From: Nocardioidaceae bacterium
Lineage (GTDB): Bacteria > Actinomycetota > Actinomycetes > Propionibacteriales > Nocardioidaceae
Length of the DNA stretch: 64,000 nt
Reading direction: 5' to 3'
Assembly (NCBI GenBank): GCA_030447865.1
Contig: JAUJOD010000001.1
Coordinates: 916,909 to 980,908 of the forward strand
Both the position numbers and the translations under genes were made by a program. The notes under the pieces are model-generated. The model was given only the letters and a program-made list of their open reading frames with translations. It ran no database searches and was not told the origin of the DNA. Of the stretch, positions 1 to 64,000 are shown one piece after another (the first letter of the stretch is position 1; each line of letters opens with the position of its first letter).

Positions 1-1374
1 GTTGATCTTGTTGGCGAGCTCGTCACCAGAGTTGTCGGGCTGGTGCTTGCGGTCGCGGTAGTCGACCGGAACCACCGGGAACGGCCGGTCGCCGTAGCGG
101 GCGGTGTCGTAGATCGTCGACTGCGGGATGACCTTGGGTCCGTGGCTACGGGACGTGGACGTCGTGCCGTCAGCCGTCAACGTCGCGGTCGACGAGAGGT
201 CCTTCCACACGATCCGCGGGTCCTGCCTCGTAGTGGCGGCCTTTGACTCGATCACCAGGGTCGAGACGTTGCCGGCAGCGATGGTGCCGATGGTCCAGGT
301 GATCGTCTTCTTGTCGGTCGAGATCGTTGCGGCTGGGCTACCTGGGCTGGTCTGCGTGAACCTCGAGCTGGGTGCTGCGGCCACCGTGACGCTCACATCA
401 TTGAACGCCCGGTCAGTGAGGTTGCGGACGAAGACGCGCGAGGGGTAGGTGTCGCCTGGCTTCACCCACCCGACGGCGGATACGAAGCTGTTCTCCACGA
501 TCAGGCCGGTCGGGGGAGTGCTGATCGGCACGGAGCCGGCGCCGGCGCGCTGTGCGGCGAACTCTCCCTGGTCCGGGTCTTGGTACTTCGCGTTGACTGC
601 CTCGGCGGCAAGCGTGAGCTGGTAACCGCTCTCGGCACCAGCCTTCAGGTCCTTAGTGAAGGTGCCGGGGATCGTCTTGCTGAAGTCGCCGTTCTCCTCA
701 GCTGTTACGCCGTCGACGCTGCCGAGGACTGTGCCGTCTGCCATGACGAGGCGCAGGTCGAACGTGGCCGGCACGCCGGTCTTGGTGGCGCCGGTGTTGG
801 CGGTGGCGTCCAGCTCGTGCACGTTGCCGTTCACGGTGATGTCGTCGCCCGGTGCGTAGCTCGTCTTGGCGGCCGCGACGTTGGCGCCGAGCAGGTTGTG
901 GCCGAACTGCGCCTCGCCGGCCTTTGCGCTGTCGGCCACGACGACCATCCGGATCTCGCCTGCTGGCCAGGTGTTGTCGGGCTTGATGCCAACGCTGTAC
1001 TCGTTCGGCTTGCTCCGCTTGGTCGTGTCAAGAGTGGTGAACGGTTCCGTCGCATCGGCGGCGTACAGCTCGACCTTGACTGTGGTCGCCGCCTCCGACA
1101 GCGTGAAAACGGCGAAGCCGCAGTCTTCCCGGGTGTAGAAGGGGTTGGACGACACGTTGAGTGCGCTGCCGGTGCAAGCCGGCTGAGGCAGGGGGTACTT
1201 GTAAAACAAGAAGCCCGACGCCGTGGCTGCACCGCTTGGCGCAGCCGCCTCCGGCGACGCTGCTGGTGACGCAGCGCTGGCCGTGGTGGCCGGCGAGACG
1301 AGCGCCAGCATCAGGAGAGCAGCCAGCAGGCTGACAAGAGAACGGGGCGTTCCAGCAAGGCGGCGAGCGGCCAT
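1..1374 (-). CDS. Secreted protein, C-terminus beyond window (possible M6-type metalloprotease)
   Basis: The frame is open for 458 codons from an ATG at 1374 to the window edge, so the C-terminus is missing. The N-terminus is a signal peptide: an MAARR start, a hydrophobic core (LVSLLAALLMLALV) and an Ala-rich cleavage region, followed by an Ala/Pro linker. Two beta-rich, immunoglobulin-like stretches follow, and a third segment (VKPGDTYPSRVFVRNLTD) resembles DUF11-type repeats. The last visible residues (VPVDYRDRKHQPDNSGDELA) resemble the segment before the catalytic domain of immune-inhibitor-A-like M6 peptidases. No HExxH motif is inside the window, so the peptidase call is inference; export is well supported. 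Confidence 0.7.
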   Translation of the reverse strand, partial: MAARRLAGTPRSLVSLLAALLMLALVSPATTASAASPAASPEAAAPSGAATASGFLFYKYPLPQPACTGSALNVSSNPFYTREDCGFAVFTLSEAATTVKVELYAADATEPFTTLDTTKRSKPNEYSVGIKPDNTWPAGEIRMVVVADSAKAGEAQFGHNLLGANVAAAKTSYAPGDDITVNGNVHELDATANTGATKTGVPATFDLRLVMADGTVLGSVDGVTAEENGDFSKTIPGTFTKDLKAGAESGYQLTLAAEAVNAKYQDPDQGEFAAQRAGAGSVPISTPPTGLIVENSFVSAVGWVKPGDTYPSRVFVRNLTDRAFNDVSVTVAAAPSSRFTQTSPGSPAATISTDKKTITWTIGTIAAGNVSTLVIESKAATTRQDPRIVWKDLSSTATLTADGTTSTSRSHGPKVIPQSTIYDTARYGDRPFPVVPVDYRDRKHQPDNSGDELANKIN

Positions 1375-1399
1375 CGTGTGACGTCCTAATGTGTTCGAG

Positions 1400-1415
1400 C
1401 GCGCGCTAGCGCGCG
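1400..1415. promoter_or_regulatory. Perfect 16-bp palindrome upstream of secreted protein
   Basis: CGCGCGCTAGCGCGCG is self-complementary and lies 26-41 nt upstream of the start codon at 1374. It could be an operator or a 5'-UTR hairpin. GC-rich DNA makes chance palindromes likelier than usual. Confidence 0.35.
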
Positions 1416-1499
1416 GAAACTAAGCGGCTTGACTCCACAACGACCCAAACCGGACAAAGTTACGCCGACCCGGTGGTGACTTTCCGGGCCAGGCAGCAC

Positions 1500-2423
1500 T
1501 CAGCGCTGCGCAGCCTCCACCGCGGCCAGCCACGTCTCGGCGAAGGCAGCGCCGTCGACTGCGGTGACCACTCGGCACGGCAGCCCGTCCTCGTACGGTT
1601 CGAAGCGCAGGACCTCGGCCTCTAGCACTGGCTCAAGCGTCATCGGCGATACGGTCACGCCCGACCAGCCCACCGCCACAGCGCACGTCAGCGGGTCGTG
1701 ATGAAAGTTGAGCAGGTCATCAGCCAGGCCAGGATGGGAGGCAGCAAGTGCTGCGGCGTCCCTGTCGGCGGCGTAGGCCAGCGCCTGTCGAGCAAGTAGG
1801 TTCCCGAGCTCGCCTGACGCCCGGAGCCGCGGCAGATCGACGGCCCGCAGCTGGGCGCGCGCGGTCACCGCGATCGGCACCCAGGTGACCGAAGCATGCC
1901 GAAGGAGCGTGATCGCAGCGGCTGTGTCGCACTGGACGTTCCAGTCCCGCTCAGGCGCCCATGGCGGCAGATCGGGGTCGAGGGGGCCAGTCCAGCCGCC
2001 CATGGCAATCACCCGTGCACCGCCCAACCGGCCAGGGCGAGCGTTCTCGAGCCTGGCGAGGTTCGTATACGGGCCGATCGCGGCAAGAGTCGCGCGCCGG
2101 TCGATGCTCTCCTCGAGCAGGTCGAGCGCTGCGTCCGGTGGTGACAGGTACGGCGCGACCGGCGCTGTCCAGTAGCGGTCATGGTCAGGGGTGTCGCCCA
2201 TCGGCAGCGACGTCGTACCGGAGACGGCGGCTCCGGACGCCAGCCGTACGTCGTCCCGTCCGGCGAGATGAAGGAAGTGTCGGAGGTATCCAGCCCGCCG
2301 ACCGTCGGGATCGGCTGTCGTAGTGATGCCGGTGATCTCCACACCGGGCCATCCGAGCACCATGGCGAGCGCACACGCGTCGTCAGGATCCCCGGCGAAG
2401 TCGGTGTCGATGTGCAACAGCAT
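1500..2423 (-). CDS. Inosine-uridine-type nucleoside hydrolase
   Basis: The 307-aa product matches the usual 300-320 aa length of the family. The N-terminal IDTDFAGDPDDACAL is the Asp-rich Ca2+/ribose-binding motif (DTDxGxDD type) of nucleoside N-ribohydrolases. A late HHDPLTCAVAVG segment fits the final Asp ligand of the active site. The enzyme would cleave the N-glycosidic bond of ribonucleosides for salvage in the cytoplasm. The start at 2423 puts the motif at residues 5-19, as expected. Purine or pyrimidine preference cannot be read from sequence. Confidence 0.85.
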   Translation of the reverse strand: MLLHIDTDFAGDPDDACALAMVLGWPGVEITGITTTADPDGRRAGYLRHFLHLAGRDDVRLASGAAVSGTTSLPMGDTPDHDRYWTAPVAPYLSPPDAALDLLEESIDRRATLAAIGPYTNLARLENARPGRLGGARVIAMGGWTGPLDPDLPPWAPERDWNVQCDTAAAITLLRHASVTWVPIAVTARAQLRAVDLPRLRASGELGNLLARQALAYAADRDAAALAASHPGLADDLLNFHHDPLTCAVAVGWSGVTVSPMTLEPVLEAEVLRFEPYEDGLPCRVVTAVDGAAFAETWLAAVEAAQR

Positions 2424-2468
2424 CGGCTCTAGCGCCCGTGGGTGCGGTGCAGCCTGGCCCGCTCTGGT

Positions 2469-3545
2469 CTACTGGCTCCACCGCAGCAAGGCGGCAGCCG
2501 GAGCGCCGTCGAGCACCCTGCCGGGAACGATCACGACCTCGGCGGCGGTCCGCACCGCAGCCGCCACAAGCACCTGGTCCAGCGGAACACTCGCGCCGGT
2601 CTCGAGCCCGAGGTTCAACCCCCGGTGCTCAGCCGGACGGACGTTCTCTCGGCGGCTGCCGACCGGGTCGAGCAGGAGCGTGCCGACCTGGCCGATCACG
2701 AACGCGTCGAGCAGTGCCTTGGTACCAGTTGCCACCGCGTCGCCGCGACCTCGACGCTCTTCGTACTGGCGCACCCAGCCCAGCCGCCGCTCGACCACCT
2801 CCGCACGCAGGACATCGGCCACCGCGGCCTCCAGCGCCTCTCGGGAGCTACCCGCTGCGCGGCCGCCAGCCTCGACCTGCACCGTGCACTCGCCGGCCTT
2901 GGTGCCGAGCGCATCCTGAATCTCAACTCGGGCGCGCTCATCGCCGGCGAGTACGACGAGCGGTACGCCATCAGCCACCTGCCGGTCGATCAGCTCGGCG
3001 GTCTGGCGGGCGTTGCGGCGCCACACCTCCTCGGTGTGGTTCTGGTAGTGGTCTTGGGCCCAGCCTCCGACCTTCACCTTGTGGATGTGCTCTGTCTCAC
3101 CATGAATCGTCGTGGTCTCGTCGGGTTCTCGATTGGAGGCCCGGTAGACCTCGATGTCGCTGCCCTCGCGGTCGGCTACGACCAGCAGAAAGGGGGTCGA
3201 GGCGTCCTGCAACCTCACCCACATGGCGACGTCCGGCAGTGGGCTCCAGCTGGCGACGGGGGCGTCGAGTCGCTCCTGCACCATGTCGTCGAAACAGACG
3301 GCTGCCTCCGTCGCGACCAGGAGGCGAGCCAGCGGCGCCAGCTTGTCGATCGGTTCATCCAATCTCGCTCGGAGCTGCTGGACTACCGGTTGCGGTGCGC
3401 CCGCGGCCTGCAGCTGCTGTAACGCCTCGTCGACGCGCAGGCTGCGCTGCCCAGTGCCGTCATCCCCGTCTTGGCTCACGTCGACCAAGACGCTGGCAAA
3501 GGGTCCAGGCTGGTCGAACAAGTCAGTAAGGGAATCGGTGCGCAT
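2469..3545 (-). CDS. Rv2629-like baeRF-family protein
   Basis: The 358-aa protein aligns by eye with mycobacterial Rv2629 (dormancy regulon) over its whole length: an N-terminal GPFASVLVDVSQD, a central segment (HKVKVGGWAQDHYQNHTEE), and a C-terminus ending in an LLRW-type motif. Rv2629 belongs to the bacterial archaeo-eukaryotic release-factor-like (baeRF) superfamily, which is related to eRF1 and Vms1 and thought to act at ribosomes under stress. Membership is from family knowledge and function is inference. The gene is monocistronic, between a nucleoside hydrolase and an SDR. Confidence 0.75.
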   Translation of the reverse strand: MRTDSLTDLFDQPGPFASVLVDVSQDGDDGTGQRSLRVDEALQQLQAAGAPQPVVQQLRARLDEPIDKLAPLARLLVATEAAVCFDDMVQERLDAPVASWSPLPDVAMWVRLQDASTPFLLVVADREGSDIEVYRASNREPDETTTIHGETEHIHKVKVGGWAQDHYQNHTEEVWRRNARQTAELIDRQVADGVPLVVLAGDERARVEIQDALGTKAGECTVQVEAGGRAAGSSREALEAAVADVLRAEVVERRLGWVRQYEERRGRGDAVATGTKALLDAFVIGQVGTLLLDPVGSRRENVRPAEHRGLNLGLETGASVPLDQVLVAAAVRTAAEVVIVPGRVLDGAPAAALLRWSQ

Positions 3546-3590
3546 GGCATGCCTCTCGGTCGTAGCTGGACTCGTTCGGTCTCGGCGCTG

Positions 3591-4385
3591 TCACACGTCG
3601 CGCCAGCTTGCGTCGGCCGCGTCGTGTCCGTGTGCCGCCATACCCATGAGCCCGCCGTCGACGACCACTGAGGTCCCGGTGACGTACGCCGATCTCGGTG
3701 ACGCCAAGAAGCCGATGACCGAGGCGACCTCGTTGACGTGTCCAGGGCGGCCGAGTGGGTTGCCGGGGCGCTCCTCGAAGTAGGCGTCCGCCTCATCTTT
3801 GCCGGTCATCGGTGTGGCGATCTCGCCGGGAGCCACCGAGTTCACCGTTATGGCGTACCGGGAGAGCTCCAGCGCGAGCACCTTGGTGAGCATTCCCAGA
3901 CCGCCCTTGGCCGCGCAGTACGCCGCCGACCCGACGCGGGGGACATGTTCGTGGACGCTCGTTACGTTGATGATGCGGCCGCCATGACCGTCTGACACGA
4001 GATGACGAGCCGCTCGTTGCGCGCAGAGGAACGCACCGTCGAGGTCGGTCGCCAGCAGTTCGCGCCAGCGGTCGTACGACATGTCGAGCGCCGGCTCACT
4101 CTGACCGGTGCCCGCGTTGTTGACAAGTACTCCCAGGCCGCCGAGCTGACCGGTGAGCTCGTCGACGATGTCGCCGGTGTGGGGAGATGTGAGGTCTTGC
4201 TGCAGCACGAAACACTTGGCACCCCGCCGCTCGATCTCCTCTCGGGTGTGCCCGGCGCCTGCTGCGTCAGTGTGGAAGGTGATGCCGACATCGAAGCCCT
4301 CGGTGGCCAGCAGCTCTGCGGTCGCTTGCCCAATGCCGGAGTCTGCTCCGGTGATGATCGCCTTGCGGGGATATGCGCCCGTCAT
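3591..4385 (-). CDS. SDR-family oxidoreductase
   Basis: A classical 264-aa short-chain dehydrogenase/reductase. The cofactor motif TGADSGIG is at residues 12-19, NNAG is central, and the active site is a Ser followed by YCAAK. The C-terminal VTGTSVVVDGGL is the usual substrate-loop end of the glucose-1-dehydrogenase/FabG-like group. It should bind NAD(P)H and reduce or oxidise a carbonyl/alcohol; the substrate cannot be predicted. It reads divergently from the DUF4383 gene. Confidence 0.85.
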   Translation of the reverse strand: MTGAYPRKAIITGADSGIGQATAELLATEGFDVGITFHTDAAGAGHTREEIERRGAKCFVLQQDLTSPHTGDIVDELTGQLGGLGVLVNNAGTGQSEPALDMSYDRWRELLATDLDGAFLCAQRAARHLVSDGHGGRIINVTSVHEHVPRVGSAAYCAAKGGLGMLTKVLALELSRYAITVNSVAPGEIATPMTGKDEADAYFEERPGNPLGRPGHVNEVASVIGFLASPRSAYVTGTSVVVDGGLMGMAAHGHDAADASWRDV

Positions 4386-4549
4386 GTGGCCTCCTTGGTG
4401 TCGTGAATCGCCGTACCCCCGCCTAGGACGGCCAAACCGGCCCCCCGATTACGCGCTGCCGCTTCGGCACGGCGCGAGCATGCTGTCCCCGGTAGATGGG
4501 TAACCTGAGACCTGACGCACCTTCGACTACCCCCGTCAGGAGTAACAAC

Positions 4550-5017
4550 ATGTCATCTCGGAACTCTGGTCACGCGGGCGACGGCGGCTACGGAGACAAC
4601 TCGCTTCTCCGCAAAGCGGCTATGGCCGTCGGCGCGGTCTTTCTTCTCGTCGGCGTCCTAGGCTTCGTCCCGGGCATCACTTCCAACTTCGACCAGATGG
4701 AGTTCGCCGGTCACGAGTCGGGCGCCAAGCTGCTCGACTTGTTCCAGGTCTCGGTGCTCCACAACATCGTGCACCTGCTCTTCGGCGTCGCCGGACTCGC
4801 TCTGGCCAGGACGGTCTCGGGCGCCCGGAACTACCTCGTGGGCGGCGGCATCATCTACCTGGTGCTGTGGCTTTATGGGTTGGTGGTCGGCCAGGAGAGC
4901 AACGCCAACTTCGTGCCGTTGAACAACGCTGACGACTGGCTGCACCTTGTGCTTGGTGTCGCGATGATCGGGCTCGGGTTGGCCCTTTCCCGCGACAACT
5001 CCAGGGCGACCGCCTGA
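4550..5017 (+). CDS. DUF4383-family membrane protein
   Basis: The ATG at 4550 has an AGGAG ribosome site 7 nt upstream (4538-4542), better than the in-frame ATG 54 nt earlier, giving 155 aa. After a hydrophilic N-terminus there are four hydrophobic helices (around AMAVGAVFLLVGVLGFV, NIVHLLFGVAGLAL, YLVGGGIIYLVLWLYGLVV and WLHLVLGVAMIGLGLAL). Conserved His residues (LHNIVHL, WLHLVLG) are typical of DUF4383 proteins. It is an inner-membrane protein of unknown function. Confidence 0.8.
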   Translation: MSSRNSGHAGDGGYGDNSLLRKAAMAVGAVFLLVGVLGFVPGITSNFDQMEFAGHESGAKLLDLFQVSVLHNIVHLLFGVAGLALARTVSGARNYLVGGGIIYLVLWLYGLVVGQESNANFVPLNNADDWLHLVLGVAMIGLGLALSRDNSRATA

Positions 5018-5049
5018 TCGCACCTAATCAGCACAGTTTCGGCTGTCGT

Positions 5050-5100
5050 TGTGCCGCCTGCCTTGCTCAGACGCCCGTTGTGAGAAGTGCAGGCGGCACA
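5050..5100. terminator. Perfect 12-bp inverted repeat, terminator-like
   Basis: TGTGCCGCCTGC (5050-5061) is matched by its exact complement GCAGGCGGCACA (5089-5100), with a 27-nt loop. It sits between the DUF4383 gene and the DNA glycosylase gene. There is no U-tract, so it may be a factor-assisted terminator or an RNA structure. Confidence 0.45.
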
Positions 5101-5121
5101 CGCACGTTACGACGGTGACCA

Positions 5122-5631
5122 GTGCGGGTTCTTCCTGATGTCCTCGCTCCCGGCCTTTCCGTCGTGTTCGCCGCCCCAGCCGTCGGCGAGTGCGCCGCCG
5201 ACCGGGGCCACTACTACGCCGGGCCTAACAACGCCTTCTGGCGGCTGATCCACGAGTCGGGCCTGTCACCCCGCTTGCTGGAGCCGGTCGAGGACGCCAC
5301 CTTGCCGACGTACGGCGTGGGGCTCGCCGACGTCGTGAAGGACCGCGACGACGTCACCGAGGGCGGTCCTGCCTTCGCCGTCGACTCGTTCGTGACAAGG
5401 ATCGAGCGCTGGTCGCCCCAATGGGTGGGCTTCAACGGCAAGATGGTGGGGCAGGCAGTTGCTCGGGCGCTCGGCCACCGGGAGCCTCCGCTGGGGCCGG
5501 TTGAGTGGACGATCGGCGGCGCTGAGGTCTTCGTCCTGCCGAGCAGCAGCGGCGCCAACCGGCGCCGCGACTATGACGGTCGGGCGACGCGGCTGGAGTG
5601 GTGGCGCGAGCTGGCCGACTACGTCAGGTGA
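5122..5631 (+). CDS. Mug/TDG-like uracil-DNA glycosylase superfamily protein
   Basis: The 169-aa protein has the layout of mismatch-specific uracil/thymine-DNA glycosylases: an N-terminal beta strand with FAAPA, the HYYAGPNNAFWRLIHESGL segment that follows the catalytic loop in this family, YGVGLADVV, and a C-terminal VLPSSSGAN motif matching the minor-groove loop (VLPSxS). The Asn of the GINPG motif of E. coli Mug is not evident at FAAPA, so specificity may differ. The next gene follows after 6 nt and is probably co-transcribed; both look like base-excision functions. Confidence 0.75.
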   Translation: MRVLPDVLAPGLSVVFAAPAVGECAADRGHYYAGPNNAFWRLIHESGLSPRLLEPVEDATLPTYGVGLADVVKDRDDVTEGGPAFAVDSFVTRIERWSPQWVGFNGKMVGQAVARALGHREPPLGPVEWTIGGAEVFVLPSSSGANRRRDYDGRATRLEWWRELADYVR

Positions 5632-5637
5632 CTCCTC

Positions 5638-6129
5638 ATGCAGACGTTCCTGCCGGACCCCGACTTCCGCCGCTGCGCCGTACTGCTTGACGACAAGCGG
5701 CTCGGCAAGCAGCGCGTCGAGACGTTGCAGATCATGCAGGTCCTCGTCAAACTCCGCTGGAACGGCCAGATCGGTGCGATCGAGGAGTTCGAGCCGCGTG
5801 GCTGGCGCAACCATCCAGCGGTGTTGATGTGGACCGGCTACGAACTCGCGTTGTTGTCCTACCAGCGGCACGTGTGCGAGGAGTGGACGTCCCGCGGCTA
5901 CCGGGACACCTGTTTTCCCAAGACACTGGGTTTGGTGCAGCGACGGCATGGCGAGCGGGTTCCGGAGTCCGTCTATCCGCCGTGGCTCGGCGATGAGCAG
6001 CTACACCGCTCTCACCAGTCCAACCTGATTCGCAAGGATCCCGACCATTATCGGCCCCTGTTTCCTGGCATCTCGGCGGACGAGCCCTACGTGTGGCCAG
6101 TAAGTAGGCAGGATCTCGAAGACCTGTGA
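5638..6129 (+). CDS. MSMEG_6728-family (pyrimidine-dimer glycosylase-like) protein
   Basis: The 163-aa product begins MQTFLPDPDF and continues with LDDKRLGKQRVET and RGWRNHPAVLMWTGYE, the conserved core of actinobacterial MSMEG_6728-type proteins, which are distantly related to T4 endonuclease V-like pyrimidine-dimer glycosylases. It lies 6 nt after the Mug-like gene. A DNA-repair role is inferred from that relationship and the neighbour; no catalytic test can be made from sequence. Confidence 0.75.
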   Translation: MQTFLPDPDFRRCAVLLDDKRLGKQRVETLQIMQVLVKLRWNGQIGAIEEFEPRGWRNHPAVLMWTGYELALLSYQRHVCEEWTSRGYRDTCFPKTLGLVQRRHGERVPESVYPPWLGDEQLHRSHQSNLIRKDPDHYRPLFPGISADEPYVWPVSRQDLEDL

Positions 6130-6183
6130 CGCCGCGTGTCGGCGCTTTGGCATCAGTTAGCAGTGAGCGGGTACTGCGCTGGC

Positions 6184-6312
6184 ATGTCTGCCATGCCTCC
6201 CGAGCCGGTTGAAGACGAACAAGGCTCCGACGACTACGAAGACCAAGACGCCGAGCCCACCTCCACGGCGCCGGCGGAGAACAATCCCACGGTTCCTGAC
6301 CCACCCGACTGA
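6184..6312 (+). CDS. Possible 42-aa acidic small protein
   Basis: A short frame from ATG 6184 encodes 42 residues rich in Glu, Asp, Pro and Thr (MPPEPVEDEQGSDDYEDQD), with no hydrophobic segment. It lies in the 276-nt gap between the MSMEG_6728-family gene and the cupredoxin gene. The ribosome site is weak (GAGCGGG far upstream), so it may not be translated. Confidence 0.25.
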   Translation: MSAMPPEPVEDEQGSDDYEDQDAEPTSTAPAENNPTVPDPPD

Positions 6313-6405
6313 CGGCGCTGGACGCAGCGGCAATCTGTGTGCGCTTCGGCGCCGAATCCCTGGTAGCGGACACTCCGGTCCGCCTAACTTCCCAGGAGGC
6401 CGCAC

Positions 6406-6846
6406 GTGTCGGCTAAGTCAGGTTTTGTCTCACTCGCGCTCGTCGGTCTACTCGTCGGCGCCACTGGTTGCAGCGCAGACGACGCGTCTTCAGACAGCGA
6501 AGCTCAGGAGACCACGGCGTCCACTGCGTCTTCCTCCTCCTCATCGCCCAGCGAGCCTTCGGAAAGCAAGAAGGCCAAGCCGTCTGCCCCGGCTGAGGAA
6601 ACTGCAGAGATCACGATCGTGGACTTCCAGTTCCAAGGCCCCGACTCGGTTGCGCCAGGCACTGAAATCACCGTCACCAACGAGGACAGCGCACCTCATA
6701 CCGTCACCGCTGAGGACGACGGTGGATTCGATGTGACGGTTGCCGGTGGCGAGACGGTGACGTTTACTGCTCCGTCAGAGCCGGGAAGCTTCCCCTACAT
6801 CTGCACCTTCCACCCGGACATGACCGGCACCTTGGTGGTGAAGTGA
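6406..6846 (+). CDS. Cupredoxin-domain lipoprotein
   Basis: The GTG at 6406 is preceded by AGGAGG (6393-6398). The N-terminus is a lipoprotein signal with lipobox ATGC, so Cys22 should be lipidated. A Ser/Thr/Glu-rich linker (about residues 25-65) leads into a plastocyanin-like domain with a full type-1 copper set: His98 (PHTV), Cys133, His136 and Met139 (YICTFHPDM). It is therefore a membrane-tethered extracytoplasmic copper protein, perhaps an electron carrier. It precedes the hydrogenase island by about 120 nt; a functional link is not shown. Confidence 0.85.
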   Translation: MSAKSGFVSLALVGLLVGATGCSADDASSDSEAQETTASTASSSSSSPSEPSESKKAKPSAPAEETAEITIVDFQFQGPDSVAPGTEITVTNEDSAPHTVTAEDDGGFDVTVAGGETVTFTAPSEPGSFPYICTFHPDMTGTLVVK

Positions 6847-6952
6847 CGGCCGCCCAGCCCGCGCTGGTCGTTCGTGCCCCCTCGACACAGGCTGTGGGCG
6901 CGGGCGGTGGCCGCGGTCGGGGTACTCGCTTCGCGGAACAGTGCCGACGCCT

Positions 6953-6964
6953 AGAGTTGCGCGC
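6953..6964 (+). promoter_or_regulatory. Leaderless -10 promoter of ATPase operon
   Basis: TAGAGT (6953-6958) fits the actinobacterial TANNNT -10 box. Transcription would start at or beside the ATG at 6965, giving a leaderless mRNA. No Shine-Dalgarno sequence is present. Confidence 0.5.
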
Positions 6965-7723
6965 ATGCGGGTCGCGTTCGTCGGCAAGGGAGGGGCGGGC
7001 AAATCCTCCATTGCGGGGACCTTCGCACGCCTGCTTGCTCGGCGCGGTGAACAGGTCTTGGCCATCGACACCGATCCGATGCCTGGCCTGGCCTTCGCAC
7101 TTGGGATCGACCACTCCGACAGTGGCATCCCCGATGCGGCCCTCGAGGAGCAGGTCGTCGACGAGCGCAAAACCTACCGGCTTCGGCCAGGGCTGACCGC
7201 TGAGGAAGCCGTCCAGCGGTACTCCGCCGTCGGGCCAGACGGGGTGCGCTTCCTTCAGCTCGGCAAGGCGCGCGGTGTGCGTGGAGAGAACGCACGGTCG
7301 CATCAGGCCTTCCAGCACGTCGTCAAGGGCATCCCCGACGCCGGTTGGAGCATCGTCGGAGATCTTCCGGGTGGCACCCGACAGCCCTTCTTCGGCTGGG
7401 GAAACTTTGCTCGGACGCTTGTGGTTGTGGTCGAGCGGACGCCGGCGTCATTGCTCTCAGGACGGCGGCTGGCCCGCTTGGCCGGCACCGGAAACATCTC
7501 CCGGGTCCTTGCTGTCGCCAACAAGACCACTGGTCGTCACGACGCCGACCTCGTCGAGGAAAGGACGGGCCTACCCGTCATCGGGGCCGTCCCTTTCGAC
7601 CCGTCGGTCAGCGACGGCGACCGAGTCGGCGAAGCGCTGCTCGACCACGACTCGAACGCACCGGCCGTCACCGCTGTCGACGACCTCGTGTCCAGATTGC
7701 TACAGGAGGAGGAGCACGCATGA
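6965..7723 (+). CDS. MinD/CooC-like P-loop ATPase A (no CxC)
   Basis: The 252-aa protein begins MRVAFVGKGGAGKSS, a deviant Walker A motif of the MinD/ArsA/CooC (SIMIBI) class, followed by LAIDTDPMPGLAFALG, the switch-I Asp region. Unlike the other three ATPases of the island it has no CxC pair in the middle; the corresponding stretch reads LQLGKARGVRGENA. The ATG at 6965 is chosen because it starts at the family N-terminus and has a -10 box directly upstream. Its stop overlaps the next ATG (ATGA), so A and B are translationally coupled. It may act with B as a nucleotide-dependent metallochaperone pair (inference). Confidence 0.8.
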   Translation: MRVAFVGKGGAGKSSIAGTFARLLARRGEQVLAIDTDPMPGLAFALGIDHSDSGIPDAALEEQVVDERKTYRLRPGLTAEEAVQRYSAVGPDGVRFLQLGKARGVRGENARSHQAFQHVVKGIPDAGWSIVGDLPGGTRQPFFGWGNFARTLVVVVERTPASLLSGRRLARLAGTGNISRVLAVANKTTGRHDADLVEERTGLPVIGAVPFDPSVSDGDRVGEALLDHDSNAPAVTAVDDLVSRLLQEEEHA

Positions 7724-8466
7724 AGGTTGCTGTAGTCGGGAAGGGCGGGTCGGGAAAGACCACCACGTCGGCGGTCCTGGCCCGCACGTTCGCGCGCACC
7801 GGGATGAAGACGCTGGCGCTCGACTGCGACACCAACCCCAATCTCGGGCTGTCGTTGGGATTTGGGGAGGAGGCCACCGAAGCGCTGATCGGAGTCCGGG
7901 AGGCTGTCGATGCCGGTGAGGAGGAGCACGCCGGGAGCGTTGCCGAGCTCATCGACCGATTCGGGGTCGACGGGCCCGACGGTGTGCGGCTGGCGGTTGT
8001 CAGCGCCATTGAGAACCCAGAGCCCGGCTGTCCATGCTGCGGTATCTCGCCCGAACGGCTACTTGCTCAAATGGAGGACGTCGAAGGGGTAGTAGTCGCT
8101 GACTTTGAGGCCGGGATCGGGACGATCATGCGGATGGGAGATGAGCCGCTCGATGTCGTCGTGATCGTGGCAGAGCCAACTGCGAAGTCCCTCGAGGTGG
8201 CTCGGCGCTCGGCCGATCTGGTCAACCAGCACCAGCTGGGCAGAGTCCTTGTCGCCGCTAACCGCTTACGAGACGACGACGACCTGGCGAGGGTACGTGC
8301 GGCGCTGCCGGGGCTCGAGGTGGTTGCTATCCCCGACGAGCCGGCGATCGCCCTGGCCGAACGGCAAGGGGACGCGCCCCTCGACAGCGCGCCCGACGCC
8401 GCCGGCGTTCGGGCGATGGTTGCCCTCAGTGAGCGGGTGATGGCACCCGCGTCACCGGGTGGGTGA
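7720..8466 (+). CDS. CooC-like nickel-insertion-type ATPase B (CPCC)
   Basis: The 248-aa protein opens MKVAVVGKGGSGKTTT (deviant Walker A) and has LDCDTNPNLGLSLGFG. A Cys cluster, C104-P-C106-C107, sits where CooC carries its CxC metal-binding motif. CooC uses ATP to deliver nickel to carbon monoxide dehydrogenase; no such enzyme is seen here, so the likely client is the hydrogenase or its maturation machinery (inference). The start overlaps the stop of ATPase A by 4 nt, and AGGAGGAG lies just upstream. Its 3' end overlaps the convergent ATPase C gene by 15 bp. Confidence 0.8.
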   Translation: MKVAVVGKGGSGKTTTSAVLARTFARTGMKTLALDCDTNPNLGLSLGFGEEATEALIGVREAVDAGEEEHAGSVAELIDRFGVDGPDGVRLAVVSAIENPEPGCPCCGISPERLLAQMEDVEGVVVADFEAGIGTIMRMGDEPLDVVVIVAEPTAKSLEVARRSADLVNQHQLGRVLVAANRLRDDDDLARVRAALPGLEVVAIPDEPAIALAERQGDAPLDSAPDAAGVRAMVALSERVMAPASPGG

Positions 8467-9231
8467 ACCCTCCGGCGCGACCGTCCGGTCGATCTCGTGG
8501 AGCACTCCCTCGATGGCAGAGCGAACCGGCGCCGGGACCGCGTCGAGCCCACCCGCGTCGGCTCGGTCAGCCGCCGCAACACTGCCGTCGTGGGGGACCA
8601 CACCAGCCAGCGGCAGCCCGTCGGAGGCGAACGATGTCTCGAAGAAGTGAATGTCCTCTGGGCCACGAGACTTGTTGCCCACTGCAACGACATGCGGGAT
8701 ACCGAGCTCGTCGGCCAGATCCCGAGTGCGGATGGCGGTGATCACCGATTTCCGGGTGGGCTCACAGACGACCGCCAGCACGTCTGCGTAGGCCAGGGTT
8801 CCACCTGACCGGCTCAGATGTTCCAAGCCAGCCTCCATGTCGACAAGGGTGACGTCCGCGTTCGTCAGCGCATCGGCAAGCAACCCTCGAACTGTCGCGT
8901 GGCCTCCGCAGGTGCAGCCGGCGCCGGCCTCGGTGACCCGCATCGCCGACAACAGCGTTGGTCCGGCTGGAGTGGGTCTGCCGTACTCGTTCACGAGTGC
9001 TTCCGCCGTCGTGGTGCCGCCCGAACCAACGAGCACCGACCGCGGCAGCACAGGAACCGCTTCAGTCTTGGCGAGCGAGAGTCCGAGGCTGAGACCAAGG
9101 TTGGGGTTGGAGTCGGTGTCGATGGCAACGACCCGTTCACCGCGCTCGACGTACGCCCGCGCGATCAACCCTGCGAGCGTGGTCTTTCCGACCCCGCCTT
9201 TGCCGACGACACCTACGGTGAGCACTGACAT
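8452..9231 (-). CDS. CooC-like ATPase C (CTC)
   Basis: From the ATG at 9231 the 259-aa product reads MSVLTVGVVGKGGVGKTTL, the most canonical CooC Walker A of the set, then VAIDTDSNPNLGLSLG and the metal-binding-type pair C106-T-C108 (GAGCTCGGH). DMEAGLEHLSR matches the switch-II region (DxEAGxEHL) of CooC proteins. It is transcribed towards ATPase B and overlaps it by 15 bp, and is divergent from the small membrane genes at 9341. A fused role with B as heterodimer is possible but not shown. Confidence 0.8.
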   Translation of the reverse strand: MSVLTVGVVGKGGVGKTTLAGLIARAYVERGERVVAIDTDSNPNLGLSLGLSLAKTEAVPVLPRSVLVGSGGTTTAEALVNEYGRPTPAGPTLLSAMRVTEAGAGCTCGGHATVRGLLADALTNADVTLVDMEAGLEHLSRSGGTLAYADVLAVVCEPTRKSVITAIRTRDLADELGIPHVVAVGNKSRGPEDIHFFETSFASDGLPLAGVVPHDGSVAAADRADAGGLDAVPAPVRSAIEGVLHEIDRTVAPEGSPTR

Positions 9232-9340
9232 CGGAACTGTCTCTCTCTGTCGACACCTGGCCACTACTAGCGCAGATCATATAGAGCAAGGCACACTGAA
9301 TGGGCAATGATCGTCGGCTCCGCGGGCAGAGGAGGCCACC

Positions 9341-9592
9341 GTGGTTATCTTGTGGATCATGAGTGCTGTCGGTCTGCTCGTCGTGGCGCCGCTGGTGGTC
9401 GTGCTGGCACACCGGGTGATACGGCTAGCTCTTGAGTGCGCTCGGTATGCCGACGACATCCTCGAGCACGGCGTCGGTATCAGTGTGAACGTCGCCCCGG
9501 TGCCAGCCTTGGTCACGACTCGCAGCCTCGTAGCAGAAGTGACCAGTCACGCCGTTGGCTACGTCGGGGCGCTCCGGCGCCTCGTCGGGTAG
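9341..9592 (+). CDS. Mini membrane protein 1 of hydrogenase island
   Basis: The GTG at 9341 has AGGAGG 6 nt upstream (9330-9335). The 83-aa product has one hydrophobic helix (LWIMSAVGLLVVAPLVVVLAHRV) then a helical tail with spaced charges (LALECARYADDILEHG). It resembles in size and topology the small proteins encoded at 20931 and 21179 on the other side of the island. No known domain is recognised. Possible roles are membrane anchor or quinone-side adaptor for the hydrogenase; this is inference. Confidence 0.6.
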   Translation: MVILWIMSAVGLLVVAPLVVVLAHRVIRLALECARYADDILEHGVGISVNVAPVPALVTTRSLVAEVTSHAVGYVGALRRLVG

Positions 9593-9610
9593 CCCCGTCT
9601 CAGGAGCGCC

Positions 9611-9886
9611 ATGTCTGTTGCCGCCATCGCCGCGATCACCGTGACAGGTGTCTTGGTTCTCGCGCTGGCCTTCTATCTCGCCTGGGTCGTCGTGATCTTG
9701 CGCCGGCTCGTCGACACCCTCAGCAAGGTGACGTTCGGGGTCGCAGCCGTCAGTCACCGCGTAAGCCCGATCGGACCGCTGGTCAGTGAGATGAACACCG
9801 ACCTGACGGCGGTGGCGGAAGCACTGGAGGAGCTGGTGTCCGACATCGAGCGAGCCCAGCCTGCCACGGCGTCGTCAGCAAGTTGA
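9611..9886 (+). CDS. Mini membrane protein 2, paralogue of 21451-21756
   Basis: The ATG at 9611 has AGGAG 4 nt upstream. The 91-aa protein has one N-terminal transmembrane helix (AAIAAITVTGVLVLALAFYLAWVVVIL) then LRRLVDTLSKVTFGVAAVSHRV and a heptad-like tail. It aligns with the protein at 21451: shared FYL, LRR, a KV-FGV-A block, IGP-V, and N--LTAV--L. The two are therefore paralogues at the two sides of the hydrogenase genes. Function is unknown; the conserved juxtamembrane block suggests a protein contact. Confidence 0.65.
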   Translation: MSVAAIAAITVTGVLVLALAFYLAWVVVILRRLVDTLSKVTFGVAAVSHRVSPIGPLVSEMNTDLTAVAEALEELVSDIERAQPATASSAS

Positions 9887-9889
9887 GAG

Positions 9890-10090
9890 GTGAAGACTGT
9901 GGCTCTTGAGTTCCGGTGCGCGGACGTCGGCGTCGCGTGCAGCAAGGTCTCGCGCGCCGAAAGCGAAGATGAGCTGATCGCCTCCGTCGCTGCTCACGCG
10001 AAGAGCAAGCACGGCGTCGAGCTCAACGACACGCTCATCGACTACGCCCGCACCAAGGTCCGTAGCTCCGGCCAGGCATCTGGTGAGTGA
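9890..10090 (+). CDS. DUF1059-family small protein
   Basis: A 66-aa soluble protein with the DUF1059 pattern: an N-terminal strand ending in Cys (FRCADVGVACSKV), the SEDELIASVAAHAKSKHG helix and a C-terminal helix. A GTG at 9899, with GAGAGG 8 nt before it, may be the true start instead of 9890. It overlaps the NifU-like gene by 8 nt and is in the same direction as the mini membrane genes, so one transcript is likely. The family has no established activity. Confidence 0.7.
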   Translation: MKTVALEFRCADVGVACSKVSRAESEDELIASVAAHAKSKHGVELNDTLIDYARTKVRSSGQASGE

Positions 10091-10634
10091 ACCAGATCAA
10101 CGGGCTCACGAGTCGCTAGCAGCCTTGACGCCGCTACTTGACCGGCTTGAGGCGTTGCTGGGCGAAGTCGACGGTTATGACGACCCGGTCAGGGACTCCG
10201 TGTTCGAGTTGCTCGACGGCATCGACGCTCTCCACCGGCTAGCTATCCTCCAGCTGAGTCACGCCTTGGGTGACCAGACAGCGCGCCTGAGACAGGAGGA
10301 CCCGGCGGTCAACTGGCTCTTCGAGGCGTACGGCGTCGGGGTCGACGATCGCGAAGCCGCCCAACGCGCTCTGGACCCGATGAAGCCGTACCTGCACGAG
10401 CACGGCGGAGACGTTGAGGTGCTCGACGTACGCGACGGTGTTGTCCACCTGCGAATGACGGGTGCCTGCTCGGGTTGCACCGCATCTGCTATCACCTTGC
10501 GCGAGGGCGTCGAGGAGGCGCTACGAGATGGGCTTCCCGGCTTCAGAGGTCTCGACGTCGAACCGGACGCCGCTGCGAAAGCGCACCCGCCACCCGGCCC
10601 GACGCTCCTGCAGATACAGCCCCGACCGGCCTGA
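10083..10634 (+). CDS. NifU C-terminal-domain protein
   Basis: A 183-aa protein. Residues 1-90 are helical and unrecognised; residues about 93-155 are a NifU-type scaffold domain with HEHGGDVEVLDVRDGVVHLRM and the Fe-S-binding pair C129-S-G-C132. Such domains assemble or carry [4Fe-4S] clusters. In this island the likely client is the hydrogenase small subunit, which needs three clusters (inference). The GTG start at 10083 overlaps the DUF1059 gene, so translation is probably coupled. The gene is convergent with the maturation protease gene. Confidence 0.8.
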   Translation: MSEPDQRAHESLAALTPLLDRLEALLGEVDGYDDPVRDSVFELLDGIDALHRLAILQLSHALGDQTARLRQEDPAVNWLFEAYGVGVDDREAAQRALDPMKPYLHEHGGDVEVLDVRDGVVHLRMTGACSGCTASAITLREGVEEALRDGLPGFRGLDVEPDAAAKAHPPPGPTLLQIQPRPA

Positions 10635-10659
10635 GAGGTGGCCAGCAGCGGCCACCGAG

Positions 10660-11145
10660 TCACCTATGGTGCAGTTCGATGAGCCGCCGGATCTCCGCGA
10701 CAGCTGGCTGCACGGCAGCAGCCGTCGTCGGCGACAAACCTCCCTGGATACGCTCGGTATCAAGCGTCTGCACACCAACGAGCAGGGTGGTGTCGGGCAG
10801 CACCCTGAGCCCGCGGGCGAGCATAAGGGCTCGCTCCGGGGTGGCGTAGTGCATATCGGCCAACTCATCATGGCGCTCGCCAACCGACAAGGCGGCCACG
10901 TCGGCGATGTTCGGGACTTGGGTGATCACGGTGCCGGGGGGACGACCCAAGTCGACGGCGTCGACCACCACCAACACATCGACTCCGGCAAGCAGTTCTT
11001 GGACCAGGTGGATGCCGCCGATCCCAACATCGAGGACCCGTACGTTGTCTGGTAACTCTTCAGCCTGGAGCTGGGCGGCTACGGCGACACCGAATCCGTC
11101 GTCACCTCGCAACGCGTTGCCGAAGCACGCGATGAGCACGCTCAT
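10660..11145 (-). CDS. [NiFe]-hydrogenase maturation protease (HupD/HycI family)
   Basis: The 161-aa product has the family layout: CFGNALRGDDGFGVAVA (GNxLxxDDGxG, with a nickel-sensing acidic ligand), LVVVDAVDLGRPPGTV (second acidic ligand), a central His (MHYATPERAL) and VGVQTLD near the end. These proteases remove the C-terminal tail of the large subunit after nickel is inserted. It starts at the ATG at 11145 and diverges from the TPR gene across a 20-nt gap. It lies 6 kb from the large-subunit gene, beside which a second, degenerate protease is encoded. Confidence 0.88.
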   Translation of the reverse strand: MSVLIACFGNALRGDDGFGVAVAAQLQAEELPDNVRVLDVGIGGIHLVQELLAGVDVLVVVDAVDLGRPPGTVITQVPNIADVAALSVGERHDELADMHYATPERALMLARGLRVLPDTTLLVGVQTLDTERIQGGLSPTTAAAVQPAVAEIRRLIELHHR

Positions 11146-11150
11146 CAGGG

Positions 11151-11165
11151 AAGCGTAGAACGCTT
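11151..11165. promoter_or_regulatory. Palindromic divergent leaderless promoter
   Basis: AAGCGTAGAACGCTT is a 15-bp palindrome with 6-bp arms that fills most of the 20-nt gap between the divergent starts at 11145 and 11166. On the minus strand TACGCT forms a -10 box 6 nt before the ATG; on the plus strand TAGAAC is a weaker match. Both genes would be leaderless. The symmetry could also be an operator. Confidence 0.45.
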
Positions 11166-12398
11166 GTGCAGCCGTTCGAGACTGAACTCGACGAACTGAG
11201 ATCTCGGCTCAGGCGATTCCCTGTCGCCCGATATCCGGTTCAGCACGCCACCTGCCAGTTTCATCTGGGAACGGTCTTGTTGCGGGCTGATCGACCCGAG
11301 GACGCGTTGGCAGCGTTGCAGACGGCGCAAGCGCGCTTCGCTGCCTGCGGAATGGTGCTGGAGCGAGCCAAGGCCGCGAACCTGGTCGGTGTCGCGCTAC
11401 GAACATTGGGGAGGTCGGCGGAAGCGAGCAGGATCTTTGCCGATGCAGCTCGGGACTTCAACCGCGCTGACAAGCCCGAGGAGGAAGGTGCGGCGCTGTT
11501 CAACCGGGGGCTGGTCCTCGCACAGCAAGGCGACTTCTCCGCCGCTCAGTCCGCGCTGCGGCGAGCCGAGGCACTGTTCGCGGCGGCCGGGAGACCAGCT
11601 CAAGCGGCGGCTGCCGCGCGTGAGCACGGTGGTGTCCTGCTTCAGGCGGGCGACGCGGCCACCGCCATTGACCTGCTCTCGCCGGCGGTGGACATGGCCT
11701 GGCAGGGCGGGGACAGCGCAGGGGCGGGCGCTACCGCCAACGTGCTTGGTCTCGCTTATCTGGCTACTGGAGATAACGACCGGGCCATTGAGGCGTTTCG
11801 GCAGGCCCTCAGCGCTCATCCGCGCAGCGTGCGGCCGGCAGACTACGCAATGGCCAAGGCCAACCTCGCCTTGGCTCACGAGCGGCGGGGTGACACGGCG
11901 CAAGCTGTGCTGGCGGGGCAGCAGGCGCTCGGTGTGCCGGCGGTGGCACCACTGGTTCGTGCCCAGGCGCGCGAGCTGCTCGAGCGCTTGCCAGCCGCTT
12001 CGGGCCACGAGCTGTTCGCGGTCTTGGACGAGGAGCCCATGGCTCGATGGCCGGTTGTCGTACGCGAGGAGGTCGTGCGGTGGGCGGACGGTGTCCCCGG
12101 CGCGCGACTTGACGCAGCGGCAGCATGGATCGACGGTCAACTGGGCCGCCCCGACCGCGCCCACGACCTGGCGCAAACGCTCCTGGGAGCTCTGCTCGAG
12201 TTGCCGCCCCCGGGCTACCAACGGGTGGTTACGGCGCTGGTGCAGGCGGTAGCGAGGCGCGACGACGCCGACGCCGACGAGTTCCGCCGGGTCACGCGCT
12301 CAGCCATGGCTCGATTCGCGATCCCGCAGTGGCAGCGGCTGGCAGCGACGTTCGACCAGACGGCCGTGGAGCACGGCCAACCGGCGGCATGGGCGTGA
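11166..12398 (+). CDS. TPR-repeat protein of hydrogenase island
   Basis: A 410-aa soluble, Ala-rich helical protein with about six tetratricopeptide-like repeats over residues 25-280. The clearest are FHLGTVLLRADRPEDALAAL, FNRGLVLAQQGDFSAAQSAL, NVLGLAYLATGDNDRAIEAF and ANLALAHERRGDTAQAV. The C-terminal third is helical without clear repeats. TPR proteins are docking scaffolds, so it may organise maturation factors. The GTG at 11166 follows the palindromic promoter directly. It is followed after 4 nt by the biotin-ligase-like gene, which suggests a two-gene operon. Confidence 0.8.
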   Translation: MQPFETELDELRSRLRRFPVARYPVQHATCQFHLGTVLLRADRPEDALAALQTAQARFAACGMVLERAKAANLVGVALRTLGRSAEASRIFADAARDFNRADKPEEEGAALFNRGLVLAQQGDFSAAQSALRRAEALFAAAGRPAQAAAAAREHGGVLLQAGDAATAIDLLSPAVDMAWQGGDSAGAGATANVLGLAYLATGDNDRAIEAFRQALSAHPRSVRPADYAMAKANLALAHERRGDTAQAVLAGQQALGVPAVAPLVRAQARELLERLPAASGHELFAVLDEEPMARWPVVVREEVVRWADGVPGARLDAAAAWIDGQLGRPDRAHDLAQTLLGALLELPPPGYQRVVTALVQAVARRDDADADEFRRVTRSAMARFAIPQWQRLAATFDQTAVEHGQPAAWA

Positions 12399-12402
12399 CC
12401 GC

Positions 12403-13137
12403 GTGACTGAGGACCTGTCCGCGGCCAGTCTGGCAGCTGCCATGCCGGGGCGACCGGTACGGGCTTACCCTGCCCTGCTGTCCACCGAGGCGGACGCGAT
12501 GGCATGGGCGCGGGGGGGGGCTCCCTCGGGAGCGGTTGTCGTGGCCGACTACCAGGCGGCTCCCAGGGGGCGCGGTGGACTTCCGTGGCAGACGGCGCCA
12601 GGTGAGGGCTTGTCGTTCTCCATGGTCTTCAGACCTTCGCTGCCGTCCGAACGGGAGGGCTGGGGCTACGTGGCCGCCTCGTTGGCACTGGCCGAGACAC
12701 TCGACGGCGCCGACGTGGTGACCCAGTGGCCCGACACCGTTCTGCGGGCCGGTTCCGGCGAGCGGCTGGCCAGTCTCGGAACCCATGTGCAGCTCGGCGC
12801 GACGGGTGTGGACTGGGTGGTGCTGACCGTGCTGATCGAGCAGGCGCAGCCGCCCCGCGAAGCCCTCTTGGCGCGGTGCGTCGCTGCCATCGAAGCGAGG
12901 CTCGCGGACCCGCCAGACACGGTACTGACGGCCTACCGGTCCCGGTGTGCCACCCTCGGCCGCCGGGTCCGGCTACGGCTCGTCCCGATGACCCCCGACG
13001 GTGTGCAGGTGGTCGGAGAAGGCATCGACGTCCGTGGCGACGGCGCGCTGGTCGTGCAGACGGCCCCCGGGCGGCGGGCCGCCGTACGTCCGCACGATCT
13101 CGGACTGATTGACGAGCTGCGCTCTGGAGACACCTGA
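12403..13137 (+). CDS. BirA/LplA-fold protein lacking the catalytic-site lysine
   Basis: The 244-aa product has the layout of the biotin protein ligase catalytic and C-terminal domains without the DNA-binding domain. PRGRGGLPWQTAPGEGLSFS (residues about 54-73) matches the GRGRxGRxWxSPxGxGLYFS ligand loop. TQWPDTVL (107-114) is in the place of KWPND; Lys is replaced by Gln108. The C-terminal V-G-EGIDVRGDGALVV matches the small beta domain (G-A-GID-DGxL). It may bind a ligand without ligase chemistry. A run of nine G (12512-12520) lies in the frame. Confidence 0.6.
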   Translation: MTEDLSAASLAAAMPGRPVRAYPALLSTEADAMAWARGGAPSGAVVVADYQAAPRGRGGLPWQTAPGEGLSFSMVFRPSLPSEREGWGYVAASLALAETLDGADVVTQWPDTVLRAGSGERLASLGTHVQLGATGVDWVVLTVLIEQAQPPREALLARCVAAIEARLADPPDTVLTAYRSRCATLGRRVRLRLVPMTPDGVQVVGEGIDVRGDGALVVQTAPGRRAAVRPHDLGLIDELRSGDT

Positions 13138-13150
13138 AACCGGGTTTCAG
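13134..13150. terminator. Bidirectional hairpin between convergent genes
   Basis: CTGAAACCGGGTTTCAG forms a 7-bp stem with a CGG loop. It overlaps the stop codon of the biotin-ligase-like gene and lies 9 nt before the end of the opposing permease gene, a usual place for a shared terminator. No T-tract follows. Confidence 0.5.
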
Positions 13151-13158
13151 CCATGCGC

Positions 13159-14028
13159 TCATGCACGTAGGGTTGCATCGCCGACGCTGTCAGCCAGGAG
13201 ATTGAGCCCGAGGACCGCGACCAGAATGGCCAGCCCAGGGAAAGCCGCCAACCACCACGCGACCCGCAAGAATCGCTGCCCCTCACTGGCCAGATAGCCC
13301 AGGCTGACGGCGTCGGGATCGGACAGGCCCAGGAAACCCAGACTCGCCTCGATCAGTAAGACCTGCGCGGTGAGTAGACCCATCAAGGTGAACACCGTTG
13401 GTAGCAGATTCGGCCAGAGTTCATGCACAACGATGCGGTAATCAGAGGCGCCCTGGGTTCTGGCGGCTTCAATGAAGTCGCGACGCCGCAGCGACAGGGT
13501 CTGCGATCGGATCACCCGCGCGAGCAGCGGCCAGGAGGTCAAGCCCAGCACGATCACGAGGCGATCGGTTCCGGGTCCGAAGTAGGCGACGACGACGAGC
13601 GCCAGAAAGAAGCGGGGCAACACCTGGAGCGCCTCGGTTCCACGCATCAAGACGTCATCGAGCCATCCGCCCCGGTAACCCGACACGATGCCGACCGTGA
13701 TGCCGATCAGGAAGACAAGCAAGCCAACCCCGCTCACTGTGATGAGGGAGGTCCGGGCGCCGTAGATGACACCGCTCAGCACGTCTCGACCGAGCGCATC
13801 GGTCCCCATGGGGTGAGTCGCCGTCGGCGGTGACAGCGACGGACCGTCGATCGCGCGAGGATCTGTCGGAGCGAGGAATGGAGCCAGTAGGCCCACACAG
13901 ATCAGAGCCAAGGTCAACGTCGCCCCGATGACTCCCGCTGGCCGCGCGAGCCGGCGCATGATCTGCCGGCCTGGGGTGGCGACGGCAGGATCGGACGGCT
14001 TGAGGGATGCGTCAGGAGAAAAGGACAC
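13159..14028 (-). CDS. ABC transporter permease, DppC/NikC type
   Basis: A 289-aa inner-membrane permease of the peptide/nickel family. It has an N-terminal helix, the THPMGTDALGRDVLSGVIYGARTSL signature of DppC/NikC proteins, five further helices, and an EAA loop (EAARTQGASDYRIVVHELWPN) that would contact an ATPase. It overlaps the upstream permease gene by 17 nt. The three-gene set encodes binding protein and two permeases only; no cognate ATPase is in the window. Its place in a nickel-enzyme island favours nickel import (inference). Confidence 0.85.
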   Translation of the reverse strand: MSFSPDASLKPSDPAVATPGRQIMRRLARPAGVIGATLTLALICVGLLAPFLAPTDPRAIDGPSLSPPTATHPMGTDALGRDVLSGVIYGARTSLITVSGVGLLVFLIGITVGIVSGYRGGWLDDVLMRGTEALQVLPRFFLALVVVAYFGPGTDRLVIVLGLTSWPLLARVIRSQTLSLRRRDFIEAARTQGASDYRIVVHELWPNLLPTVFTLMGLLTAQVLLIEASLGFLGLSDPDAVSLGYLASEGQRFLRVAWWLAAFPGLAILVAVLGLNLLADSVGDATLRA

Positions 14029-14977
14029 GTGGGTCCAGCCAGACGTAGATGAGATCGGTGATCAGGTTGGCCGTCATCACAGTGAGTGAGACGAGGAGGA
14101 ATATGCCGAGAATGATCGGGGAGTCCTGGTCCCGCAAGGCGTCGACGAGCAACCGACCCATCCCTGGCCAGCCGAACACAACTTCGACGACGACCGCTCC
14201 CGACGCCAGGTGCGCAACCCGGTTGCCAATTACGGTGACTACGGGCATAACGGCCCCACGCAAGGCATGCTTGCCAACCACCATCGGCGGTGGTGAGCCC
14301 TTAGCGCGTGCTGTGCGCACGTGATCGCTGCCGAGTTCTTGCAACAACCCCACTCTCGTTAGCCGGCCGATAACAGCCACTTCTGGGGCCGCCAACACCA
14401 GTGCCGGAAGAACGAGATGGTGGGCAACGTCGACGGCATGGCTGAAACCGTTGGACGGGGTGACTGCGGACGTCATCCCTTGCACCGGGAACCATCCCGC
14501 TCCAAGTGCGAACAGCAAAATCAGCGCCTGACCGATCAGAAAGACCGGGGCGGCGTACGTTGCCAGCAATACGGTGGTCGCCGTTGTGTCTTGCCATGCC
14601 CGTCGCCTCGTCGCGGTAAAGATGCCGAATCCAAGCCCAAGAATGCTGGCTATGGTCAGCGCGGTGGCGGTCAACAGCAGCGTCGCAGGTAACCGCTCGA
14701 GGATGATTTGGCTGGCCGGACGACCTTGCACGTACGAGGTTCCGAGATCGCCGTGCGCCAGATTCGCGACGAACGTGAACAACTGCTCGTGCAGTGGCTG
14801 GTCCAGTCCGAACTTCGCCCTCATGAAGGCGTAATACTCTGCGTCGCCGTGCTCTCCCGCGAGCGCCAGCACCGGGTCACCGGGGGCGAGATGGATCAAC
14901 GCGAAACCCACGAGCAAGATCAGGGCACTCGTCGGGACAAGCTGGGCCAGTCGCCGAAGGAGGTATCCCCAGCTCAC
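14012..14977 (-). CDS. ABC transporter permease, DppB/NikB type
   Basis: A 321-aa permease starting MSWGYLLRRLAQLVPTSALILLVGFALIHLAPGDPV, the typical DppB/NikB N-terminus. It has about six membrane helices and an EAA loop (RTARAKGSPPPMVVGKHALRG). The ATG overlaps the stop of the binding-protein gene (ATGA type), and its own 3' end overlaps the NikC-type gene, so the three are tightly coupled. It should form the heterodimeric membrane pore with that protein. Confidence 0.85.
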   Translation of the reverse strand: MSWGYLLRRLAQLVPTSALILLVGFALIHLAPGDPVLALAGEHGDAEYYAFMRAKFGLDQPLHEQLFTFVANLAHGDLGTSYVQGRPASQIILERLPATLLLTATALTIASILGLGFGIFTATRRRAWQDTTATTVLLATYAAPVFLIGQALILLFALGAGWFPVQGMTSAVTPSNGFSHAVDVAHHLVLPALVLAAPEVAVIGRLTRVGLLQELGSDHVRTARAKGSPPPMVVGKHALRGAVMPVVTVIGNRVAHLASGAVVVEVVFGWPGMGRLLVDALRDQDSPIILGIFLLVSLTVMTANLITDLIYVWLDPRVLFS

Positions 14978-16611
14978 TGCCGGCAGTAAGCGGCCTCGGC
15001 GAAGTGGCCCGCCTGGGAAAATCCTCCGCAGCGCGACGAATAGACCCGGGTGGCCTCCGTTTCCACCACCCAGAAGTACGGCAGGTCCTCAACCAGAATC
15101 TCTTGAATCTGCCGGTACACCTCGCCGCGCTCGCCCGGGTCGACCGTCGTCCTGGCTTGGTCAAATAACGAGTCGACCGAGGGATTGCTGTACGCGGCGG
15201 CGTTGGAAAACGGAACAGGGCCGATGGTGGAGGAGACGTACATGCGCTTGACACCTATTTCGGGGTCAGCTCCGTTGCAGTACGAAATGATGTTGCTGTC
15301 GAAATCGCGGTCAACGAAGACCGTCTCCGCGAAAATATCCGGCTCCTGCGGGTCTAACTCGACGTCGATTCCGACGTCGGCCAGCTGCGCTTTGAAGAGA
15401 TCGCCGTATGCGTCGAAGCTGGTGAACAGTGTGAAGCCGAAGGACAACGGTGTCCCGTCCGGAATGCCTTGCACACCTTGGGCGACTCTGGTTCCGTCGC
15501 CTTGGCGTATCCAGCCCGCTTCATCGAGCAGGTCCTCAGCTGTTTGTTTGTCGTAGGTGGGCATGTCGGGCAGATCGTCGGCGTGGGCGAAGTCGATCCC
15601 ACTGGAGATCGGCGCCTCCGCCACCTTGCCCTGGCCAAACAGCACACGATCGACGAACTGCTGGGAGTCGATGGCGGTGGCAACGGCCCGGCGGGTGCGC
15701 ACGTCTTGAAAGACTGGCTTCTCCAGGTTGAAGCTCACGGTCATGATGCAGTTGGAACCGCCAGGGTTGACGGTGGTCCGAAGAAACTCGAAACCGCCGT
15801 CCTCCTCGAGTCGTGCGAGGTCGGCGCCGGGCACCCCGAACAACCAGTCGACCTCTCCAGCCTCAAGGGCAATGACTTGGCTCTCGGCGTCAGGGATCAC
15901 CCGGAGTACGACTTCGTCGAGGAGTGGTTGACCGTCGATGAAGTAGTCGGGGTTTCGCACCAGCCGGATCTCTGCTCCGGGCTTGTAGGACTCGAAGGCA
16001 AACGGTCCGGTACCCACTGGCTCGAGGTTGGCCGGATTCTCCAGCGGATCAGTCCCTGCGTAGATGTGCTCGGGAATGATCGGCGCCTCGGTCACGTCGA
16101 GCTGGAGCGGAAACGGCGCGTACGGCTCTTTGAAGCGAAACTCGACAGTTCGCTCGTCAGGTGTCGAGATTGACTCCAGCGCCTGCCCCACCGACGCCGC
16201 GGTGCGCGAATGATACTTCAGCAGCACCTTCTCGAACGAGAATTTGACGTCCGCTGAGGTGAAGGGCTCGCCATCGTGCCAGGTCACGCCTTCGCGCAGG
16301 TGGAATCTGTACAGGGCACCGTTGTCCTCGACGTCCCAGGACTCCGCCAGTTCGCCGACCGGCTCACGGTCCGGCGTCAGGCTCACAAGCCCGTTGTACA
16401 TCAGTTCTGAGGCCGTGTGGACGTCACCGCTTGTGGTGATCGCCGGGTTCAGTTGGCCAGGGTCCGCGGTGATCGCCGCAACGAGCGTGCCGCCTCGGAC
16501 GGGCGAGTCGGCAGCTGGCTCGGGAGTGCCCTCAGTGGTGCTGCAGGAGACCAGCAGGACGGCGGAGACCACCAGGGCTGAGCCTCGACGAAGCATTCGT
16601 TCTCCGCTCAC
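14974..16611 (-). CDS. Family-5 ABC substrate-binding lipoprotein (peptide/nickel)
   Basis: A 545-aa extracytoplasmic solute-binding protein. The signal peptide ends in a lipobox LLVSC (Cys23). The mature part has the family-5 features: RGGTLVAAITADPGQLNPA, a TWHDGEPFTSADVKFSFEKV block and a VGTGPFAFESYKPG block, as in DppA/NikA. It is the first gene of a binding-protein/NikB/NikC set. Nickel, peptide or another ligand cannot be told apart from sequence; the hydrogenase context favours nickel. Confidence 0.85.
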   Translation of the reverse strand: MSGERMLRRGSALVVSAVLLVSCSTTEGTPEPAADSPVRGGTLVAAITADPGQLNPAITTSGDVHTASELMYNGLVSLTPDREPVGELAESWDVEDNGALYRFHLREGVTWHDGEPFTSADVKFSFEKVLLKYHSRTAASVGQALESISTPDERTVEFRFKEPYAPFPLQLDVTEAPIIPEHIYAGTDPLENPANLEPVGTGPFAFESYKPGAEIRLVRNPDYFIDGQPLLDEVVLRVIPDAESQVIALEAGEVDWLFGVPGADLARLEEDGGFEFLRTTVNPGGSNCIMTVSFNLEKPVFQDVRTRRAVATAIDSQQFVDRVLFGQGKVAEAPISSGIDFAHADDLPDMPTYDKQTAEDLLDEAGWIRQGDGTRVAQGVQGIPDGTPLSFGFTLFTSFDAYGDLFKAQLADVGIDVELDPQEPDIFAETVFVDRDFDSNIISYCNGADPEIGVKRMYVSSTIGPVPFSNAAAYSNPSVDSLFDQARTTVDPGERGEVYRQIQEILVEDLPYFWVVETEATRVYSSRCGGFSQAGHFAEAAYCRQ

Positions 16612-16759
16612 TAAAGACGGCGGCCGTCAGAAAGCAGGCCGCCAGGAGCAGCCGCCAAACCGCAAGGAAGCGTCTCATATTCCCGCGTGAGACAGGTAGG
16701 TGTGCGCAGCAGCTAGCGGGTGTCCGAAACCGTGCCAGCACTTGCGGAGACGGTCGGAG

Positions 16760-17515
16760 TCACAGTGAGGAGGAAGCCTCCAGCGCCTGCAGTCGGTCGA
16801 GTTCCTCGACCAGCGCCCACCACAGGGCCCAGTCGGTCGAGTTCATCCCTTCCCCACTGTGGGTGCTGGTGAGCGCTTGCTTCAGCCGGTCGCGCAGGAC
16901 GAAGCTGCGTCCCCAGCGTGCCCGCTCGTGGAGACGCCGCAGTTCACTGAGCAGCGCCCTGATCTCGGTGAGCGCAGGGGAGACGCTGATCCGGTCGCCC
17001 CCCACGAGAGGGCGCAGCTCGTCGGCCAGGTCGAAGAGCGGCTGCCGCGCGATCTCGGTTCGCACGAGGTGGAGCGCCTGACTCAAACCCTGTTCGGCGG
17101 CGGGGCTCAGCCCTTCGCCCGGTCCGAGCGAGGCTGGCTCGACCTCGATAGCCACCGTGCGACGAGGGAGCGTTCCGAAGGCGCCGGCGACCTCGATGAT
17201 CAAGTCGATCCCGACGTAACCCGTCACCGCATCACCGACCGCCGCCTGGACTTGTCCAACATCGAGGTGGGGAGCGGTGACGACGCAGCGCTCGACTTCT
17301 CCAGCGCGGCGTCCTCTGCGGACGGCTCCCACCAGCAGGAACGCACTCGGGCGCAGCTCCTCCAATCGCTGGCTGACCGCGACTGCGCCGTAGTGCAGCT
17401 CCTCGATGAGCACCTCAGGTGCAAACGACTCTCTTTGGAGCCGCTCCGCGGCGATGCGGCCGAGATCGAGGTCTCCTTGGAACAACTCCCCGACGCCCCC
17501 GACGAGGACTGTCAC
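16760..17515 (-). CDS. Degenerate hydrogenase maturation protease with helical extension
   Basis: The 251-aa protein keeps the HupD/HycI outline over residues 1-160 (VLVGGVGELFQGDLDLGRIAAERL at the N-terminus, VEVEPASLGPGEGLSPAAEQGL-like end). Key positions differ: the GNxLxxDDGxG loop reads VGELFQGDLDLG and the second acidic motif VVVDA is LLVGAVRRG, so an acidic nickel ligand is lost. Residues about 165-251 form an added helical region (ALLSELRRLHERARWG, WALWWALVEELDRLQALE). The start is 15 nt after the large-subunit stop, so the two are co-transcribed. It may be a chaperone that holds the large subunit rather than cutting it. Confidence 0.65.
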   Translation of the reverse strand: MTVLVGGVGELFQGDLDLGRIAAERLQRESFAPEVLIEELHYGAVAVSQRLEELRPSAFLLVGAVRRGRRAGEVERCVVTAPHLDVGQVQAAVGDAVTGYVGIDLIIEVAGAFGTLPRRTVAIEVEPASLGPGEGLSPAAEQGLSQALHLVRTEIARQPLFDLADELRPLVGGDRISVSPALTEIRALLSELRRLHERARWGRSFVLRDRLKQALTSTHSGEGMNSTDWALWWALVEELDRLQALEASSSL

Positions 17516-17530
17516 GGCAGGAGCAAGGGG

Positions 17531-19432
17531 TCAGTCCCCGCCGCAGGAGCAGGTGTTGACCTCCCGGACGACCTCCCCCTCACCGGTGTGGACGTGCGTC
17601 GTGCACGGCATACAGGGGTCGAAGCTCCGGATGGCCCGCAGCATGTCAATGCTGGTGAAGCGCGCAGGATCCGACACGTCCTCGATGATCGGCGTATTCA
17701 TCACCGCCTCCTCGTAGGGACCGGGCTGGCCCCACGGGTCGCGCGGAGACGCATTGATCGTCGAGGGAGTGCAGATCTGGTAGTTGGTGATCTTGCCCTT
17801 GTCCATCACGAGGTGGTGAGTCAGCCAGCCTCGTCCGGCACCCCACCAGCCGACGCTCACGCGCTCGTCCTTGGGGATAGCCTTCTCCAGCGCTGACGGG
17901 TCGAGCGCAGCCACGCGCTTCTCACCCTGCTTCATCAACTTGTATGCCTCGAGCAGGCTCTCCAGCGCCACCAACTGGCTGAACAGGTAGTGGTAGGCGC
18001 GGCCGCGGTTGCGCTCGAACGCGTTCCAGCGCTCTGGAACCCGCCACTCGACCTCGCGCTCCCCCACCTCTCCCTTCGGCACGAGCAAGCGCATGCTGGA
18101 GCCCGTTGCGGAGATGAAGTCACTCGCGGGCAGCTTCTGCGCCATGGCCGTCATCAGCAAGCGTGAGTAGCAACCTGCCTCGACGACCTTGCGGTCCCAG
18201 CGCGGCGTGCACGCCCAGGTGTACTTGTCCTTCCAGTCCCGGGCGCCCGGCTTGGGCAGCGTGCGCTTGTTCCACGGGTGGTACGGCGAGAGCGGGTTGC
18301 CGAGCATGTCGTGGCTGTAACGCGATGTCGACGACTCCTCGTAGTAGGAGTGCTCGACGAACTCCTCCCAGCCGATGTTGATGTCGGTGAGCCTCGTCGT
18401 GACGAGCTCTCCGTCGATGACGACACCAGGAGTGGACCAACGCTTCTCGCCCCAGGCGTTGCAGTTCTCGTACGTCGCATCGTAGGCGTACGGGTCGTCC
18501 CAGTAGCCCGGATCGATGTGGTTGGTCGGCCGGTAGCCGACAAACTGGTAGCGATCGTCCGCCTCATAGAAGAACGCTGGGATGTCATCCCAGACTGCCA
18601 TCATCCGCTGGGCGTAGTCGAAGATCTTGCCGAGCCGGGAGTGAAACTCGTTCAGCGTCTGCAGCGTGAGAGTCGTCGACACTCCGCCGGGTACGACGTT
18701 CTCCGGGTGCGGGTACTTCCCGGTGAGCAGTACCACCATCTCCCGCGACAACCGGGTGAACTCCAAACCCTCCCTGTACAACGCCCCGGTCAGCGGGTTC
18801 AGTGCCGTCATGAGGTCGGCCATGGTCTTGAAGCCGTGAATGTGCTCGTTGACGCACGACCACTTCTCCGCCAGCGGCCACAGCTCGGGGTTCGACGACT
18901 TGATGACAGCTTCGGAGTAGTCGGGGCCGGCCAGGAGGTAGAGGTGCAGCGGGTTGTCGTACCCCATCTCCGCCGCCTCGGTCATGTTGCGGACCACCGT
19001 CCCCAGCGGCGGCGGGCAGATGCCCATTGCCTGCTCGATCGCGTACGCCGCCGCGTGCGCGTGCACTCCGCCGCAGACGCCGCAGGCTCTGGACGCCACG
19101 AAGATGGCGTCGCGGGGGTCACGACCCATGAGGATGACTTCGTAGCCCCGGAACAGGGTCGCCTGCGCATGTGAGTCGAGGTACGCACCCTTTTCCAAGT
19201 CGGCCGTCACATGCACCGCGAGTGCTCCCGCGATCCGGGTGACCGGATCCATGTTCATGTCCTTGATGTGGCCGTTTCGGGCCACGAGCCGCTCGATGCC
19301 TTCCCGCCGCTCGACATCGCTGCGGGCGAGGTGGGGCTTAGCTACCGTCACGTCGTACGGGTTGGGGATGCCGCCCCGAAGCGTTGCGTTGCCGCGGTCG
19401 TCGAACTCGACCGGGAGAGTCTTGAAACACAT
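17531..19432 (-). CDS. [NiFe]-hydrogenase large subunit (group 1h-related)
   Basis: A 633-aa catalytic subunit. The N-terminal nickel site is RACGVCGGVH (Cys117, Cys120, His124) and the C-terminal site SFDPCMPCTTH (Cys607, Cys610), where the protease should cut after His613. The body is close to group 1h large subunits (for example VPGGVSTTLTLQ, STPGVVIDGELVTT, TDINIG). A 20-residue tail after the cleavage site ends CSCGGD, an unusual Cys pair. The ATG at 19432 has AGGAG about 8 nt upstream and follows the small-subunit gene by 19 nt. It should split H2 in the cytoplasm with the small subunit. Confidence 0.93.
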   Translation of the reverse strand: MCFKTLPVEFDDRGNATLRGGIPNPYDVTVAKPHLARSDVERREGIERLVARNGHIKDMNMDPVTRIAGALAVHVTADLEKGAYLDSHAQATLFRGYEVILMGRDPRDAIFVASRACGVCGGVHAHAAAYAIEQAMGICPPPLGTVVRNMTEAAEMGYDNPLHLYLLAGPDYSEAVIKSSNPELWPLAEKWSCVNEHIHGFKTMADLMTALNPLTGALYREGLEFTRLSREMVVLLTGKYPHPENVVPGGVSTTLTLQTLNEFHSRLGKIFDYAQRMMAVWDDIPAFFYEADDRYQFVGYRPTNHIDPGYWDDPYAYDATYENCNAWGEKRWSTPGVVIDGELVTTRLTDINIGWEEFVEHSYYEESSTSRYSHDMLGNPLSPYHPWNKRTLPKPGARDWKDKYTWACTPRWDRKVVEAGCYSRLLMTAMAQKLPASDFISATGSSMRLLVPKGEVGEREVEWRVPERWNAFERNRGRAYHYLFSQLVALESLLEAYKLMKQGEKRVAALDPSALEKAIPKDERVSVGWWGAGRGWLTHHLVMDKGKITNYQICTPSTINASPRDPWGQPGPYEEAVMNTPIIEDVSDPARFTSIDMLRAIRSFDPCMPCTTHVHTGEGEVVREVNTCSCGGD

Positions 19433-19451
19433 GCGCTCGCTCCTAGGTGGT

Positions 19452-20813
19452 TCAGGCTCGGTGTGGGGGGCTGCCGCCACTGGGAGCCTCGTCGCGCTTG
19501 CCCCAGACGTCGGCGTCATTGCGTGCGGTGTCGGAGGAGCGCCGCAGTGTGTCGTAAAACTTGTGGCTGGCGTGAGAGAGCGCCGACGGCTCAGACTTCT
19601 CCCGCGAGAAGGCGCTCGGCGTCGCACCCTGCCGATCCCACCGGACCTCGCGGTTGAGGTTGTTGTTGCTGAATTTGCGCAGCGGCCGAATCACGCTGCC
19701 CACCATTCTCGAGACGGTGGTCGACGCCATCGAGCCCGGCGGGCGCTTGTAGAAGGGGGTGAACTTGTCGGGGAACCCTGGCATCGTGCAGCCGATACAG
19801 GCGCCGCCCGCGTTCATGCAACCGCCCACATGGTTGATCGCACCGCGAGAGGTGATGTTGCAGTTGACGACCGGCCCCCAGCAGCCAATCTCGACGAGGC
19901 ACTCGGGGTCACCGAACTCTTTGGCGAACGAGCCCTCCTCGTAGTAGGCGCCGCGCACACAGTTGCGGTGCACCGTCTCGCCGAACAGCCATGCCGGCCT
20001 GCCAAGCTCATCGAACTCCGGCAGCGGCCCGAAGCCCTGGAGGAAGTACAAGACGGCGGCCACGGTCTCGTTGAAGTTGTCACCGATCGGTGGGCATCCG
20101 GGGACGTTGACGACGGGAACACCGAGCACGGAGCGGTAGTCCTTGCCGAGGAAGTCCATGAGGCTCATCGCCCCGGTGGGGTTACCCTCGGCGGACGGTA
20201 TCCCACCCCAGGTGGCACAGGTGCCGATCGCGATCATGGCAGCCGAGTTGGGGGCCAGCCGCGCGACCCATTCGGTGGCAGTGACCGGTCGCAGTTCGCC
20301 GTTCGGCCCCCACGGTTCCTCGCCTTGGGACGACCAGTAGCCACCGGCCGCATTGGCCACCAACTCGTCCATGATCGAGCCCTCGAGGATGACGACGTAC
20401 GGCGCGTCGAGCTCTCCGGCGATGGCCTGCTCGGCTGGCCGAAGGTAGTGGGCGCCGGACTCGACGTTCAACACCGGGTGGTGCAGGACCACCCGCGGCA
20501 GGCCGGGGTGCGCGCCCAGCAGCAGGCTCTCGAGAGAGGGAGTCGACGCGCCGGTGACGGCCACGCTGCAGCCGTCGCAGCTCGCCCCGGCGAACCAGAA
20601 GGCGTGCACCTTCTCCAGCGGCCCGAAACGGGTGGGGCTGCTTGCCGTCGCCACCGGCGAGAGCATGTCCTCGGTCATCGCGCCGGAGGGCATCCCGAAG
20701 GCACCCATGTGTGACATGTCGTGGAACTGAGTTACTGGACCCAGCTCGTCGAGGAGCTCCTGGGCGGGGGTGCGCGGCTCTCTTACCGGCGACCTGGTCT
20801 GCCGATCTGCCAT
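19452..20813 (-). CDS. [NiFe]-hydrogenase small subunit, no Tat signal, CDGC proximal motif
   Basis: A 453-aa electron-transfer subunit. The ATG at 20813 has CCAGGAG just upstream. There is no twin-arginine signal; about 70 polar residues precede AFWFAGASCDGCSVAVTG (Cys79, Cys82). Further ligands are GTCATWGG, VPGCPPIG, a VHRNC/PECLVEIGC distal set and a VVNC/GGCMNAGGACIGC medial set, enough for three clusters. Group 1h enzymes have Asp at the second position (CDGD); here it is Cys. The C-terminus carries an extra charged stretch of about 100 residues after MPGFPDKFTPF. It is the first gene of the small/large/protease-like operon. Confidence 0.92.
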   Translation of the reverse strand: MADRQTRSPVREPRTPAQELLDELGPVTQFHDMSHMGAFGMPSGAMTEDMLSPVATASSPTRFGPLEKVHAFWFAGASCDGCSVAVTGASTPSLESLLLGAHPGLPRVVLHHPVLNVESGAHYLRPAEQAIAGELDAPYVVILEGSIMDELVANAAGGYWSSQGEEPWGPNGELRPVTATEWVARLAPNSAAMIAIGTCATWGGIPSAEGNPTGAMSLMDFLGKDYRSVLGVPVVNVPGCPPIGDNFNETVAAVLYFLQGFGPLPEFDELGRPAWLFGETVHRNCVRGAYYEEGSFAKEFGDPECLVEIGCWGPVVNCNITSRGAINHVGGCMNAGGACIGCTMPGFPDKFTPFYKRPPGSMASTTVSRMVGSVIRPLRKFSNNNLNREVRWDRQGATPSAFSREKSEPSALSHASHKFYDTLRRSSDTARNDADVWGKRDEAPSGGSPPHRA

Positions 20814-20856
20814 GGCGGCTCCTGGAGGCGAGACGAAACAACGCGGGCAAGCACCG

Positions 20857-20894
20857 TAGGTGCACAGTACACCTAGCGTGATTTTCGGTGTACT
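20857..20894. promoter_or_regulatory. Operator region between divergent hydrogenase operons
   Basis: TAGGTGCACAGTACACCTA (20857-20875) is a 19-bp palindrome with one mismatched pair. A further half site, GGTGTACT (20887-20894), is inverted to AGTACACC (20866-20873) with 13 bp between. On the minus strand a TACGGT -10-like box (20853-20858) touches the palindrome; on the plus strand TTGACA (20895-20900) directly follows the half site. A regulator bound here could repress both operons. The PadR protein of the plus operon is the obvious candidate (inference). Confidence 0.6.
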
Positions 20895-20930
20895 TTGACA
20901 ACGCAAACGTCCTGGCCAGCGGGAGGCGTC

Positions 20931-21182
20931 GTGAACGGGTGGATACTCGGCTACCTGATCGGCGCTGTGGTGGTGCTGCTCGTGGTGGCCCTGCTGCTAT
21001 TGATGATCGTCGGCGCTCGGCGCACCGCACAGACCGCTGAAGCCATCGAAGCTCACCTCCTCGAAGCGCGAGATAGAACCGCAGGGCTTTGGGAAGTGCA
21101 GACCACGACGCTCACCGCGGCGCGGATCGCGGAGGCCGCCACCAGCGCACGAGAGGCGTTGTCGGGAGGAGATCGCCGATGA
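20931..21182 (+). CDS. Mini membrane protein 3 of hydrogenase island
   Basis: The GTG at 20931 has GGGAGG 4 nt upstream (20921-20926). The 83-aa product has one long hydrophobic helix (WILGYLIGAVVVLLVVALLLLMIVGA) and a helical, charged tail (TAQTAEAIEAHLLEARDRTAGLW). It is the first gene of the plus-strand accessory operon, and overlaps the next gene by ATGA. The topology matches the proteins at 9341 and 21179. A single-helix membrane anchor or docking protein for the cytoplasmic hydrogenase is a reasonable guess; no domain is recognised. Confidence 0.65.
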   Translation: MNGWILGYLIGAVVVLLVVALLLLMIVGARRTAQTAEAIEAHLLEARDRTAGLWEVQTTTLTAARIAEAATSAREALSGGDRR

Positions 21183-21454
21183 GCTCGACTGGCTATTGGT
21201 GGCTCGCCCTCGGGCTGGGGCTCGTCGTGGCCGTGGTGGCCGTCCTGTTGCTGCACGTCTTCTTGATGCAGGTCTGGCGGGTGGAACGCGCAGCCGATCG
21301 GGTCTGGATGGCAGGGAAGCAGCTCGCCGCGAACACCTCCACCACCTGGATGTTGGAAGCCACGGCCGACGAGTTGGGCAAGCTCATCGACGAGGCGGGG
21401 CGGCACGAACAACTGTTGGGGGCCGGTTCGGCCTCAACGCGGAGTGCACCGTGA
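21179..21454 (+). CDS. Mini membrane protein 4 of hydrogenase island
   Basis: The 91-aa product starts with ATG overlapping the previous stop (ATGA). One hydrophobic helix (WWLALGLGLVVAVVAVLLLHVFLM) is followed by QVWRVERAADRVWMAGKQLAANT and an amphipathic tail ending ELGKLIDEAGRHEQLLG. It lacks Cys and catalytic motifs. Its stop overlaps the next start (GTGA), so three mini membrane proteins are made in fixed succession, which suggests that they assemble together. Confidence 0.65.
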   Translation: MSSTGYWWLALGLGLVVAVVAVLLLHVFLMQVWRVERAADRVWMAGKQLAANTSTTWMLEATADELGKLIDEAGRHEQLLGAGSASTRSAP

Positions 21455-21756
21455 AAGCCCTTCTGGTAGTCCTCACCTTGATCGAGATCGTTCTCGTCGC
21501 AGGGGTGCTCGTGTTCTATCTGGTGGCCATCGCTCGCTCCCTGCGACGCACGGCCGTGCTGTTGGGCAAGGTGGCCTTCGGCGTGCGCGCCATCGAGACG
21601 CAGTGTGGCGTCATCGGCCCGTCGGTCACCACGATCAACGAGCGACTGACCGCAGTCTCCGCCGGTCTCGCCGCGCTGACTGGCTTGGCTCAGGGTCGAG
21701 CACCAAACGGCCGGCCAGCACCTGTTCAGTCGACCGGTGCCCACCGGGTCGACTGA
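21451..21756 (+). CDS. Mini membrane protein 5, paralogue of 9611-9886
   Basis: The 101-aa product starts at GTG 21451, overlapping the previous stop. One transmembrane helix (ALLVVLTLIEIVLVAGVLVFYLVAIA) is followed by RSLRRTAVLLGKVAFGVRAIETQ, then IGPSVTTINERLTAVSAGLAAL. This juxtamembrane pattern (LRR, KV-FGV-A, IGP-V, N--LTAV) is shared with the protein at 9611, so the pair arose by duplication or is a conserved two-copy component. The C-terminus is a polar tail. Confidence 0.65.
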   Translation: MKALLVVLTLIEIVLVAGVLVFYLVAIARSLRRTAVLLGKVAFGVRAIETQCGVIGPSVTTINERLTAVSAGLAALTGLAQGRAPNGRPAPVQSTGAHRVD

Positions 21757-21758
21757 TC

Positions 21759-22145
21759 GTGGACGAGCTGCACCCGCCGAAATCGGAGGCACTGCGCGCG
21801 CTGTACTGGCGAAGTGAGATTCTCCAAGTCATGTATTGGCTACGCGGTGAAGGACTCGGTGAGGTCGTCGACGCCGCCCTACTCGAGCGCTTTCTTGGCG
21901 TCGACGTGAGCATCGGCTTGGGGTACCTCGACCGGCTCGTGACCGAGGGCTACCTTGACCGCCGGCCCGGCGGGTATGTCTTGTCCGAGGAAGGGTTGAC
22001 TGAGGGAAAGACGGAGTTCGCCCTCAGCTTCGCCGACCTGACCCGGCCAGCACACGGCGAATGCAGCGAAGACTGCTGGTGTCACGTGTCCGTCGAGGAG
22101 GCGTTGGCCTGCGCTGCCGACCGCCGTACGGAGGCTGGGACGTGA
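21759..22145 (+). CDS. Winged-helix protein with C-x3-C-x-C-H cluster
   Basis: A 128-aa protein from GTG 21759, 2 nt after the previous stop. Residues about 10-85 look like a winged helix-turn-helix (ILQVMYWLRGEGLGEVVDAALLERFL, then YLDRLVTEGYLDRRPGGYVLSEEGL). Residues 101-109 hold Cys102, Cys106, Cys108 and His109 (ECSEDCWCH), a likely metal or Fe-S site. It could be a metal or redox sensor for the island, or a hydrogenase-associated adaptor. The start of the PadR gene overlaps its stop (GTGA). Confidence 0.6.
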   Translation: MDELHPPKSEALRALYWRSEILQVMYWLRGEGLGEVVDAALLERFLGVDVSIGLGYLDRLVTEGYLDRRPGGYVLSEEGLTEGKTEFALSFADLTRPAHGECSEDCWCHVSVEEALACAADRRTEAGT

Positions 22146-22513
22146 GTCGCGCCTCTCAGGTCGACGTTGCCGTCACCTTGCCACGCAACTACCTGCGCCC
22201 CTGCTTGTTGCTCTTATTGGGCGAAGGGACGGCGCACGGGTACGAGTTGATGGATCAGGTTGCCGAGCTTGGCCTCAGCAAGGTCGACCCGGCAGGCCTG
22301 TACCGCTGCTTGCGGGCCATGGACGAGGAGGGGCTGGTGGAGTCCCGCTGGGAACCCTCAACAGTCGGTCCGGCCCGACGCACCTACGGTCTGACCGATG
22401 AAGGCCGCGACTGGTTGCGCGGCGTGTCTGAGTCGCTTGCCGACTTGAATCGCGTCCTGGACCTGTTCCAACGCCGCTACGGCGTCCTTGAGGATCGCGA
22501 CCCGTCACCATGA
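22142..22513 (+). CDS. PadR-family transcriptional regulator
   Basis: A 123-aa protein. LLLLLGEGTAHGYELMDQVAELGLSKVDPAGLYRCLRAMDEEGLVESRW is the PadR winged helix (HGYEL and LYRxLRxMxxEGLV), followed by the beta wing RRTYGLTDEGRDWL and a short C-terminal dimerisation helix. PadR proteins usually repress neighbouring genes by binding palindromes; a candidate operator lies 1.3 kb upstream at 20857-20875. The start GTG overlaps the stop of the winged-helix gene, and its stop overlaps the ATPase D start. Confidence 0.85.
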   Translation: MSRASQVDVAVTLPRNYLRPCLLLLLGEGTAHGYELMDQVAELGLSKVDPAGLYRCLRAMDEEGLVESRWEPSTVGPARRTYGLTDEGRDWLRGVSESLADLNRVLDLFQRRYGVLEDRDPSP

Positions 22514-23274
22514 GGCTCGCGGTAGCCGGCAAGGGCGGGGCCGGCAAGACCACCATCAGTGCGACCGCAGCCAGGCTCACCGCGCGCACTGGTCGGCGCG
22601 TCGTGGCCATCGACGGTGACGCCAACCCCAACCTCGCTGTGGCGCTCGGGCTTGCGCCGATGGCCGACTCTCGGATACAGGCGCTGCCGCCGAGCTTGGT
22701 GTCGCGCCGGCTCGGCGGCGCCGGCCTAATCGCGCCACTCGACGATATGCTCGACCGGTTCGCGCTGCCCGCTCCCGACGGCGTACGGCTTCTGGCCATG
22801 GGCGCCCCGGCGCACGCCGACGAAGGATGCCTGTGTTCCGCGCATGCAGTGGTGTCGGCCGTGTTGGAGGATCTAGGTGCGCACCCGGACTGGTTCACGG
22901 TGGTCGACATGGAGGCGTCACCGGAGCACCTGAGCCGGGGAACGATCAGACACGCCGACGTGGTGTGTCTGGTTGCCGAGCCGTATTACCGGTCGCTGGA
23001 GACGGTACGCCGGATGGCTGCGCTGGCGGCCGAGCTTCCGGTGGCGCGCATTGTGGTCGTAGCCAACAAGGTTCGCTCAGCAGGAGACGGTGAGGCGATC
23101 GCGGAGTTCTGCGACCGCCACGGGTTCGAGCTGGTCGGCTCGGTGCCTTGGTGCGACGGTGTCGCGGCAGCTGATCGGGCGCGCCAAGCGGTCATCGATG
23201 TGCCCGGAACCGAACCGGTGACGGTGGCGGTAGCCGGCATCTGCGAGGCGCTCGGCATTCCCGTCGCTGTGTGA
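22510..23274 (+). CDS. CooC-like ATPase D (CLC)
   Basis: A 254-aa SIMIBI-class ATPase: MRLAVAGKGGAGKTTI (deviant Walker A), VAIDGDANPNLAVALG, and the metal-binding pair Cys107-L-Cys109 (DEGCLCSAH), with DMEASPEHLSRG as the switch-II region. It most resembles ATPase C in having the DMEA-EHLSR block. It is translationally coupled to the PadR gene (ATGA) and to the MFS gene (GTGA). It should be a nucleotide-dependent nickel carrier for the hydrogenase (inference from the CooC family). Confidence 0.8.
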   Translation: MRLAVAGKGGAGKTTISATAARLTARTGRRVVAIDGDANPNLAVALGLAPMADSRIQALPPSLVSRRLGGAGLIAPLDDMLDRFALPAPDGVRLLAMGAPAHADEGCLCSAHAVVSAVLEDLGAHPDWFTVVDMEASPEHLSRGTIRHADVVCLVAEPYYRSLETVRRMAALAAELPVARIVVVANKVRSAGDGEAIAEFCDRHGFELVGSVPWCDGVAAADRARQAVIDVPGTEPVTVAVAGICEALGIPVAV

Positions 23275-24485
23275 CGGTGCCTGAGGCGGAACCCAGCGGC
23301 CTGCGGGTCGTGTGGTCCCAACCGGGCTACCGCCGGCTGTGGGCGGCGCGCACCTCCTCTCAGTGGGGCGACGTGTTCAACACCGTCGCTCTGTCGCTGC
23401 TGGTGCTGCAGCTGACTGACTCCGGGCTGGGAGTCACGGGCGTTGTCGTCGCGGAGATCGTGCCGATCCTGCTGCTGGCCCCCGTCGCGGGAACGCTTGT
23501 CGACAAGATGTCGCCGGTTGTCGTCATGGTGACAGCTGATCTGGCTCGGGCGGTTCTCGCCGCGCTGCTCATTGTGGCGTCCGGCGATGTGTGGGCCATC
23601 TATGCGATTGCCGCTTGTATGGCCACCGCGTCCGCGTTCTTTGCGCCGGCAGCGGGCGCTGCACTCCCGGCTTTGGTGTCGGGCGACAAGCTGGTGGCGG
23701 CCAACAGCGGCATCTGGGTAGCCGCCGTCGTGTCCCAGATCGCGCTGGCGCCACTCGCGGGGCTGCTGGTGCTGGCCGCCGGTTGGGAGTGGGCTTTCGC
23801 CGTCAACGCGGCGTCGTACGTCGTCAGCGCTGCGGTGTTGACACGGTTGAGACTGGCTCCGGCTGGCGCCATGCCAATCCGGTCCCGGTGGGGCAGCGGC
23901 ATGCTGGGCGGCGCCACCGCAATTGCCGGCGACAGGTCGTTGCGGGTGCTGGCAGCGGGGCAACTGCTCGCGGCGTTGTCAGCGGGTGCCACCAGCGCGC
24001 TGCTGGTGGTCCTGGCCAAGGACTCGCTGCGGCTTGACGCGCAAGGGTATGGGTTCATGCTGGCGGCCATCGGGGTTGGCGCCGTCGTCGGCCCCGTTCT
24101 GGTCAACCGGGCCACCCAGGGGGTGGCTACTCCGGCGCTCGTGTTCGGACCGTTCCTCTTGCGCGGGGTCGTCGACATCGTGCTTGCCACGGTCACCGCT
24201 GTTCCGATCGCGCTGTCGGCCCTCGTTGCCTATGGGGTGGGCACGTCCGCCGGTGCGGTGACGTTCACGTCGTTCTTGCAGGCGCAGACACCGGCGGCAG
24301 TTCGAGGGCGGGTGCTCGCCGGATTCGACTCGTTGTGGCAGTTCGGCCGCCTCATCTCGCTCATCCTCGGTGGGATCGCAGCGGACCAGTTCGGCGTACG
24401 AGCGGTTTACGCGATCGGCGGAATCCTGCTGATTGCCGCGGCTGGGGTCGGCTGGAGGGGGCTACGGTCGCCAGCAGGCGGGTAG
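23271..24485 (+). CDS. MFS transporter
   Basis: A 404-aa protein with about 12 hydrophobic helices, starting at GTG 23271, which overlaps the ATPase D stop. The N-terminal YRRLWAARTSSQWGDVFNTVALSLLVLQLT and GRVLAGFDSLWQFGRLISLI are typical of the DHA3/EntS-like exporters of the major facilitator superfamily. It could export a metal chelate or another small molecule. The overlap with ATPase D ties it to the hydrogenase operon; its substrate is unknown. Confidence 0.8.
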   Translation: MTVPEAEPSGLRVVWSQPGYRRLWAARTSSQWGDVFNTVALSLLVLQLTDSGLGVTGVVVAEIVPILLLAPVAGTLVDKMSPVVVMVTADLARAVLAALLIVASGDVWAIYAIAACMATASAFFAPAAGAALPALVSGDKLVAANSGIWVAAVVSQIALAPLAGLLVLAAGWEWAFAVNAASYVVSAAVLTRLRLAPAGAMPIRSRWGSGMLGGATAIAGDRSLRVLAAGQLLAALSAGATSALLVVLAKDSLRLDAQGYGFMLAAIGVGAVVGPVLVNRATQGVATPALVFGPFLLRGVVDIVLATVTAVPIALSALVAYGVGTSAGAVTFTSFLQAQTPAAVRGRVLAGFDSLWQFGRLISLILGGIAADQFGVRAVYAIGGILLIAAAGVGWRGLRSPAGG

Positions 24486-24550
24486 TCTCTGCACTAGATG
24501 TCTGCCTCACCTAGGCCGTCCGCATCGGCACGTGAGGTCGCAAACAGCAG

Positions 24551-24560
24551 CGACATGTCG
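24551..24560. promoter_or_regulatory. Short palindrome before hypC
   Basis: CGACATGTCG is self-complementary and lies 14 nt before the hypC start, just upstream of the GGAGG ribosome site. It may be an operator or part of a hairpin; ten base pairs is short. Confidence 0.25.
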
Positions 24561-24574
24561 TCTGGAGGTCACCG

Positions 24575-24832
24575 ATGTGCCTGGGCGTTCCCGGTCGGCT
24601 CATTGAGATGGTCGACGGTTCAGGCAACCAGCTCGCTGTTATCGACTTCGCTGGTAGCAAGCGGCAGGTCAACGTCGGCATGCTCGAGGAACCGCCAGCT
24701 CCGGGCGACTGGCTGTTGGTCCATGTCGGGTTCGCTGTCGAGCGGGTCGACGAGGCGGCAGCGCGCGCAGCAATGGAGTGCTTCGACCTTTCCACGCCAG
24801 CGGATGCGCCGACCGCTGAGACGACCGGATGA
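24575..24832 (+). CDS. hypC: HypC/HupF-family hydrogenase assembly chaperone
   Basis: An 85-aa protein with the diagnostic MCLGVPGRLIEM N-terminus; Cys2 is the residue that binds the iron centre and the large subunit. The rest is the small beta-barrel (LAVIDFAGSKRQVNVGML, PGDWLLVHVGFAVERVDEAAA). HypC carries the Fe(CN)2CO group with HypD and delivers it to the large subunit. GGAGG lies 7 nt before the ATG. Its stop overlaps the DUF6390-like start. HypD, E, F, A and B are not encoded in this window. Confidence 0.93.
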   Translation: MCLGVPGRLIEMVDGSGNQLAVIDFAGSKRQVNVGMLEEPPAPGDWLLVHVGFAVERVDEAAARAAMECFDLSTPADAPTAETTG

Positions 24833-25698
24833 CCAGCGGCGCAGCAGGTCAGGTCAGGCTCGTGGCCAGCGCCAGGTCTGCCACTCGTCCCAGCCGTGGT
24901 CAGCGGTTTCCGACCCTGGACCGCCCGGTTACAGCAGTTCCTGGCCCGGTGCTTTTTGCGCGGTACGCGTTCCCACCGAACCATCACGGCTACTGCGGTC
25001 CGGCCGACAATCTCGCGTTCTTCCAGCAAGGCGTAGCGGGGCAAGACGACGGCGGATTACGAGCGATGGCGAAGGAGTTCGCCGGCGCGTGGCCCTACCT
25101 TGAGCTGATCGCTCACGGCACCGGGCTCGCCGACCCGCTGGACCGGCGCGTCGTCGAGGCGTACTGGGTGGGCAGTCCGCGGCTGGACCAGATCGGCGTA
25201 CCCGCTATCGGGAACTCCATGGAGGAGAGGTTCCGATTCAAGTCGAGCCCCCGCTTCTCCAGCCTGGCCGAGGGAGTGCTGGCGGGCGGCGTGCCGCATC
25301 ACAGTTTCGCTGTCTTCTTGATCTACCCGTGGGTCGGGCTGCTCGGTGACGACCGCCGGGCTGCCCAGGCGCTGACCGTGCTCGACCGCTGCCGCATCCG
25401 TTGGGGCAAGGTGCTCAGCCTGCACGGCGACCAGGTTGTCGTCGAGTCGGCGCCGCTGACCTGGGACGGCCACCGGCTCAACTACGGTCCACCGGAGGTC
25501 GAGACAGTTGTCCGCTCGATCGACGGCGTCGGTCTGGCGTCCGACCTCGCCGTCGGTGATTGGGTGTCCCTGCACTGGGAGTGGGTCTGCGACCGCTTGA
25601 CCGAGCAACAACGCCGCCTGCTGCGCGACTACACCGACCGGCACATGGCCATCGTGAACGAGGCCGGTCACACCGGCCCGGCAGCCCTGCTCGGCTGA
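24829..25698 (+). CDS. DUF6390-like hydrogenase-associated protein
   Basis: A 289-aa soluble protein with no signal or membrane segment. After a variable N-terminus comes FARYAFPPNHHGYCGPADNL, with a His-His/Cys cluster, then a globular region (EAYWVGSPRLDQI, GGVPHHSFAVFLIYPWVGLL, IRWGKVLSLHGDQVVVESAPL, LHWEWVCDRLTEQQRRLL). I match it to DUF6390 from memory; the family has no known activity. Translation is coupled to hypC, which points to a maturation role. HHGYC and PHHSF might bind metal. Confidence 0.65.
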   Translation: MTSGAAGQVRLVASARSATRPSRGQRFPTLDRPVTAVPGPVLFARYAFPPNHHGYCGPADNLAFFQQGVAGQDDGGLRAMAKEFAGAWPYLELIAHGTGLADPLDRRVVEAYWVGSPRLDQIGVPAIGNSMEERFRFKSSPRFSSLAEGVLAGGVPHHSFAVFLIYPWVGLLGDDRRAAQALTVLDRCRIRWGKVLSLHGDQVVVESAPLTWDGHRLNYGPPEVETVVRSIDGVGLASDLAVGDWVSLHWEWVCDRLTEQQRRLLRDYTDRHMAIVNEAGHTGPAALLG

Positions 25699-25732
25699 CT
25701 GAGCGTCGGCATTCGGCGCCGGTCTCGTTGCA

Positions 25733-25782
25733 TTGGCGCGTTATGCAGGTGCTGGAGTGCCTCGCGACATGCGCAGTGCGCC
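25733..25782 (+). repeat. Imperfect 50-bp repeat, copy 1
   Basis: This segment matches 45458-45507 at 37 of 50 positions without gaps. It lies in the 165-nt gap after the DUF6390-like gene. Both copies can be read as a similar peptide (ARYAGAGVPRDMRSAPNR here, AQYAALRVPPHMRTAPER there). No larger gene is recognised around it. Confidence 0.4.
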
Positions 25783-25863
25783 GAACCGGGGAGGAGCGCC
25801 GTCGCCGCGAGTCATAAACCAACTGCACCTAATCCCGCGGGGCGGTGGGCTGAGCGCCGCTGG

Positions 25864-27159
25864 CTACGGTTCGACCAGGTTAAGGCTTATCGCGTCGATG
25901 CTGCCGCTCTTGTCGACGTAGACGTCGACAGCCCACCACTCGAGGCAACTGGTGATGTTCTCCGGCTCGATCGTGAGCCGGAGATCCTTGTCAAAACCGG
26001 GCATGTCCGCCGCGCGGCCCCACGAGCAGGATTGTTGGCCCTCTGCGGTGACCGTCCACGTGTCCGGATCGGTGGCGAGTTTGTCACCGGCGCTGAACGG
26101 GCCGTTATACCCGTTGAAGGACTCGCGGTGGATCAGCCAGGCATCAGGGTTGTTGAGGTTCGGCAGGTGTTCTACTCTGACGGGCTCGTCGCCCAGCCCA
26201 AGCGTGACAGGCAGCATGGGTCCGCTGATTTGAGGCGGCCTATCGGGTGCCGTCATCAGCTCGTGCAGATATTCCACGATCTGGTGATTTTGCTCGGTGC
26301 GTGTCGTCGCCTCGCTGACATTAAGCGTTACCGTCGAGCCGCGGGGAACAATGCTGCCGAGCGGCGGGTCGGAGGACAACAAGACCCCGCTGGACATGTT
26401 CGGCCGGTACACGTCGTTCAGGCGGACCACCAAACCGGCCGTCTTTAACCGCGCCGCGGTCTCCTTCGGCGACTCATAGGGGACCGGAATGGCCATATAC
26501 CCGGTCGGGATCGCCTGCACGGAGTCGAGGATCCGCCGGACGATCTGCTCGTCCGTTGAACGGACCAACACCTCGACGTCATGGCTGGGTACAGTCACAC
26601 GGCCGACTGAGAATGGGTAGTCTCCCTGCACCTCGACGATGTCACTGCGGGTGATCTCAACCTCTCCCAAGTCGATCGTCGTCGCCCCCTTCTGCGCCGA
26701 CGTGATCTCGCCGAAATGCACGGACGAGACGTCGCGCTGGGGGACGAAGCAGAGAAGAGTTCCGGTCCCTTCGAAGACGACGGTGTCCGCCAGCGGTTGC
26801 CCGCACTTGACCTTGTTAGTCCCCCAGTCCTGCGGGACCGCGACAGCGATTGGTCCCATGCCGACAAGGCGAGTGCCTGGGGGTGTGACGAGACCGTTCT
26901 CGGTTGGAGGCGGCGTCTCCGTGGGCGGGGTCGGTTGAGTGGCTGCCGGCTGATCGGCCGTGCGTTCAATATCCGACACGACCGCGGAACCAACCGCGAT
27001 GACCGCCACCAAGGCGACGGCCCCGAACGCGGCGGTTAGCCGAGTACGTCGTCGCGTCCGCCTACCGCGGCGTACGAGCTCATCCGCCGGAGCGTCGCTT
27101 ACGGTCAGATCTGCCACGGCAGAGCGCAGCAGGTCGCGCGCGCGGTCGTCGGTCAGCAT
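25864..27159 (-). CDS. Membrane protein with PASTA-like domain, paired with sigma factor
   Basis: A 431-aa protein. Residues 1-45 are cytoplasmic and basic (RRGRRTRRRTRLTAAFG), residues about 47-65 are one transmembrane helix (GAVALVAVIAVGSAVVSD), then a Pro/Thr linker. About residues 230-285 form a PASTA-like domain (SPKETAARLKTAGLVVRLNDV ... SSDPPLGSIVPRGSTVTLNVS). The ATG overlaps the 3' end of the sigma-factor gene, the usual place for a membrane partner or anti-sigma factor. No zinc-binding anti-sigma motif is seen, so anti-sigma activity is inference. Confidence 0.7.
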   Translation of the reverse strand: MLTDDRARDLLRSAVADLTVSDAPADELVRRGRRTRRRTRLTAAFGAVALVAVIAVGSAVVSDIERTADQPAATQPTPPTETPPPTENGLVTPPGTRLVGMGPIAVAVPQDWGTNKVKCGQPLADTVVFEGTGTLLCFVPQRDVSSVHFGEITSAQKGATTIDLGEVEITRSDIVEVQGDYPFSVGRVTVPSHDVEVLVRSTDEQIVRRILDSVQAIPTGYMAIPVPYESPKETAARLKTAGLVVRLNDVYRPNMSSGVLLSSDPPLGSIVPRGSTVTLNVSEATTRTEQNHQIVEYLHELMTAPDRPPQISGPMLPVTLGLGDEPVRVEHLPNLNNPDAWLIHRESFNGYNGPFSAGDKLATDPDTWTVTAEGQQSCSWGRAADMPGFDKDLRLTIEPENITSCLEWWAVDVYVDKSGSIDAISLNLVEP

Positions 27160-27668
27160 GGTGACCCCCTTCGGGCTTCGTCTGCGTCAGCGTCGCCGAG
27201 GTCCTTGCCCAACTGTTCAAGCCCGCGGGAGAGCCGGCTCTTCACGGTGCCGGCGGGGATGCCGAGCGCGTCGGCCACCTGCCGTTCGCTGAGGTCGGCG
27301 TAGTAGCGCAGCACGACCACGGCACGTTGCGACTCGGTGAGCGCGCTGAGCGCAGCAAGCACCGAGGCTCGCTCGGCCACCGCGTCAGCAGGGTCTTCCA
27401 CCGATCGATCCGGAAGGCGCTCGGTGGGGGTTTCGGCCAACCACCGGCGGCGTCGGCTCTTCGCGAGACAGTTGACGAGGGTGCGGTAGACGTAGGCGTC
27501 AGGGACGTCGGCCGACTGGACCTTCGCCCACCCCGAGTAGCAACGAGCCAGCGTCGTCTGCACGATGTCCTCTGCTTCTGTCGGTGAGCAACCGAGTAGC
27601 ACCGCCGATCGAACCAAGGAGTCCCAGCGGGCACGCACGTACGTCGTGTAGTCCGCGTCCGGGTCCAT
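27153..27668 (-). CDS. SigE-family ECF-type RNA polymerase sigma factor
   Basis: A 171-aa sigma-70-family factor. Region 2 covers residues about 8-80 ([50 protein letters not shown]). Region 4 covers about 108-160 ([44 protein letters not shown]). The length and ATG start fit the actinobacterial SigE-like subfamily. It is upstream of and overlaps the PASTA-like membrane gene, forming a two-gene unit. Confidence 0.88.
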
Positions 27669-27874
27669 CGGGTTCCCCGTTTCTCATCGGCTCTCGTTTA
27701 GATGACCCCTCGAGGAGACAGTTCGGTTCCGTCCGCGAAACCTTCCCTATCCACGAACGAGCCAGTCGCATCCACAAGAGCGCTGGCGGGGAAGCGTCTA
27801 CACAGGACGGGGGGTCGCGGTTGCCCTCTCTTGTTCCTCGTTCCAGCCTCCCCCTAACCGGGAGGTGGAGGACC

Positions 27875-28912
27875 ATGGGCGACAGCATGGACACGAGACA
27901 AGAGATGCTGCCGCTGGGTGTGCCGACGGGCCGTCTGGGGAGTGGGCAGCCATATGCTCAGGAGACGATGAGCTCGAGAGTAACCAACATTGCGAGTCCA
28001 CCCGGCTTCAGCGTCCTGACGCATGCTGACGAGCCCGACTACTCCTACCTGGCTGGCGAAGCAAGTGCGCTCGTCCTCGGCGATGCGGTATCGGTTCTGG
28101 CGTCGATGCCGGAAGATTGCGTGCAGACCTGTGTGACGTCGCCGCCGTACTGGTCGCTCCGCGACTACGGCATTGACGGGCAGGTAGGACTGGAGGAGTC
28201 GGTCTACGACTTCATCGAGGCCCTCGCCGACGTCTTCGAGGAGGTCTGGCGCGTCCTGAGACCGGATGGAACCGTCTGGCTCAACATCGGGGACTCCTAC
28301 ACCTCCGGTGGCAGAACATGGCGCGCACCAGACAAGAAGAACCGGGCGCGAGCCATGAGTGTGCGGCCACCCACGCCGGACGGCCTCAAGTCCAAGGATC
28401 TGATCGGTGTCCCGTGGCGGCTCGCTTTCGCTTTGCAGGAGCGAGGTTGGTACCTGCGGTCGGAGATCGTCTGGAGTAAGCCCAACTGCCAGCCTGAGAG
28501 CGTCGGTGACCGGCCCACCCGATGTCACGAATACGTGTTCTTGTTGACCAAGAGTGAGCGGTACTACTACGACCAAGACGCCGTTCGCGGCCCGAACGGA
28601 CGACGACTGCGCACGGTCTGGGATCTGAGCACTCAGTCCTACGCGGAGGCCAATGGTCATTTTGCGACGTTCCCTCCGGCGCTCGTTGAGCCCTGCATTC
28701 GCATTGGGAGTGCGCCTGGTGATCTGGTGCTCGACCCCTTCGTTGGATCGGGAACGACCGCTCTCACCGCCGGCAAGCTTGGGCGACGCTTCGCGGGGAT
28801 CGAACTCAACCCGGACTACATGGCGATCGCCCATAATCGGCTGACCAAGGAACATTTCGTTCAGGAACCTGTGACGGGACACGACGACGCGGGAAAGGCC
28901 GTTGGCACCTGA
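27875..28912 (+). CDS. Type II DNA N4-cytosine methyltransferase (CCCGGG-type)
   Basis: The ATG at 27875 follows GGAGGTGGAGGA (27861-27872). The 345-aa product has the beta-class order: catalytic TSPPYW first ([18 protein letters not shown]), then the AdoMet-binding DPFVGSGTT near the end. TSPPYW favours N4-cytosine. It partners the XcyI-like endonuclease encoded next, which its stop overlaps by 11 nt, so the modification of the middle or outer C of CCCGGG is likely. The pair sits as a cassette between unrelated genes and reads less GC-rich than neighbours, suggesting transfer. Confidence 0.85.
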
Positions 28913-29882
28913 CGACTTCACCATCTTGCTACCGACGCCGGTTCGTCAGGTCTACGTCCACGGGCTGCTTCAGGCTGCCAGGAAGTCGGTCCTTCACGAT
29001 GTGTTGCTTCAGACGCTTGGAAATGTGGATCCTGATGCGCTTGCGGACGAGTTGAAGGAGTTGTCACCGGCGGGCGGCCGCCGCGCTTTGGCCGCCGTAG
29101 GAATTCGTGACGAGTTGGTGTTCGCGGCACCGTCGGTGTTGCGGGTTCAGCCGTCGCTCGTCGGCTACTACCGACTCCTGCTGGGCGTGAGCCAAAAGCA
29201 GTTCTACACCGCCCGCAGTGGGCTTTCGCGTTTCAAGAACATGGAGGTCAAGAACACTCTCCCAGCTGCCGTGGCGCCTCTCCTCGCCGAGCTCTGTCGC
29301 GGGCTGAACGACGCCATGGGCGAGCTGGTAACCGCTGTAGCAGGCGGGTTCACTGCCGCCGACGTGAACCAACTGCCGCTGCTGGCGCTCGGCGCCCAGT
29401 TCGACGGTTCGTGGCGTACCAAGGTGGGGGACATAGCAACGAAGGATGTCTTCGAGACCATCAGGGACATAGTCAAGTCCGTTGGCATCGAGTTCGCCGA
29501 AACCGACACGAGCCTGGCGCTGGTGAACCGTTCTGGCCGCAAGATTACGGTCGCTCTCGCGGCGGACCCCGACGTGGTCATCACCGAGGAGCTTGCAGAA
29601 GGCCGCTCAATGCTGAAGGTCGCCATTGAGATCAAGGGTGGCAAGGACCGGAGCAATGCTCACAACCGGGCAGGCGAGGCGGAGAAGAGTCACCAGAAGG
29701 CTCGCAACAAGGGTGCTGGTGACTTCTGGACGGTGATCGCCACGGAGGGCGTTGACCGTGAAGTGCTGAAGCAGGAGTCACCGACAACGCGCCAGTGGTT
29801 CGATTTGGACGAGATTCTCGAGCGCCGGGACGAGGGCTGGCAGCGGCTCCAAGATCAAGTGCTGATCGCGATGGGTATCTAG
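28902..29882 (+). CDS. XcyI/Cfr9I-family type II restriction endonuclease
   Basis: A 326-aa enzyme starting at TTG 28902, overlapping the methyltransferase gene. [36 protein letters not shown], and [30 protein letters not shown] match XcyI-type enzymes by eye. The PD-(D/E)xK active site fits DPDVVI plus EIKGG. The family (XcyI, Cfr9I, XmaI) cuts CCCGGG; that target is inferred from membership. CCCGGG does occur in this window (for example near 1128 and 7500), as expected for protected host DNA. No controller gene lies between the two. Confidence 0.85.
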
Positions 29883-29887
29883 GCAGC

Positions 29888-31021
29888 TCAGAGCTTTGCC
29901 AAGGATCGCGCGTCAGCACCTGGACGCCCGAGTGGCCAGGTGCGCGACAGCGTCCAGCCCACGTCTGCCCCGGCGGCGTACCGGGGCGGACCGGGCTCAC
30001 GGATGAGCAGGTTGCCTACTGCCGTGTCCACGACGTAGTCGCTGTGCGGGCCGCGGAACCGGACCGCGAGCAGGCGGCCCTGCAGTTCCCCGCCGAGGCG
30101 CGCCCAACCGGGTCGTACCAGCAGCGGCACCGCCTCGCCCCCCGAGGTCTCGCCTGTGCTCTCCACGTCGAAGACACGGCCGTCGAAGTCAAGGGAAGCC
30201 CCGCCATCGCGAGCGCCGACCACCGTCACCGTCAGCACCGAGGCGGGTCCGGTCAGCCGGGCGGCCCACAGGTCCACGGGCTCGGCGTACACCTGCTGGG
30301 GGGTGCCGAGCTGGACGAGCCGTCCGGAGTTGAGCAGCGCGACGCGGTCGGCGAGCCCGAGCGCCTCCTCGGCGTCGTGAGTTGCGTACACACCGCCGGC
30401 GCCGCTCGCCTCCCTGCGCACGACCAGCTCGTCGAGGAAGACCCCGCGCACGTGCGTGTCCAGGTGGGCCGTCGGCTCGTCGAACAGGTAGAGCGACGCG
30501 TGCCGAGCCAGCGCCCGAGCGAGCCCGACCCGCTGCTGCTCACCACCCGAAAGCTCCGCCGGCCGCCGGTCGGCGAGGTGGGCGATCCGCAGTCGGTCGA
30601 GGATGTCGAGCGCCTCCGCGCGGGCGGTACGGCGTCCACCGCCCCGGCGCCGGATCGGGTAGGCGACGGTGTCTACTGCGCTGAGGTGCGGCCACAGGGC
30701 GTAGCTCTGGAACACCACGGCGACGTCGCGGCGTTCCGGCGGCTCCGCCCGCTCGCGGGTAGCTACCCGCCGACTCTTCAGCCAGATCTCCCCGCTCGTC
30801 GGAGCCAGGAACCCCGCGACGGCGTGCAGCAGCGTCGACTTGCCCGAACCCGATGGGCCGAGCAGTGCTAGCACCTCACTCCGCGCCACCCGCAGGCTCA
30901 CGTCGTCGACGGCGGTCACCCCGTCGTACTCGACGGTGAGGTGCCGCACCTCGAGGACGTCGCCGGTGGAGGGGTCAGCCGGCATGCGAAAGCCGTCCGA
31001 CAGGAGCGGCGTCGCAGGCAC
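29888..31021 (-). CDS. Iron(III)-type ABC transporter ATP-binding protein
   Basis: A 377-aa ATPase with Walker A GPSGSGKST, Q-loop (VVFQSYALWPHLSAVDTV), signature LSGGEQQRVGLARAL, Walker B LYLFDEP and switch His (YATHDAEEALGLADRV). The C-terminal 120 residues form a TOBE-like regulatory domain as in FbpC/PotA proteins. The GTG at 31021 overlaps the permease gene; an ATG 36 nt downstream (30985) is an alternative start. It powers the two-domain permease encoded upstream. Confidence 0.88.
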   Translation of the reverse strand: MPATPLLSDGFRMPADPSTGDVLEVRHLTVEYDGVTAVDDVSLRVARSEVLALLGPSGSGKSTLLHAVAGFLAPTSGEIWLKSRRVATRERAEPPERRDVAVVFQSYALWPHLSAVDTVAYPIRRRGGGRRTARAEALDILDRLRIAHLADRRPAELSGGEQQRVGLARALARHASLYLFDEPTAHLDTHVRGVFLDELVVRREASGAGGVYATHDAEEALGLADRVALLNSGRLVQLGTPQQVYAEPVDLWAARLTGPASVLTVTVVGARDGGASLDFDGRVFDVESTGETSGGEAVPLLVRPGWARLGGELQGRLLAVRFRGPHSDYVVDTAVGNLLIREPGPPRYAAGADVGWTLSRTWPLGRPGADARSLAKL

Positions 31022-32651
31022 GCCGCGGAGATCTCAGCCAGCGGATCAGCAGCCACGCCGGCAGCGCCGGCACGAGCATCACCAGGGTCAGCAGCACCGA
31101 CAGCGCGGCCGTCAACCCGACGCGACCCAGCTCGGCGCTGTTGAGGACGACGACGGCGAGGGTCTCGCTGCCAGGCCCGTAGAGCAGGCTCGACATGGTG
31201 ACCTCGTGCAGGGCGGTGACGAAACAAACCAGCCACGCGGCGAGCAGCGCCGGCGCGAGCGGTCGCAGCGCCACCGTGCGTACGGCGGTCAGCGCCCCCG
31301 CGCCGCTGGCGCGGGCAGCCTGCAGCTCGCCGGGTGGAAGCCGGTCGAGTGCCCCGGAGATGGGACGGTGGGCGAACGCCCACAGCTTCGCGAGGTACGC
31401 CAGCAGGATCAGCGTCAACGTGCCGCCGATCCACCGGCCGTAGGCGATCAGCAACGCCACGGCGAGGGTGGACCCGGGCAGCACCAGCGTGAGCGTCACC
31501 AGGCTGGCCATGGCCCGCCCGGCCCGGCCGCGCTCCAGCACCGCAACGCAGCCGCCCAGAAGCGTGAGAAGGGTGGCAGCGATCAGAGCGAGCAGGGCGC
31601 TTCGAGCCAGCGCGTCGGTGGTGCGCGAGTTGACGACGGCGGCGAAGTTGTCGAGCGTCCAGTTCGCGGGGCTGCGGCTTACGCCGACCGCAGGGGTCAT
31701 GGCGGTGGTGACCAGCGCGACGAGCGGGACGATCACGCCCAGCAGTAGGTAGACGCCGAGCCCGCCGGCGATCCACCGGCCGGCGGCTCCTCGCGGGGTG
31801 ACGATCGGCGCTCCAGCGGAGTCGGCGACCCGGTTGACGCGCAGGCGGGGTCCGAGCCACAGGTCGGCAGGGACCACCACGAGCACCGTGATGGCGACCA
31901 GCAGCAGTGCCAGCGTGATCGCCTCGACGAACGACAGCGGGTCGCTGCCGAGGGAGAGGTCGCGGTAGATCGTCGTGGTCACCGTGCTGAAACCGGCAGG
32001 GGTGCCCATCACCTGCGGGATCGCGAAGCTCTCCAACGTCAGCACGAACGACAGCACCGACGCCGCCGCGAGCGACGGACGCAGCAACGGCAGCGTGACT
32101 TCGCGCAGCACCGCTGCCGCGCCGGCGCCCGACGCCCGCGCCGCCCGCTCGAGGTCGGGCTCGGCCCGCGTCGCGAGGCCTACCGCGGTAAGCAGGTACG
32201 TCAACGGCACCGTGTTGACCACGAGCACCGCCCACACGCCCCACGGTCCGAGCACTGACGGCCACGGCAGTCCGAAGACGGTGTCGGTAAAGCCGGCTCG
32301 GGCGTAGGCCTGAGTCCAGCTGTAGCCGAGGACGAACTGAGGGACGAGCACCGGCAGCAGCATCGAGAACCGCCACCACCGGCGGCCCGGCACGTCGGTT
32401 CGGCGCAGTCCCAGCGCCACGGCGGCACCCAAGGGTACGGCGACCGCGGTGACCGCGACCGCCAGCAGCAGCGTGTTGGTGACGGCCTCGCCGAGCCCAG
32501 GCCCGCCGAACACCTCGTCAAGGTGGCCCGACCCCTCGGTCCACACGACGTACCCGAGCCGGATGACGGGGAAGACGACAAGCAGGGCTATCACGACCCC
32601 GACGGCCAACACCCCGGAGCGGCGCCCGAGACCGGCCGGCCGCGAGGCCAT
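30975..32651 (-). CDS. Two-domain iron(III)-type ABC permease
   Basis: A 558-aa protein with about 12 helices in two homologous halves, each with an EAA-like loop (ERAARASGAGAAAVLREVTLPLLRPSL; AARASGAGALTAVRTVALRPLAPALL). This is the FbpB/AfuB arrangement, where one polypeptide forms the whole channel. It lies between the binding-protein gene (3 nt gap) and the ATPase gene (overlap), completing an importer for ferric iron or a similar ligand. Confidence 0.88.
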   Translation of the reverse strand: MASRPAGLGRRSGVLAVGVVIALLVVFPVIRLGYVVWTEGSGHLDEVFGGPGLGEAVTNTLLLAVAVTAVAVPLGAAVALGLRRTDVPGRRWWRFSMLLPVLVPQFVLGYSWTQAYARAGFTDTVFGLPWPSVLGPWGVWAVLVVNTVPLTYLLTAVGLATRAEPDLERAARASGAGAAAVLREVTLPLLRPSLAAASVLSFVLTLESFAIPQVMGTPAGFSTVTTTIYRDLSLGSDPLSFVEAITLALLLVAITVLVVVPADLWLGPRLRVNRVADSAGAPIVTPRGAAGRWIAGGLGVYLLLGVIVPLVALVTTAMTPAVGVSRSPANWTLDNFAAVVNSRTTDALARSALLALIAATLLTLLGGCVAVLERGRAGRAMASLVTLTLVLPGSTLAVALLIAYGRWIGGTLTLILLAYLAKLWAFAHRPISGALDRLPPGELQAARASGAGALTAVRTVALRPLAPALLAAWLVCFVTALHEVTMSSLLYGPGSETLAVVVLNSAELGRVGLTAALSVLLTLVMLVPALPAWLLIRWLRSPRRACDAAPVGRLSHAG

Positions 32652-32654
32652 CGC

Positions 32655-33650
32655 TCAGCCGCCGAAGATCTTCTGGTAGTCGGCGAGGAGCGCGTCCTTT
32701 TTGTCGGTGATCGTGGGCCAGTCGGGGTAGACGACCGGAGCGTCGACCGGCACCTCAGGACCCTCGACGCCCGGCAGGGTGGGGTAGGAGCCCGCCTCTC
32801 CCAACACCTGCTGGCCGGACTCGCTGACTACGTAGCTGATGAAGTCTTGCGCCACGGTGGAGTCCGCGCTGTCGTTGGCCAGCGCGATCGGCCCGTAGAC
32901 GGCGACCGCGCCCGGTTCGGGCCACACAACGCCGATCGGTGACCCTGCGTCCTTCGCCAAGTAGGCCGAGTTGGCGATGGTGATGCCGGCCTGGTAGACG
33001 CCCTGGGCGACCCCAGTGACAACGTCGTCGGGGGTGCTGAGCTGCTGGGCGCCGTTCTGCTGAAGGGTGGCGTAGAAGTCGAGGCCGTACTCGGGGTTCT
33101 GGTCGAACCAGCCAAGCGCGCCCAGCGCCGAGGCGGCCACCGTCGGGTCGGGCAGCGCCACCGACTCGTAGTCAGCCCCGGCGAGGTCTGACCAGCTACT
33201 AGGCGCCGGTTCGTCGTTGCGGTGGATCGCCACCACGTAGAGGACCGCGACGCCGACGTAGTCGTCGGTGCGGAACTGTTCGGGTATGTCGGTCGCGTTG
33301 TCGGGCGTCCAGCCGCCGACCAGGTCCTGGTCGACGTACCCCTGCATGGTGAGCGGGTCGCAGGCCCAGACCACGTCGGCTTTCAGCCCGCCCGAACGGA
33401 CGTCACCGGCGATCCGAGCGTTGAGGTCGCCGGTCGGCGCGCGGAAGAGGTTGACCTCGGCTCCGGAGTCGGCCTCGAACTGCTCAATGATTGGTTGGAC
33501 GCTCTCGTCGCTCACGCAGGTGTAGAGCGTGATGGAGTCGGCGTCGGAGCCGCCGCTGGCGCTGGCGTCGCAGGCGAGCGGAAGCAGGGCGAGGGGCATC
33601 AGCAGGGCGAATCGGCCGCGGCTGAACCGAGCACGCGCCACCGCTTTCAT
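32655..33650 (-). CDS. Iron(III)-type ABC substrate-binding lipoprotein
   Basis: From the ATG at 33650 (MKAVARARF) the product is 331 aa; a start 12 nt upstream is possible. The signal peptide ends LLPLAC (lipobox). The mature protein has LYTCVSDESVQPIIEQFEADSGAEVNLFRA and DVVWACDPLTMQGY, features of the AfuA/FbpA family-1 binding proteins. It is the first gene of a complete binding-protein/permease/ATPase operon. Confidence 0.85.
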   Translation of the reverse strand: MKAVARARFSRGRFALLMPLALLPLACDASASGGSDADSITLYTCVSDESVQPIIEQFEADSGAEVNLFRAPTGDLNARIAGDVRSGGLKADVVWACDPLTMQGYVDQDLVGGWTPDNATDIPEQFRTDDYVGVAVLYVVAIHRNDEPAPSSWSDLAGADYESVALPDPTVAASALGALGWFDQNPEYGLDFYATLQQNGAQQLSTPDDVVTGVAQGVYQAGITIANSAYLAKDAGSPIGVVWPEPGAVAVYGPIALANDSADSTVAQDFISYVVSESGQQVLGEAGSYPTLPGVEGPEVPVDAPVVYPDWPTITDKKDALLADYQKIFGG

Positions 33651-33725
33651 GCCACGGAGCATACTTCGCAGCCGCAGCCTGCGCTGACGCCCACTGCGCT
33701 GACGCCACAGGGACGCCGTCGGCTA

Positions 33726-33941
33726 TCAGGCGTCCTGGGCGCTGGCGGCCGGGGTGGTGTCGACGAGCGTGATGTAGACGACGACGTTGGATTGGTAGCC
33801 GTCGTTATCGGCGTCGTACTCGCCCCCGCAGGTGACGAGCTGCAGTGTCCTGGAACCGCCTGATGCGGCGTACACCTGGCGCGCGGGGAACTGCTCGTTG
33901 AGGTACGTCGCCACCTTGGTGACCCGGTGTCCGGTTGGAGA
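33726..33941 (-). pseudogene. Class-F-like sortase remnant (C-terminal part)
   Basis: About 70 residues match the end of actinobacterial class E/F sortases: VATYLNEQFPARQVYAASGG, then LQLVTCGGEYDADNDGY with the catalytic Cys in TCGG, and SNVVVYITLVDT. The N-terminal half, with signal, beta barrel and catalytic His, is absent; upstream DNA (33942-34041) shows no sortase similarity and is less GC-rich. A start codon exists in frame at 34007, but the added residues are not sortase-like. The gene is broken. Confidence 0.7.
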
Positions 33942-34041
33942 CCCCCTGAATTGGTAATCACAGACAGTACACGCATGATGACTCAAAATAAGACTCAGCC
34001 GGGGCAAAAGGGTTGGGACGGACGCTAGGGTCGCTGAGCGG

Positions 34042-34605
34042 CTAGGACGTCGAGCGGCTCGTCAGCTTGTCGCGCAGGCGGTCCACGAGTCCTACGCCCG
34101 GTCCGACGAGCTTGTGGAAGACCTGGCTGTTGGGCGCTGACGGATGCGGACGGGTCGGCGCCATCTTCTTGGCGGTCTCGACCTTGCCGGCCATCTGGAC
34201 GAGTTCCTCCCGCGGGATCCGGGCACGCAACTGGGGGAACTGGTCGGCCTCCTCGTCCTCGATGTGGTCGCGCAGCGTGATCTCGAGTTGGCCAATCAGC
34301 TCGGTGAAGCGGACGTCGTCGGCGTTGACAGCCTCGAGCTCCTTCATCGTGGCCTCGAGCTCCTTGTGCTCCTCGATGTCGTGCTGGACCGCCTCGTCAC
34401 CGTTCGGCAGGTGCTCCTTCATCGCGGGATAGACGTACATCTCCTCAGCAACGGAGTGCCGGACCAGCTCGCTGATCAGCGTGTCCGCGAGATCGCGCCG
34501 CTCCTCCATATCAGTGGCCAGCTTGATCTGGTCGAGCAGGATGAGTGCTTCGCGATGGTCGGTGGTAAGGACGTCTACGACGTCTTGGCTGCTGGTGTCA
34601 GTCAC
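34042..34605 (-). CDS. Hemerythrin-domain protein
   Basis: A 187-aa protein with the HHE four-helix pattern: TTDHREALILLDQI, LVRHSVAEEMYVYPAM, QHDIEEHKELEATM and LRDHIEDEEADQFPQL supply His and Glu ligands for a di-iron site. Such proteins bind O2 or sense iron/oxidative stress. The C-terminal 45 residues are basic and Ser/Pro-rich. The ATG at 34605 is followed by a normal family N-terminus. Confidence 0.88.
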   Translation of the reverse strand: MTDTSSQDVVDVLTTDHREALILLDQIKLATDMEERRDLADTLISELVRHSVAEEMYVYPAMKEHLPNGDEAVQHDIEEHKELEATMKELEAVNADDVRFTELIGQLEITLRDHIEDEEADQFPQLRARIPREELVQMAGKVETAKKMAPTRPHPSAPNSQVFHKLVGPGVGLVDRLRDKLTSRSTS

Positions 34606-34715
34606 TGTTCTTCTCCTGTCGCAATGGCGGCGGCTCGCACACTACGTCGTACCCGCTGTGACCTCGGGCACACGTAGACACCGGAGACTCCCAGCGACGA
34701 CGACTTGGCTGGGTC

Positions 34716-35672
34716 CTAGCACCTGCGGCTTCGAGCGGCGGCGGCGGCGGCGACCACACCGGCGGCCAGTGCCAGCACCTTGGCGACGCGGCGGTGGTCG
34801 TGGTCACGCCAGCCGTCGTCGAGGGCATTGGTGGCGGGATCAGGGGTGAAAACGGTGCCGTCGTGGTCGGTGGACGGAGCTTCTTGCAGGGCGCCCAAGT
34901 CGACGAGAGGCCCCACCACGCGGTCATAAAGGCGAGGGACTAGCTGGTGTGCCCACGCACCGAGGTGCTGCGTTCGACCGACGACGATCTCCGCCGTGGG
35001 CTTGTCGACGGCCCGCACGACCGCGGACACGACGCGGTCAGGTGAGATCACCGGCGGCAACGGGCGGATCTGATGTCCGACGTAATTGGCCGCGTGGCGG
35101 TAGATGGGGGTGTCGACCGCCCCGGGCAAGATGGTGCAGACCGCGATAGCTGGGGCGTCGCGCACCTCTTGGCGCAGTACCTCGGAGAAGCCGAGCAGCC
35201 CCCACTTCGACGTCACGTACGGAGCGACGTAGGGAGAGGAAACGCGGCCATAGAGAGATGCGATGTTGACGAGCACGCCGTGACCTTGAGCCCGGAAGTG
35301 GGGCAACACCGCTCGGGCGGCATAGACCTGACCGAAAAGTGTGGTCTCCACGATCTGCCGGAACACCGGTCCAGGGGTGTCCTCAAAGCGTCCATAACTC
35401 CACACGGCCGCAGCGTTTACCCACGCGTCGATACGCCCGAACTCCTCGACCGCCCGTCGCACCAGCGCCTGCACCGCCGCCTCGTCGCTGACGTCGGTCG
35501 GCACAGCCACCGCACGCCCGCCCAGCGCCTGACACTCCTTTGCCACCTGATCCAAGGTCTGGGCGCTGCGCGCCGCCAGCACGACACCATCACCACGTGC
35601 AGCGAAGGCGCGCGCCGCGCCACGGCCAATGCCGCTCGAGGCGCCGGTGATGACGACAACCAACTGGCTCAC
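34716..35672 (-). CDS. SDR-family oxidoreductase with C-terminal hydrophobic tail
   Basis: From GTG 35672 the product is 318 aa: VVVITGASSGIGRG at residues 4-17, then a short-chain dehydrogenase core with NAAAVWSYG, and a YVTSKWG active site (YxxxK). Residues about 200-290 extend beyond the core, and the C-terminus (VLALAAGVVAAAAAARSRRC) could be a tail anchor. The 60 codons upstream of 35672 in the same frame do not look like coding sequence. Substrate unknown. Confidence 0.82.
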   Translation of the reverse strand: MSQLVVVITGASSGIGRGAARAFAARGDGVVLAARSAQTLDQVAKECQALGGRAVAVPTDVSDEAAVQALVRRAVEEFGRIDAWVNAAAVWSYGRFEDTPGPVFRQIVETTLFGQVYAARAVLPHFRAQGHGVLVNIASLYGRVSSPYVAPYVTSKWGLLGFSEVLRQEVRDAPAIAVCTILPGAVDTPIYRHAANYVGHQIRPLPPVISPDRVVSAVVRAVDKPTAEIVVGRTQHLGAWAHQLVPRLYDRVVGPLVDLGALQEAPSTDHDGTVFTPDPATNALDDGWRDHDHRRVAKVLALAAGVVAAAAAARSRRC

Positions 35673-35746
35673 GTGCGGCTCAATGGAGTGCTCCGTTCGG
35701 CTCGGGACTTGCCGGACCGCGTGTGTGTCCTGAAGCGAACCAGCGC

Positions 35747-36220
35747 TCAGCCCCGTGCGCCGGGGTCGAGGAGACGGTCGAAGATGACACCGGTGGCTTG
35801 GGCTTGCACGTACTTGTCCACCACGTCGATCACCCAATCTTGTGTCGACCACTGCGTCGGCTTGTAGAGCCCCAGGGCGGTGTTGAGCAACACATCACCG
35901 GTGTAAACAGTCGCGAACACCGTGTTGGTTGCCCGCTGGCCCCGCAGCCCCGACAAGGCGGCGACGCCATAGGCCGTGCCCCACATCGCCCCGAGCCCAA
36001 AGTGAGTCACATAGTTCAACCGTTTGCGACCCCCATCGGTGCTGGGATGGATCGGCAAAATCCGCTCGGCAAAGTTTGCTGGGGCGTAACTGTCCTCGCG
36101 CCCGGTCACGGGCATCTCAAGAAGCTTCTGAAACGCGGTCATCACCACGGTCCCCGCGACGCCCGCCACGACGCCGCGCCCGATCGTCTCAGCCTTGGTT
36201 GCCTGCTTGGTCGACTGCAT
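35747..36220 (-). CDS. Conserved membrane protein of unknown function
   Basis: A 157-aa protein with three or four moderately hydrophobic helices (GRGVVAGVAGTVVMTAFQKLL, HFGLGAMWGTAYGVAAL, NTVFATVYTGDVLLNTALGLY). GAGG-type ribosome site is seen before the ATG at 36220. I do not recognise the family. It reads in the same direction as the SDR gene but with a 74-nt gap. Confidence 0.55.
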   Translation of the reverse strand: MQSTKQATKAETIGRGVVAGVAGTVVMTAFQKLLEMPVTGREDSYAPANFAERILPIHPSTDGGRKRLNYVTHFGLGAMWGTAYGVAALSGLRGQRATNTVFATVYTGDVLLNTALGLYKPTQWSTQDWVIDVVDKYVQAQATGVIFDRLLDPGARG

Positions 36221-36365
36221 ATGACCTCTCTGTGGAGCATGCGAAGAGGGGAGCGCTCCAGCCTAGCTGGGACTCGCGCAGATCGTGACGGCTCCCTTAG
36301 GCGGTCCTGGTTCTGGTCCGCCCAGGTGACCAGCGAAACGAATCGGCGCCGAGGCCGCGGTGACG

Positions 36366-38147
36366 CTACGACGCAGGACGGCGCTCAGCGGGGCGGCGCG
36401 AGCAGATGACCGTGTCCGACGGGGTGTAGGTCACATGGTCGGTTTCGGTCTTCACGAGTGTGTCTGAGCCGGGTTTGCGGAAGTACCGGAAGACGTCGAC
36501 GTCGAAGCCGCGGTAGCCGTCGTTCGGGACGCAGGTCTTTTTCTTGGGGAAGTACCTGGTCTTGGGCTTGGTGAAGTTGTAGGGCTCGGAGACACTGGCG
36601 GCGATGTCCCAGTACTTGGTGCTGTACATCTGGACGTGCATCTCACCCTGCCGAGTTGTGTCTCCGGGCACGACCCAGGCGCGGATCAAGACGCCGTACG
36701 GCGTGTCGTTGCGGAACTTCATGTCAATTGTCGGCCACGCCACTGTCGCCTCCCGCCCGAGCGGGTAGCGGTCGATGTAGAAGCTATGCGGGGTGTGTTC
36801 GACGTCTTCGAGGCCGGCGAAGAAGGCAGCGTTGTACGTCGTGGTGACGACCTGCGACACACCCCCGCCCAGCTCCTTGGAGAAGACCCCGTTGGAGATG
36901 ATGAAGCCGGGGACGAATCCGTTGTCCTTCGTGCGCTCTCCGACCGTGTCGTTGAAGGAGAACGTCTCGCCCGGCTTGACGACCGTGCCATTGATCAGCT
37001 CGGCTGCCCTGGTCTGGTTGATGTTGCGATACTCGGCATACGGGTAGTACGTGACGAAGTCGCTGACCAGCTGTCTGATACCGAGCTCTCGAGCATCCGC
37101 CGTGGTGAAGCCCGCCCGGGTAGTTGTTGTGCCAACCGAAGCCGCCCGCGCCTTTCCCGACTTGGTGAGCACCGAGAGGATGGCGTCGGCTACTCGCCTC
37201 GGATCGAGCCTCACCCCAGGCTTGTCCGGTATCACCACGGGGGAACCGCTGCGGAGCACGACCTTGGCGTCCCGGGGTGGCACGCTGAACTGGTCCGTGA
37301 TCCGCCCGAGCCTCGACGTCAGAACGGCAACGTCGAGCGACGGGACGAGTTCGCCGCGCTTGACGGTGAACGACAACGCGCGTGCGTACGTCGAGACCGG
37401 CATCATGATGGAGCGCCCGGGAAGTTGCAGCTCGATCGGTGCGGAAACGGCGGGCTCAAGCAGGTTCTTGCGCGCCCTGTCGAACTCGGCCGCAGACACA
37501 CTAGGCTGCGTCTCGTCAACCGGCAGGTCGAGCGGCTGCCCACCGCTGAAGTACGCCTTCCTGGCGGCGCTCACGGCCGCCGGCTCGTCGACGTCGACCC
37601 CGACCACCGGCGCTGTAATCTGCAGGCTGCCTCGTTGGCTGACGGTGACCGACGGCTCCGCGGGATCGGACTCGACCCGAGCGGAGATGTCGCGGACCGC
37701 GGACCGCAGCGCCTCCCGGTCGACGGCTACCACGGGCTCGAGGTCGCTGCCTGACCCGAACAGCAGGTCCACCATGCGGACGGGATCCCAAGTGCGGTCG
37801 CCGCCGACGTCCTGCAGCGTCCCTTTCACGTCGATGCCGAGACCGGAGCTTGCAGGTCTTAGGGCATACCTCTTGCCGTCGTACAAGAAGGTCACCGGGG
37901 TGGCGGCCTCGTCAGCGAGCGCGGACTTGAGCTCGTTTCGGGCGGCTTCAGTGCGTAGGCCACCGATGTCGACTCCTGCCACGGTGGTGCCGTTGGGGAC
38001 GCGGTCGCCTGTCATGTACCAGCCGGCCACGTACAGCGCGAGCAGCACCGTCGCTAGTGCCGCCAGCACCCACCACCCTCGGCGCCGTCGAGGGGACCCG
38101 CTCGAAGGCGCCCAATCGTTGTGCCCGTCGGACGTGCTGTCTGCCAC
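36366..38147 (-). CDS. VanW-family protein with peptidoglycan-binding-type domains
   Basis: From GTG 38147, which has GGAGGAG 8 nt upstream, the product is 593 aa. A cytoplasmic Ser-rich N-terminus leads to a transmembrane helix (WWVLAALATVLLALYVAGWYM), then two YoaR-like domains (GVDIGGLRTEAARNELKSAL...), and a VanW domain (about residues 400-540: NINQTRAAELINGTVVKPGETFSFN, GGGVSQVVTTTYNAAFFAGL). VanW proteins are linked to the cell wall and to glycopeptide resistance clusters, but no van genes are here. It probably acts outside the membrane. Confidence 0.85.
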   Translation of the reverse strand: MADSTSDGHNDWAPSSGSPRRRRGWWVLAALATVLLALYVAGWYMTGDRVPNGTTVAGVDIGGLRTEAARNELKSALADEAATPVTFLYDGKRYALRPASSGLGIDVKGTLQDVGGDRTWDPVRMVDLLFGSGSDLEPVVAVDREALRSAVRDISARVESDPAEPSVTVSQRGSLQITAPVVGVDVDEPAAVSAARKAYFSGGQPLDLPVDETQPSVSAAEFDRARKNLLEPAVSAPIELQLPGRSIMMPVSTYARALSFTVKRGELVPSLDVAVLTSRLGRITDQFSVPPRDAKVVLRSGSPVVIPDKPGVRLDPRRVADAILSVLTKSGKARAASVGTTTTRAGFTTADARELGIRQLVSDFVTYYPYAEYRNINQTRAAELINGTVVKPGETFSFNDTVGERTKDNGFVPGFIISNGVFSKELGGGVSQVVTTTYNAAFFAGLEDVEHTPHSFYIDRYPLGREATVAWPTIDMKFRNDTPYGVLIRAWVVPGDTTRQGEMHVQMYSTKYWDIAASVSEPYNFTKPKTRYFPKKKTCVPNDGYRGFDVDVFRYFRKPGSDTLVKTETDHVTYTPSDTVICSRRPAERRPAS

Positions 38148-38369
38148 TGAAGCCGCTCCTCCAGCCGGTCCCCGAGACCGGCGCCGCTCTGTCGCGCCGA
38201 GACTAGTCCGATGCAGACTCGCTCCACCGCTGTACGCGCGCATCAACGCTACCGATCACCGCACCGCCACGCGTGCGCTAGCTGGCCGGGTAACGCACCT
38301 GGCTGTGACGGCGGCGGCGTACCCTCTTAGATCTAACCCGCTGCTCGGATGACGAGGACAGGATTGCGG

Positions 38370-38711
38370 ATGAGGTCGGCCGTGCTTCGTGGCGCGCTCT
38401 GGGCACTGGGGCTGGCCTTCCCCCTCGCCGTCGTTTGCGCGCTGCTCTACCGATTCCCGGTGCCCTTCGCAGGCTATGAGACTGGGCCGTCAGCGATAGT
38501 GCCTGCACTGCTTGCCGTCGTGATCTACGGCCTTTTGGGCGGCTTCCTGGCGCTCCTAGCGGCCGGGGCGATCAGTGGCGCGATGGCGCACGCGCTCGGC
38601 AGGCCCGATGCCCAGCGCGTCCGCCGGCTCACACTGATATTCGCTGGGCTGGCTGCCGCGCTCGGAGTGGGAGTGCTGGCGGTCCTCGACAAGCTCATCG
38701 GCCCTTGGTGA
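38370..38711 (+). CDS. Small membrane protein
   Basis: A 113-aa protein from ATG 38370, preceded by AGGACAGG; an ATG 21 nt earlier is an alternative. Three hydrophobic helices (GALWALGLAFPLAVVCALLY, IVPALLAVVIYGLLGGFLALLAAGA, LTLIFAGLAAALGVGVLAVL). It resembles no family I can name. It reads away from the VanW gene. Confidence 0.55.
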   Translation: MRSAVLRGALWALGLAFPLAVVCALLYRFPVPFAGYETGPSAIVPALLAVVIYGLLGGFLALLAAGAISGAMAHALGRPDAQRVRRLTLIFAGLAAALGVGVLAVLDKLIGPW

Positions 38712-38831
38712 GTGCCGCCGCTGCCGTGACTCATTGACACGACGCGACCAAAAGCCGCACGGTAAGACATCGACTTGTCAAACAGGCAGGGAGGCGCAGG
38801 ACGGCTCCGCCGCACAACGAGGGAGCGCGCC

Positions 38832-39200
38832 ATGGCCGTACGGCCGGTGTTCGACAAGCAGGACCAGCTAGACAAGATCGCAAGTGGGCTACTTGAGGGG
38901 GAGCAACTCATAGCGGTGTACGACGCGATCGGGGCTGGGACCGGTTTCATCGGCATCACCGATCGGCGCGTGATCGTCCAAGACAACTCGTTCGTGGGTA
39001 AGAAAGTAGCTGTGACGTCGATTCCCTATTCTCGTATAACGAGTGTGTCGGTGTTATCTAACAAGAGCATGATGGGCCAGTTCTTCTCGACGTCATCGAT
39101 CGCCGTGCATTCCTCCGGTCAGACGTACGAAGTTGAGTTCAGGGGGAATGAGAAGGCGCACCATGTGCACCAAGTCATCTTGTGGCACATAACGAAGTAG
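38832..39200 (+). CDS. PH-domain-like (bPH_1-type) protein
   Basis: A 122-aa soluble protein. About residues 20-115 (LEGEQLIAVYDAIGAGTGFIGITDRRVIVQD, SIPYSRITSVSVLSN, SSIAVHSSGQTYEVEFRGNEKAHHVHQVIL) match bacterial PH-like domains of the YokE/bPH_1 type, which form rings or bind membranes. The ATG at 38832 follows GAGGGAG. The coding DNA is noticeably less GC-rich than its surroundings. Confidence 0.7.
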   Translation: MAVRPVFDKQDQLDKIASGLLEGEQLIAVYDAIGAGTGFIGITDRRVIVQDNSFVGKKVAVTSIPYSRITSVSVLSNKSMMGQFFSTSSIAVHSSGQTYEVEFRGNEKAHHVHQVILWHITK

Positions 39201-39333
39201 TTCTGTCGGGTAGCCCCTCGCGAGCACGGCGCTCGGCCGGCTACTACACCCTTCGGGGCCGGACTCCTCGGTCAGCTCCTCGAGCAGGTCGCGCATGGGG
39301 TGACGGACGTGACGCTCCCACCCACCTGAAGCG

Positions 39334-39677
39334 CTAGGTCCGCATCCTTGTTTTGGCGTGGTTGTAGTCGAGGGCAGCGTCGAGCCAGAACGACAGAGCT
39401 TCGTCGCTGTCGATCGATGCGGCGGACACGGCGATCCAGCCCGGCCCCATGTCGCGGCCGGCTCCCATCTCGGCCTGCCTGGCGCCGCGCTGTCGGGCTA
39501 GTTCGCCGTGTCGTTCCGCGTCGACGCGGACCAGAAGGTCGCCCTCTTTGAGAGCGCTGGCGACCATCTTGTCGTTCGCCATGAACGACCGGCCGCCGAA
39601 CATGGACACTTCGCGGGTTGATGGCTCCTCGGCGAGCAGGGCGCGAGACGTTTGATCAGGTCTGCTTGCTGGGTCAT
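39334..39677 (-). pseudogene. TfoX/Sxy N-terminal-domain gene with a frameshift
   Basis: The intact frame from 39609 begins MSMFGGRSFMANDKMVASAL and ends at 39334; this is a TfoX N-terminal domain lacking its first helix. The missing part is present upstream in another frame: ATG 39677 encodes MTQQADLIKRL, and after one missing base near 39643-39645 continues ALLAEEPSTREV into SMFGG. A single-base deletion (or sequencing error) thus splits a normal gene of about 114 codons. The downstream part alone could still be translated from 39609. It follows the NTF2-like gene in the same direction. Confidence 0.75.
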
Positions 39678-39690
39678 CGACGCGTCCTGG

Positions 39691-40050
39691 TCAGGCGTCG
39701 ACAGGCGGGCCGAAAGACAGGCGGTCGAAGATCAGGACACTTTCGGCGATCTTGCCGTCCCGGATGGCGAAGCACTCAGCGGCCGGTGCGCTAGCGGTGG
39801 CGGCGGTTTGGGGGTAGTAGAACAATGCGACGCGCTCACCGTCGGCGAAGCCGGCGATGTCGGTGAGGCCGGTCAGAGCGGGCGCGAAGCCGCCGATGAA
39901 CTCGCGGTAGGCGTCCTTGCCGGTCAGGTCTTCGCCAGGTGCGCGACAGACGATGTCGTCTGCGACCAGGGTCATCGCGCGGTCGATGTCGCCACTGGTC
40001 CACGCCCGGTGATAGTCGTGCCCAATCCCGTATGCGGATGGCTGCGTCAT
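39691..40050 (-). CDS. NTF2/SnoaL-like protein
   Basis: A 119-aa alpha+beta-barrel-type protein (HDYHRAWTSGDIDRAMTLVADDIVCRAPGEDLTGKDAYREF, then ECFAIRDGKIAESVLIFD), matching SnoaL-like polyketide cyclase/isomerase-fold proteins. The ATG at 40050 overlaps the SRPBCC stop (ATGA). Such proteins bind small hydrophobic ligands; the activity is unknown. Confidence 0.82.
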   Translation of the reverse strand: MTQPSAYGIGHDYHRAWTSGDIDRAMTLVADDIVCRAPGEDLTGKDAYREFIGGFAPALTGLTDIAGFADGERVALFYYPQTAATASAPAAECFAIRDGKIAESVLIFDRLSFGPPVDA

Positions 40051-40520
40051 GGTGTACTCCCTTTCCTTGATGGTGTGAGCGGCTCGGACTCGCCGATGGG
40101 CCGCCAGCGGTCGGGGCCGGCATCGCCGTCGGCTGCGGCGACGGCCAGTCGCGGCAGGAAGTGCTCCCAGCCGTCGGCGTGACCGGCAATCTCGGTGTCT
40201 GGCAGTCCGGAATGGACCAGATCGACCCGCGTGCCGTTTTCGGTGGCGGTTAACCGGAAATCGACCGTGGACGCGCCCCCCGGCAGGACCTCGCTGCCCG
40301 CGACACCCCAAGCAACGACCACGCGCGTGGGGCGTTTGACGTGCAGGTACTGGCCTCGGATTGGGTAGCCGGCGATATCGACCGCGAATAGCCCCGTCGG
40401 ACGAGGGTCCAGGTCGGCGTGTTGGCCCATCCAGGCCGTCATGCCCGACTCTGAAGTCAGATAGTGGAAGACCGTCTCCGGTGATGCAGCCATCTCGATC
40501 GAAGTCCGATACTCAGCCAC
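40047..40520 (-). CDS. SRPBCC/AHSA1-type domain protein
   Basis: From GTG 40520 the product is 157 aa: IEMAASPETVFHYLTSESGMTAWMG, GLFAVDIAGYPIRGQYLHVKRPTRVVVAW, and GTRVDLVHSGLPD, which is the AHSA1 (activator of Hsp90-like) SRPBCC pattern. It overlaps the regulator gene upstream (8 nt) and the NTF2-like gene downstream. ArsR/SRPBCC pairs are common in actinomycetes and often respond to a small ligand. Confidence 0.83.
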   Translation of the reverse strand: MAEYRTSIEMAASPETVFHYLTSESGMTAWMGQHADLDPRPTGLFAVDIAGYPIRGQYLHVKRPTRVVVAWGVAGSEVLPGGASTVDFRLTATENGTRVDLVHSGLPDTEIAGHADGWEHFLPRLAVAAADGDAGPDRWRPIGESEPLTPSRKGSTP

Positions 40521-40848
40521 GATCGCACTCCTCGCCGGCTTCGACAACCGCTTTGAGCGCTGCGAGTTTGCTCGGCCAAAAGTTGTCCAGATACGACCGC
40601 ACCGCCGCCAGCCCGTCACTGCGGACGGCGAACAGGTGCCGCGTGCCCTCCCAAGTCCCGGTCGCCAACCCGGCATCACGGAGCACGCCGAGATGGTGCG
40701 ATGTCGCCTGTTGCGATAGCCCGACCTCCTCGGCAATGGAGCCCACCGAGCGCGGAGCGGTGCGGATCGCGGTCAGGATCAACCGGCGATTCGCGTCGGC
40801 CAGCGCACGCAACGCCAAGTCGAGATCGAGAGCATGTTCGGCACCCAT
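40513..40848 (-). CDS. ArsR-family transcriptional regulator
   Basis: A 111-aa winged helix-turn-helix: ALADANRRLILTAIRTAPRSVGSIAEEVGLSQQATSHHLGVLRDAGLATGTWEGTRHLFAV. There is no metal-binding Cys pair, so a metal sensor is unlikely. It is first in the operon with SRPBCC, NTF2-like and the broken TfoX genes, which it probably controls. Confidence 0.87.
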   Translation of the reverse strand: MGAEHALDLDLALRALADANRRLILTAIRTAPRSVGSIAEEVGLSQQATSHHLGVLRDAGLATGTWEGTRHLFAVRSDGLAAVRSYLDNFWPSKLAALKAVVEAGEECDRG

Positions 40849-41007
40849 CAAGGTCCCCTCAGTCGGCTACCGACACCGTAACACAAACAGTCACTTGTAC
40901 TTATAGTGGCGAGTGGAGAGGCGGTGGTATCACGGGCGAGGGATTGGTCAGACTTCTGGATGGGCGTTGACGGCGCGCCACCGGTGCTGGCAACTCGATT
41001 CGTTCAG

Positions 41008-41080
41008 TGGGCCCCGTGGGACTCGAACCCACAACCCGCGGATTAAAAGTCCGCTGCTCTGCCGATTGAGCTAGAGGCCC
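41008..41080 (-). tRNA. tRNA-Lys (UUU)
   Basis: On the minus strand the cloverleaf runs GGGCCTC (acceptor), AGCTCAATCGGCAGAGC (D arm), GCGGACTTTTAATCCGC (anticodon arm, anticodon TTT), GTGGGTTCGAGTCCCAC (T arm), then GGGGCCC and discriminator A. One G-T pair is in the acceptor. CCA is not encoded. It stands alone between the ArsR operon and the DUF6493 gene. Confidence 0.95.
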
Positions 41081-41282
41081 GGGACGTGCGGACTTGATTG
41101 TGGAAAACCTGGTCCGCGCGCGTTTGTCCAGCGTTGGTTGGGTTGCTGGGTGAGCAAGAGTCTAGGCCCCGGCCGGATGGGGGATGGCCTGGCCGCGAGC
41201 GGGTAGGGTGCTCGCAGTCAAGCGTGGCGAGGTCGCCCGCGACGAGGTTTCTGCGGACCCAGTCCGTCCGAGCTTCCGCCGG

Positions 41283-43776
41283 TTAGCGAAGGCGGCGGGC
41301 AGCCTTGGCAACCATGGACGTCGACTTCCCGGAGACCAGTTCGCGGAACGCAGCGGGGAGTTGGACCTTGCGACCGGCGCGCTCGGCCAGGTCCGCCCCC
41401 AACTCGACAAATGGTCCCGCGTCTCGCCGTTCGGGCAGGACGGCCATCAACTCCCGAAGGGCGTCGAGCATCGGCAGGACGGCCGCGTCGCTGGCCCGAG
41501 CGACCTCAGCGAGTCCGGTGCTCACCCGCTGGCCGACCACGATGTCGTCCTGCAAAAGCAGTGCGCCTTGCCGGCCCAACTCGGCGCCATCGAGGACGCC
41601 GTACCTGGCCCGGTCGAGGAGTGCATCTTGCGCAGCGGTGCGGGCACGGGCGTCCTTGGCCGCTAGCCCCAAAATCAGAGCTGAGGACGCGGGCGCTCCA
41701 TTGGGTGTGCGCGACCGCGCCAGGGCGTCGAGAACCGGGACGCTCGCTGCTCGGTCCTTGCGGAGATCTCGGTGCAGGTATGGGTGGGTGTGCGTGCGCT
41801 GCCAGGACGTCGGGATCGTGCGGCAGGAGTGTCGCTCCGAGCGCGAGGGTCTGTTCGAACCGCGGGTCGTACTCGCCGTAGGTGACCTCGGCACCGAGCG
41901 TGCGTTCGGGTCGGGGTCTGGCCAGGATGCCGTCGAGAGCGTCGCCTTCTCGGCCGGTGCTGTCTCGGAAGATCGGGATCCTGCGTTCCGGTTCCCTGTC
42001 GAGTCCTTGGTGACTGACGACCTCACGGTCCCAACTGGGTGGGGCGGATGCCAAAGCGCGACTGATGACACGTGCCTTGCACAGCGACGACGGCAGGACC
42101 ACGTTCGCGCGATCGGCCGGCGGGACTCGAAGAAGGGCAACGGCGACTTCGAGCTCGGGCGGCCCCTGGCGACGTCCTAGCGCGCTCAGTCGCTTGGTGA
42201 GCACGTCGGCGTCGAGTGATCCGTCGGTGGTCTGCGGCAGCGCGACAGAGGGGTGCGTGCCGCGTCGGATCGCCGAAGCGATGCGGGTAAGCCGACGTCC
42301 AAGTGCTCCAACGAAGCTTTCGGGGGCAGCCGGTTGGGGAGGAAAGGCGCTGGATCCCAGGACGATTGGCCACTCCTCCTCGCGAAATCGCTTGCGCGAC
42401 GCCAGCCAGGCGCGGGCGAGCACGGCCGGAGCGATGCGGGGGTCGTCGTAGTAGTACTCGCCCTGGCTCGCGCGCGCCCACAGCAAGTCGGAGATCTGGG
42501 GTCGCTCGTCGGCGAACCGCAGGAGTGCGTCGATCGCGCGCTCCATCTCGATCGCGTCGATCTCCTCCATGAGGCCCAGCAGCACCTCGCCCAGTTCGTC
42601 CGGCGTGGCGACCGGCTCGACCAATTGCGGTGGCGGCCAGGGTTCCGGTGCCGGAACCGCGAACGGATCGGGCTGTTCGGCGGCGGGTTCGACTTCGCCC
42701 AGCCGCCCGAGTAGCTTGGCGGCCTGGTCGCGGATGTCTGCACGAGGGTGGTCCGCCGCGATCCCTACGGCGTCCGCGATATCGAAATCCGGGTGAGCCT
42801 TGCCGAGCTTGTCCAGGAGCCGGAGCTGGGCCGCGACGGTCGCCTTGTCGCTCCGCCCCAAGGTCGCCTTGCTGGCATCGAGCACCAGATCGGGTTCGAA
42901 CCGCGGTTCCCGCAACATGCGGAGAATCTCGCGCTGAGCGGTCTTGACGGATGGCCCGTGCTCGACGGTCAGGAGGCGTGCGTAGGTGGACTGACGCTCG
43001 ATGAGTTCCTCAACGGTCGGCTCCAGTGCGTCATGCATGCCGACGTACCACCCGAGGTCGGCCGCGGCCCAGTCGCGCAAGGGCGCGGCCAGTACCGCGT
43101 CCAACAGGCTCCCACGATGCAGCCGCCCCTGCTGGGTGAGCGCGACGAGGGTGACGCGCCAGGTGCCGGCAGGGAACGGGACGTGCTCGGGGTAATACTC
43201 GTCCGTGCTCTCCTGAAAGTTGTCGTGGTAGGCCAGCAGCCGGCCGGTCCCCTCGGTCGAGAGCATGCGGAGCAGGTGATCCCCGCCGAGGTCGGGGTCG
43301 GCGTCCAGTTGGTCGATCAGGGGACGGCGGTCCTTGGCGAAGTAGTCCGGGAGTCCGCGCACTGTTCCCCGGAAGTACTCGGGATGGTCCGGTTCCGGCA
43401 CCGCGTGGGCGCGCACGAGGCCTCGGGCGAAGCGCCAGTTCCAGTCGCCCTCGTCCTCCAAGAGGGCGTCAACGAAGTGGGGGAGCCAACTCGGGGCCCG
43501 TGCCTGCAGGATCGCGACCGCATGGTCGACGAAAGAGGAGTCGAGCCCGAAGGCGTGGTCCAAAGCGATCATCGCCTGGCGCCAGCCCCCCGCGGTCGCA
43601 AGCACGGCCAAGGCCGCGTGGGTCGATGACACTCGTGTCGGGTTGCCGCGCGTCAGCCAGCCGCGAACCTTGGGGCTGAGGCTCTTGCGATCACTCTCGG
43701 TGAGATTGATTAGAGCGGACCGCACATAGTTGGTGTCCCCGTGCTCCAGCCAGGTAAGGACGCTTTCGAGGCTCAT
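41283..43776 (-). pseudogene. DUF6493-family protein gene with a frameshift near 41790
   Basis: The frame from ATG 43776 runs through about 660 family-like residues (MSLESVLTWLEHGDTNYVRSAL..., HEAT-like helical repeats, GEYYYDDPRIAPAVLARAWLASRKRF) to LLPHDPDVLAAH. It then becomes Arg/Pro-rich, while the expected continuation (HPYLHRDLRKDRA..., VPVLDALARSR, LADLAERAGRKVQLP-type end) is in another frame stopping at 41283. One extra base in 41785-41800 accounts for this. The start overlaps the SWIM gene stop (ATGA). It could be a true mutation or an assembly error. Confidence 0.75.
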
Positions 43777-45137
43777 CCCTGGCGCTTTCGGAGCAGGTCG
43801 GCGGCCAGCACGTGCTTGCACGGGCCTCGGCTGCCCTTGTGCTTTGCGAACCATGAGCAGGTGCATCGGTCACCGTCAGCGGTACGACGCACAACATGCT
43901 CGGACTCGCCGCTGCGCACGTACGCGGTCTCCCCGTCGAATCGGATCGCGCCGGCGTCCACCAAGGCGGTGGCGTCTCGGAGGCGGGGGTGCATCGCCGC
44001 GAGCCGGTCGGGGTCATACGGCAACTCACGGTGGAAATAGGCGGCCTCGGCGGCGTCGTACCCAACCCTGCCGGCCGCACCGAGGCGGCCGAGTGCGCGA
44101 GTGATGCGATTCTCCGGGAGGCCGGATTCGGCGGAGAGCCCCGCAATGTCAATCCGTGGTTCGAAGGCGAGCAGCGCCGAGACGAGGTCGGCGTCGTCGG
44201 CGGATTCCTCGTCCGCAAGGTCCCAGAGCACGCCGCCCTCCCCCGAGAAGCCCCGGCTGGAGTCCGGGCTGAGGGCCAGGACCAGTCGCGCGTCGTCCGA
44301 CTCCAGCTCCCACAGGCCGGTGGCCCCTTGCGGGTCGTGTGGAGCGGCGTAGGCGCGCAGTGATCGCGCGAACCGCAGCAACGGCTCGAGCGGCTTGAGC
44401 CGGTCGAGCCCTGACAGAGAAACACCGTCTCGGGTTGGACGGGTCGTGATCCGCAGGCCGCGGCCTGCCGGGACGACCCAGACAGGCTTGCGGCTGCCGG
44501 AGCGGGGCAACCCTCGGATGAACCGCCTGGCCTCCGACGCCGCGACCTCGAACACGGGAGCCACGGTCGCGGAGGCGAGTTGTACTTCGGCGAAGCCCTT
44601 GAGCCAGCGTTCGGGCAGCGGGACCTTCTTCTCGGTCACCTCGGCGTCGAGTGTGCGGACCACGACGTCCTCGCCGACCTGCAGGTGGAGGGGCTCCAGA
44701 CCGCCGATACGAGCGAGCGCATCGCGCATCGGCGGGTTGAAGTCGACGTTGGTCGTGCCGGTGTCGATCACGTTCCCATCGAGGCTCCCCGGCAGGGCGT
44801 CGTACCTCGCGTACACCCCGCAGCAGGCGGAGAAGCTCTCGAACCTCAGCCGGTCCCCGTTGCTGGTGACGACGGGATCGGCGGCGCGAAGGATTGCCGC
44901 GACCATGCCAGGCGGGGTGTAGAAGCGGGTGCGTGCGACCTTGGCGACCGCGAGCAACGCCGCCGCGGTCTGCTCGGGGTGACCGAGGAAGCCGTCGAAG
45001 AACACGGGGTGTGTGGCGGGACCGGCCGCCGTGCGTCCGCCGCTGGTGGCGAGCGTCAGATCGGCCTGACCGTCGGCGAAGGTCAGCGTCGAGGGCCTGG
45101 CGCATTTGTACGTCTGCTCCTTCGTCACTGCTGCCAT
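43773..45137 (-). CDS. SWIM zinc-finger protein
   Basis: A 454-aa protein whose C-terminus holds a SWIM finger: CTCSWFAKHKGSRGPCKHVLAADLLRKRQG (CxC...CxH). The N-terminal 300 residues are beta-rich and unrecognised (GGLEPLHLQVGEDVVVRTLDAEVTEKKVPLPERWLKG). Residues about 300-370 hold a winged-helix-like stretch (IAGLSAESGLPENRITRALGRLGAAGRVGYDAA). It is translationally coupled to the DUF6493 gene, a partnership common in actinomycetes. SWIM domains bind DNA or protein. Confidence 0.82.
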   Translation of the reverse strand: MAAVTKEQTYKCARPSTLTFADGQADLTLATSGGRTAAGPATHPVFFDGFLGHPEQTAAALLAVAKVARTRFYTPPGMVAAILRAADPVVTSNGDRLRFESFSACCGVYARYDALPGSLDGNVIDTGTTNVDFNPPMRDALARIGGLEPLHLQVGEDVVVRTLDAEVTEKKVPLPERWLKGFAEVQLASATVAPVFEVAASEARRFIRGLPRSGSRKPVWVVPAGRGLRITTRPTRDGVSLSGLDRLKPLEPLLRFARSLRAYAAPHDPQGATGLWELESDDARLVLALSPDSSRGFSGEGGVLWDLADEESADDADLVSALLAFEPRIDIAGLSAESGLPENRITRALGRLGAAGRVGYDAAEAAYFHRELPYDPDRLAAMHPRLRDATALVDAGAIRFDGETAYVRSGESEHVVRRTADGDRCTCSWFAKHKGSRGPCKHVLAADLLRKRQG

Positions 45138-45140
45138 GTT

Positions 45141-45404
45141 CTAGAACCTATCCAAGAAGAAGGCGCGCGGCCTTGGCTGCGGCAGAGCTGCCGTGAACTG
45201 ACCCAGCCAGGTGGCCAGGGCTGGATCGGTGACCCGACGGCCAAGGCGGATCGACTGGTCACGCAGCAGATCCAGCAGCTCGTTGAGCCGGCGATGATCG
45301 GCTGGCGGCTGCGGTAGCAGTGCGGTCAACAGGTCCGCTACGGTGTCCGCGCCGTCGATCAGCGTTGTGGTGGGCCAGCTCAATGGGAGTCGGCTGATCC
45401 CCAA
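45141..45404 (-). CDS. Hypothetical fragment upstream of SWIM gene
   Basis: An 87-aa frame (GADTVADLLTALLPQPPADHRRLNELLDLLRDQSIRLGRR ... ATWLGQFTAALPQPRPRAFFLDRF), helical and with codon use like real genes, 3 nt before the SWIM start. No family is recognised and it may be the end of a larger broken gene: related-looking coding sequence continues upstream in another frame (to about 45591). Confidence 0.35.
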   Translation of the reverse strand: MGISRLPLSWPTTTLIDGADTVADLLTALLPQPPADHRRLNELLDLLRDQSIRLGRRVTDPALATWLGQFTAALPQPRPRAFFLDRF

Positions 45405-45457
45405 CGGTGGCCTCGGCGCTCCAGTCGGAGCTACCGGGTGCCAACACCATGGCCAGG

Positions 45458-45507
45458 TTGGCGCAGTACGCAGCTCTCAGGGTGCCTCCGCACATGCGCA
45501 CTGCGCC
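45458..45507 (+). repeat. Imperfect 50-bp repeat, copy 2
   Basis: Ungapped match to 25733-25782 (37 of 50 identical), with the most conserved stretch ACATGCGCA-TGCGCC. It lies in the 281-nt region between the hypothetical fragment and the DUF47 gene, in which I see no other feature. Confidence 0.4.
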
Positions 45508-45685
45508 AGAGCGCGTGGCGCTTGCCGAACCCAGCCGGCGCGCCCAACGACGCGACGGTACGGCGGCCAATCGGGCAGACGTCGGGTCCACGCGGCAGGT
45601 GGCAGCGGCGCGCCTGTGGGCAGCGCAGGCCCGCCCGTACCCCTAGCATGTGCCGTGATCTTTTCGCACTCGACGGGAGTCCGCC

Positions 45686-46303
45686 GTGCCCTTGCGATTT
45701 CGACCGGTCGACGCGACGTTCTATGACCTCTTCGCCGAGTCGGCCAACAACCTCTGTTTAGGCGCTGACCTGCTTGCTCAGATGCTCCCCAAGAGCGCCG
45801 ACCGCCGGGACGTGGCCGCGAAGATGCGAGACGCCGAGCACCAAGCCGACGAGACCACCCACGCCATCGTGCGACGGGTGAACTCGACGTTCGTGACGCC
45901 GTTCGACCGCGAAGACATCTATCGCCTCGCCGCCGGGCTCGACGACGTCATGGACTACATGGAGGAAGCCGTCGACCTCGTCAACCTCTATGGCGTGGAG
46001 GAACTACCCGCGGAGTGCGCCGACCAGGTGCAGGTGCTGCAGCGCTCAGCGGAACTCACTGCCGAAGCGATGCCCCGGCTGCGCACCATGCGCGACCTCG
46101 AGGAGTACTGGATCGAGATCAACCGGCTGGAGAACGCCGGCGACAAGGCGTACCGCCGTATCCTCGCGTCGTTGTTCAGCGGCACGTACGACGCGCTGAC
46201 GGTACTCAAGCTCAAGGACGTCGTCGACTCCCTCGAGCGGGCGATGGACGCATTCGAAACGGTTGCGAACACGGTCGAACAGATCGCCGTCAAGGAGTCC
46301 TGA
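45686..46303 (+). CDS. DUF47/PhoU-like phosphate transport regulator
   Basis: A 205-aa all-helical protein: FYDLFAESANNLCLGADLLAQML, RDAEHQADETTHAIVRRVNSTFVTPFDREDIYRLAAGLDDVMDYMEEAVDLV and ENAGDKAYRRIL. The E/D-x3-D metal-binding helices are the DUF47 (PhoU-like) signature. It starts at GTG 45686 and is followed after 2 nt by the PiT gene, the standard DUF47-PiT pair that tunes low-affinity phosphate uptake. Confidence 0.9.
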   Translation: MPLRFRPVDATFYDLFAESANNLCLGADLLAQMLPKSADRRDVAAKMRDAEHQADETTHAIVRRVNSTFVTPFDREDIYRLAAGLDDVMDYMEEAVDLVNLYGVEELPAECADQVQVLQRSAELTAEAMPRLRTMRDLEEYWIEINRLENAGDKAYRRILASLFSGTYDALTVLKLKDVVDSLERAMDAFETVANTVEQIAVKES

Positions 46304-46305
46304 GC

Positions 46306-47301
46306 GTGGAGCTCGCCCTCGTGGTGGCGGTCGTCGTCATCGCCTTGACGTTCGACTACACCAATGGTTTCCACGACGCGGCCAACGCCATCGCCACTTC
46401 GGTGTCGACGCGGGCGCTGACCCCGCGCGTCGCGTTGATCCTCGCGGCGGTCATGAACTTCGTCGGGGCCTTCCTGGGTCAGGAGGTGGCCACCACCGTC
46501 AGCGACGTCATCTCCCCACCCGAGGACAGCCGCGGCCTCGTCGTCGTCGCGGCCGGCCTGATTGGCGCCATCGTCTGGAACATCGCCACCTGGTACTTCG
46601 GACTGCCGTCGTCGTCGTCGCATGCTCTGATCGGTGGGTTGGTCGGTGCCGCGCTCGCCTCCGGGAGTTTCGTGGCCTGGTCGGCGATCAGGGAGAAGGT
46701 GCTGATCCCGATGGTTGCGTCGCCGCTGGTTGGGTTCACCGTCGCCTTCCTGCTGATGTTGAGCATCATGTGGCTCTTGCGCCGCGGCCACCCCGGCAAG
46801 ATCAACCGCGGCTTCCGGCTGGCCCAGACAATCTCGGCCGCCGCGATGGCCCTCGGCCATGGCCTGCAAGACGCCCAGAAAACGATGGGGGTCATCTTCT
46901 TGGCGTTGCTAACGGCCGGCTACGCAAGCGCCGACGACGGGCTGCCGTGGTGGGTCATCGCGAGCGCCGCGACCGCGATCTCGCTCGGCACGTACGCCGG
47001 TGGCTGGCGGATCATGCGCACGCTCGGCCGACGCATCATTCACCTCGACCCACCCCGCGGTTTCGCCGCCGAGACAACGGCCGCATCGATCCTCTACGTC
47101 ACCGCCTACGTCTTCGAAGCCCCCGTCTCCACGACCCACATCATCACCTCGGCCGTCATGGGTTCCGGGGCGACCAAACGCCTGTCGGCGGTGCGGTGGG
47201 GAGTCGCTAGGACGATCGTGACGGCGTGGGTCCTGACGTTCCCCGGCGCCGGGTTGGTGGCCGCAGCGGTGTACGGCGTGTCGCACTTCGCCCTGCCGTA
47301 A
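46306..47301 (+). CDS. pit: Inorganic phosphate transporter, PiT family
   Basis: A 331-aa inner-membrane protein starting at GTG 46306. The N-terminal FDYTNGFHDAANAIATSVSTRAL is the PiT signature, with a second half-signature (LAQTISAAAMALGHGLQDAQKTMG, then STTHIITSAVMGSG). About ten helices. It should import phosphate, with metal, by proton symport. It is in an operon with the DUF47 regulator. Confidence 0.92.
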   Translation: MELALVVAVVVIALTFDYTNGFHDAANAIATSVSTRALTPRVALILAAVMNFVGAFLGQEVATTVSDVISPPEDSRGLVVVAAGLIGAIVWNIATWYFGLPSSSSHALIGGLVGAALASGSFVAWSAIREKVLIPMVASPLVGFTVAFLLMLSIMWLLRRGHPGKINRGFRLAQTISAAAMALGHGLQDAQKTMGVIFLALLTAGYASADDGLPWWVIASAATAISLGTYAGGWRIMRTLGRRIIHLDPPRGFAAETTAASILYVTAYVFEAPVSTTHIITSAVMGSGATKRLSAVRWGVARTIVTAWVLTFPGAGLVAAAVYGVSHFALP

Positions 47302-47303
47302 GC

Positions 47304-48179
47304 CTAGACAGCGTGCTGTTCGCAGTCGACCACGCGACCGTCACGGTGGTGCAGGACCACCGTCTCGGCGGGCATCAAGCCGACCAGGTCGGTTCCAGCC
47401 GCCTCAAAGACCGGCCCGAGCAGTGGTCGATGCGTGCAGACCGCCGCTGGCTCCGCGCGGCGCAGCAGGTCGGCCACCCGCTCCTTGAGGGCCCCCGGCT
47501 CGGCCGTCTCCTGCGCAAGCGCCGGGTCGAGCACGAGGTCGGCGCCGCTGGCCTCGACGTACGGCCCCACCGTGTCGACACACCGGGCCGCGTCACTGGA
47601 GACGACCCGCGAGACGCCGTACGCCGACAATAGCGGCACGAGCTTGGCGGCTTGACGCTGCCCAGCGCGCTTCAGCGGCCGCCTCGCCTCGGCCCCGTCC
47701 CACGCCGCGCGTTTGACCGCCTCGGCGTGGCGCACGACGAGCAGCGGCGTGCTGTCGTAGCCGGCGGACTCGAACGCGTCGAGCAGTTCCACGTCGCGGG
47801 GGTAGCTAAGTGTCTGCCGGGCCGTGGGGAGCGCGGCCCAACGGAGCTCGTCGACCTCGTGGTTGCTCTCGAAGTCCGCCAGGTCAGCGCCGTACGCCGG
47901 CCGAGCGGTCCAGTAGTGCACCACCTTGGGCTCGCCGCCCACCTCGTAGTGCCGGTCCGGCAGGCGCGGTCCGAGTCGCACCTGCAGCCCCGTCTCTTCC
48001 TGCACTTCACGCGTCGCGGCAGCGATCTCCGTCTCGCCGGGATCGAGCTTGCCTTTCGGGAACGACCAGTCGAAGCGACGGGGTCGGTGGACCAGCAGCA
48101 CCTCCGGGCCGTCCTCACCGGATCGCCAGACGACGCAGCCCGCCGCTCGCACCGCGGGAGGCGTCTCGAGCCGGGTCAA
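47304..48179 (-). CDS. mutT1: MutT1-type NUDIX hydrolase with histidine phosphatase domain
   Basis: A 291-aa fusion as in mycobacterial MutT1. Residues about 10-135 are a NUDIX domain with [18 protein letters not shown] inside the box G-x5-E-x7-REUxEExGU. Residues about 140-285 are a histidine phosphatase domain ([29 protein letters not shown]). MutT1 cleaves 8-oxo-dGTP and diadenosine polyphosphates. The start overlaps the ppk1 stop (ATGA), a conserved pairing. Confidence 0.9.
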
Positions 48180-50485
48180 CGGCGTACCGTCGGGGTCACC
48201 TGGCGGCGACCCGCGGTGGGCCGTTGGCCGCGTCGTACTGTCGTCGTCGCCTCGCGTCGACGGCGGTGGGCGGCGATCAGCGTGGCCTGCAGGTCGACCA
48301 ACGCGGTGCCGTCAGCAGCGGCCGACCGGCGCTGCCAGCTGCCGTCGGCGGCCAGCACCCAGGCGGCCGTATGGTCGTCGAAGCCGAGGTCAAGCAGCTC
48401 GCCCAGGTCGCGGACATGGCTCTGGCTGGGGATCTCGACGAGCACCTCGACGCGGCGGTCAAGGTTGCGGTGCATCAGGTCGGCCGAGCCGATCCAGGCC
48501 TGCGGCTCGCCGGCGTTCTCGAACCAGAAGACCCGGCTGTGCTCCAGGAAGCGTCCGAGGATGCTGCGGACCCTGATGTTGTCGGACAACCCTGGCACCC
48601 CCGGTCGCAGCGAGCAGATGCCGCGAGTCCATAGGTCGACGGTTACGCCGGCCTGGGAGGCGCGGTACAGCGCGTCGATGGTTGCCTCGTCGACGATGGA
48701 GTTGGCCTTGATGCGGATCCGAGCGGGGCGCCCCGCCTCGGCATGTCCGATCTCCCGGCCGATCCGGTCGAGCAGCCCGCTGCGCACAGATTCGGGCGCC
48801 ACCAGCAGATGCGAGTAGTTGCGCTGCCGGGCGAACCCGGAAAGGTTGTTGAAGAGGCTGCTGATGTCGCTGGTGATGCCCTCGTCCGCCGTGAGCAGGC
48901 CGAGGTCCTCGTACATGCGGGCCGTCTTGGGGTTGTAGTTGCCGGTGCCGATATGGGCGTAGCGGCGGATACCGACACCTTCGTCGCGGATGACCAGCGC
49001 CAGCTTGCAGTGCGTCTTCAGGCCCACCAGCCCGTAGACGACGTGGCAACCTGACTGCTCAAGCTTGCGGGCCCAGCGGATGTTTGCCTGCTCGTCGAAC
49101 CGTGCTTTCAGCTCGACCAGCACCAGTACCTGTTTGCCGGACTCGGCGGCGTCGACGAGGGCGTCGATGATCGGGGAGTCCCCCGACGTGCGATATAGCG
49201 TCTGCTTGATCGCCAGCACGTGCGGGTCGGTCGCGGCTTGCTCGATGAACCGCTGCACGCTGGTGGCGAACGAGTCATAGGGGTGGTGCACCAGTACGTC
49301 GCGGCGCGCGATGGCCGCGAACATGTCGACCGGGCTGGCCGACTCCACCTCTGCGAGGTGGTTGTGGGTGTGCGGCACGAACGCTGAGTACTTCAGCTCC
49401 GGCCGGTCGAGGTCGGCGATCCCGTGCAGCCCGGTGAGGTCAAGCGGCCCTGGCAGGTGGAAGACCTCGCTCGGTGACACGTCGAGCTCTGAGGTCAGCA
49501 GCTCCAGGACATGCGGGTCCATCGACTCCTCGACCTCGAGCCGCACCGGTGAACCGAACCGTCGGCGCTGCAGCTCCTTCTCCAGTGCCGTCAGCAGGTT
49601 CTCGGCGTCGTCCTCCTCGACCTCGAGGTCCTCGTTGCGGGTGACGCGGAAGGTGTGATGCTGCAACACCTCCATCCCTGGGAAAAGCTGGTCAAGGTGC
49701 GCGGCGATGACGTCCTCGAGCGGCACGAACCGCTGCTCGCCGAGGGTGACGAAACGCGGGAAGATCGGCGGCACCTTGACGCGGGCGAAGTGTTCCTCGC
49801 CGGTGTCCGGGTTGCGAATGGTCACCGCCAGGTTGAGCGACAGGCCGGAGATGTAGGGGAACGGGTGCGCAGGGTCGACGGCGAGCGGTGTCAGCACCGG
49901 GAACACCCGATCGGTGAACAGCTCCTGCATGCGCTTCATCTCGTCGGTGTCGAGCTGGTTCCACCGCAGCAGGCAGATGCCCTTGTCGGCCAGGGCGGTG
50001 AGTACGTCGTCGCTGAAGACTCGTCCATGGCGGCTCATCAGCTCCCGTGACTCCGCCCAGATGCCTTCCAGCACCTCCCGCGGCATCATCCCGCTCGCCG
50101 ACTGCACCGCCATGCCCGCCGCAAGCCGGCGCTTGAGGCCGGCGACGCGCACCATGAAGAACTCGTCGAGGTTGCTGGCGCAGATCGCCAGGAAGCGGGT
50201 GCGCTCCAGCAGCGGCAGGTCGGGGTCCTCGGCGAGCTCGAGCACCCGGCCGTTGAACCGTAGCCACGACAGCTCCCGGTCGAGGAACCGGTCAGCCGGC
50301 AGGTCGTCACCCGTCGGCTCGTACGGCGGCTCCACCTCGTACGGCTCATGCGGTGGGATCGGCAGTGCCGGGTCTGCCGACGTCGGCTCCGCGGCCTGCT
50401 GCGGCTCGGGGAGGGACACGGGGAGGGCATCGACGGCGCTACTCGCTGCGCGACTGGTGGGCGGGCTAGCCGACTGGGATGTCAT
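48176..50485 (-). CDS. ppk1: Polyphosphate kinase 1
   Basis: A 769-aa enzyme of usual length. After a disordered N-terminal 60 residues comes [52 protein letters not shown] (N domain), [12 protein letters not shown], and the phosphorylated-His motif [24 protein letters not shown]. It makes polyphosphate from ATP. The mutT1 gene follows with overlap. Together with the DUF47/PiT pair it forms a phosphate-handling neighbourhood. Confidence 0.95.
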
Positions 50486-50503
50486 GCCCTCATGGTGTCA
50501 CCG

Positions 50504-51451
50504 TTAGGTTAACGAGTCTGCTGGGCTGCGCCGCTCGTACATGACATCGCTGGACACGTGGCTGAAACCGAGGCGCTGGTACAGCGCCAGGGCGGCCCCG
50601 TTGTCGCTCTCGACGTACAACATGACCGTGCTCAGCCCGCGGCGCTGCAGGGAGTGCAGGCCGACCATGGTCAGCGCCTTGCCGAGTCCCGAGCCCTGGG
50701 CGTCCGGGTGTACGCCCAACACGTAGACCTCACCGAGGGCGTCGCTGTCGGTGGAGTTAGCCGGGTGCACCTTGGTCCAGTGGAACCCGACCAGCCGTGC
50801 GTCTCGCTCCGCCAGGAAGAAACCCGCTGGGTCGAACCACGGCTGCACCATCCGCTGCGCGAGGTCGGCGGCGGTCAGGGCGCCCTGCTCGGGGTGGTCG
50901 CGGAAGGCGGCCGCGTTGACGGCCAGCCACGCGTCCTCGTCGTGTCCGACGCGGAACGTCCGAAGGGTGAGGCCCGGTGTCGGCGCCGGCGCCGAGACGG
51001 GGGCGTCCAGAGTTGCCCGCAGCTGGCGCAGCTCGCGCATCCGCACGAAGCCGAGCCGATCGGCCAGCCGGCGCGCCGCCGGGTGGTCGCCATGCGCCCA
51101 CACTCTGAGCCGGCGTGAGCCAGTTTCCTGGATCAGCGAGCGCACCACCTGTGTGCCGAGCCCGTTGCTGCGGTGCCGCGGGTCGACGACCAGCTGCCCC
51201 ACCGCTGGGCCGGTCTCAGAGCCCAGGCGAAGGGCGGCGTAGCCCACCACCGCGTCGTCCTCGGGCGCGCGCACGACGAGGTGTCGCACCGCCGCCGTCC
51301 CGTCGTACTGCAGGTCGAGGCGGGCTTGGTCATCGAGCGCAGCGACGCCGTCGGCGAGCAGAGCGGCGCGGTCAACGGCCTCGACCTGGGTGCGCTCGGC
51401 AGCGGTCAGCCGTTCGCTGCCCCTGACCTGGACTGCCGCGGAGCGGCTCAC
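50504..51451 (-). CDS. mshD: Mycothiol synthase
   Basis: From GTG 51451 the product is 315 aa with two GNAT acetyltransferase domains: the first (about 50-140; GQLVVDPRHRSNGLGTQVVRSLI) and the second (about 160-305; GEVYVLGVHPDAQGSGLGKALTMVGLHSLQRRGLSTVMLYVESDN). It catalyses the last step of mycothiol synthesis, acetylation of Cys-GlcN-Ins. Its place beside the GlnR-type regulator matches the mycobacterial glnR-mshD order. Confidence 0.92.
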   Translation of the reverse strand: MSRSAAVQVRGSERLTAAERTQVEAVDRAALLADGVAALDDQARLDLQYDGTAAVRHLVVRAPEDDAVVGYAALRLGSETGPAVGQLVVDPRHRSNGLGTQVVRSLIQETGSRRLRVWAHGDHPAARRLADRLGFVRMRELRQLRATLDAPVSAPAPTPGLTLRTFRVGHDEDAWLAVNAAAFRDHPEQGALTAADLAQRMVQPWFDPAGFFLAERDARLVGFHWTKVHPANSTDSDALGEVYVLGVHPDAQGSGLGKALTMVGLHSLQRRGLSTVMLYVESDNGAALALYQRLGFSHVSSDVMYERRSPADSLT

Positions 51452-51461
51452 CGCGGCCGGC

Positions 51462-52196
51462 TCACGCGTGCGGGGAATGGACGGGCGCGTCGCCGCGAGC
51501 TGGTTGGCGCTTGTCCACACTTGGCAGCACGAACCGGTAGCCAACGTTTCGCACGGTTCCGATCAGCGCCTCGTGCTCCGGTCCGAGCTTGGCGCGCAGC
51601 CGGCGTACGTGCACGTCGACCGTGCGGGTGCCGCCGAAGTAGTCATACCCCCACACGTCCTGCAGCAGCTGCTGGCGACTGAAGACGCGGCCGGGGTGCT
51701 GGGCGAGGTACTTCAGCAGCTCGAACTCCTTGAACGTCAGGTCGAGGCCGCGGCCGTCGATCCGCGCGGAGTACGACGCCTCGTCGATCTCGACGTCGCC
51801 ACTGCGGATCAGCTGCGCCTGCGCGTCCTCCTCGGAGTGGGCCAGCGCAATCCGGCCGATCGCCAGCCGCAACCGCGCCTCGAGCTCGGCCGGTCCAACG
51901 TCGGGGAGCAGTACCTCGTCGACTCCCCAGTCGGCGGTGACCACGGTCAGGCCGCCTTCGGTCACCGCGAGCACCACCGGTACGTCGACACCGGTGGCGC
52001 GCATGAGCCGGCACAGGCTCCGCACCGACGCCAGGTCATGTCGACCGTCGACGATCAGCGCGTCGCGTTGGGGTGCCTCCAGCAGTACCGTCGCCTCGGC
52101 GGGCAGCACGCGTACGTCGTGGGGCAGCAGGGCGAGGGCCGGCAGGATGTCGGTGGACGGCTGCAGCGTGTTGGTCAACAGCAGCAGGTTGCTCAT
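51462..52196 (-). CDS. glnR: GlnR-type OmpR-family response regulator
   Basis: From ATG 52196 the product is 244 aa. The receiver-like domain ([35 protein letters not shown]) is typical of GlnR, an orphan regulator with an atypical receiver. The C-terminal winged helix is highly conserved ([63 protein letters not shown]). GlnR controls nitrogen assimilation genes. The mshD start is 10 nt after its stop. Confidence 0.87.
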
Positions 52197-52218
52197 TGCG
52201 GCTGCGACAATACCTGAC

Positions 52219-52524
52219 ATGGAACGACCGGGGACAGCCGCAACGCGGCGCGAGGTCGCCGCACCACCGGTGGTAACTGTGCGCTACTGGGCGGCGGCGC
52301 GGGCAGCCGCTGGGGTGGCCGAGGAGCGGCTGCCCGGCGCGACCCTGGCCGAGGTGCTCGACTCGGCGCGCACGGCGCATGCCAGCCGGCCGCGGTTCGC
52401 GGATGTGGTGGGCGTCTGCTCGTTCCTGGTGGGTGATGTGCCGGTGGGCGCCCGCGACCCGGCGGCTGTCGCGCTCCATGCGGACGACGTGGTGGAGGTG
52501 CTCCCGCCCTTCGCCGGGGGCTGA
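52219..52524 (+). CDS. MoaD/ThiS-family sulfur carrier
   Basis: A 101-aa ubiquitin-fold protein ending EVLPPFAGG; the terminal Gly-Gly is thiocarboxylated by a MoeB-type enzyme and donates sulfur to molybdopterin. The N-terminal 15 residues are a non-conserved extension; the core starts at [15 protein letters not shown]. It diverges from glnR with 22 nt between starts. Sulfurtransferase genes lie just downstream. Confidence 0.87.
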
Positions 52525-52560
52525 CCAACCGCCCGGTTTGGGACGCGTGGACGGCCGGCG

Positions 52561-52572
52561 TAGCCTGGGGCC
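52561..52572 (+). promoter_or_regulatory. Leaderless -10 box for leader peptide
   Basis: TAGCCT (52561-52566) fits TANNNT and ends 6 nt before the GTG at 52573, so the transcript would start at the leader peptide codon 1. Confidence 0.55.
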
Positions 52573-52650
52573 GTGGAGTCGACGTACCTCACCAAACGCC
52601 GCGCGGTTGACAACTGTCACACCGCGACGGCCATGTGTCCGACGCCCTGA
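52573..52650 (+). CDS. Cys-containing leader peptide upstream of sulfurtransferase
   Basis: A 25-codon frame from GTG 52573 contains LTKRRAVDNCHTATAMC, matching the short actinobacterial 'putative leader peptide' class (LTKRRxVDLCR...C) found before sulfur-metabolism genes. Two Cys codons are present. The -10 box at 52561 makes the mRNA leaderless. The next gene starts 163 nt downstream, leaving room for attenuating RNA structure. By analogy with cysteine-responsive leaders in mycobacteria it may sense cysteine supply (inference). Confidence 0.65.
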   Translation: MESTYLTKRRAVDNCHTATAMCPTP

Positions 52651-52813
52651 CCGGGCAACGCCTCGACTCCTCTTGCCCGCCGCCGCCGGCGGTTCGCTGC
52701 ACATAGTCAGCCCAAGAGCGCGTTGCTCCCTGCGGTCCCCGTCGACCGCCCTTTCGCCACTCAGCTCGCCTTGGCCGGACTGCGCCTGGGCATTATCACG
52801 GAGGTAGATGCAC

Positions 52814-53683
52814 ATGAGCCGCGACGCCGTACTCGTTGACGCCGACTGGGTCGAGAGCCATCTCGACGACGCCGGGGTCGTCCTGGTCGAGGTCGACGAA
52901 GACACCACCGCCTACGACAAGGGCCACATCCGCGGAGCCATCAAGCTGCACTGGAAGGACGACCTGCAAGACCCCGTGCGCCGTGACTTCGTCAACCAGC
53001 AGCAGTTCAGCGACCTGCTGTCCAGCCGCGGCATCAGCAACGACGACACGGTCGTGCTGTACGGCGGCAACAACAACTGGTTCGCGGCCTACGCGTACTG
53101 GTACTTCACGCTGTACGGGCATGACCAGGTGATGCTGCTCGACGGCGGCCGCAAGCGCTGGGAGCTGGACTCCCGCGAGCTGACCGAGGAGGTGCCATCG
53201 CGGGAGGCCACGTCGTACACCGCCTCGGCCCCTGACCTGAGCATCCGCGCGTTCCGCGACGAGGTCGTCGAGGCGATCGGCTCGAAGAACCTCATCGACG
53301 TGCGTTCTCCCGACGAGTACGCCGGCCGGTTGCTCGCGCCGGCGCACCTGCCCCAGGAGTCGGCGCAGCGCGGCGGTCACGTGCCGACAGCGGTCAACAT
53401 CCCATGGAGCAAAGCAGCGAACGACGACGGCACGTTCAAGTCCGACGAAGAGCTCAACCGGCTGTACGCCGACGCGGGTGTCGCCCTCGACGGCGGCAGT
53501 GGCGGGAAGGACACGATCGCCTACTGCCGCATCGGCGAGCGCAGCGCGCACACGTGGTTCGTCCTGCACGAGATCCTCGACCAGCCGAACGTGAAGAACT
53601 ACGACGGCTCGTGGACCGAGTACGGCTCACTGGTCGGCGTACCGGTCGCTGTTGGTGACGAGCCCGGGGAGGTCGTGCCGTGA
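52814..53683 (+). CDS. cysA2: Thiosulfate sulfurtransferase (CysA2-like)
   Basis: A 289-aa tandem rhodanese. The first domain (VLVDADWVESHLDDAGVVLVEVDEDTTAYDKGHIRGA) is catalytically silent; the second has IDVRSPDEYAG and the active Cys in IAYCRIGERSAHTW. It transfers sulfane sulfur from thiosulfate to an acceptor. ATG 52814 is preferred over ATG 52808, since GGAGG (52800-52804) would be only 3 nt from the latter. The stop overlaps sseC (GTGA), the same order as mycobacterial cysA2-sseC2. Confidence 0.9.
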   Translation: MSRDAVLVDADWVESHLDDAGVVLVEVDEDTTAYDKGHIRGAIKLHWKDDLQDPVRRDFVNQQQFSDLLSSRGISNDDTVVLYGGNNNWFAAYAYWYFTLYGHDQVMLLDGGRKRWELDSRELTEEVPSREATSYTASAPDLSIRAFRDEVVEAIGSKNLIDVRSPDEYAGRLLAPAHLPQESAQRGGHVPTAVNIPWSKAANDDGTFKSDEELNRLYADAGVALDGGSGGKDTIAYCRIGERSAHTWFVLHEILDQPNVKNYDGSWTEYGSLVGVPVAVGDEPGEVVP

Positions 53684-53979
53684 GCTGCGGCGCTGCCGTC
53701 GGTGGAGTGAGCCTTTCCGGCGTTGACCTGGCCAACCAGTCGGTGATCGAGGGTGTCGTCGTGAAGGACGGGCAGCCGGTCGGCGGGGCGTACGTACGGT
53801 TGCTCGATGGCACCGGCGAGTTCACCGCGGAGGTGCCTACCGGCGAGAGTGGGCAATTCCGGTTCTTCGCGGCTCCGGGAACCTGGACGCTGCGCACGCT
53901 GGCACCTCGGATCGCTCCGGTCGACACCGCGGTGGCCGCCGCCTGCGGCGACATCGCCGAGGTGCGTATCGCCGTCTGA
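53680..53979 (+). CDS. sseC: DUF1416 / SseC-like protein
   Basis: A 99-aa beta-rich protein (CGAAVGGVSLSGVDLANQSVIEGVVVKDGQPVGGAYVRLLDGTGEFTAEV ... GQFRFFAAPGTWTLRTL), with N-terminal Cys3 and a late Cys (AAACGDIAEV). DUF1416 proteins always accompany CysA2-type rhodaneses. The start GTG overlaps the rhodanese stop, so the two are made together. Function is linked to sulfur metabolism but undefined. Confidence 0.88.
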   Translation: MSCGAAVGGVSLSGVDLANQSVIEGVVVKDGQPVGGAYVRLLDGTGEFTAEVPTGESGQFRFFAAPGTWTLRTLAPRIAPVDTAVAAACGDIAEVRIAV

Positions 53980-54012
53980 GTCCGACGGCCGGCTCGTCAG
54001 CGCCGGTGGGCC

Positions 54013-54018
54013 TAGACT
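54013..54018 (+). promoter_or_regulatory. -10 box of cupin gene
   Basis: TAGACT fits the TANNNT consensus, about 60 nt before the GTG at 54081, which has its own GAGAGGGA ribosome site. Confidence 0.4.
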
Positions 54019-54080
54019 GCGGCTGCGCACCGGTTTCGAGCGCCGCGTGCGTCGAGACCGCCGACGAGAGGGATTGACCG

Positions 54081-54434
54081 GTGCCGATCGAGCGCGATGA
54101 GCGCCCCTGGGGCTACTACGAGGTCGTCGACGAGGGTAACGGTTTTCGCGTCAAGCGAATCTGCGTGACCCCCGGCAAGCGGCTCAGCTACCAGCGGCAT
54201 TTCCGGCGCACGGAGCACTGGTACGTCGTGTCCGGCTCTGGTCTGGTGACCCTCGACGACGAGGAGCAGCCGGTGAGCCAGGGGTCGAGTCTCGACGTGC
54301 CGGTCCGGTGCGCGCACCGGATCGCCAACGTCGGCGCCGACGACCTCGTCTTCATCGAGGTGCAGACGGGCGGCTACTTCGGCGAGGACGACATCGAACG
54401 GCTTTCCGACGACTTCGGCCGCCACCCCGACTGA
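54081..54434 (+). CDS. Cupin, mannose-6-phosphate isomerase type II-like
   Basis: A 117-aa single cupin domain: RPWGYYEVVDEGNGFRVKRICVTPGKRLSYQRHFRRTEHWYVVSGSGLVTLDD with metal ligands in the QRHFRRTEHW motif, and a second motif CAHRIANVGADDLVFIEVQTGGYFGEDDI. It matches the stand-alone C-terminal domain of GMP/PMI proteins, which isomerise mannose-6-phosphate. It is convergent with the LCP gene, which fits cell-envelope sugar use. Confidence 0.85.
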   Translation: MPIERDERPWGYYEVVDEGNGFRVKRICVTPGKRLSYQRHFRRTEHWYVVSGSGLVTLDDEEQPVSQGSSLDVPVRCAHRIANVGADDLVFIEVQTGGYFGEDDIERLSDDFGRHPD

Positions 54435-54441
54435 CGGTTGT

Positions 54442-55617
54442 CTAGTTGATCGAGGTCTTGCCCGGGAGCTCGGCGCGCGGGTACTTCGTGAGGTAGCTCT
54501 CGATGTCGTCGTTCTTGACGGCCCGGAACAACGCCTCGCTCTTCTTCGGCGCGAGCCGAACGATGCTTTCGCCCTCCGGGGTGGTGTCGTAGCGGCCGAG
54601 CGGAGCCGTGACGAACTGCACGTCTCCGGTGCCGAGATCTCTCAGGCTCCAGGCCAGGTTTCGGATCTCCTCGTTGTCCCACGAGTCGTCGACGGTGAGA
54701 TTGCTGGTGATGGCCGTCACGACCTTGCCAAACTTGACGAAATCACGGGTCGTCCCCTTGGACAGCAGCTCGCTCATGGTCGAGCGCATGAAGTTCTGCT
54801 GTCGGTGGATGCGGTCGAAGTCGCCGTCATCGAGGCCGTACCGGGTGCGGACGTACTGCAGCGCCCGTTCCCCCTCCAACGTCTGCCAGCCCTGCTCCCA
54901 GGTCGTTCGCTGAGACTCGTCGTAGAAGGTCTGGGGAACATAGACGCGCACGCCGCCAAGCGCAGTAGTGAGGTCCTTGAACCCAACCCAGTCGATGATC
55001 GCCAGGTGATCGATGGTGATCCCCGTCAGGTCCTGGACGGTGTTGACTGCCAGTGACGGCCCGCCGTAGGCAAACGCAGCGTTGATCTTGGCGTGGTGGT
55101 CGTCGGACGGGTAACCGTCGATCTTGGTCCAGGTGTCCCGGGGAATCGATACCAGTTGAACGGTGTTCCGGTCGGCCGGGATGTGCACGAGCATGATCGT
55201 GTCGCTCCGGTGCTCGAACGGGGTCCACTTGCCGTCCTCGAGGTCCTCTGCCACCGACTGGCCGACATCGCCGTGATCGGCGCCGAGCAGCAAGATGTTG
55301 AGGGGGTAGCTCTTCTCCTTGCTGCCTTCCTTCTCCGGGGGGGTTTTGATGTCCGCGTCGACGCGGGGGACATTCGTGAGCTGGTTGTTGAGCCACCACA
55401 CATAGCCACCGGCCGCGCCCGCCAGCAGCACCAAGATCACCGCCAATGACGTGAGGGCTAGATGACGGCGGAAGAAGCCCTTCTTGGCGCGGGGTTCGCT
55501 CTCCGCCGCATCCGTAGAGGTAGAGCCGCTCCCCAATACCGGGTGGTCGTCGGAAGAGTTGTCTGCGTCGGGGGTCTCGTGAGTGGGGCCGTCGGTCGGA
55601 CCCGTGCGGTCACTCAT
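54442..55617 (-). CDS. LCP (LytR-CpsA-Psr) family cell-wall ligase
   Basis: A 391-aa protein with a cytoplasmic acidic N-terminus, one transmembrane helix (LALTSLAVILVLLAGAAGGYVWWL, about residues 50-73) and an extracellular LCP domain (NILLLGADHG, HRSDTIMLVHIPADRNTVQLVSIPRDTW, HAKINAAFAYGGPSLAVNTVQDLTGI, RALQYVRTRYGLDDGDFDRIHRQQNFM). The catalytic Arg/Asp residues are present. LCP enzymes attach wall polymers to peptidoglycan. Confidence 0.92.
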   Translation of the reverse strand: MSDRTGPTDGPTHETPDADNSSDDHPVLGSGSTSTDAAESEPRAKKGFFRRHLALTSLAVILVLLAGAAGGYVWWLNNQLTNVPRVDADIKTPPEKEGSKEKSYPLNILLLGADHGDVGQSVAEDLEDGKWTPFEHRSDTIMLVHIPADRNTVQLVSIPRDTWTKIDGYPSDDHHAKINAAFAYGGPSLAVNTVQDLTGITIDHLAIIDWVGFKDLTTALGGVRVYVPQTFYDESQRTTWEQGWQTLEGERALQYVRTRYGLDDGDFDRIHRQQNFMRSTMSELLSKGTTRDFVKFGKVVTAITSNLTVDDSWDNEEIRNLAWSLRDLGTGDVQFVTAPLGRYDTTPEGESIVRLAPKKSEALFRAVKNDDIESYLTKYPRAELPGKTSIN

Positions 55618-55781
55618 GAGTCATCCCTTGTCGCCGGCGGCTGGTCGAGCACGTCTCAGTGTGCCAACAAAGCGGCGACAACCGAAACCGTGCCCGTTGA
55701 GCATCACGGCTATTCTCGGGCCGGTGCATCGCAAACTCCTGTGTCACGTTGGCCCCGCAGTCCCCGTGCCGTGAGTGTCGC

Positions 55782-57047
55782 ATGATTAACGCCGCCCGCT
55801 CGGGCGCTCTCCTGGGCGCGCCGTCCCCCGGTGAGACCCGCCGGATCCTCGACATCCTCCGCAAGGAGACGATCGGTGGTGCGCTGCTGCTTGTCGGCGC
55901 AGTCATAGCACTTGTCTGGGCGAACTCACCCTGGTCAGCCAGCTACCACACGCTGGTGGGCTATCGCGTCGGACCGAGCGCGTTACATCTTGACCTCACT
56001 CTGGCGGTGTGGGCAGCCGATGGGCTGTTGGCGATCTTCTTCTTCGTCGCCGGGCTGGAGCTCAAGCGCGAGTTCGTCGCGGGTGATCTGCGTGATCCGC
56101 GGCGCGCCTTGGTGCCTGTCACAGCTGCGCTGGGTGGCGTCGCCGTCCCTGCTGCGCTGTACACGGTTGTCAACCTGAGCGCAGCAGGGGGAGCGCTGAG
56201 GGGCTGGGCGGTGCCAACGGCAACTGACATCGCGTTCGCGCTGGCTGTGCTGGCAGTCGTCGGCCGTCACCTGCCCGATGCCTTGCGGACATTTCTGCTC
56301 ACCTTGGCGGTCGTGGATGACCTGCTGGCCATCCTCATCATTGCCGTCTTCTACACCGACGAGTTCTCCGCACTCCCGCTGTTTGCAGCCGTGGTGCCGC
56401 TGGCGCTGTTTACGCTGCTGGTGCAGCGCCGAGTTCGCTCGTGGTGGGTGCTGATGCCGTTGGCCGCCGTCGCGTGGGCGCTGGTGCACGAGTCGGGCGT
56501 GCACGCCACGGTCGCGGGGATCCTGCTGGGGTTCGCCGTGCCGGTCATCCGCAGTCGTCGGGCCGGTGGTCCGGAAGCGGGCCCGGGGTTGGCCGAGCAC
56601 TTCGAGCACCGCTGGCGGCCCGTGTCAGCGGGTCTGGCGGTTCCGGCATTCGCCTTCCTGTCGGCGGGGGTGAGCGTTGGTGGACTGAGCGGCTTGGCCG
56701 CGTCGTTGACTGATCCCGTGGCCGTGGGCATCGTCGTCGGCCTGGTCGTTGGCAAAGCGGTTGGCGTCTTCGCCGCGACCTATCTCGTAGCGCGCTTCAC
56801 CCGCGCGTACCTCGATGAGGGCTTGGCCTGGATCGACGTCCTGGGGTTGTCGATCCTCTCCGGTATCGGGTTCACCGTCTCGTTGCTCATAGGGGAGCTG
56901 GCGTTCGGCATCGGCAGCGAGAAGGACCAACACGCCAAGGTCGCTGTCCTCACCGGATCGCTGCTTGCCGCCCTGCTCGCAGCTGTGATCCTGCGGCTGC
57001 GGAACCACGCCTACCGACGCCTGAAGGCGGCCAAGACCGCGAGGTGA
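55782..57047 (+). CDS. nhaA: Na+/H+ antiporter NhaA
   Basis: From ATG 55782 the product is 421 aa with about 12 helices. Signature regions include [41 protein letters not shown] and [18 protein letters not shown] (paired Asp of the transport site), and [20 protein letters not shown]. It exports Na+ in exchange for H+. The CBS and ArsB/NhaD-type genes follow in the same direction. Confidence 0.93.
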
Positions 57048-57170
57048 CCAGGCCGTAACCCCGGTGCCCGACCGGGGATTCAGCTCCTAGGGGTTCCCGC
57101 TAGAGTGTGAGCCGGTGTGCCGGGAAGCCTGGTCGGCGTCGTCACTTGTCGTCTGACGTGGAGGAGACCC

Positions 57171-57617
57171 GTGCGCGCCGCCGACCTTGCCTCGCCATAT
57201 CCGGTTGTCGAGCTGTCCACCCCGGCCGTTGAAGCCGCCCGGCTGCTGGCTGAGGAGAACCTGCCGGGATTGATCGTCGTGGACGAGCAGGGCCGGCCTC
57301 GGACGATCCTGCCCGGTACCCAGGTGCTGCGGATGGGGGTGCCTACCTACTGTCAGGACGACCCGGCGCTTGCTCGAGTCATCGACGAGCCGGCGGCCGA
57401 TGTCTTCTTGCGGGGGCTCGCTCAGCGCACTGTCGCGGAAGCATTGCCCCGCGAGCGCCGCGAGCTGCCAGTCGTCGACCTCAAGGCGACGGCGCTTGAG
57501 ATAGCCGCACTGATGGCCCGCACTCGAAGCCCGCTGGTGGCTGTCACGGACAAAGACGGCCAGCTTGTCGGTGCCATCACCCTCGATGCGCTGCTCGAGC
57601 GGATCCTCCCGCAGTGA
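57171..57617 (+). CDS. CBS-domain protein
   Basis: From GTG 57171, preceded by GAGGAG, the product is 148 aa with two CBS motifs (about 15-60 and 95-145): VVELSTPAVEAARLLAEENLPGLIVVDEQGRPRTILPG and ALEIAALMARTRSPLVAVTDKDGQLVGAITLDALLERIL. CBS pairs bind adenosine nucleotides. The stop overlaps the transporter start (57614), so it probably regulates that transporter. Confidence 0.87.
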   Translation: MRAADLASPYPVVELSTPAVEAARLLAEENLPGLIVVDEQGRPRTILPGTQVLRMGVPTYCQDDPALARVIDEPAADVFLRGLAQRTVAEALPRERRELPVVDLKATALEIAALMARTRSPLVAVTDKDGQLVGAITLDALLERILPQ

Positions 57618-58915
57618 CGGTTACCGGCTGGCTGGCCTTGGCCATCTTCGTCGGCGCCTACGTGCTGATCGCCACTGAGCGGATTCACCGGGTCGCCGCC
57701 GCCCTCGGCGGTGCGGTGCTGATGCTGCTGATCGGTGCCACCGACGCCGAGCACGCGTTCTACTCCGAAGAGTCCGGGATCGACTGGAACGTCATCTTCC
57801 TGCTGCTCGGCATGATGCTCATCGTCGCCGTGCTGGAGCGCACCGGTGTGTTCGAGTACGTCGCGATCTGGGCGGCGAAACGCGCGCGCGGTCGGCCCTT
57901 TCGGGTGATGGTGATTCTCGTCTTGGTGACTGCTGCTGCCTCAGCGATTCTCGACAACGTCACCACTGTGCTGCTCATCGCCCCCGTCACGTTCCTCGTC
58001 TGCGAGCGGTTGGACGTACCGGTCGCACCCTTCCTGATCGCCGAGGTGCTGTCCTCCAACATCGGAGGCACGGCAACCCTCGTCGGAGACCCTCCGAACA
58101 TCATCATCGCCAGCCGTGCGGGACTGACCTACAACGACTTCCTGATTCACCTCGCTCCGTGGGTGCTTGTGCTCATGGTGGTGTTCATCGGACTGTGCCG
58201 GTGGCTCTTCCGGGCCGCCTTCATCTCCCACCCCGACCGCGCCGCAGCAGTGATGGACCTTCGGGAGCGGGACGCAATCCGCGACGGCCGCCTCTTGGTG
58301 GTCAGTCTCGGGGTACTGACCGCGGTCACCGTGGCGTTCGCGTTACACAGCGTCCTGCACCTCGAGCCATCGGTGGTTGCGCTCGTTGGCGGCCTCTTCT
58401 TGTTGGTTGCGTCGCGGCTCAACACCGAGGAGGTCGTCAAGGACGTCGAGTGGCCCACGTTGGCGTTCTTCGCCGGCCTGTTCATCATGGTCGGTGCGTT
58501 GGTTAACACCGGAGTCATCGAGCAGGTCGCCACCGCTGCTGCTGACGCCACTGAAGGGCGTTTGCTGCTCGCATCCATGGGGTTGCTCTGGGTGTCCGCA
58601 GTGATGTCGGCCATCGTCGACAACATCCCGTACGTCGCCGCGATGAGCCCCATTGTCGCCCAGCTCGTCGATGGCGCCGGTAACACCGAGCAGTCAAACG
58701 TCCTGTGGTGGTCGCTTGCCCTCGGTGCCGACCTCGGCGGTAACGCCACCGCGGTCGGTGCCTCGGCCAACGTCGTGATGCTGGGCATCGCCGAACGCTC
58801 CGGCCGGCGTATCTCGTTCTGGGAGTTCACCAAGTACGGCCTGGTCGTCGCCGTGGTCACGGTTGGTGCGTCCATGCCCTACCTGTGGCTGCGCTATTTC
58901 GTCTTCGCCGGCTAG
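57614..58915 (+). CDS. ArsB/NhaD-type ion transporter
   Basis: A 433-aa protein with about 11 helices. ILDNVTTVLLIAPVTFLVCERL and SSNIGGTATLVGDPPNIIIASRAG form the first signature half; AIVDNIPYVAAMSPIV and ADLGGNATAVGASANVVMLG the second, as in the ion transporter superfamily (ArsB/NhaD/CitM). Sodium, arsenite or dicarboxylate transport are all possible. Together with nhaA and the CBS regulator it suggests cation homeostasis. Confidence 0.87.
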   Translation: MTVTGWLALAIFVGAYVLIATERIHRVAAALGGAVLMLLIGATDAEHAFYSEESGIDWNVIFLLLGMMLIVAVLERTGVFEYVAIWAAKRARGRPFRVMVILVLVTAAASAILDNVTTVLLIAPVTFLVCERLDVPVAPFLIAEVLSSNIGGTATLVGDPPNIIIASRAGLTYNDFLIHLAPWVLVLMVVFIGLCRWLFRAAFISHPDRAAAVMDLRERDAIRDGRLLVVSLGVLTAVTVAFALHSVLHLEPSVVALVGGLFLLVASRLNTEEVVKDVEWPTLAFFAGLFIMVGALVNTGVIEQVATAAADATEGRLLLASMGLLWVSAVMSAIVDNIPYVAAMSPIVAQLVDGAGNTEQSNVLWWSLALGADLGGNATAVGASANVVMLGIAERSGRRISFWEFTKYGLVVAVVTVGASMPYLWLRYFVFAG

Positions 58916-58929
58916 TCGCTAAGCCGTGC

Positions 58930-59355
58930 TCAGTTCTCCAAGAGCACGGTGAACGGACCGTCGTTCGTCAGCGTCACCTGCATGCTGGCGCCGAAGACGC
59001 CGGTCTCCACGTGCGCACCGAGCGCCCGCAGCGCAGCGCAGAACTCGAGATAGAGCGCCTCGGCGATAGGACCAGGCGCCGCCCCCGACCAGGAGGGGCG
59101 CCGGCCCTTGCGCGTGTCGGCGTACAAGGTGAACTGGCTGACGACGAGCACCGGAGCTCCGACGTCGCTGGCCGACCGCTCGCCGCGCAGGATGCGCAGC
59201 TGCCACACCTTCGCGGCCAGGGCAGCCGCCGACTCGGCGGTGTCGGTGTGGGTGACACCTACCAGCACGAGCAGCCCCGGGGAGTCGACAGCGCCGACAA
59301 CCTCGCCGTCGACGCGGACAGCGGCTTGCGACACTCGCTGTACGACGGCTCGCAT
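58930..59355 (-). CDS. dtd: D-aminoacyl-tRNA deacylase
   Basis: A 141-aa protein of usual size: [21 protein letters not shown], the [17 protein letters not shown] motif, and [14 protein letters not shown] at the C-terminus (the Gly-Pro loop). It hydrolyses D-aminoacyl and Gly-tRNAAla esters. The ATG at 59355 diverges from the BKACE gene. Confidence 0.95.
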
Positions 59356-59407
59356 GCGAAGTCCTCTTGGTCGGCGGACAGGCAACGGGCGAGCGCCGTC
59401 TGGCACG

Positions 59408-60256
59408 ATGGCTGCCATGGCCGCCGCCTCCCCCAAGACTCTCATCACTGTCGCGCCCACCGGTGCTGAGACGGCGAAGGATGCGTTCCCGGCTCTTCCC
59501 ACCTCGCTCGAGGAGCTGGTGGAGTCGGCGGTGCGGTGCGAGGCGGCGGGCGCGGCGATGATCCACCTGCACATCCGCGACGCCGAGCACCGGCCAACGC
59601 TGGAACCCAGCCGGCTCGCCGAAGCGGTGGCAGCTGTCCGTGCGGCGACGTCGCTGGTCGTGCAGCTGTCGACGGGCGGGTCGGTGCACGACCCGCTGGA
59701 GGACCGACTGAAGGTGCTGGACGCCGACCCAGACTCCTGCTCGCTGACGACGGGCACCACCAACTTCGGCGACGACGTCTTCCTGAACCCGTGGCCGTTC
59801 GTCTGCGAGCTCTACCAGTTGTCGCAGGAGCGCTCGGTGGTACCGGAGTTCGAGCTGTTCGACCTCGGCCACGTGGCTGCGCTGCACCGCCTGCTCGACA
59901 CCTACGGGCTGCCCTTCGGCGGGCGGGTGCACTGTGACTTCGTGCTCGGTGTCCCCGGGGGTATGCCGGGCACCCCCGACGCGCTGCTGGCGGGCGTGGC
60001 CGCGCTTCCCGACGCGGTCACCTCCTGGTCGGCGACGGGGATCGGCCGTACGGCGCTGCCCGTCGCGTTCACCGCACTCGGCAAGGGCGGCCATGTGCGG
60101 GTCGGCATGGAGGACACCTTGACGCTGGCCAAGGGGGTCCCGGTCAGCCACAACGAAGAGCTGGTACGCCGGGCGGCGCAGCTGGCCGAACTCGCTCAAC
60201 GTCCCGCGATGACACCCGACGAGTCGCGGGAGCTCCTGCAGGTCAAGGCTCGCTAG
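59408..60256 (+). CDS. BKACE-family (3-keto-5-aminohexanoate cleavage-like) enzyme
   Basis: A 282-aa TIM-barrel enzyme. [33 protein letters not shown] and [10 protein letters not shown] (Zn-binding HxH), then VVQLSTGGS, match the beta-keto acid cleavage family (former DUF849), which condenses a beta-keto acid with acetyl-CoA. The later half ([48 protein letters not shown]) is normal for the family. Substrate is not predictable. ATG 59417 is an alternative start. Confidence 0.9.
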
Positions 60257-60267
60257 ACTCAGCGGTC

Positions 60268-60366
60268 GTGGAGGCCTTCTATGTCAGCCTGTTGGTGGCG
60301 GCCGGGTTGTTTATCACCGGGTGGTCGGCCTACGCCGTGTTCCGGCTCTACCGCGGCCCGTCCTGA
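60268..60366 (+). CDS. 32-aa single-helix membrane peptide
   Basis: A short frame from GTG 60268: one hydrophobic helix (FYVSLLVAAGLFITGWSAYAVF) then a basic RLYRGPS end. A TAGACT -10 box (60254-60259) lies 8 nt before it, so the mRNA would be almost leaderless. It ends 27 nt before the nitrobindin gene. Too short for family assignment; I consider it likely real because of codon choice and promoter. Confidence 0.5.
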   Translation: MEAFYVSLLVAAGLFITGWSAYAVFRLYRGPS

Positions 60367-60393
60367 CCGCCGTACTGCCTAGCGAACCGCCCC

Positions 60394-60888
60394 ATGCCCT
60401 TCCACATCCCCGATGACCTGCACGCCGACCTGATGCCGATCGCGTTCCTGCTCGGACACTGGCAGGGCAACGGGCACGGCGACTACCCGACCATCGAGAA
60501 GTTCCAGTTCGGGCAAGAGGTCGCGTTCACCCACGACGGCCGGCCGTTCCTGCACTACTTCAGTCGCACGTGGCTCGTCGGCGACGACGGTGCGCAGTCC
60601 CGGCCGCTCGCCCTGGAGACCGGGTTCTTCCGGCCGCAGGCAGACGGCGAGCTCGAGGTGCTGCTGACCCACCCCAGCGGGGTGGTGGAGATCTACTACG
60701 GCAAGGTCGACGGCGCGAAGATCGAGCTGCGCACCGACGCGGTTGCGCGCACCTCCTCGGCGACGGAGTACACCGCCGGGCACCGGCTCTATGGACTGGT
60801 CGAGGGTCACCTGCTGTGGACGTTCGACATGGCGGCCGTCGGCCAGCCGCTGCAGCCACACCTGTGGGCCCGGTTGCAGCGCGCATAG
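60394..60888 (+). CDS. Nitrobindin-like (FABP-family) heme protein
   Basis: A 164-aa beta-barrel protein: FLLGHWQGNGHGDYPTIEKFQFGQEVAFTHDGRPFLHYFSRTW with the GxWxGxGxG motif, ALETGFFRPQADGELEVLLTHPSGVVEIYYG, and a C-terminal QPHLWARLQRA that supplies the heme His. It matches mycobacterial Rv2717c. Nitrobindins bind heme and react with NO or peroxynitrite. It precedes the Nur-like gene. Confidence 0.9.
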   Translation: MPFHIPDDLHADLMPIAFLLGHWQGNGHGDYPTIEKFQFGQEVAFTHDGRPFLHYFSRTWLVGDDGAQSRPLALETGFFRPQADGELEVLLTHPSGVVEIYYGKVDGAKIELRTDAVARTSSATEYTAGHRLYGLVEGHLLWTFDMAAVGQPLQPHLWARLQRA

Positions 60889-60932
60889 TTTCGCCCCGAC
60901 GGCGGTTGGTGCACCGCCACTAGGCTGGAGCC

Positions 60933-61340
60933 GTGGACCTGCACCAGCGCCTGCGCTCACGCGGGTACCGATTGACCCCCCAGCGGGAGCTCGTGCTCGA
61001 AGCCGTCAGCTCGTTGGGCCACGCGACCCCTGAGGATGCCTTGGGTTGGATCCGGGAACGCTCCGGCGGTGTGAACATCTCCACCGTCTACCGCACCCTC
61101 GAGCTGCTCGAAGAGCTGGGACTGGTCAAGCACACGCACCTCAGCCACGGGGCCCCGACCTACCATGCCGCGGCCGCGCCCGAGCATGTGCACCTCGTCT
61201 GCCGGCCATGCGGCAAGGTCATCGAGCTCGAGCCGCGGGTCGTCTCGCCGCTCGTCGACACGTTGCAGGACGACGTCGGGTTCGCTGCCGACGTAGGGCA
61301 CCTGACGGTGTTCGGGCAGTGCGCGGAGTGCTCCCGGTGA
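60933..61340 (+). CDS. nur: Fur-family regulator, probable nickel regulator Nur
   Basis: A 135-aa Fur-family protein: LRSRGYRLTPQRELVLEAVSSLGHATPEDALGWIRERSGGVNISTVYRTLELLEELGLVKHTHLSHGAPTYHAAAAPEHVHLVCRPC. It matches Streptomyces Nur almost motif for motif (RGYRLTPQR, NISTVYRTLELLEELGLV, HGAPTYH, HVHLVC). CRPC and CAEC are the structural zinc Cys pairs. Nur controls nickel uptake and superoxide dismutases. TAGGCT (60921-60926) 6 nt upstream makes a leaderless mRNA. Nur versus Zur/Fur rests on sequence resemblance recalled, not on a tree. Confidence 0.75.
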   Translation: MDLHQRLRSRGYRLTPQRELVLEAVSSLGHATPEDALGWIRERSGGVNISTVYRTLELLEELGLVKHTHLSHGAPTYHAAAAPEHVHLVCRPCGKVIELEPRVVSPLVDTLQDDVGFAADVGHLTVFGQCAECSR

Positions 61341-61344
61341 GGGC

Positions 61345-62304
61345 GTGTTTCCGGTGACGCAGCACAGCCCGTTGGTGGGCAGCCCGCTGCTGGCTGTTGC
61401 CGGCGCGGTCGAGGCAGCGGGCGTTGACGCTGGGGTAGCGGCGCACTACGGCGACCCGCTGCGCGAGCAGCGGACGCTGCTGGCCGGTGCCGGCTTCGTC
61501 GACCTGTCCCACCGCGGCGTCGTACGCGTCACCGGGCCCGACCGGCTCAGCTGGTTGCACGCGCTGACGACCCAGCACCTCGCGTCGTTGGCGCCGCACA
61601 CCGCTGTCACCACGCTGGTCCTGTCGCCGCTCGGCCACGTCGAGCATGCACTGACGGGCTATGACGACGGCGAGTCGTTCTGGGCGCACGTCGAGCCTGG
61701 TGAGGCGGCACCGCTGGTCGCCTGGCTTGACTCGATGCGCTTCATGATGCGGGTCGAGGTGGCTGACGTGAGCGCTGAGTGGGCGGCGGTGGCCAGATCG
61801 CAGTCGGCGGTCGGGCTGGTACGCCGTACCGACCTCGCTGCTGCTGCACAGTGGGGTACGCCGTGCGGCAGCTGGGCGTTCGAGGCGCTACGGATCGCTC
61901 GTGGCGAGCCGAGGTTCGGACTCGACACCGACCACCGGACGATTCCCAACGAGGTGGGCTGGATCGGTCGGGCGGTGCATCTGGACAAGGGCTGCTACCG
62001 GGGTCAGGAGACCGTCGCGCGCATCCACAACCTCGGTCGTCCGCCGCGGCGGCTGGTGCTGCTGCATCTCGACGGGTCGGTCGACACGCTGCCGGACTCA
62101 GGTGCGGCTGTGGAGCTCGACGGCCGCTCGGTGGGGTTCGTCGGCTCGGCTGCCCGCCACTTCGAGCTCGGACCGGTCGCGCTGGCGCTGGTCAAGCGCA
62201 ATGTCGACACCGACACCACCCTGCTGGCCGGGGGCGTAGCCGCCACCCAAGAGGTCCTCGTCGACCCCAATGTCGGACTCCACGTCCGCGCCCGGCTGGG
62301 CTAG
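61345..62304 (+). CDS. ygfZ: YgfZ/GcvT-like folate-binding protein
   Basis: A 319-aa protein with FVDLSHRGVVRVTGPDRLSWLHALTTQHL and the YgfZ hallmark DKGCYRGQETVARIHNLGRPPRRLV near residue 210 (the Cys-x2-G-Q motif). It acts in Fe-S cluster assembly or repair with tetrahydrofolate. GTG 61354 is an alternative start. The gene is 4 nt after nur, the same order as in streptomycetes. Confidence 0.9.
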   Translation: MFPVTQHSPLVGSPLLAVAGAVEAAGVDAGVAAHYGDPLREQRTLLAGAGFVDLSHRGVVRVTGPDRLSWLHALTTQHLASLAPHTAVTTLVLSPLGHVEHALTGYDDGESFWAHVEPGEAAPLVAWLDSMRFMMRVEVADVSAEWAAVARSQSAVGLVRRTDLAAAAQWGTPCGSWAFEALRIARGEPRFGLDTDHRTIPNEVGWIGRAVHLDKGCYRGQETVARIHNLGRPPRRLVLLHLDGSVDTLPDSGAAVELDGRSVGFVGSAARHFELGPVALALVKRNVDTDTTLLAGGVAATQEVLVDPNVGLHVRARLG

Positions 62305-62313
62305 GCAGGCTCG

Positions 62314-63594
62314 TCAGTTGATCATGCCCGCGCCGACGGTGACGCCGGTGGCTTCGTCGATCAGGACGAACGATCCCGTCGTGCGGTTCTTCTCGTAGGG
62401 GTCGCAGAGCAATGGCACGGTGGTGCGCAATTGCACCCTGCCGATCTCGTTGAGACCGAGCTCCTTGGTGTCGAGGTCTCGATGCAGGGAGTTCACGTCG
62501 AGCCGGTACTGCACGTCCTTGATCAACGCCCGTGCGCTGCGGGTGGTGTGCTTGATCGCGAGCTTCTGCCGGGGCCGCAACGGTGCGGTTGCCATCCAGC
62601 ACACCATCGCGTCGATGTCTTGGCTGGGCTGCGGCGCGTTCTGCGGGCGGCAGATCATGTCTCCGCGCGAGACGTCGACGTCGTCGTCGAGCCGCACTGT
62701 CACCGACATCGGCGGGAACGCCTCGGTGAGCTCGGTCTGGAACATGTCGATGCCCGAGATCGTCGAGGTCATGCCCGACGGCAGCACGAGCACCTCGTCA
62801 CCCGGCTTCAGTACGCCGCCAGCGACCCGGCCGGCGTACCCGCGGTAGTCGTGGAACTCGTCAGACTTCGGCCGTACGACGTACTGCACCGGGAACCGGG
62901 TGTCGACGAGGTCACGGTCGGACGCCACGTGCACGTGCTCGAGGTGGTGCAGCAGCGATGGGCCCTCGTACCACGGTGTGTTGTCGGAGCGGGTCACGAC
63001 GTTGTCACCGTTCAGCGCCGAGATCGGGATGATCGTCAGGTCGGGAATCGTCAGCTTGGTGGCGAACGAAGTGAACTCTTCGTAGATCTGGTTGTACTTG
63101 TCGACGGAGTAGTCGACGAGATCCATCTTGTTGATACAGAGCACCAGGTGGGGGACCCGCAGCAGCGACAAGATCACCGCATGCCGCCGGGACTGCTCGG
63201 TGAGACCTTGCCGGGCGTCGACCAGCACCAGACCGAGGTCGGCGGTCGATGCGCCGGTGACCATGTTGCGGGTGTACTGCACATGGCCGGGCGTGTCGGC
63301 GATGATGAACTTGCGGGACGGCGTGGCGAAGTACCGGTAGGCGACGTCGATCGTGATGCCCTGCTCCCGCTCCGAACGCAGCCCGTCGGTGAGCAGCGCC
63401 AGGTCGGTGTAGTCGTAGCCGCGGGCGTTGGAGGTGGCCTCGACCGCCTCGAGCTGGTCCTCGAAGATCGCCTTGGAGTCGAGCAGCAGCCGCCCGATCA
63501 GTGTCGACTTGCCGTCGTCGACCGAACCGGCAGTGGCGAACCGGAGGAGATCCATCTGCGGCCGGCCGGGCGTGGACTCAGCGGACACCGTCAT
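62314..63594 (-). CDS. cysN: Sulfate adenylyltransferase subunit 1 (CysN, GTPase)
   Basis: From ATG 63594 the product is 426 aa with G1 GSVDDGKSTLIGRL, G3 DTPGH and G4 NKMD, as in translation-factor-like GTPases, followed by two beta-barrel domains (RFPVQYVVRPKSDEFHDYRGYAG...). There is no CysC (APS kinase) fusion. With CysD it makes adenosine 5'-phosphosulfate, the first step of sulfate assimilation. Its ATG overlaps the cysD stop by 1 nt (TGATG). Confidence 0.95.
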   Translation of the reverse strand: MTVSAESTPGRPQMDLLRFATAGSVDDGKSTLIGRLLLDSKAIFEDQLEAVEATSNARGYDYTDLALLTDGLRSEREQGITIDVAYRYFATPSRKFIIADTPGHVQYTRNMVTGASTADLGLVLVDARQGLTEQSRRHAVILSLLRVPHLVLCINKMDLVDYSVDKYNQIYEEFTSFATKLTIPDLTIIPISALNGDNVVTRSDNTPWYEGPSLLHHLEHVHVASDRDLVDTRFPVQYVVRPKSDEFHDYRGYAGRVAGGVLKPGDEVLVLPSGMTSTISGIDMFQTELTEAFPPMSVTVRLDDDVDVSRGDMICRPQNAPQPSQDIDAMVCWMATAPLRPRQKLAIKHTTRSARALIKDVQYRLDVNSLHRDLDTKELGLNEIGRVQLRTTVPLLCDPYEKNRTTGSFVLIDEATGVTVGAGMIN

Positions 63595-64000
63595 CAGAAG
63601 TAGCCCTCTCGCTTGCGGTCTTCCATGGCCGCCTCGCTGAAGCGGTCGTCGCCCCGGGTCGCCCCGCGCTCGGTCACGCGGGCAACGGCGATCTCGTCGA
63701 TGATGTCGGGGATGGTCGCGGCGTCGGACTCCACGCAACCGGTCAGGGTCAGGTCGCCGACGGTGCGGAACCGCACGGTGCGCTCCTGCACAGTCTCGCC
63801 GAGGCGCAGCGGGTTGAAGTCGCTCTCGGTGAGCAGCATGCCGTCACGCTCAAAGACCCTGCGCCGGTGCGCGAAGTAGATCTCCGGAAGCTCGATCCGC
63901 TCCTGGCCGAGGTAGTGCCAGATGTCGAGCTCGGTCCAGTTCGAGAGCGGGAAGATGCGCATGTGCTCACCGGCGTGGATGCGCCCGTTGTACAGCGACC
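63594..64000 (-). CDS. cysD: Sulfate adenylyltransferase subunit 2 (CysD), N-terminus beyond window
   Basis: The last 135 codons of cysD are present: SLYNGRIHAGEHMRIFPLSNWTELDIWHYLGQERIELP, then FAHRRRVFERDGMLL and the C-terminal RGDDRFSEAAMEDRKREGYF, which is the standard CysD ending. The PP-loop ATPase motif lies outside the window. It precedes cysN with a 1-nt overlap. Confidence 0.95.
   Translation of the reverse strand, partial: SLYNGRIHAGEHMRIFPLSNWTELDIWHYLGQERIELPEIYFAHRRRVFERDGMLLTESDFNPLRLGETVQERTVRFRTVGDLTLTGCVESDAATIPDIIDEIAVARVTERGATRGDDRFSEAAMEDRKREGYF

Follow-up and report, generated by a model that had tools for sequence, protein, structure and literature searches.

Small membrane-protein genes around a [NiFe]-hydrogenase

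The window, by which we mean the whole 64,000-nucleotide stretch of Nocardioidaceae DNA analysed here, carries genes for the large (L; 17531..19369, minus strand, start inferred; PF00374) and small (S; 19452..20813, minus strand, ATG start inferred; PF14720/PF01058) subunits of a [NiFe]-hydrogenase. The nearest solved structures are those of HofG (5aa5, E 2e-132) for the large subunit and HofK (5aa5) for the small subunit, in which no Tat signal was seen by eye. The five open reading frames (ORFs) of 83–101 aa listed in the initial annotation are all present on the plus strand: B1 (20931..21182, 83 aa), B2 (21179..21454, 91 aa) and B3 (21451..21756, 101 aa) upstream of S, and A1 (9341..9592, 83 aa, called from ORF, hydropathy and family alignment) and A2 (9611..9886, 91 aa) about 8 kb beyond L, with none between S and L. 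The B1 stop and B2 start overlap by four bases. The A1–A2 gene string continues with a DUF1059 protein (9890..10090, plus strand; PF06348) directly behind A2 and a NifU-domain protein (10083..10634, plus strand; PF01106), a HhyE/HucE-like candidate by comparison with published HucE and HhyE. The start of a conserved, plus-strand gene behind B3 (21753..22145) overlaps the B3 stop; its product appears winged-helix-like by eye, had no Pfam match above cut-off and has a homologue adjoining B3 in 11 of 18 loci. A CooC/MinD-type ATPase (22510..23274, plus strand; PF01656) lies farther along the B1–B3 gene string.

Published group 1m clusters are described as containing two single-transmembrane (TM) proteins of 82–92 aa together with DUF1059, FeS assembly, TPR, BirA, CooC and protease genes (PMC9561532). 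In the window, S and L are adjacent on the minus strand, as in group 1m; A1 and A2 fit the single-TM pair in size; and the accessory set is present above Pfam cut-offs (a protease at 10660, NifU, CbiA-type ATPases, TPR, BPL_LplA_LipB and DUF1059), with a second protease-like gene at 16760 barely below its NCBIfam cut-off. The gene content thus agrees with the list published for group 1m, and the cluster is taken as group 1m from gene list and layout rather than from a published hhmL sequence. The window L is 70–100% identical to the enzymes of a compact group, 48–59% to 1l-type and 36–43% to 1h-type enzymes, where the 1l-type and 1h labels were given from gene layout and percentage identity to this L. 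One further locus, L001, is 95–100% identical to the window at most genes; loci L003 (Blastococcus saxobsidens DSM 44509) and L005–L007 come from named strains, among the cultured Geodermatophilaceae.

All five small proteins have one hydropathic stretch near the N terminus (best 19-residue Kyte-Doolittle mean 2.6–3.5), in agreement with the single N-terminal helix and helical tail initially proposed. In 130 of 137 family members (A1, 24/25; B2, 29/31; B1, 26/28; B3, 33/35; A2, 18/18), lysine and arginine were commoner on the C-terminal side of this stretch than on its N-terminal side, counted over loci up to L091, including the duplicate contigs L072 and L073 and excluding proteins longer than 135 aa. 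By this charge signal, the tail of each of the five is inside the cell. In all five families, the hydropathy of the tail shows a helical periodicity of 104–106 degrees (0–3 of 2,000 shuffles were as strong), and AlphaFold2 (AF2) models of B2 and B3 place the TM stretch and tail in one continuous helix; these were single-chain predictions with 17 close relatives (pTM 0.38–0.40) and are uninformative on a complex. Pairwise dN/dS against L010 was 0.07–0.11 over all five genes (dS being saturated for B2), and by this measure purifying selection acts on all five proteins. Their tails are, by prediction, conserved, amphipathic and helical.

Alignment across genomes identified W, T, N, L, G, A, Y and P as the most conserved residues, and an A-x-N-T motif in the B2 tail was invariant in 21 aligned sequences. 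Among the C/H/W/Y columns listed for the five families (at most four per family), no cysteine column was among the best conserved and no histidine column was invariant, the best histidine reaching 74%, in B2 only. With no cysteine column of that rank and no invariant histidine among these, the five proteins probably carry no electrons themselves. None of the five matched a Pfam or NCBIfam family above cut-off; A2 alone had a sub-threshold match to DUF948 (PF06103; E 0.0079, 16.8 bits versus a cut-off of 37.2).

Kinship and arrangement of the five genes

Searching the window's own genome with the A2 product (limit E 10) returned only itself and B3 (39% identity, E 8e-8), and profile–profile comparison bore out this previously noted likeness, with E 1.8e-21 at full length and 2.9e-10 for the tails alone (equalled by none of 40 column shuffles). 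Tails alone gave firm support for B1–B2 (E 4e-7) and weak support for B1–A1 and B2–A1 (E about 2e-3, 0 of 40 shuffles); the automatic cut used in these comparisons shortened the A1 and A2 tails. By these comparisons, the five proteins are two paralogous groups, (B1, B2, A1) and (B3, A2). For the six cross-group pairs, the tails alone gave probabilities of 1–12%, although four of these pairs outscored every shuffle. B1 and A2 matched at full length with E 1e-5, which may come from shared TM hydropathy, and homology linking the two groups is not established by these profiles.

Homologues of all five genes occur between S and L in loci L078, L080 and L083, in the order B1-B2-B3-A1-A2. Profiles trained on 1m sequences recognized the first four genes there with E values of 3e-8 to 3e-17; the fifth matched B3 slightly better than A2. 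A tree placing A2 and the fifth genes of the 1l-type loci in one clade was not rejected (p-AU 0.56), in a test that omitted 27 names (near-copies, partial sets and divergent rows). The contiguous order B1-B2-B3-A1-A2 was found in seven loci in all (L078, L080, L083, L085, L097, L098 and L103), and A1-A2-B1-B2-B3 in seven others (L092–L096, L100 and L101). These orders rule out two independent sets: the paralogy proposed initially stands, but the genes are, on this comparative evidence, one five-member cassette, B1-B2-B3-A1-A2, split 3+2 in the window. In L005 and L006, the enzyme was retained but its cassette was apparently exchanged for another; the cassette tree included 52 of 63 cassette sets, those with three or more members, left out L072 and L073 (contigs of L015 and L014) and carries a long-branch warning for L084, L122, L106 and L085. 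Some loci also contain longer paralogues of the small proteins.

Association with hydrogenase and CO dehydrogenase genes

We searched 396 genomes, the window's own and 395 others of its phylum (Actinomycetota), as well as genomes reached through related loci and, for TIGR02416 and DUF948 only, 14 control genomes. A 1l/1m large subunit (at least 48% identity; 32 matches) or a TIGR02416 match above cut-off was present in 33 of 37 carriers of the B2 profile and in 36 of 359 non-carriers among the 396 (Fisher p 1.5e-24, ignoring phylogeny). Co-conservation across loci and genomes thus strongly supports the hydrogenase linkage suggested earlier; the set co-occurs with the enzyme, and its tails are neither disordered nor unconserved by the analyses above. 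A query each for B2 and B3 found no match in a plasmid collection.

The carriers' genomes contained 47 cassette places, picked by hand as the one best B2 place per cassette, with weaker and neighbouring paralogue matches set aside. Measured between start coordinates, 23 places were within 20 kb of a 1l/1m large subunit, 11 were within 20 kb of CoxL and 13 were near neither. Of these 13, four adjoined the gene for a hydrogenase small subunit and another adjoined CoxG; six of the remaining eight were inspected, their neighbours being DsbH-like/penicillin amidase genes or similar ORFs, RuBisCO, UvrA or an Mrp-type antiporter.

The cassette is not a feature of all high-affinity hydrogenases, which is ruled out by 21 group 1h loci without a small-family match (E <= 0.05). 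Across the 396 genomes, none of 36 group 1h genes was within 20 kb of a cassette; this bin excludes five fragmentary matches of 38–43% identity (two in G028, one each in G184, G264 and G270), none of which shares its contig with a cassette place. One 1h gene, in G100, is within 25 kb of a cassette, which itself adjoins CO dehydrogenase (CODH). Three 1m-type loci (L018, L076 and L077) had no cassette in the locus DNA examined; two of these genomes have cassettes elsewhere, and the third, that of L018, has only a weak B2 match (E 2.5e-6) with B1 and B3 matches beside it.

In 11 of 20 further loci, the cassette lies beside form I CODH (coxMSL, with the AYRCSFR loop that we take to mark this form), and in seven CODH loci it is directly behind coxG (coxI/coxG). 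CoxG is present in most cassette-bearing CODH loci. These loci, which had escaped the initial annotation, rule out a hydrogenase-specific cassette. No cassette was present within 20 kb of 46 of the 57 CoxL matches above cut-off, so CODH does not strictly require one. The presence of the same set beside both enzymes suggests a portable device joining soluble trace-gas enzymes to the membrane.

A possible membrane platform and its known counterparts

We lean towards a reading in which the five proteins make up a heteromeric platform in the membrane, where cytosolic trace-gas dehydrogenases would dock and reach quinone. Each of the five proteins would span the membrane once, its tail continuing inside the cell as an amphipathic, coiled-coil-like helix, and the five may form one complex in which the tails make up a bundle rising from the membrane. 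This bundle could dock a soluble dehydrogenase, namely the group 1m hydrogenase here and a 1l-type hydrogenase or form I CODH elsewhere, and the platform could give its electron-donating site access to menaquinone, by analogy with the HucM stalk for Huc. Purifying selection, the charge signal, the helical tails, the shared gene order, the co-occurrence with these enzymes but not with group 1h, and the apparent cassette exchange in L005 and L006 speak for this reading. Weighing against it are the many CoxL genes with no cassette nearby, the presence of CoxG, itself a known membrane anchor, in most cassette-bearing CODH loci, the three 1m-type loci lacking a cassette and the 13 places near neither enzyme gene. 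The first annotation had offered a membrane anchor or an electron shuttle; anchoring or docking is partly supported and is the best reading, whereas electron carriage found no conserved redox ligand to support it. We regard as possible, though doubtful, a more far-reaching version in which a portable five-subunit device has passed between unrelated enzymes and acts as a common adapter, coupling cytosolic atmospheric-gas oxidases (1m/1l hydrogenases and form I CODH) to quinone through a hetero-oligomer that forms a hydrophobic channel like that of HucM.

Alternatively, the five proteins may be membrane-located assembly, maturation or stability factors that are absent from the working enzyme. 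The neighbouring genes include maturation types (a PF01750 protease, CooC-type ATPases, TPR and BirA-like proteins) and a HypC-like gene whose profile matches the annotated HypC of pHG1, and the position behind coxI/coxG would suit such a role. Hydrogenase and CODH, however, have unrelated cofactors and maturation routes, which makes a shared maturation factor hard to see; what they have in common is the need for access to the quinone pool. The cassette is also absent from group 1h, the kin of 1m, and we consider a maturation role rather unlikely. It is improbable, in our view, that the cassette is a general membrane-organizing or stress coiled-coil system, DUF948-like and merely co-regulated with trace-gas oxidation. 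The sub-threshold A2 match, the longer paralogues and the eight of 47 places where no adjacent gas-enzyme gene was found (six of them inspected) would fit this explanation, but a 1l/1m hydrogenase or form I CODH accompanies the cassette in the genomes of 33 of the 37 carriers, and the window's own genome has no DUF948 match above cut-off. That the five proteins themselves pass electrons from hydrogenase to quinone by haem, Fe-S or flavin draws on a general expectation from the cytochrome b subunits of other group 1 hydrogenases (PMC6883350). Such anchors have several TM helices and haem-ligating histidines, in contrast to the single stretch of the window proteins; the cysteine and histidine columns listed and the lack of a Pfam or NCBIfam family above cut-off make this explanation very hard to credit.

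The platform reading bears on how soluble high-affinity hydrogenases other than Huc transfer electrons to the membrane, and membrane association has been linked to the high affinity of such enzymes (PMC7174314). If the cassette is common to H2 and CO oxidizers, two trace-gas scavenging enzymes of soil bacteria would share a coupling device. The platform reading predicts that losing the five genes would abolish membrane binding and gas respiration.

CoxG recruits soluble dehydrogenases, including CODH, to the membrane (PMC11962113); it belongs to a different family (PF06240) and is found together with the cassette in CODH loci. Closer in layout are HylTM1–5, five short predicted TM proteins encoded between S and L in group 1l (Ray et al. 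2022, PMC9561532, citing an earlier study). Loci L078, L080 and L083 share this layout and have a homologue of each of the five small proteins, in fixed order, whereas the window has S and L adjacent and its genes split into B1–B3 and A1–A2. The cassette corresponds by layout to HylTM1–5, with B1, B2, B3, A1 and A2 in the positions of HylTM1 to HylTM5; this identity rests on layout rather than HylTM reference sequences and assumes that the three loci are group 1l. The correspondence was overlooked in the initial annotation, and the passages on group 1m in PMC9561532 mention neither B1–B3 nor a kinship with HylTM1–5. Searches of PDB chains with B2 and B3 profiles (E 10) gave coiled-coil proteins and other, unrelated chains, and the name HucM did not occur among the matches listed (all 20 for B2 and the best 60 of 75 for B3), in a set where the presence of the HucM chain is unconfirmed. 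HucM of the group 2a hydrogenase Huc, a protein of 188–189 residues, forms a peripherally membrane-associated homotetrameric tube whose stalk is both scaffold and quinone conduit (PMC10017518). Like HucM, the cassette proteins would link a soluble high-affinity hydrogenase to the membrane through amphipathic helices, with five proteins in place of the one used by Huc.

The hydrogenase cluster and its small membrane proteins

The nearest solved structures to the large (L, 17531..19369, minus strand) and small (S, 19452..20813, minus strand) subunits of the window's [NiFe]-hydrogenase were HofG/HofK (5aa5), which the available text of PMC9561532 assigns to group 1h in Cupriavidus necator H16. 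In 396 genomes of the same phylum, the stronger L homologues fell into three identity bins (70-100%, 48-59% and 38-43%), and the weaker matches were other hydrogenases. Group 1h is our reading of the 38-43% bin and of the named records from pHG1, Streptomyces and Kitasatospora. The window cluster, with adjacent S and L genes, protease, NifU, CooC-type, TPR, BirA-like and DUF1059 genes and two transmembrane (TM) proteins of 83 and 91 aa, has the composition of the group 1m gene list in the available text of PMC9561532. No CoxL match was found in this genome at E 1e-200. Four CooC/MinD-type ATPase genes lie within this one cluster (6941-9264 and 22510-23274). Between its BirA-like and protease-like genes is a peptide/nickel-type ABC transporter (two permeases and a binding protein; 13159-16611), seen at this place in only one (L001) of 18 loci with L homologues, some on contigs that end before it. 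A DNA methylase (PF01555) and an XcyI-type restriction endonuclease (PF09571) form a restriction-modification pair at 27584-29882.

The five small ORFs of the initial annotation were borne out at 9341 (A1), 9611 (A2), 20931 (B1), 21179 (B2) and 21451 (B3). Four-base overlaps join B1 to B2, B2 to B3 and B3 to the gene at 21753, and A1 and A2 are closely spaced on the same strand with the DUF1059 (9890) and NifU-domain (10083) genes. No Pfam or NCBIfam family exceeded its cut-off in any of the five. The proposed kinship of A2 and B3 also held, as A2 matched only itself and B3 in its own genome.

One cassette across hydrogenase loci

A contig scan with the window L yielded the 18 loci, including L001, whose L is identical to it. 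Co-occurrence with the hydrogenase, on which the initial annotation's proposal depended, was found in 17 of them; L018 was the only locus without small-family members. Ten loci carry all five, split 3+2 (L001, L003, L004, L007-L011, L014 and L015; in L008 a single reading frame holds B2 and B3), four have one four-gene set each (B1, A1, B2, B3; L005, L006, L012 and L013), and three on short contigs have the B set only (L002, L016 and L017). Among further loci with 70-80% identical L, L074 has all five and L075 has all five in one run, and L076 and L077 have no members within approximately 7-10 kb on either side. Of 14 loci examined in the 48-59% bin, 10 have members; the other four (L081, L086, L088 and L089) are short or end near or inside the L gene. 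In three loci of this bin (L078, L080 and L083), S and L are separated by exactly five small genes, ordered B1, B2, B3, A1, A2; the available text of PMC9561532 describes this layout for HylTM1-5 of group 1l. The window's five therefore appear to be the counterparts of HylTM1-5, split in two. The initial annotation had described two sets flanking the hydrogenase; the flanking arrangement stands for the window, but contiguous five-gene runs elsewhere rule out two separate sets in favour of one five-member cassette. No small-family match was found at E 0.05 in 21 group 1h loci (L021-L023 and L054-L071). The fifth 1l gene matched B3 slightly better than A2 with profiles trained on 1m members, and a tree grouping it with A2 was not rejected (p-AU 0.56, few columns), suggesting that B3 and A2 may have duplicated before the 1l and 1m clusters diverged.

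Cassettes beside CO dehydrogenase and other neighbours

Searching the 396 genomes with profiles of B2 and B3 gave 37 and 39 positives, respectively. The cassette occurs at 47 places, spread over 37 genomes. A 1l/1m L is within 20 kb of 23 of them and CoxL within 20 kb of 11, 13 are near neither, and a 1h L was within 20 kb of none of the 47. Of those 13, four (G017, G211 and two on G236:C110) adjoin a hydrogenase S gene, and CoxG is the neighbour of one more (G189); of the remaining eight, the six other than G141:C541 and G264:C77 were inspected. A 1l/1m enzyme or form I CO dehydrogenase (CODH) is encoded by 33 of 37 carriers versus 36 of 359 non-carriers (Fisher p 1.5e-24, not corrected for phylogeny), and of the 20 genomes that have a 1l/1m L, 19 also have B2. 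Genomes with 1h are weakly over-represented among carriers (7/37 versus 28/359, p 0.03), without linkage. For CODH the cassette is an option and not a rule, as 46 of 57 CoxL over cut-off lacked it within 20 kb.

We examined 20 loci (L092-L111), taken from the 18 B2-positive genomes that lack a 1l/1m L (two loci from G167) and from G103, in which only B3 was positive. In 11 (L092-L098 and L100-L103), coxM, coxS and coxL adjoin the cassette (approximately 6 kb off in L103), and all 11 have the AYRCSFR loop and exceed the TIGR02416 cut-off. Seven (L092-L096, L100 and L101) read coxM-S-L-I-G-A1-A2-B1-B2-B3 on one strand; the cassette order is B1-B2-B3-A1-A2 in L097, L098 and L103, and in L102 coxG-A1-A2-B1-B2-B3 is followed by longer paralogues. 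CoxG adjoins the cassette on the 7.2 kb contig of L099, and in L107 and L108 the contig ends with a hydrogenase small-subunit gene. None of these hydrogenase, CODH or CoxG genes was found in L104-L106, L110 and L111 (one GTDB family) or in L109. In L104, which has a penicillin amidase gene nearby, B1-B2-B3 come after a 1600-aa DsbH-like (thioredoxin-domain) gene; L105 and L110 have ORFs of similar length, and in L106 and L111 A1-A2 lie near a DUF1059 gene. L109 (960-2399 and 8329-10330) has a RuBisCO large-subunit gene approximately 6 kb from a five-gene cassette, with a transketolase gene between, and no gas dehydrogenase was found within the 11.8 kb examined. At L122:8054-12286, an Mrp/Mbh-type antiporter gene has a five-gene cassette directly upstream, and a 73%-identical L lies approximately 42 kb away on the same contig. 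Longer paralogues (approximately 170-225 aa) adjoin cassettes at L075:17556-18832, L099:3031-4865, L102:9012-10205, L103:11769-13227 and L106:11897-13090; one in L075 has a tail made of short repeats with many I, N, T and A residues.

L005 and L006 have an L 88% identical to that of the window and a B2 just 29-30% identical, versus 54-60% for B2 at other loci with 88-89% L. In the cassette tree they cluster with L012 (Thermoleophilaceae), L013 and L082, and their distant cassette type sits between protease-like and BirA-like genes (L005:14272-15231 and L006:14264-15280), unlike in the window. Here the cassette was apparently replaced while the hydrogenase remained close to the window type. CODH-linked cassettes are placed at two or more positions among those linked to hydrogenases, with at least three label changes in a quick tree with some long branches. 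Together, these data suggest that the cassette has been swapped between hosts and between enzymes.

HylTM1-5 and the two group 1m TM proteins are already in print. Among the matches listed for CODH/CoxG membrane-protein literature, no title or abstract opening mentions proteins of this kind together with CODH. The finding of all five members in group 1m clusters, and of the cassette next to CODH, thus looks new, though an earlier report is possible.

Protein anatomy and a proposed role

The dN/dS of the five genes was 0.07-0.11 against L010, 0.00-0.15 against L001 and 0.24-0.47 against the more distant L003. In 130 of 137 proteins, few basic residues precede the TM helix and more come after it, so the tail is predicted to be cytoplasmic by the positive-inside rule. 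AF2 models, from 17 close relatives each, show one continuous helix in B2 (residues 3-85) and B3 (residues 2-83), with pLDDT down to 50-60 at the C-terminal end. Tail hydropathy has a period of 104-106 degrees in all five families. Matches to the B3 profile in the PDB include designed coiled coils, which we read as coil-like composition and not kinship. Multi-genome alignment, as the initial annotation had suggested, revealed conserved columns, the best of them L, T, N, W, Y, G, A and P. No cysteine column is among the best conserved in the five families, and the best histidine column reaches 74%, in B2, which argues against cofactor binding and hence against the electron shuttling that had been considered as an alternative to anchoring.

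The enzymes served have in common a soluble cytosolic body and a need to pass electrons to membrane quinone. The most economical reading is that the cassette is a hetero-oligomeric platform that would bind a soluble gas dehydrogenase, dock it at the membrane and open its access to quinone. CoxG is described as anchoring CODH-type enzymes in the available text of PMC11962113. The NifU-domain protein (10083) encoded beside A1-A2 is HhyE/HucE-like by domain and may be an electron relay; HhyE/HucE is needed for H2 oxidation in M. smegmatis, according to the available text of PMC6883350. HucM, a helical tube that brings menaquinone to Huc (available text of PMC10017518), does for that enzyme what the cassette may do for its own.
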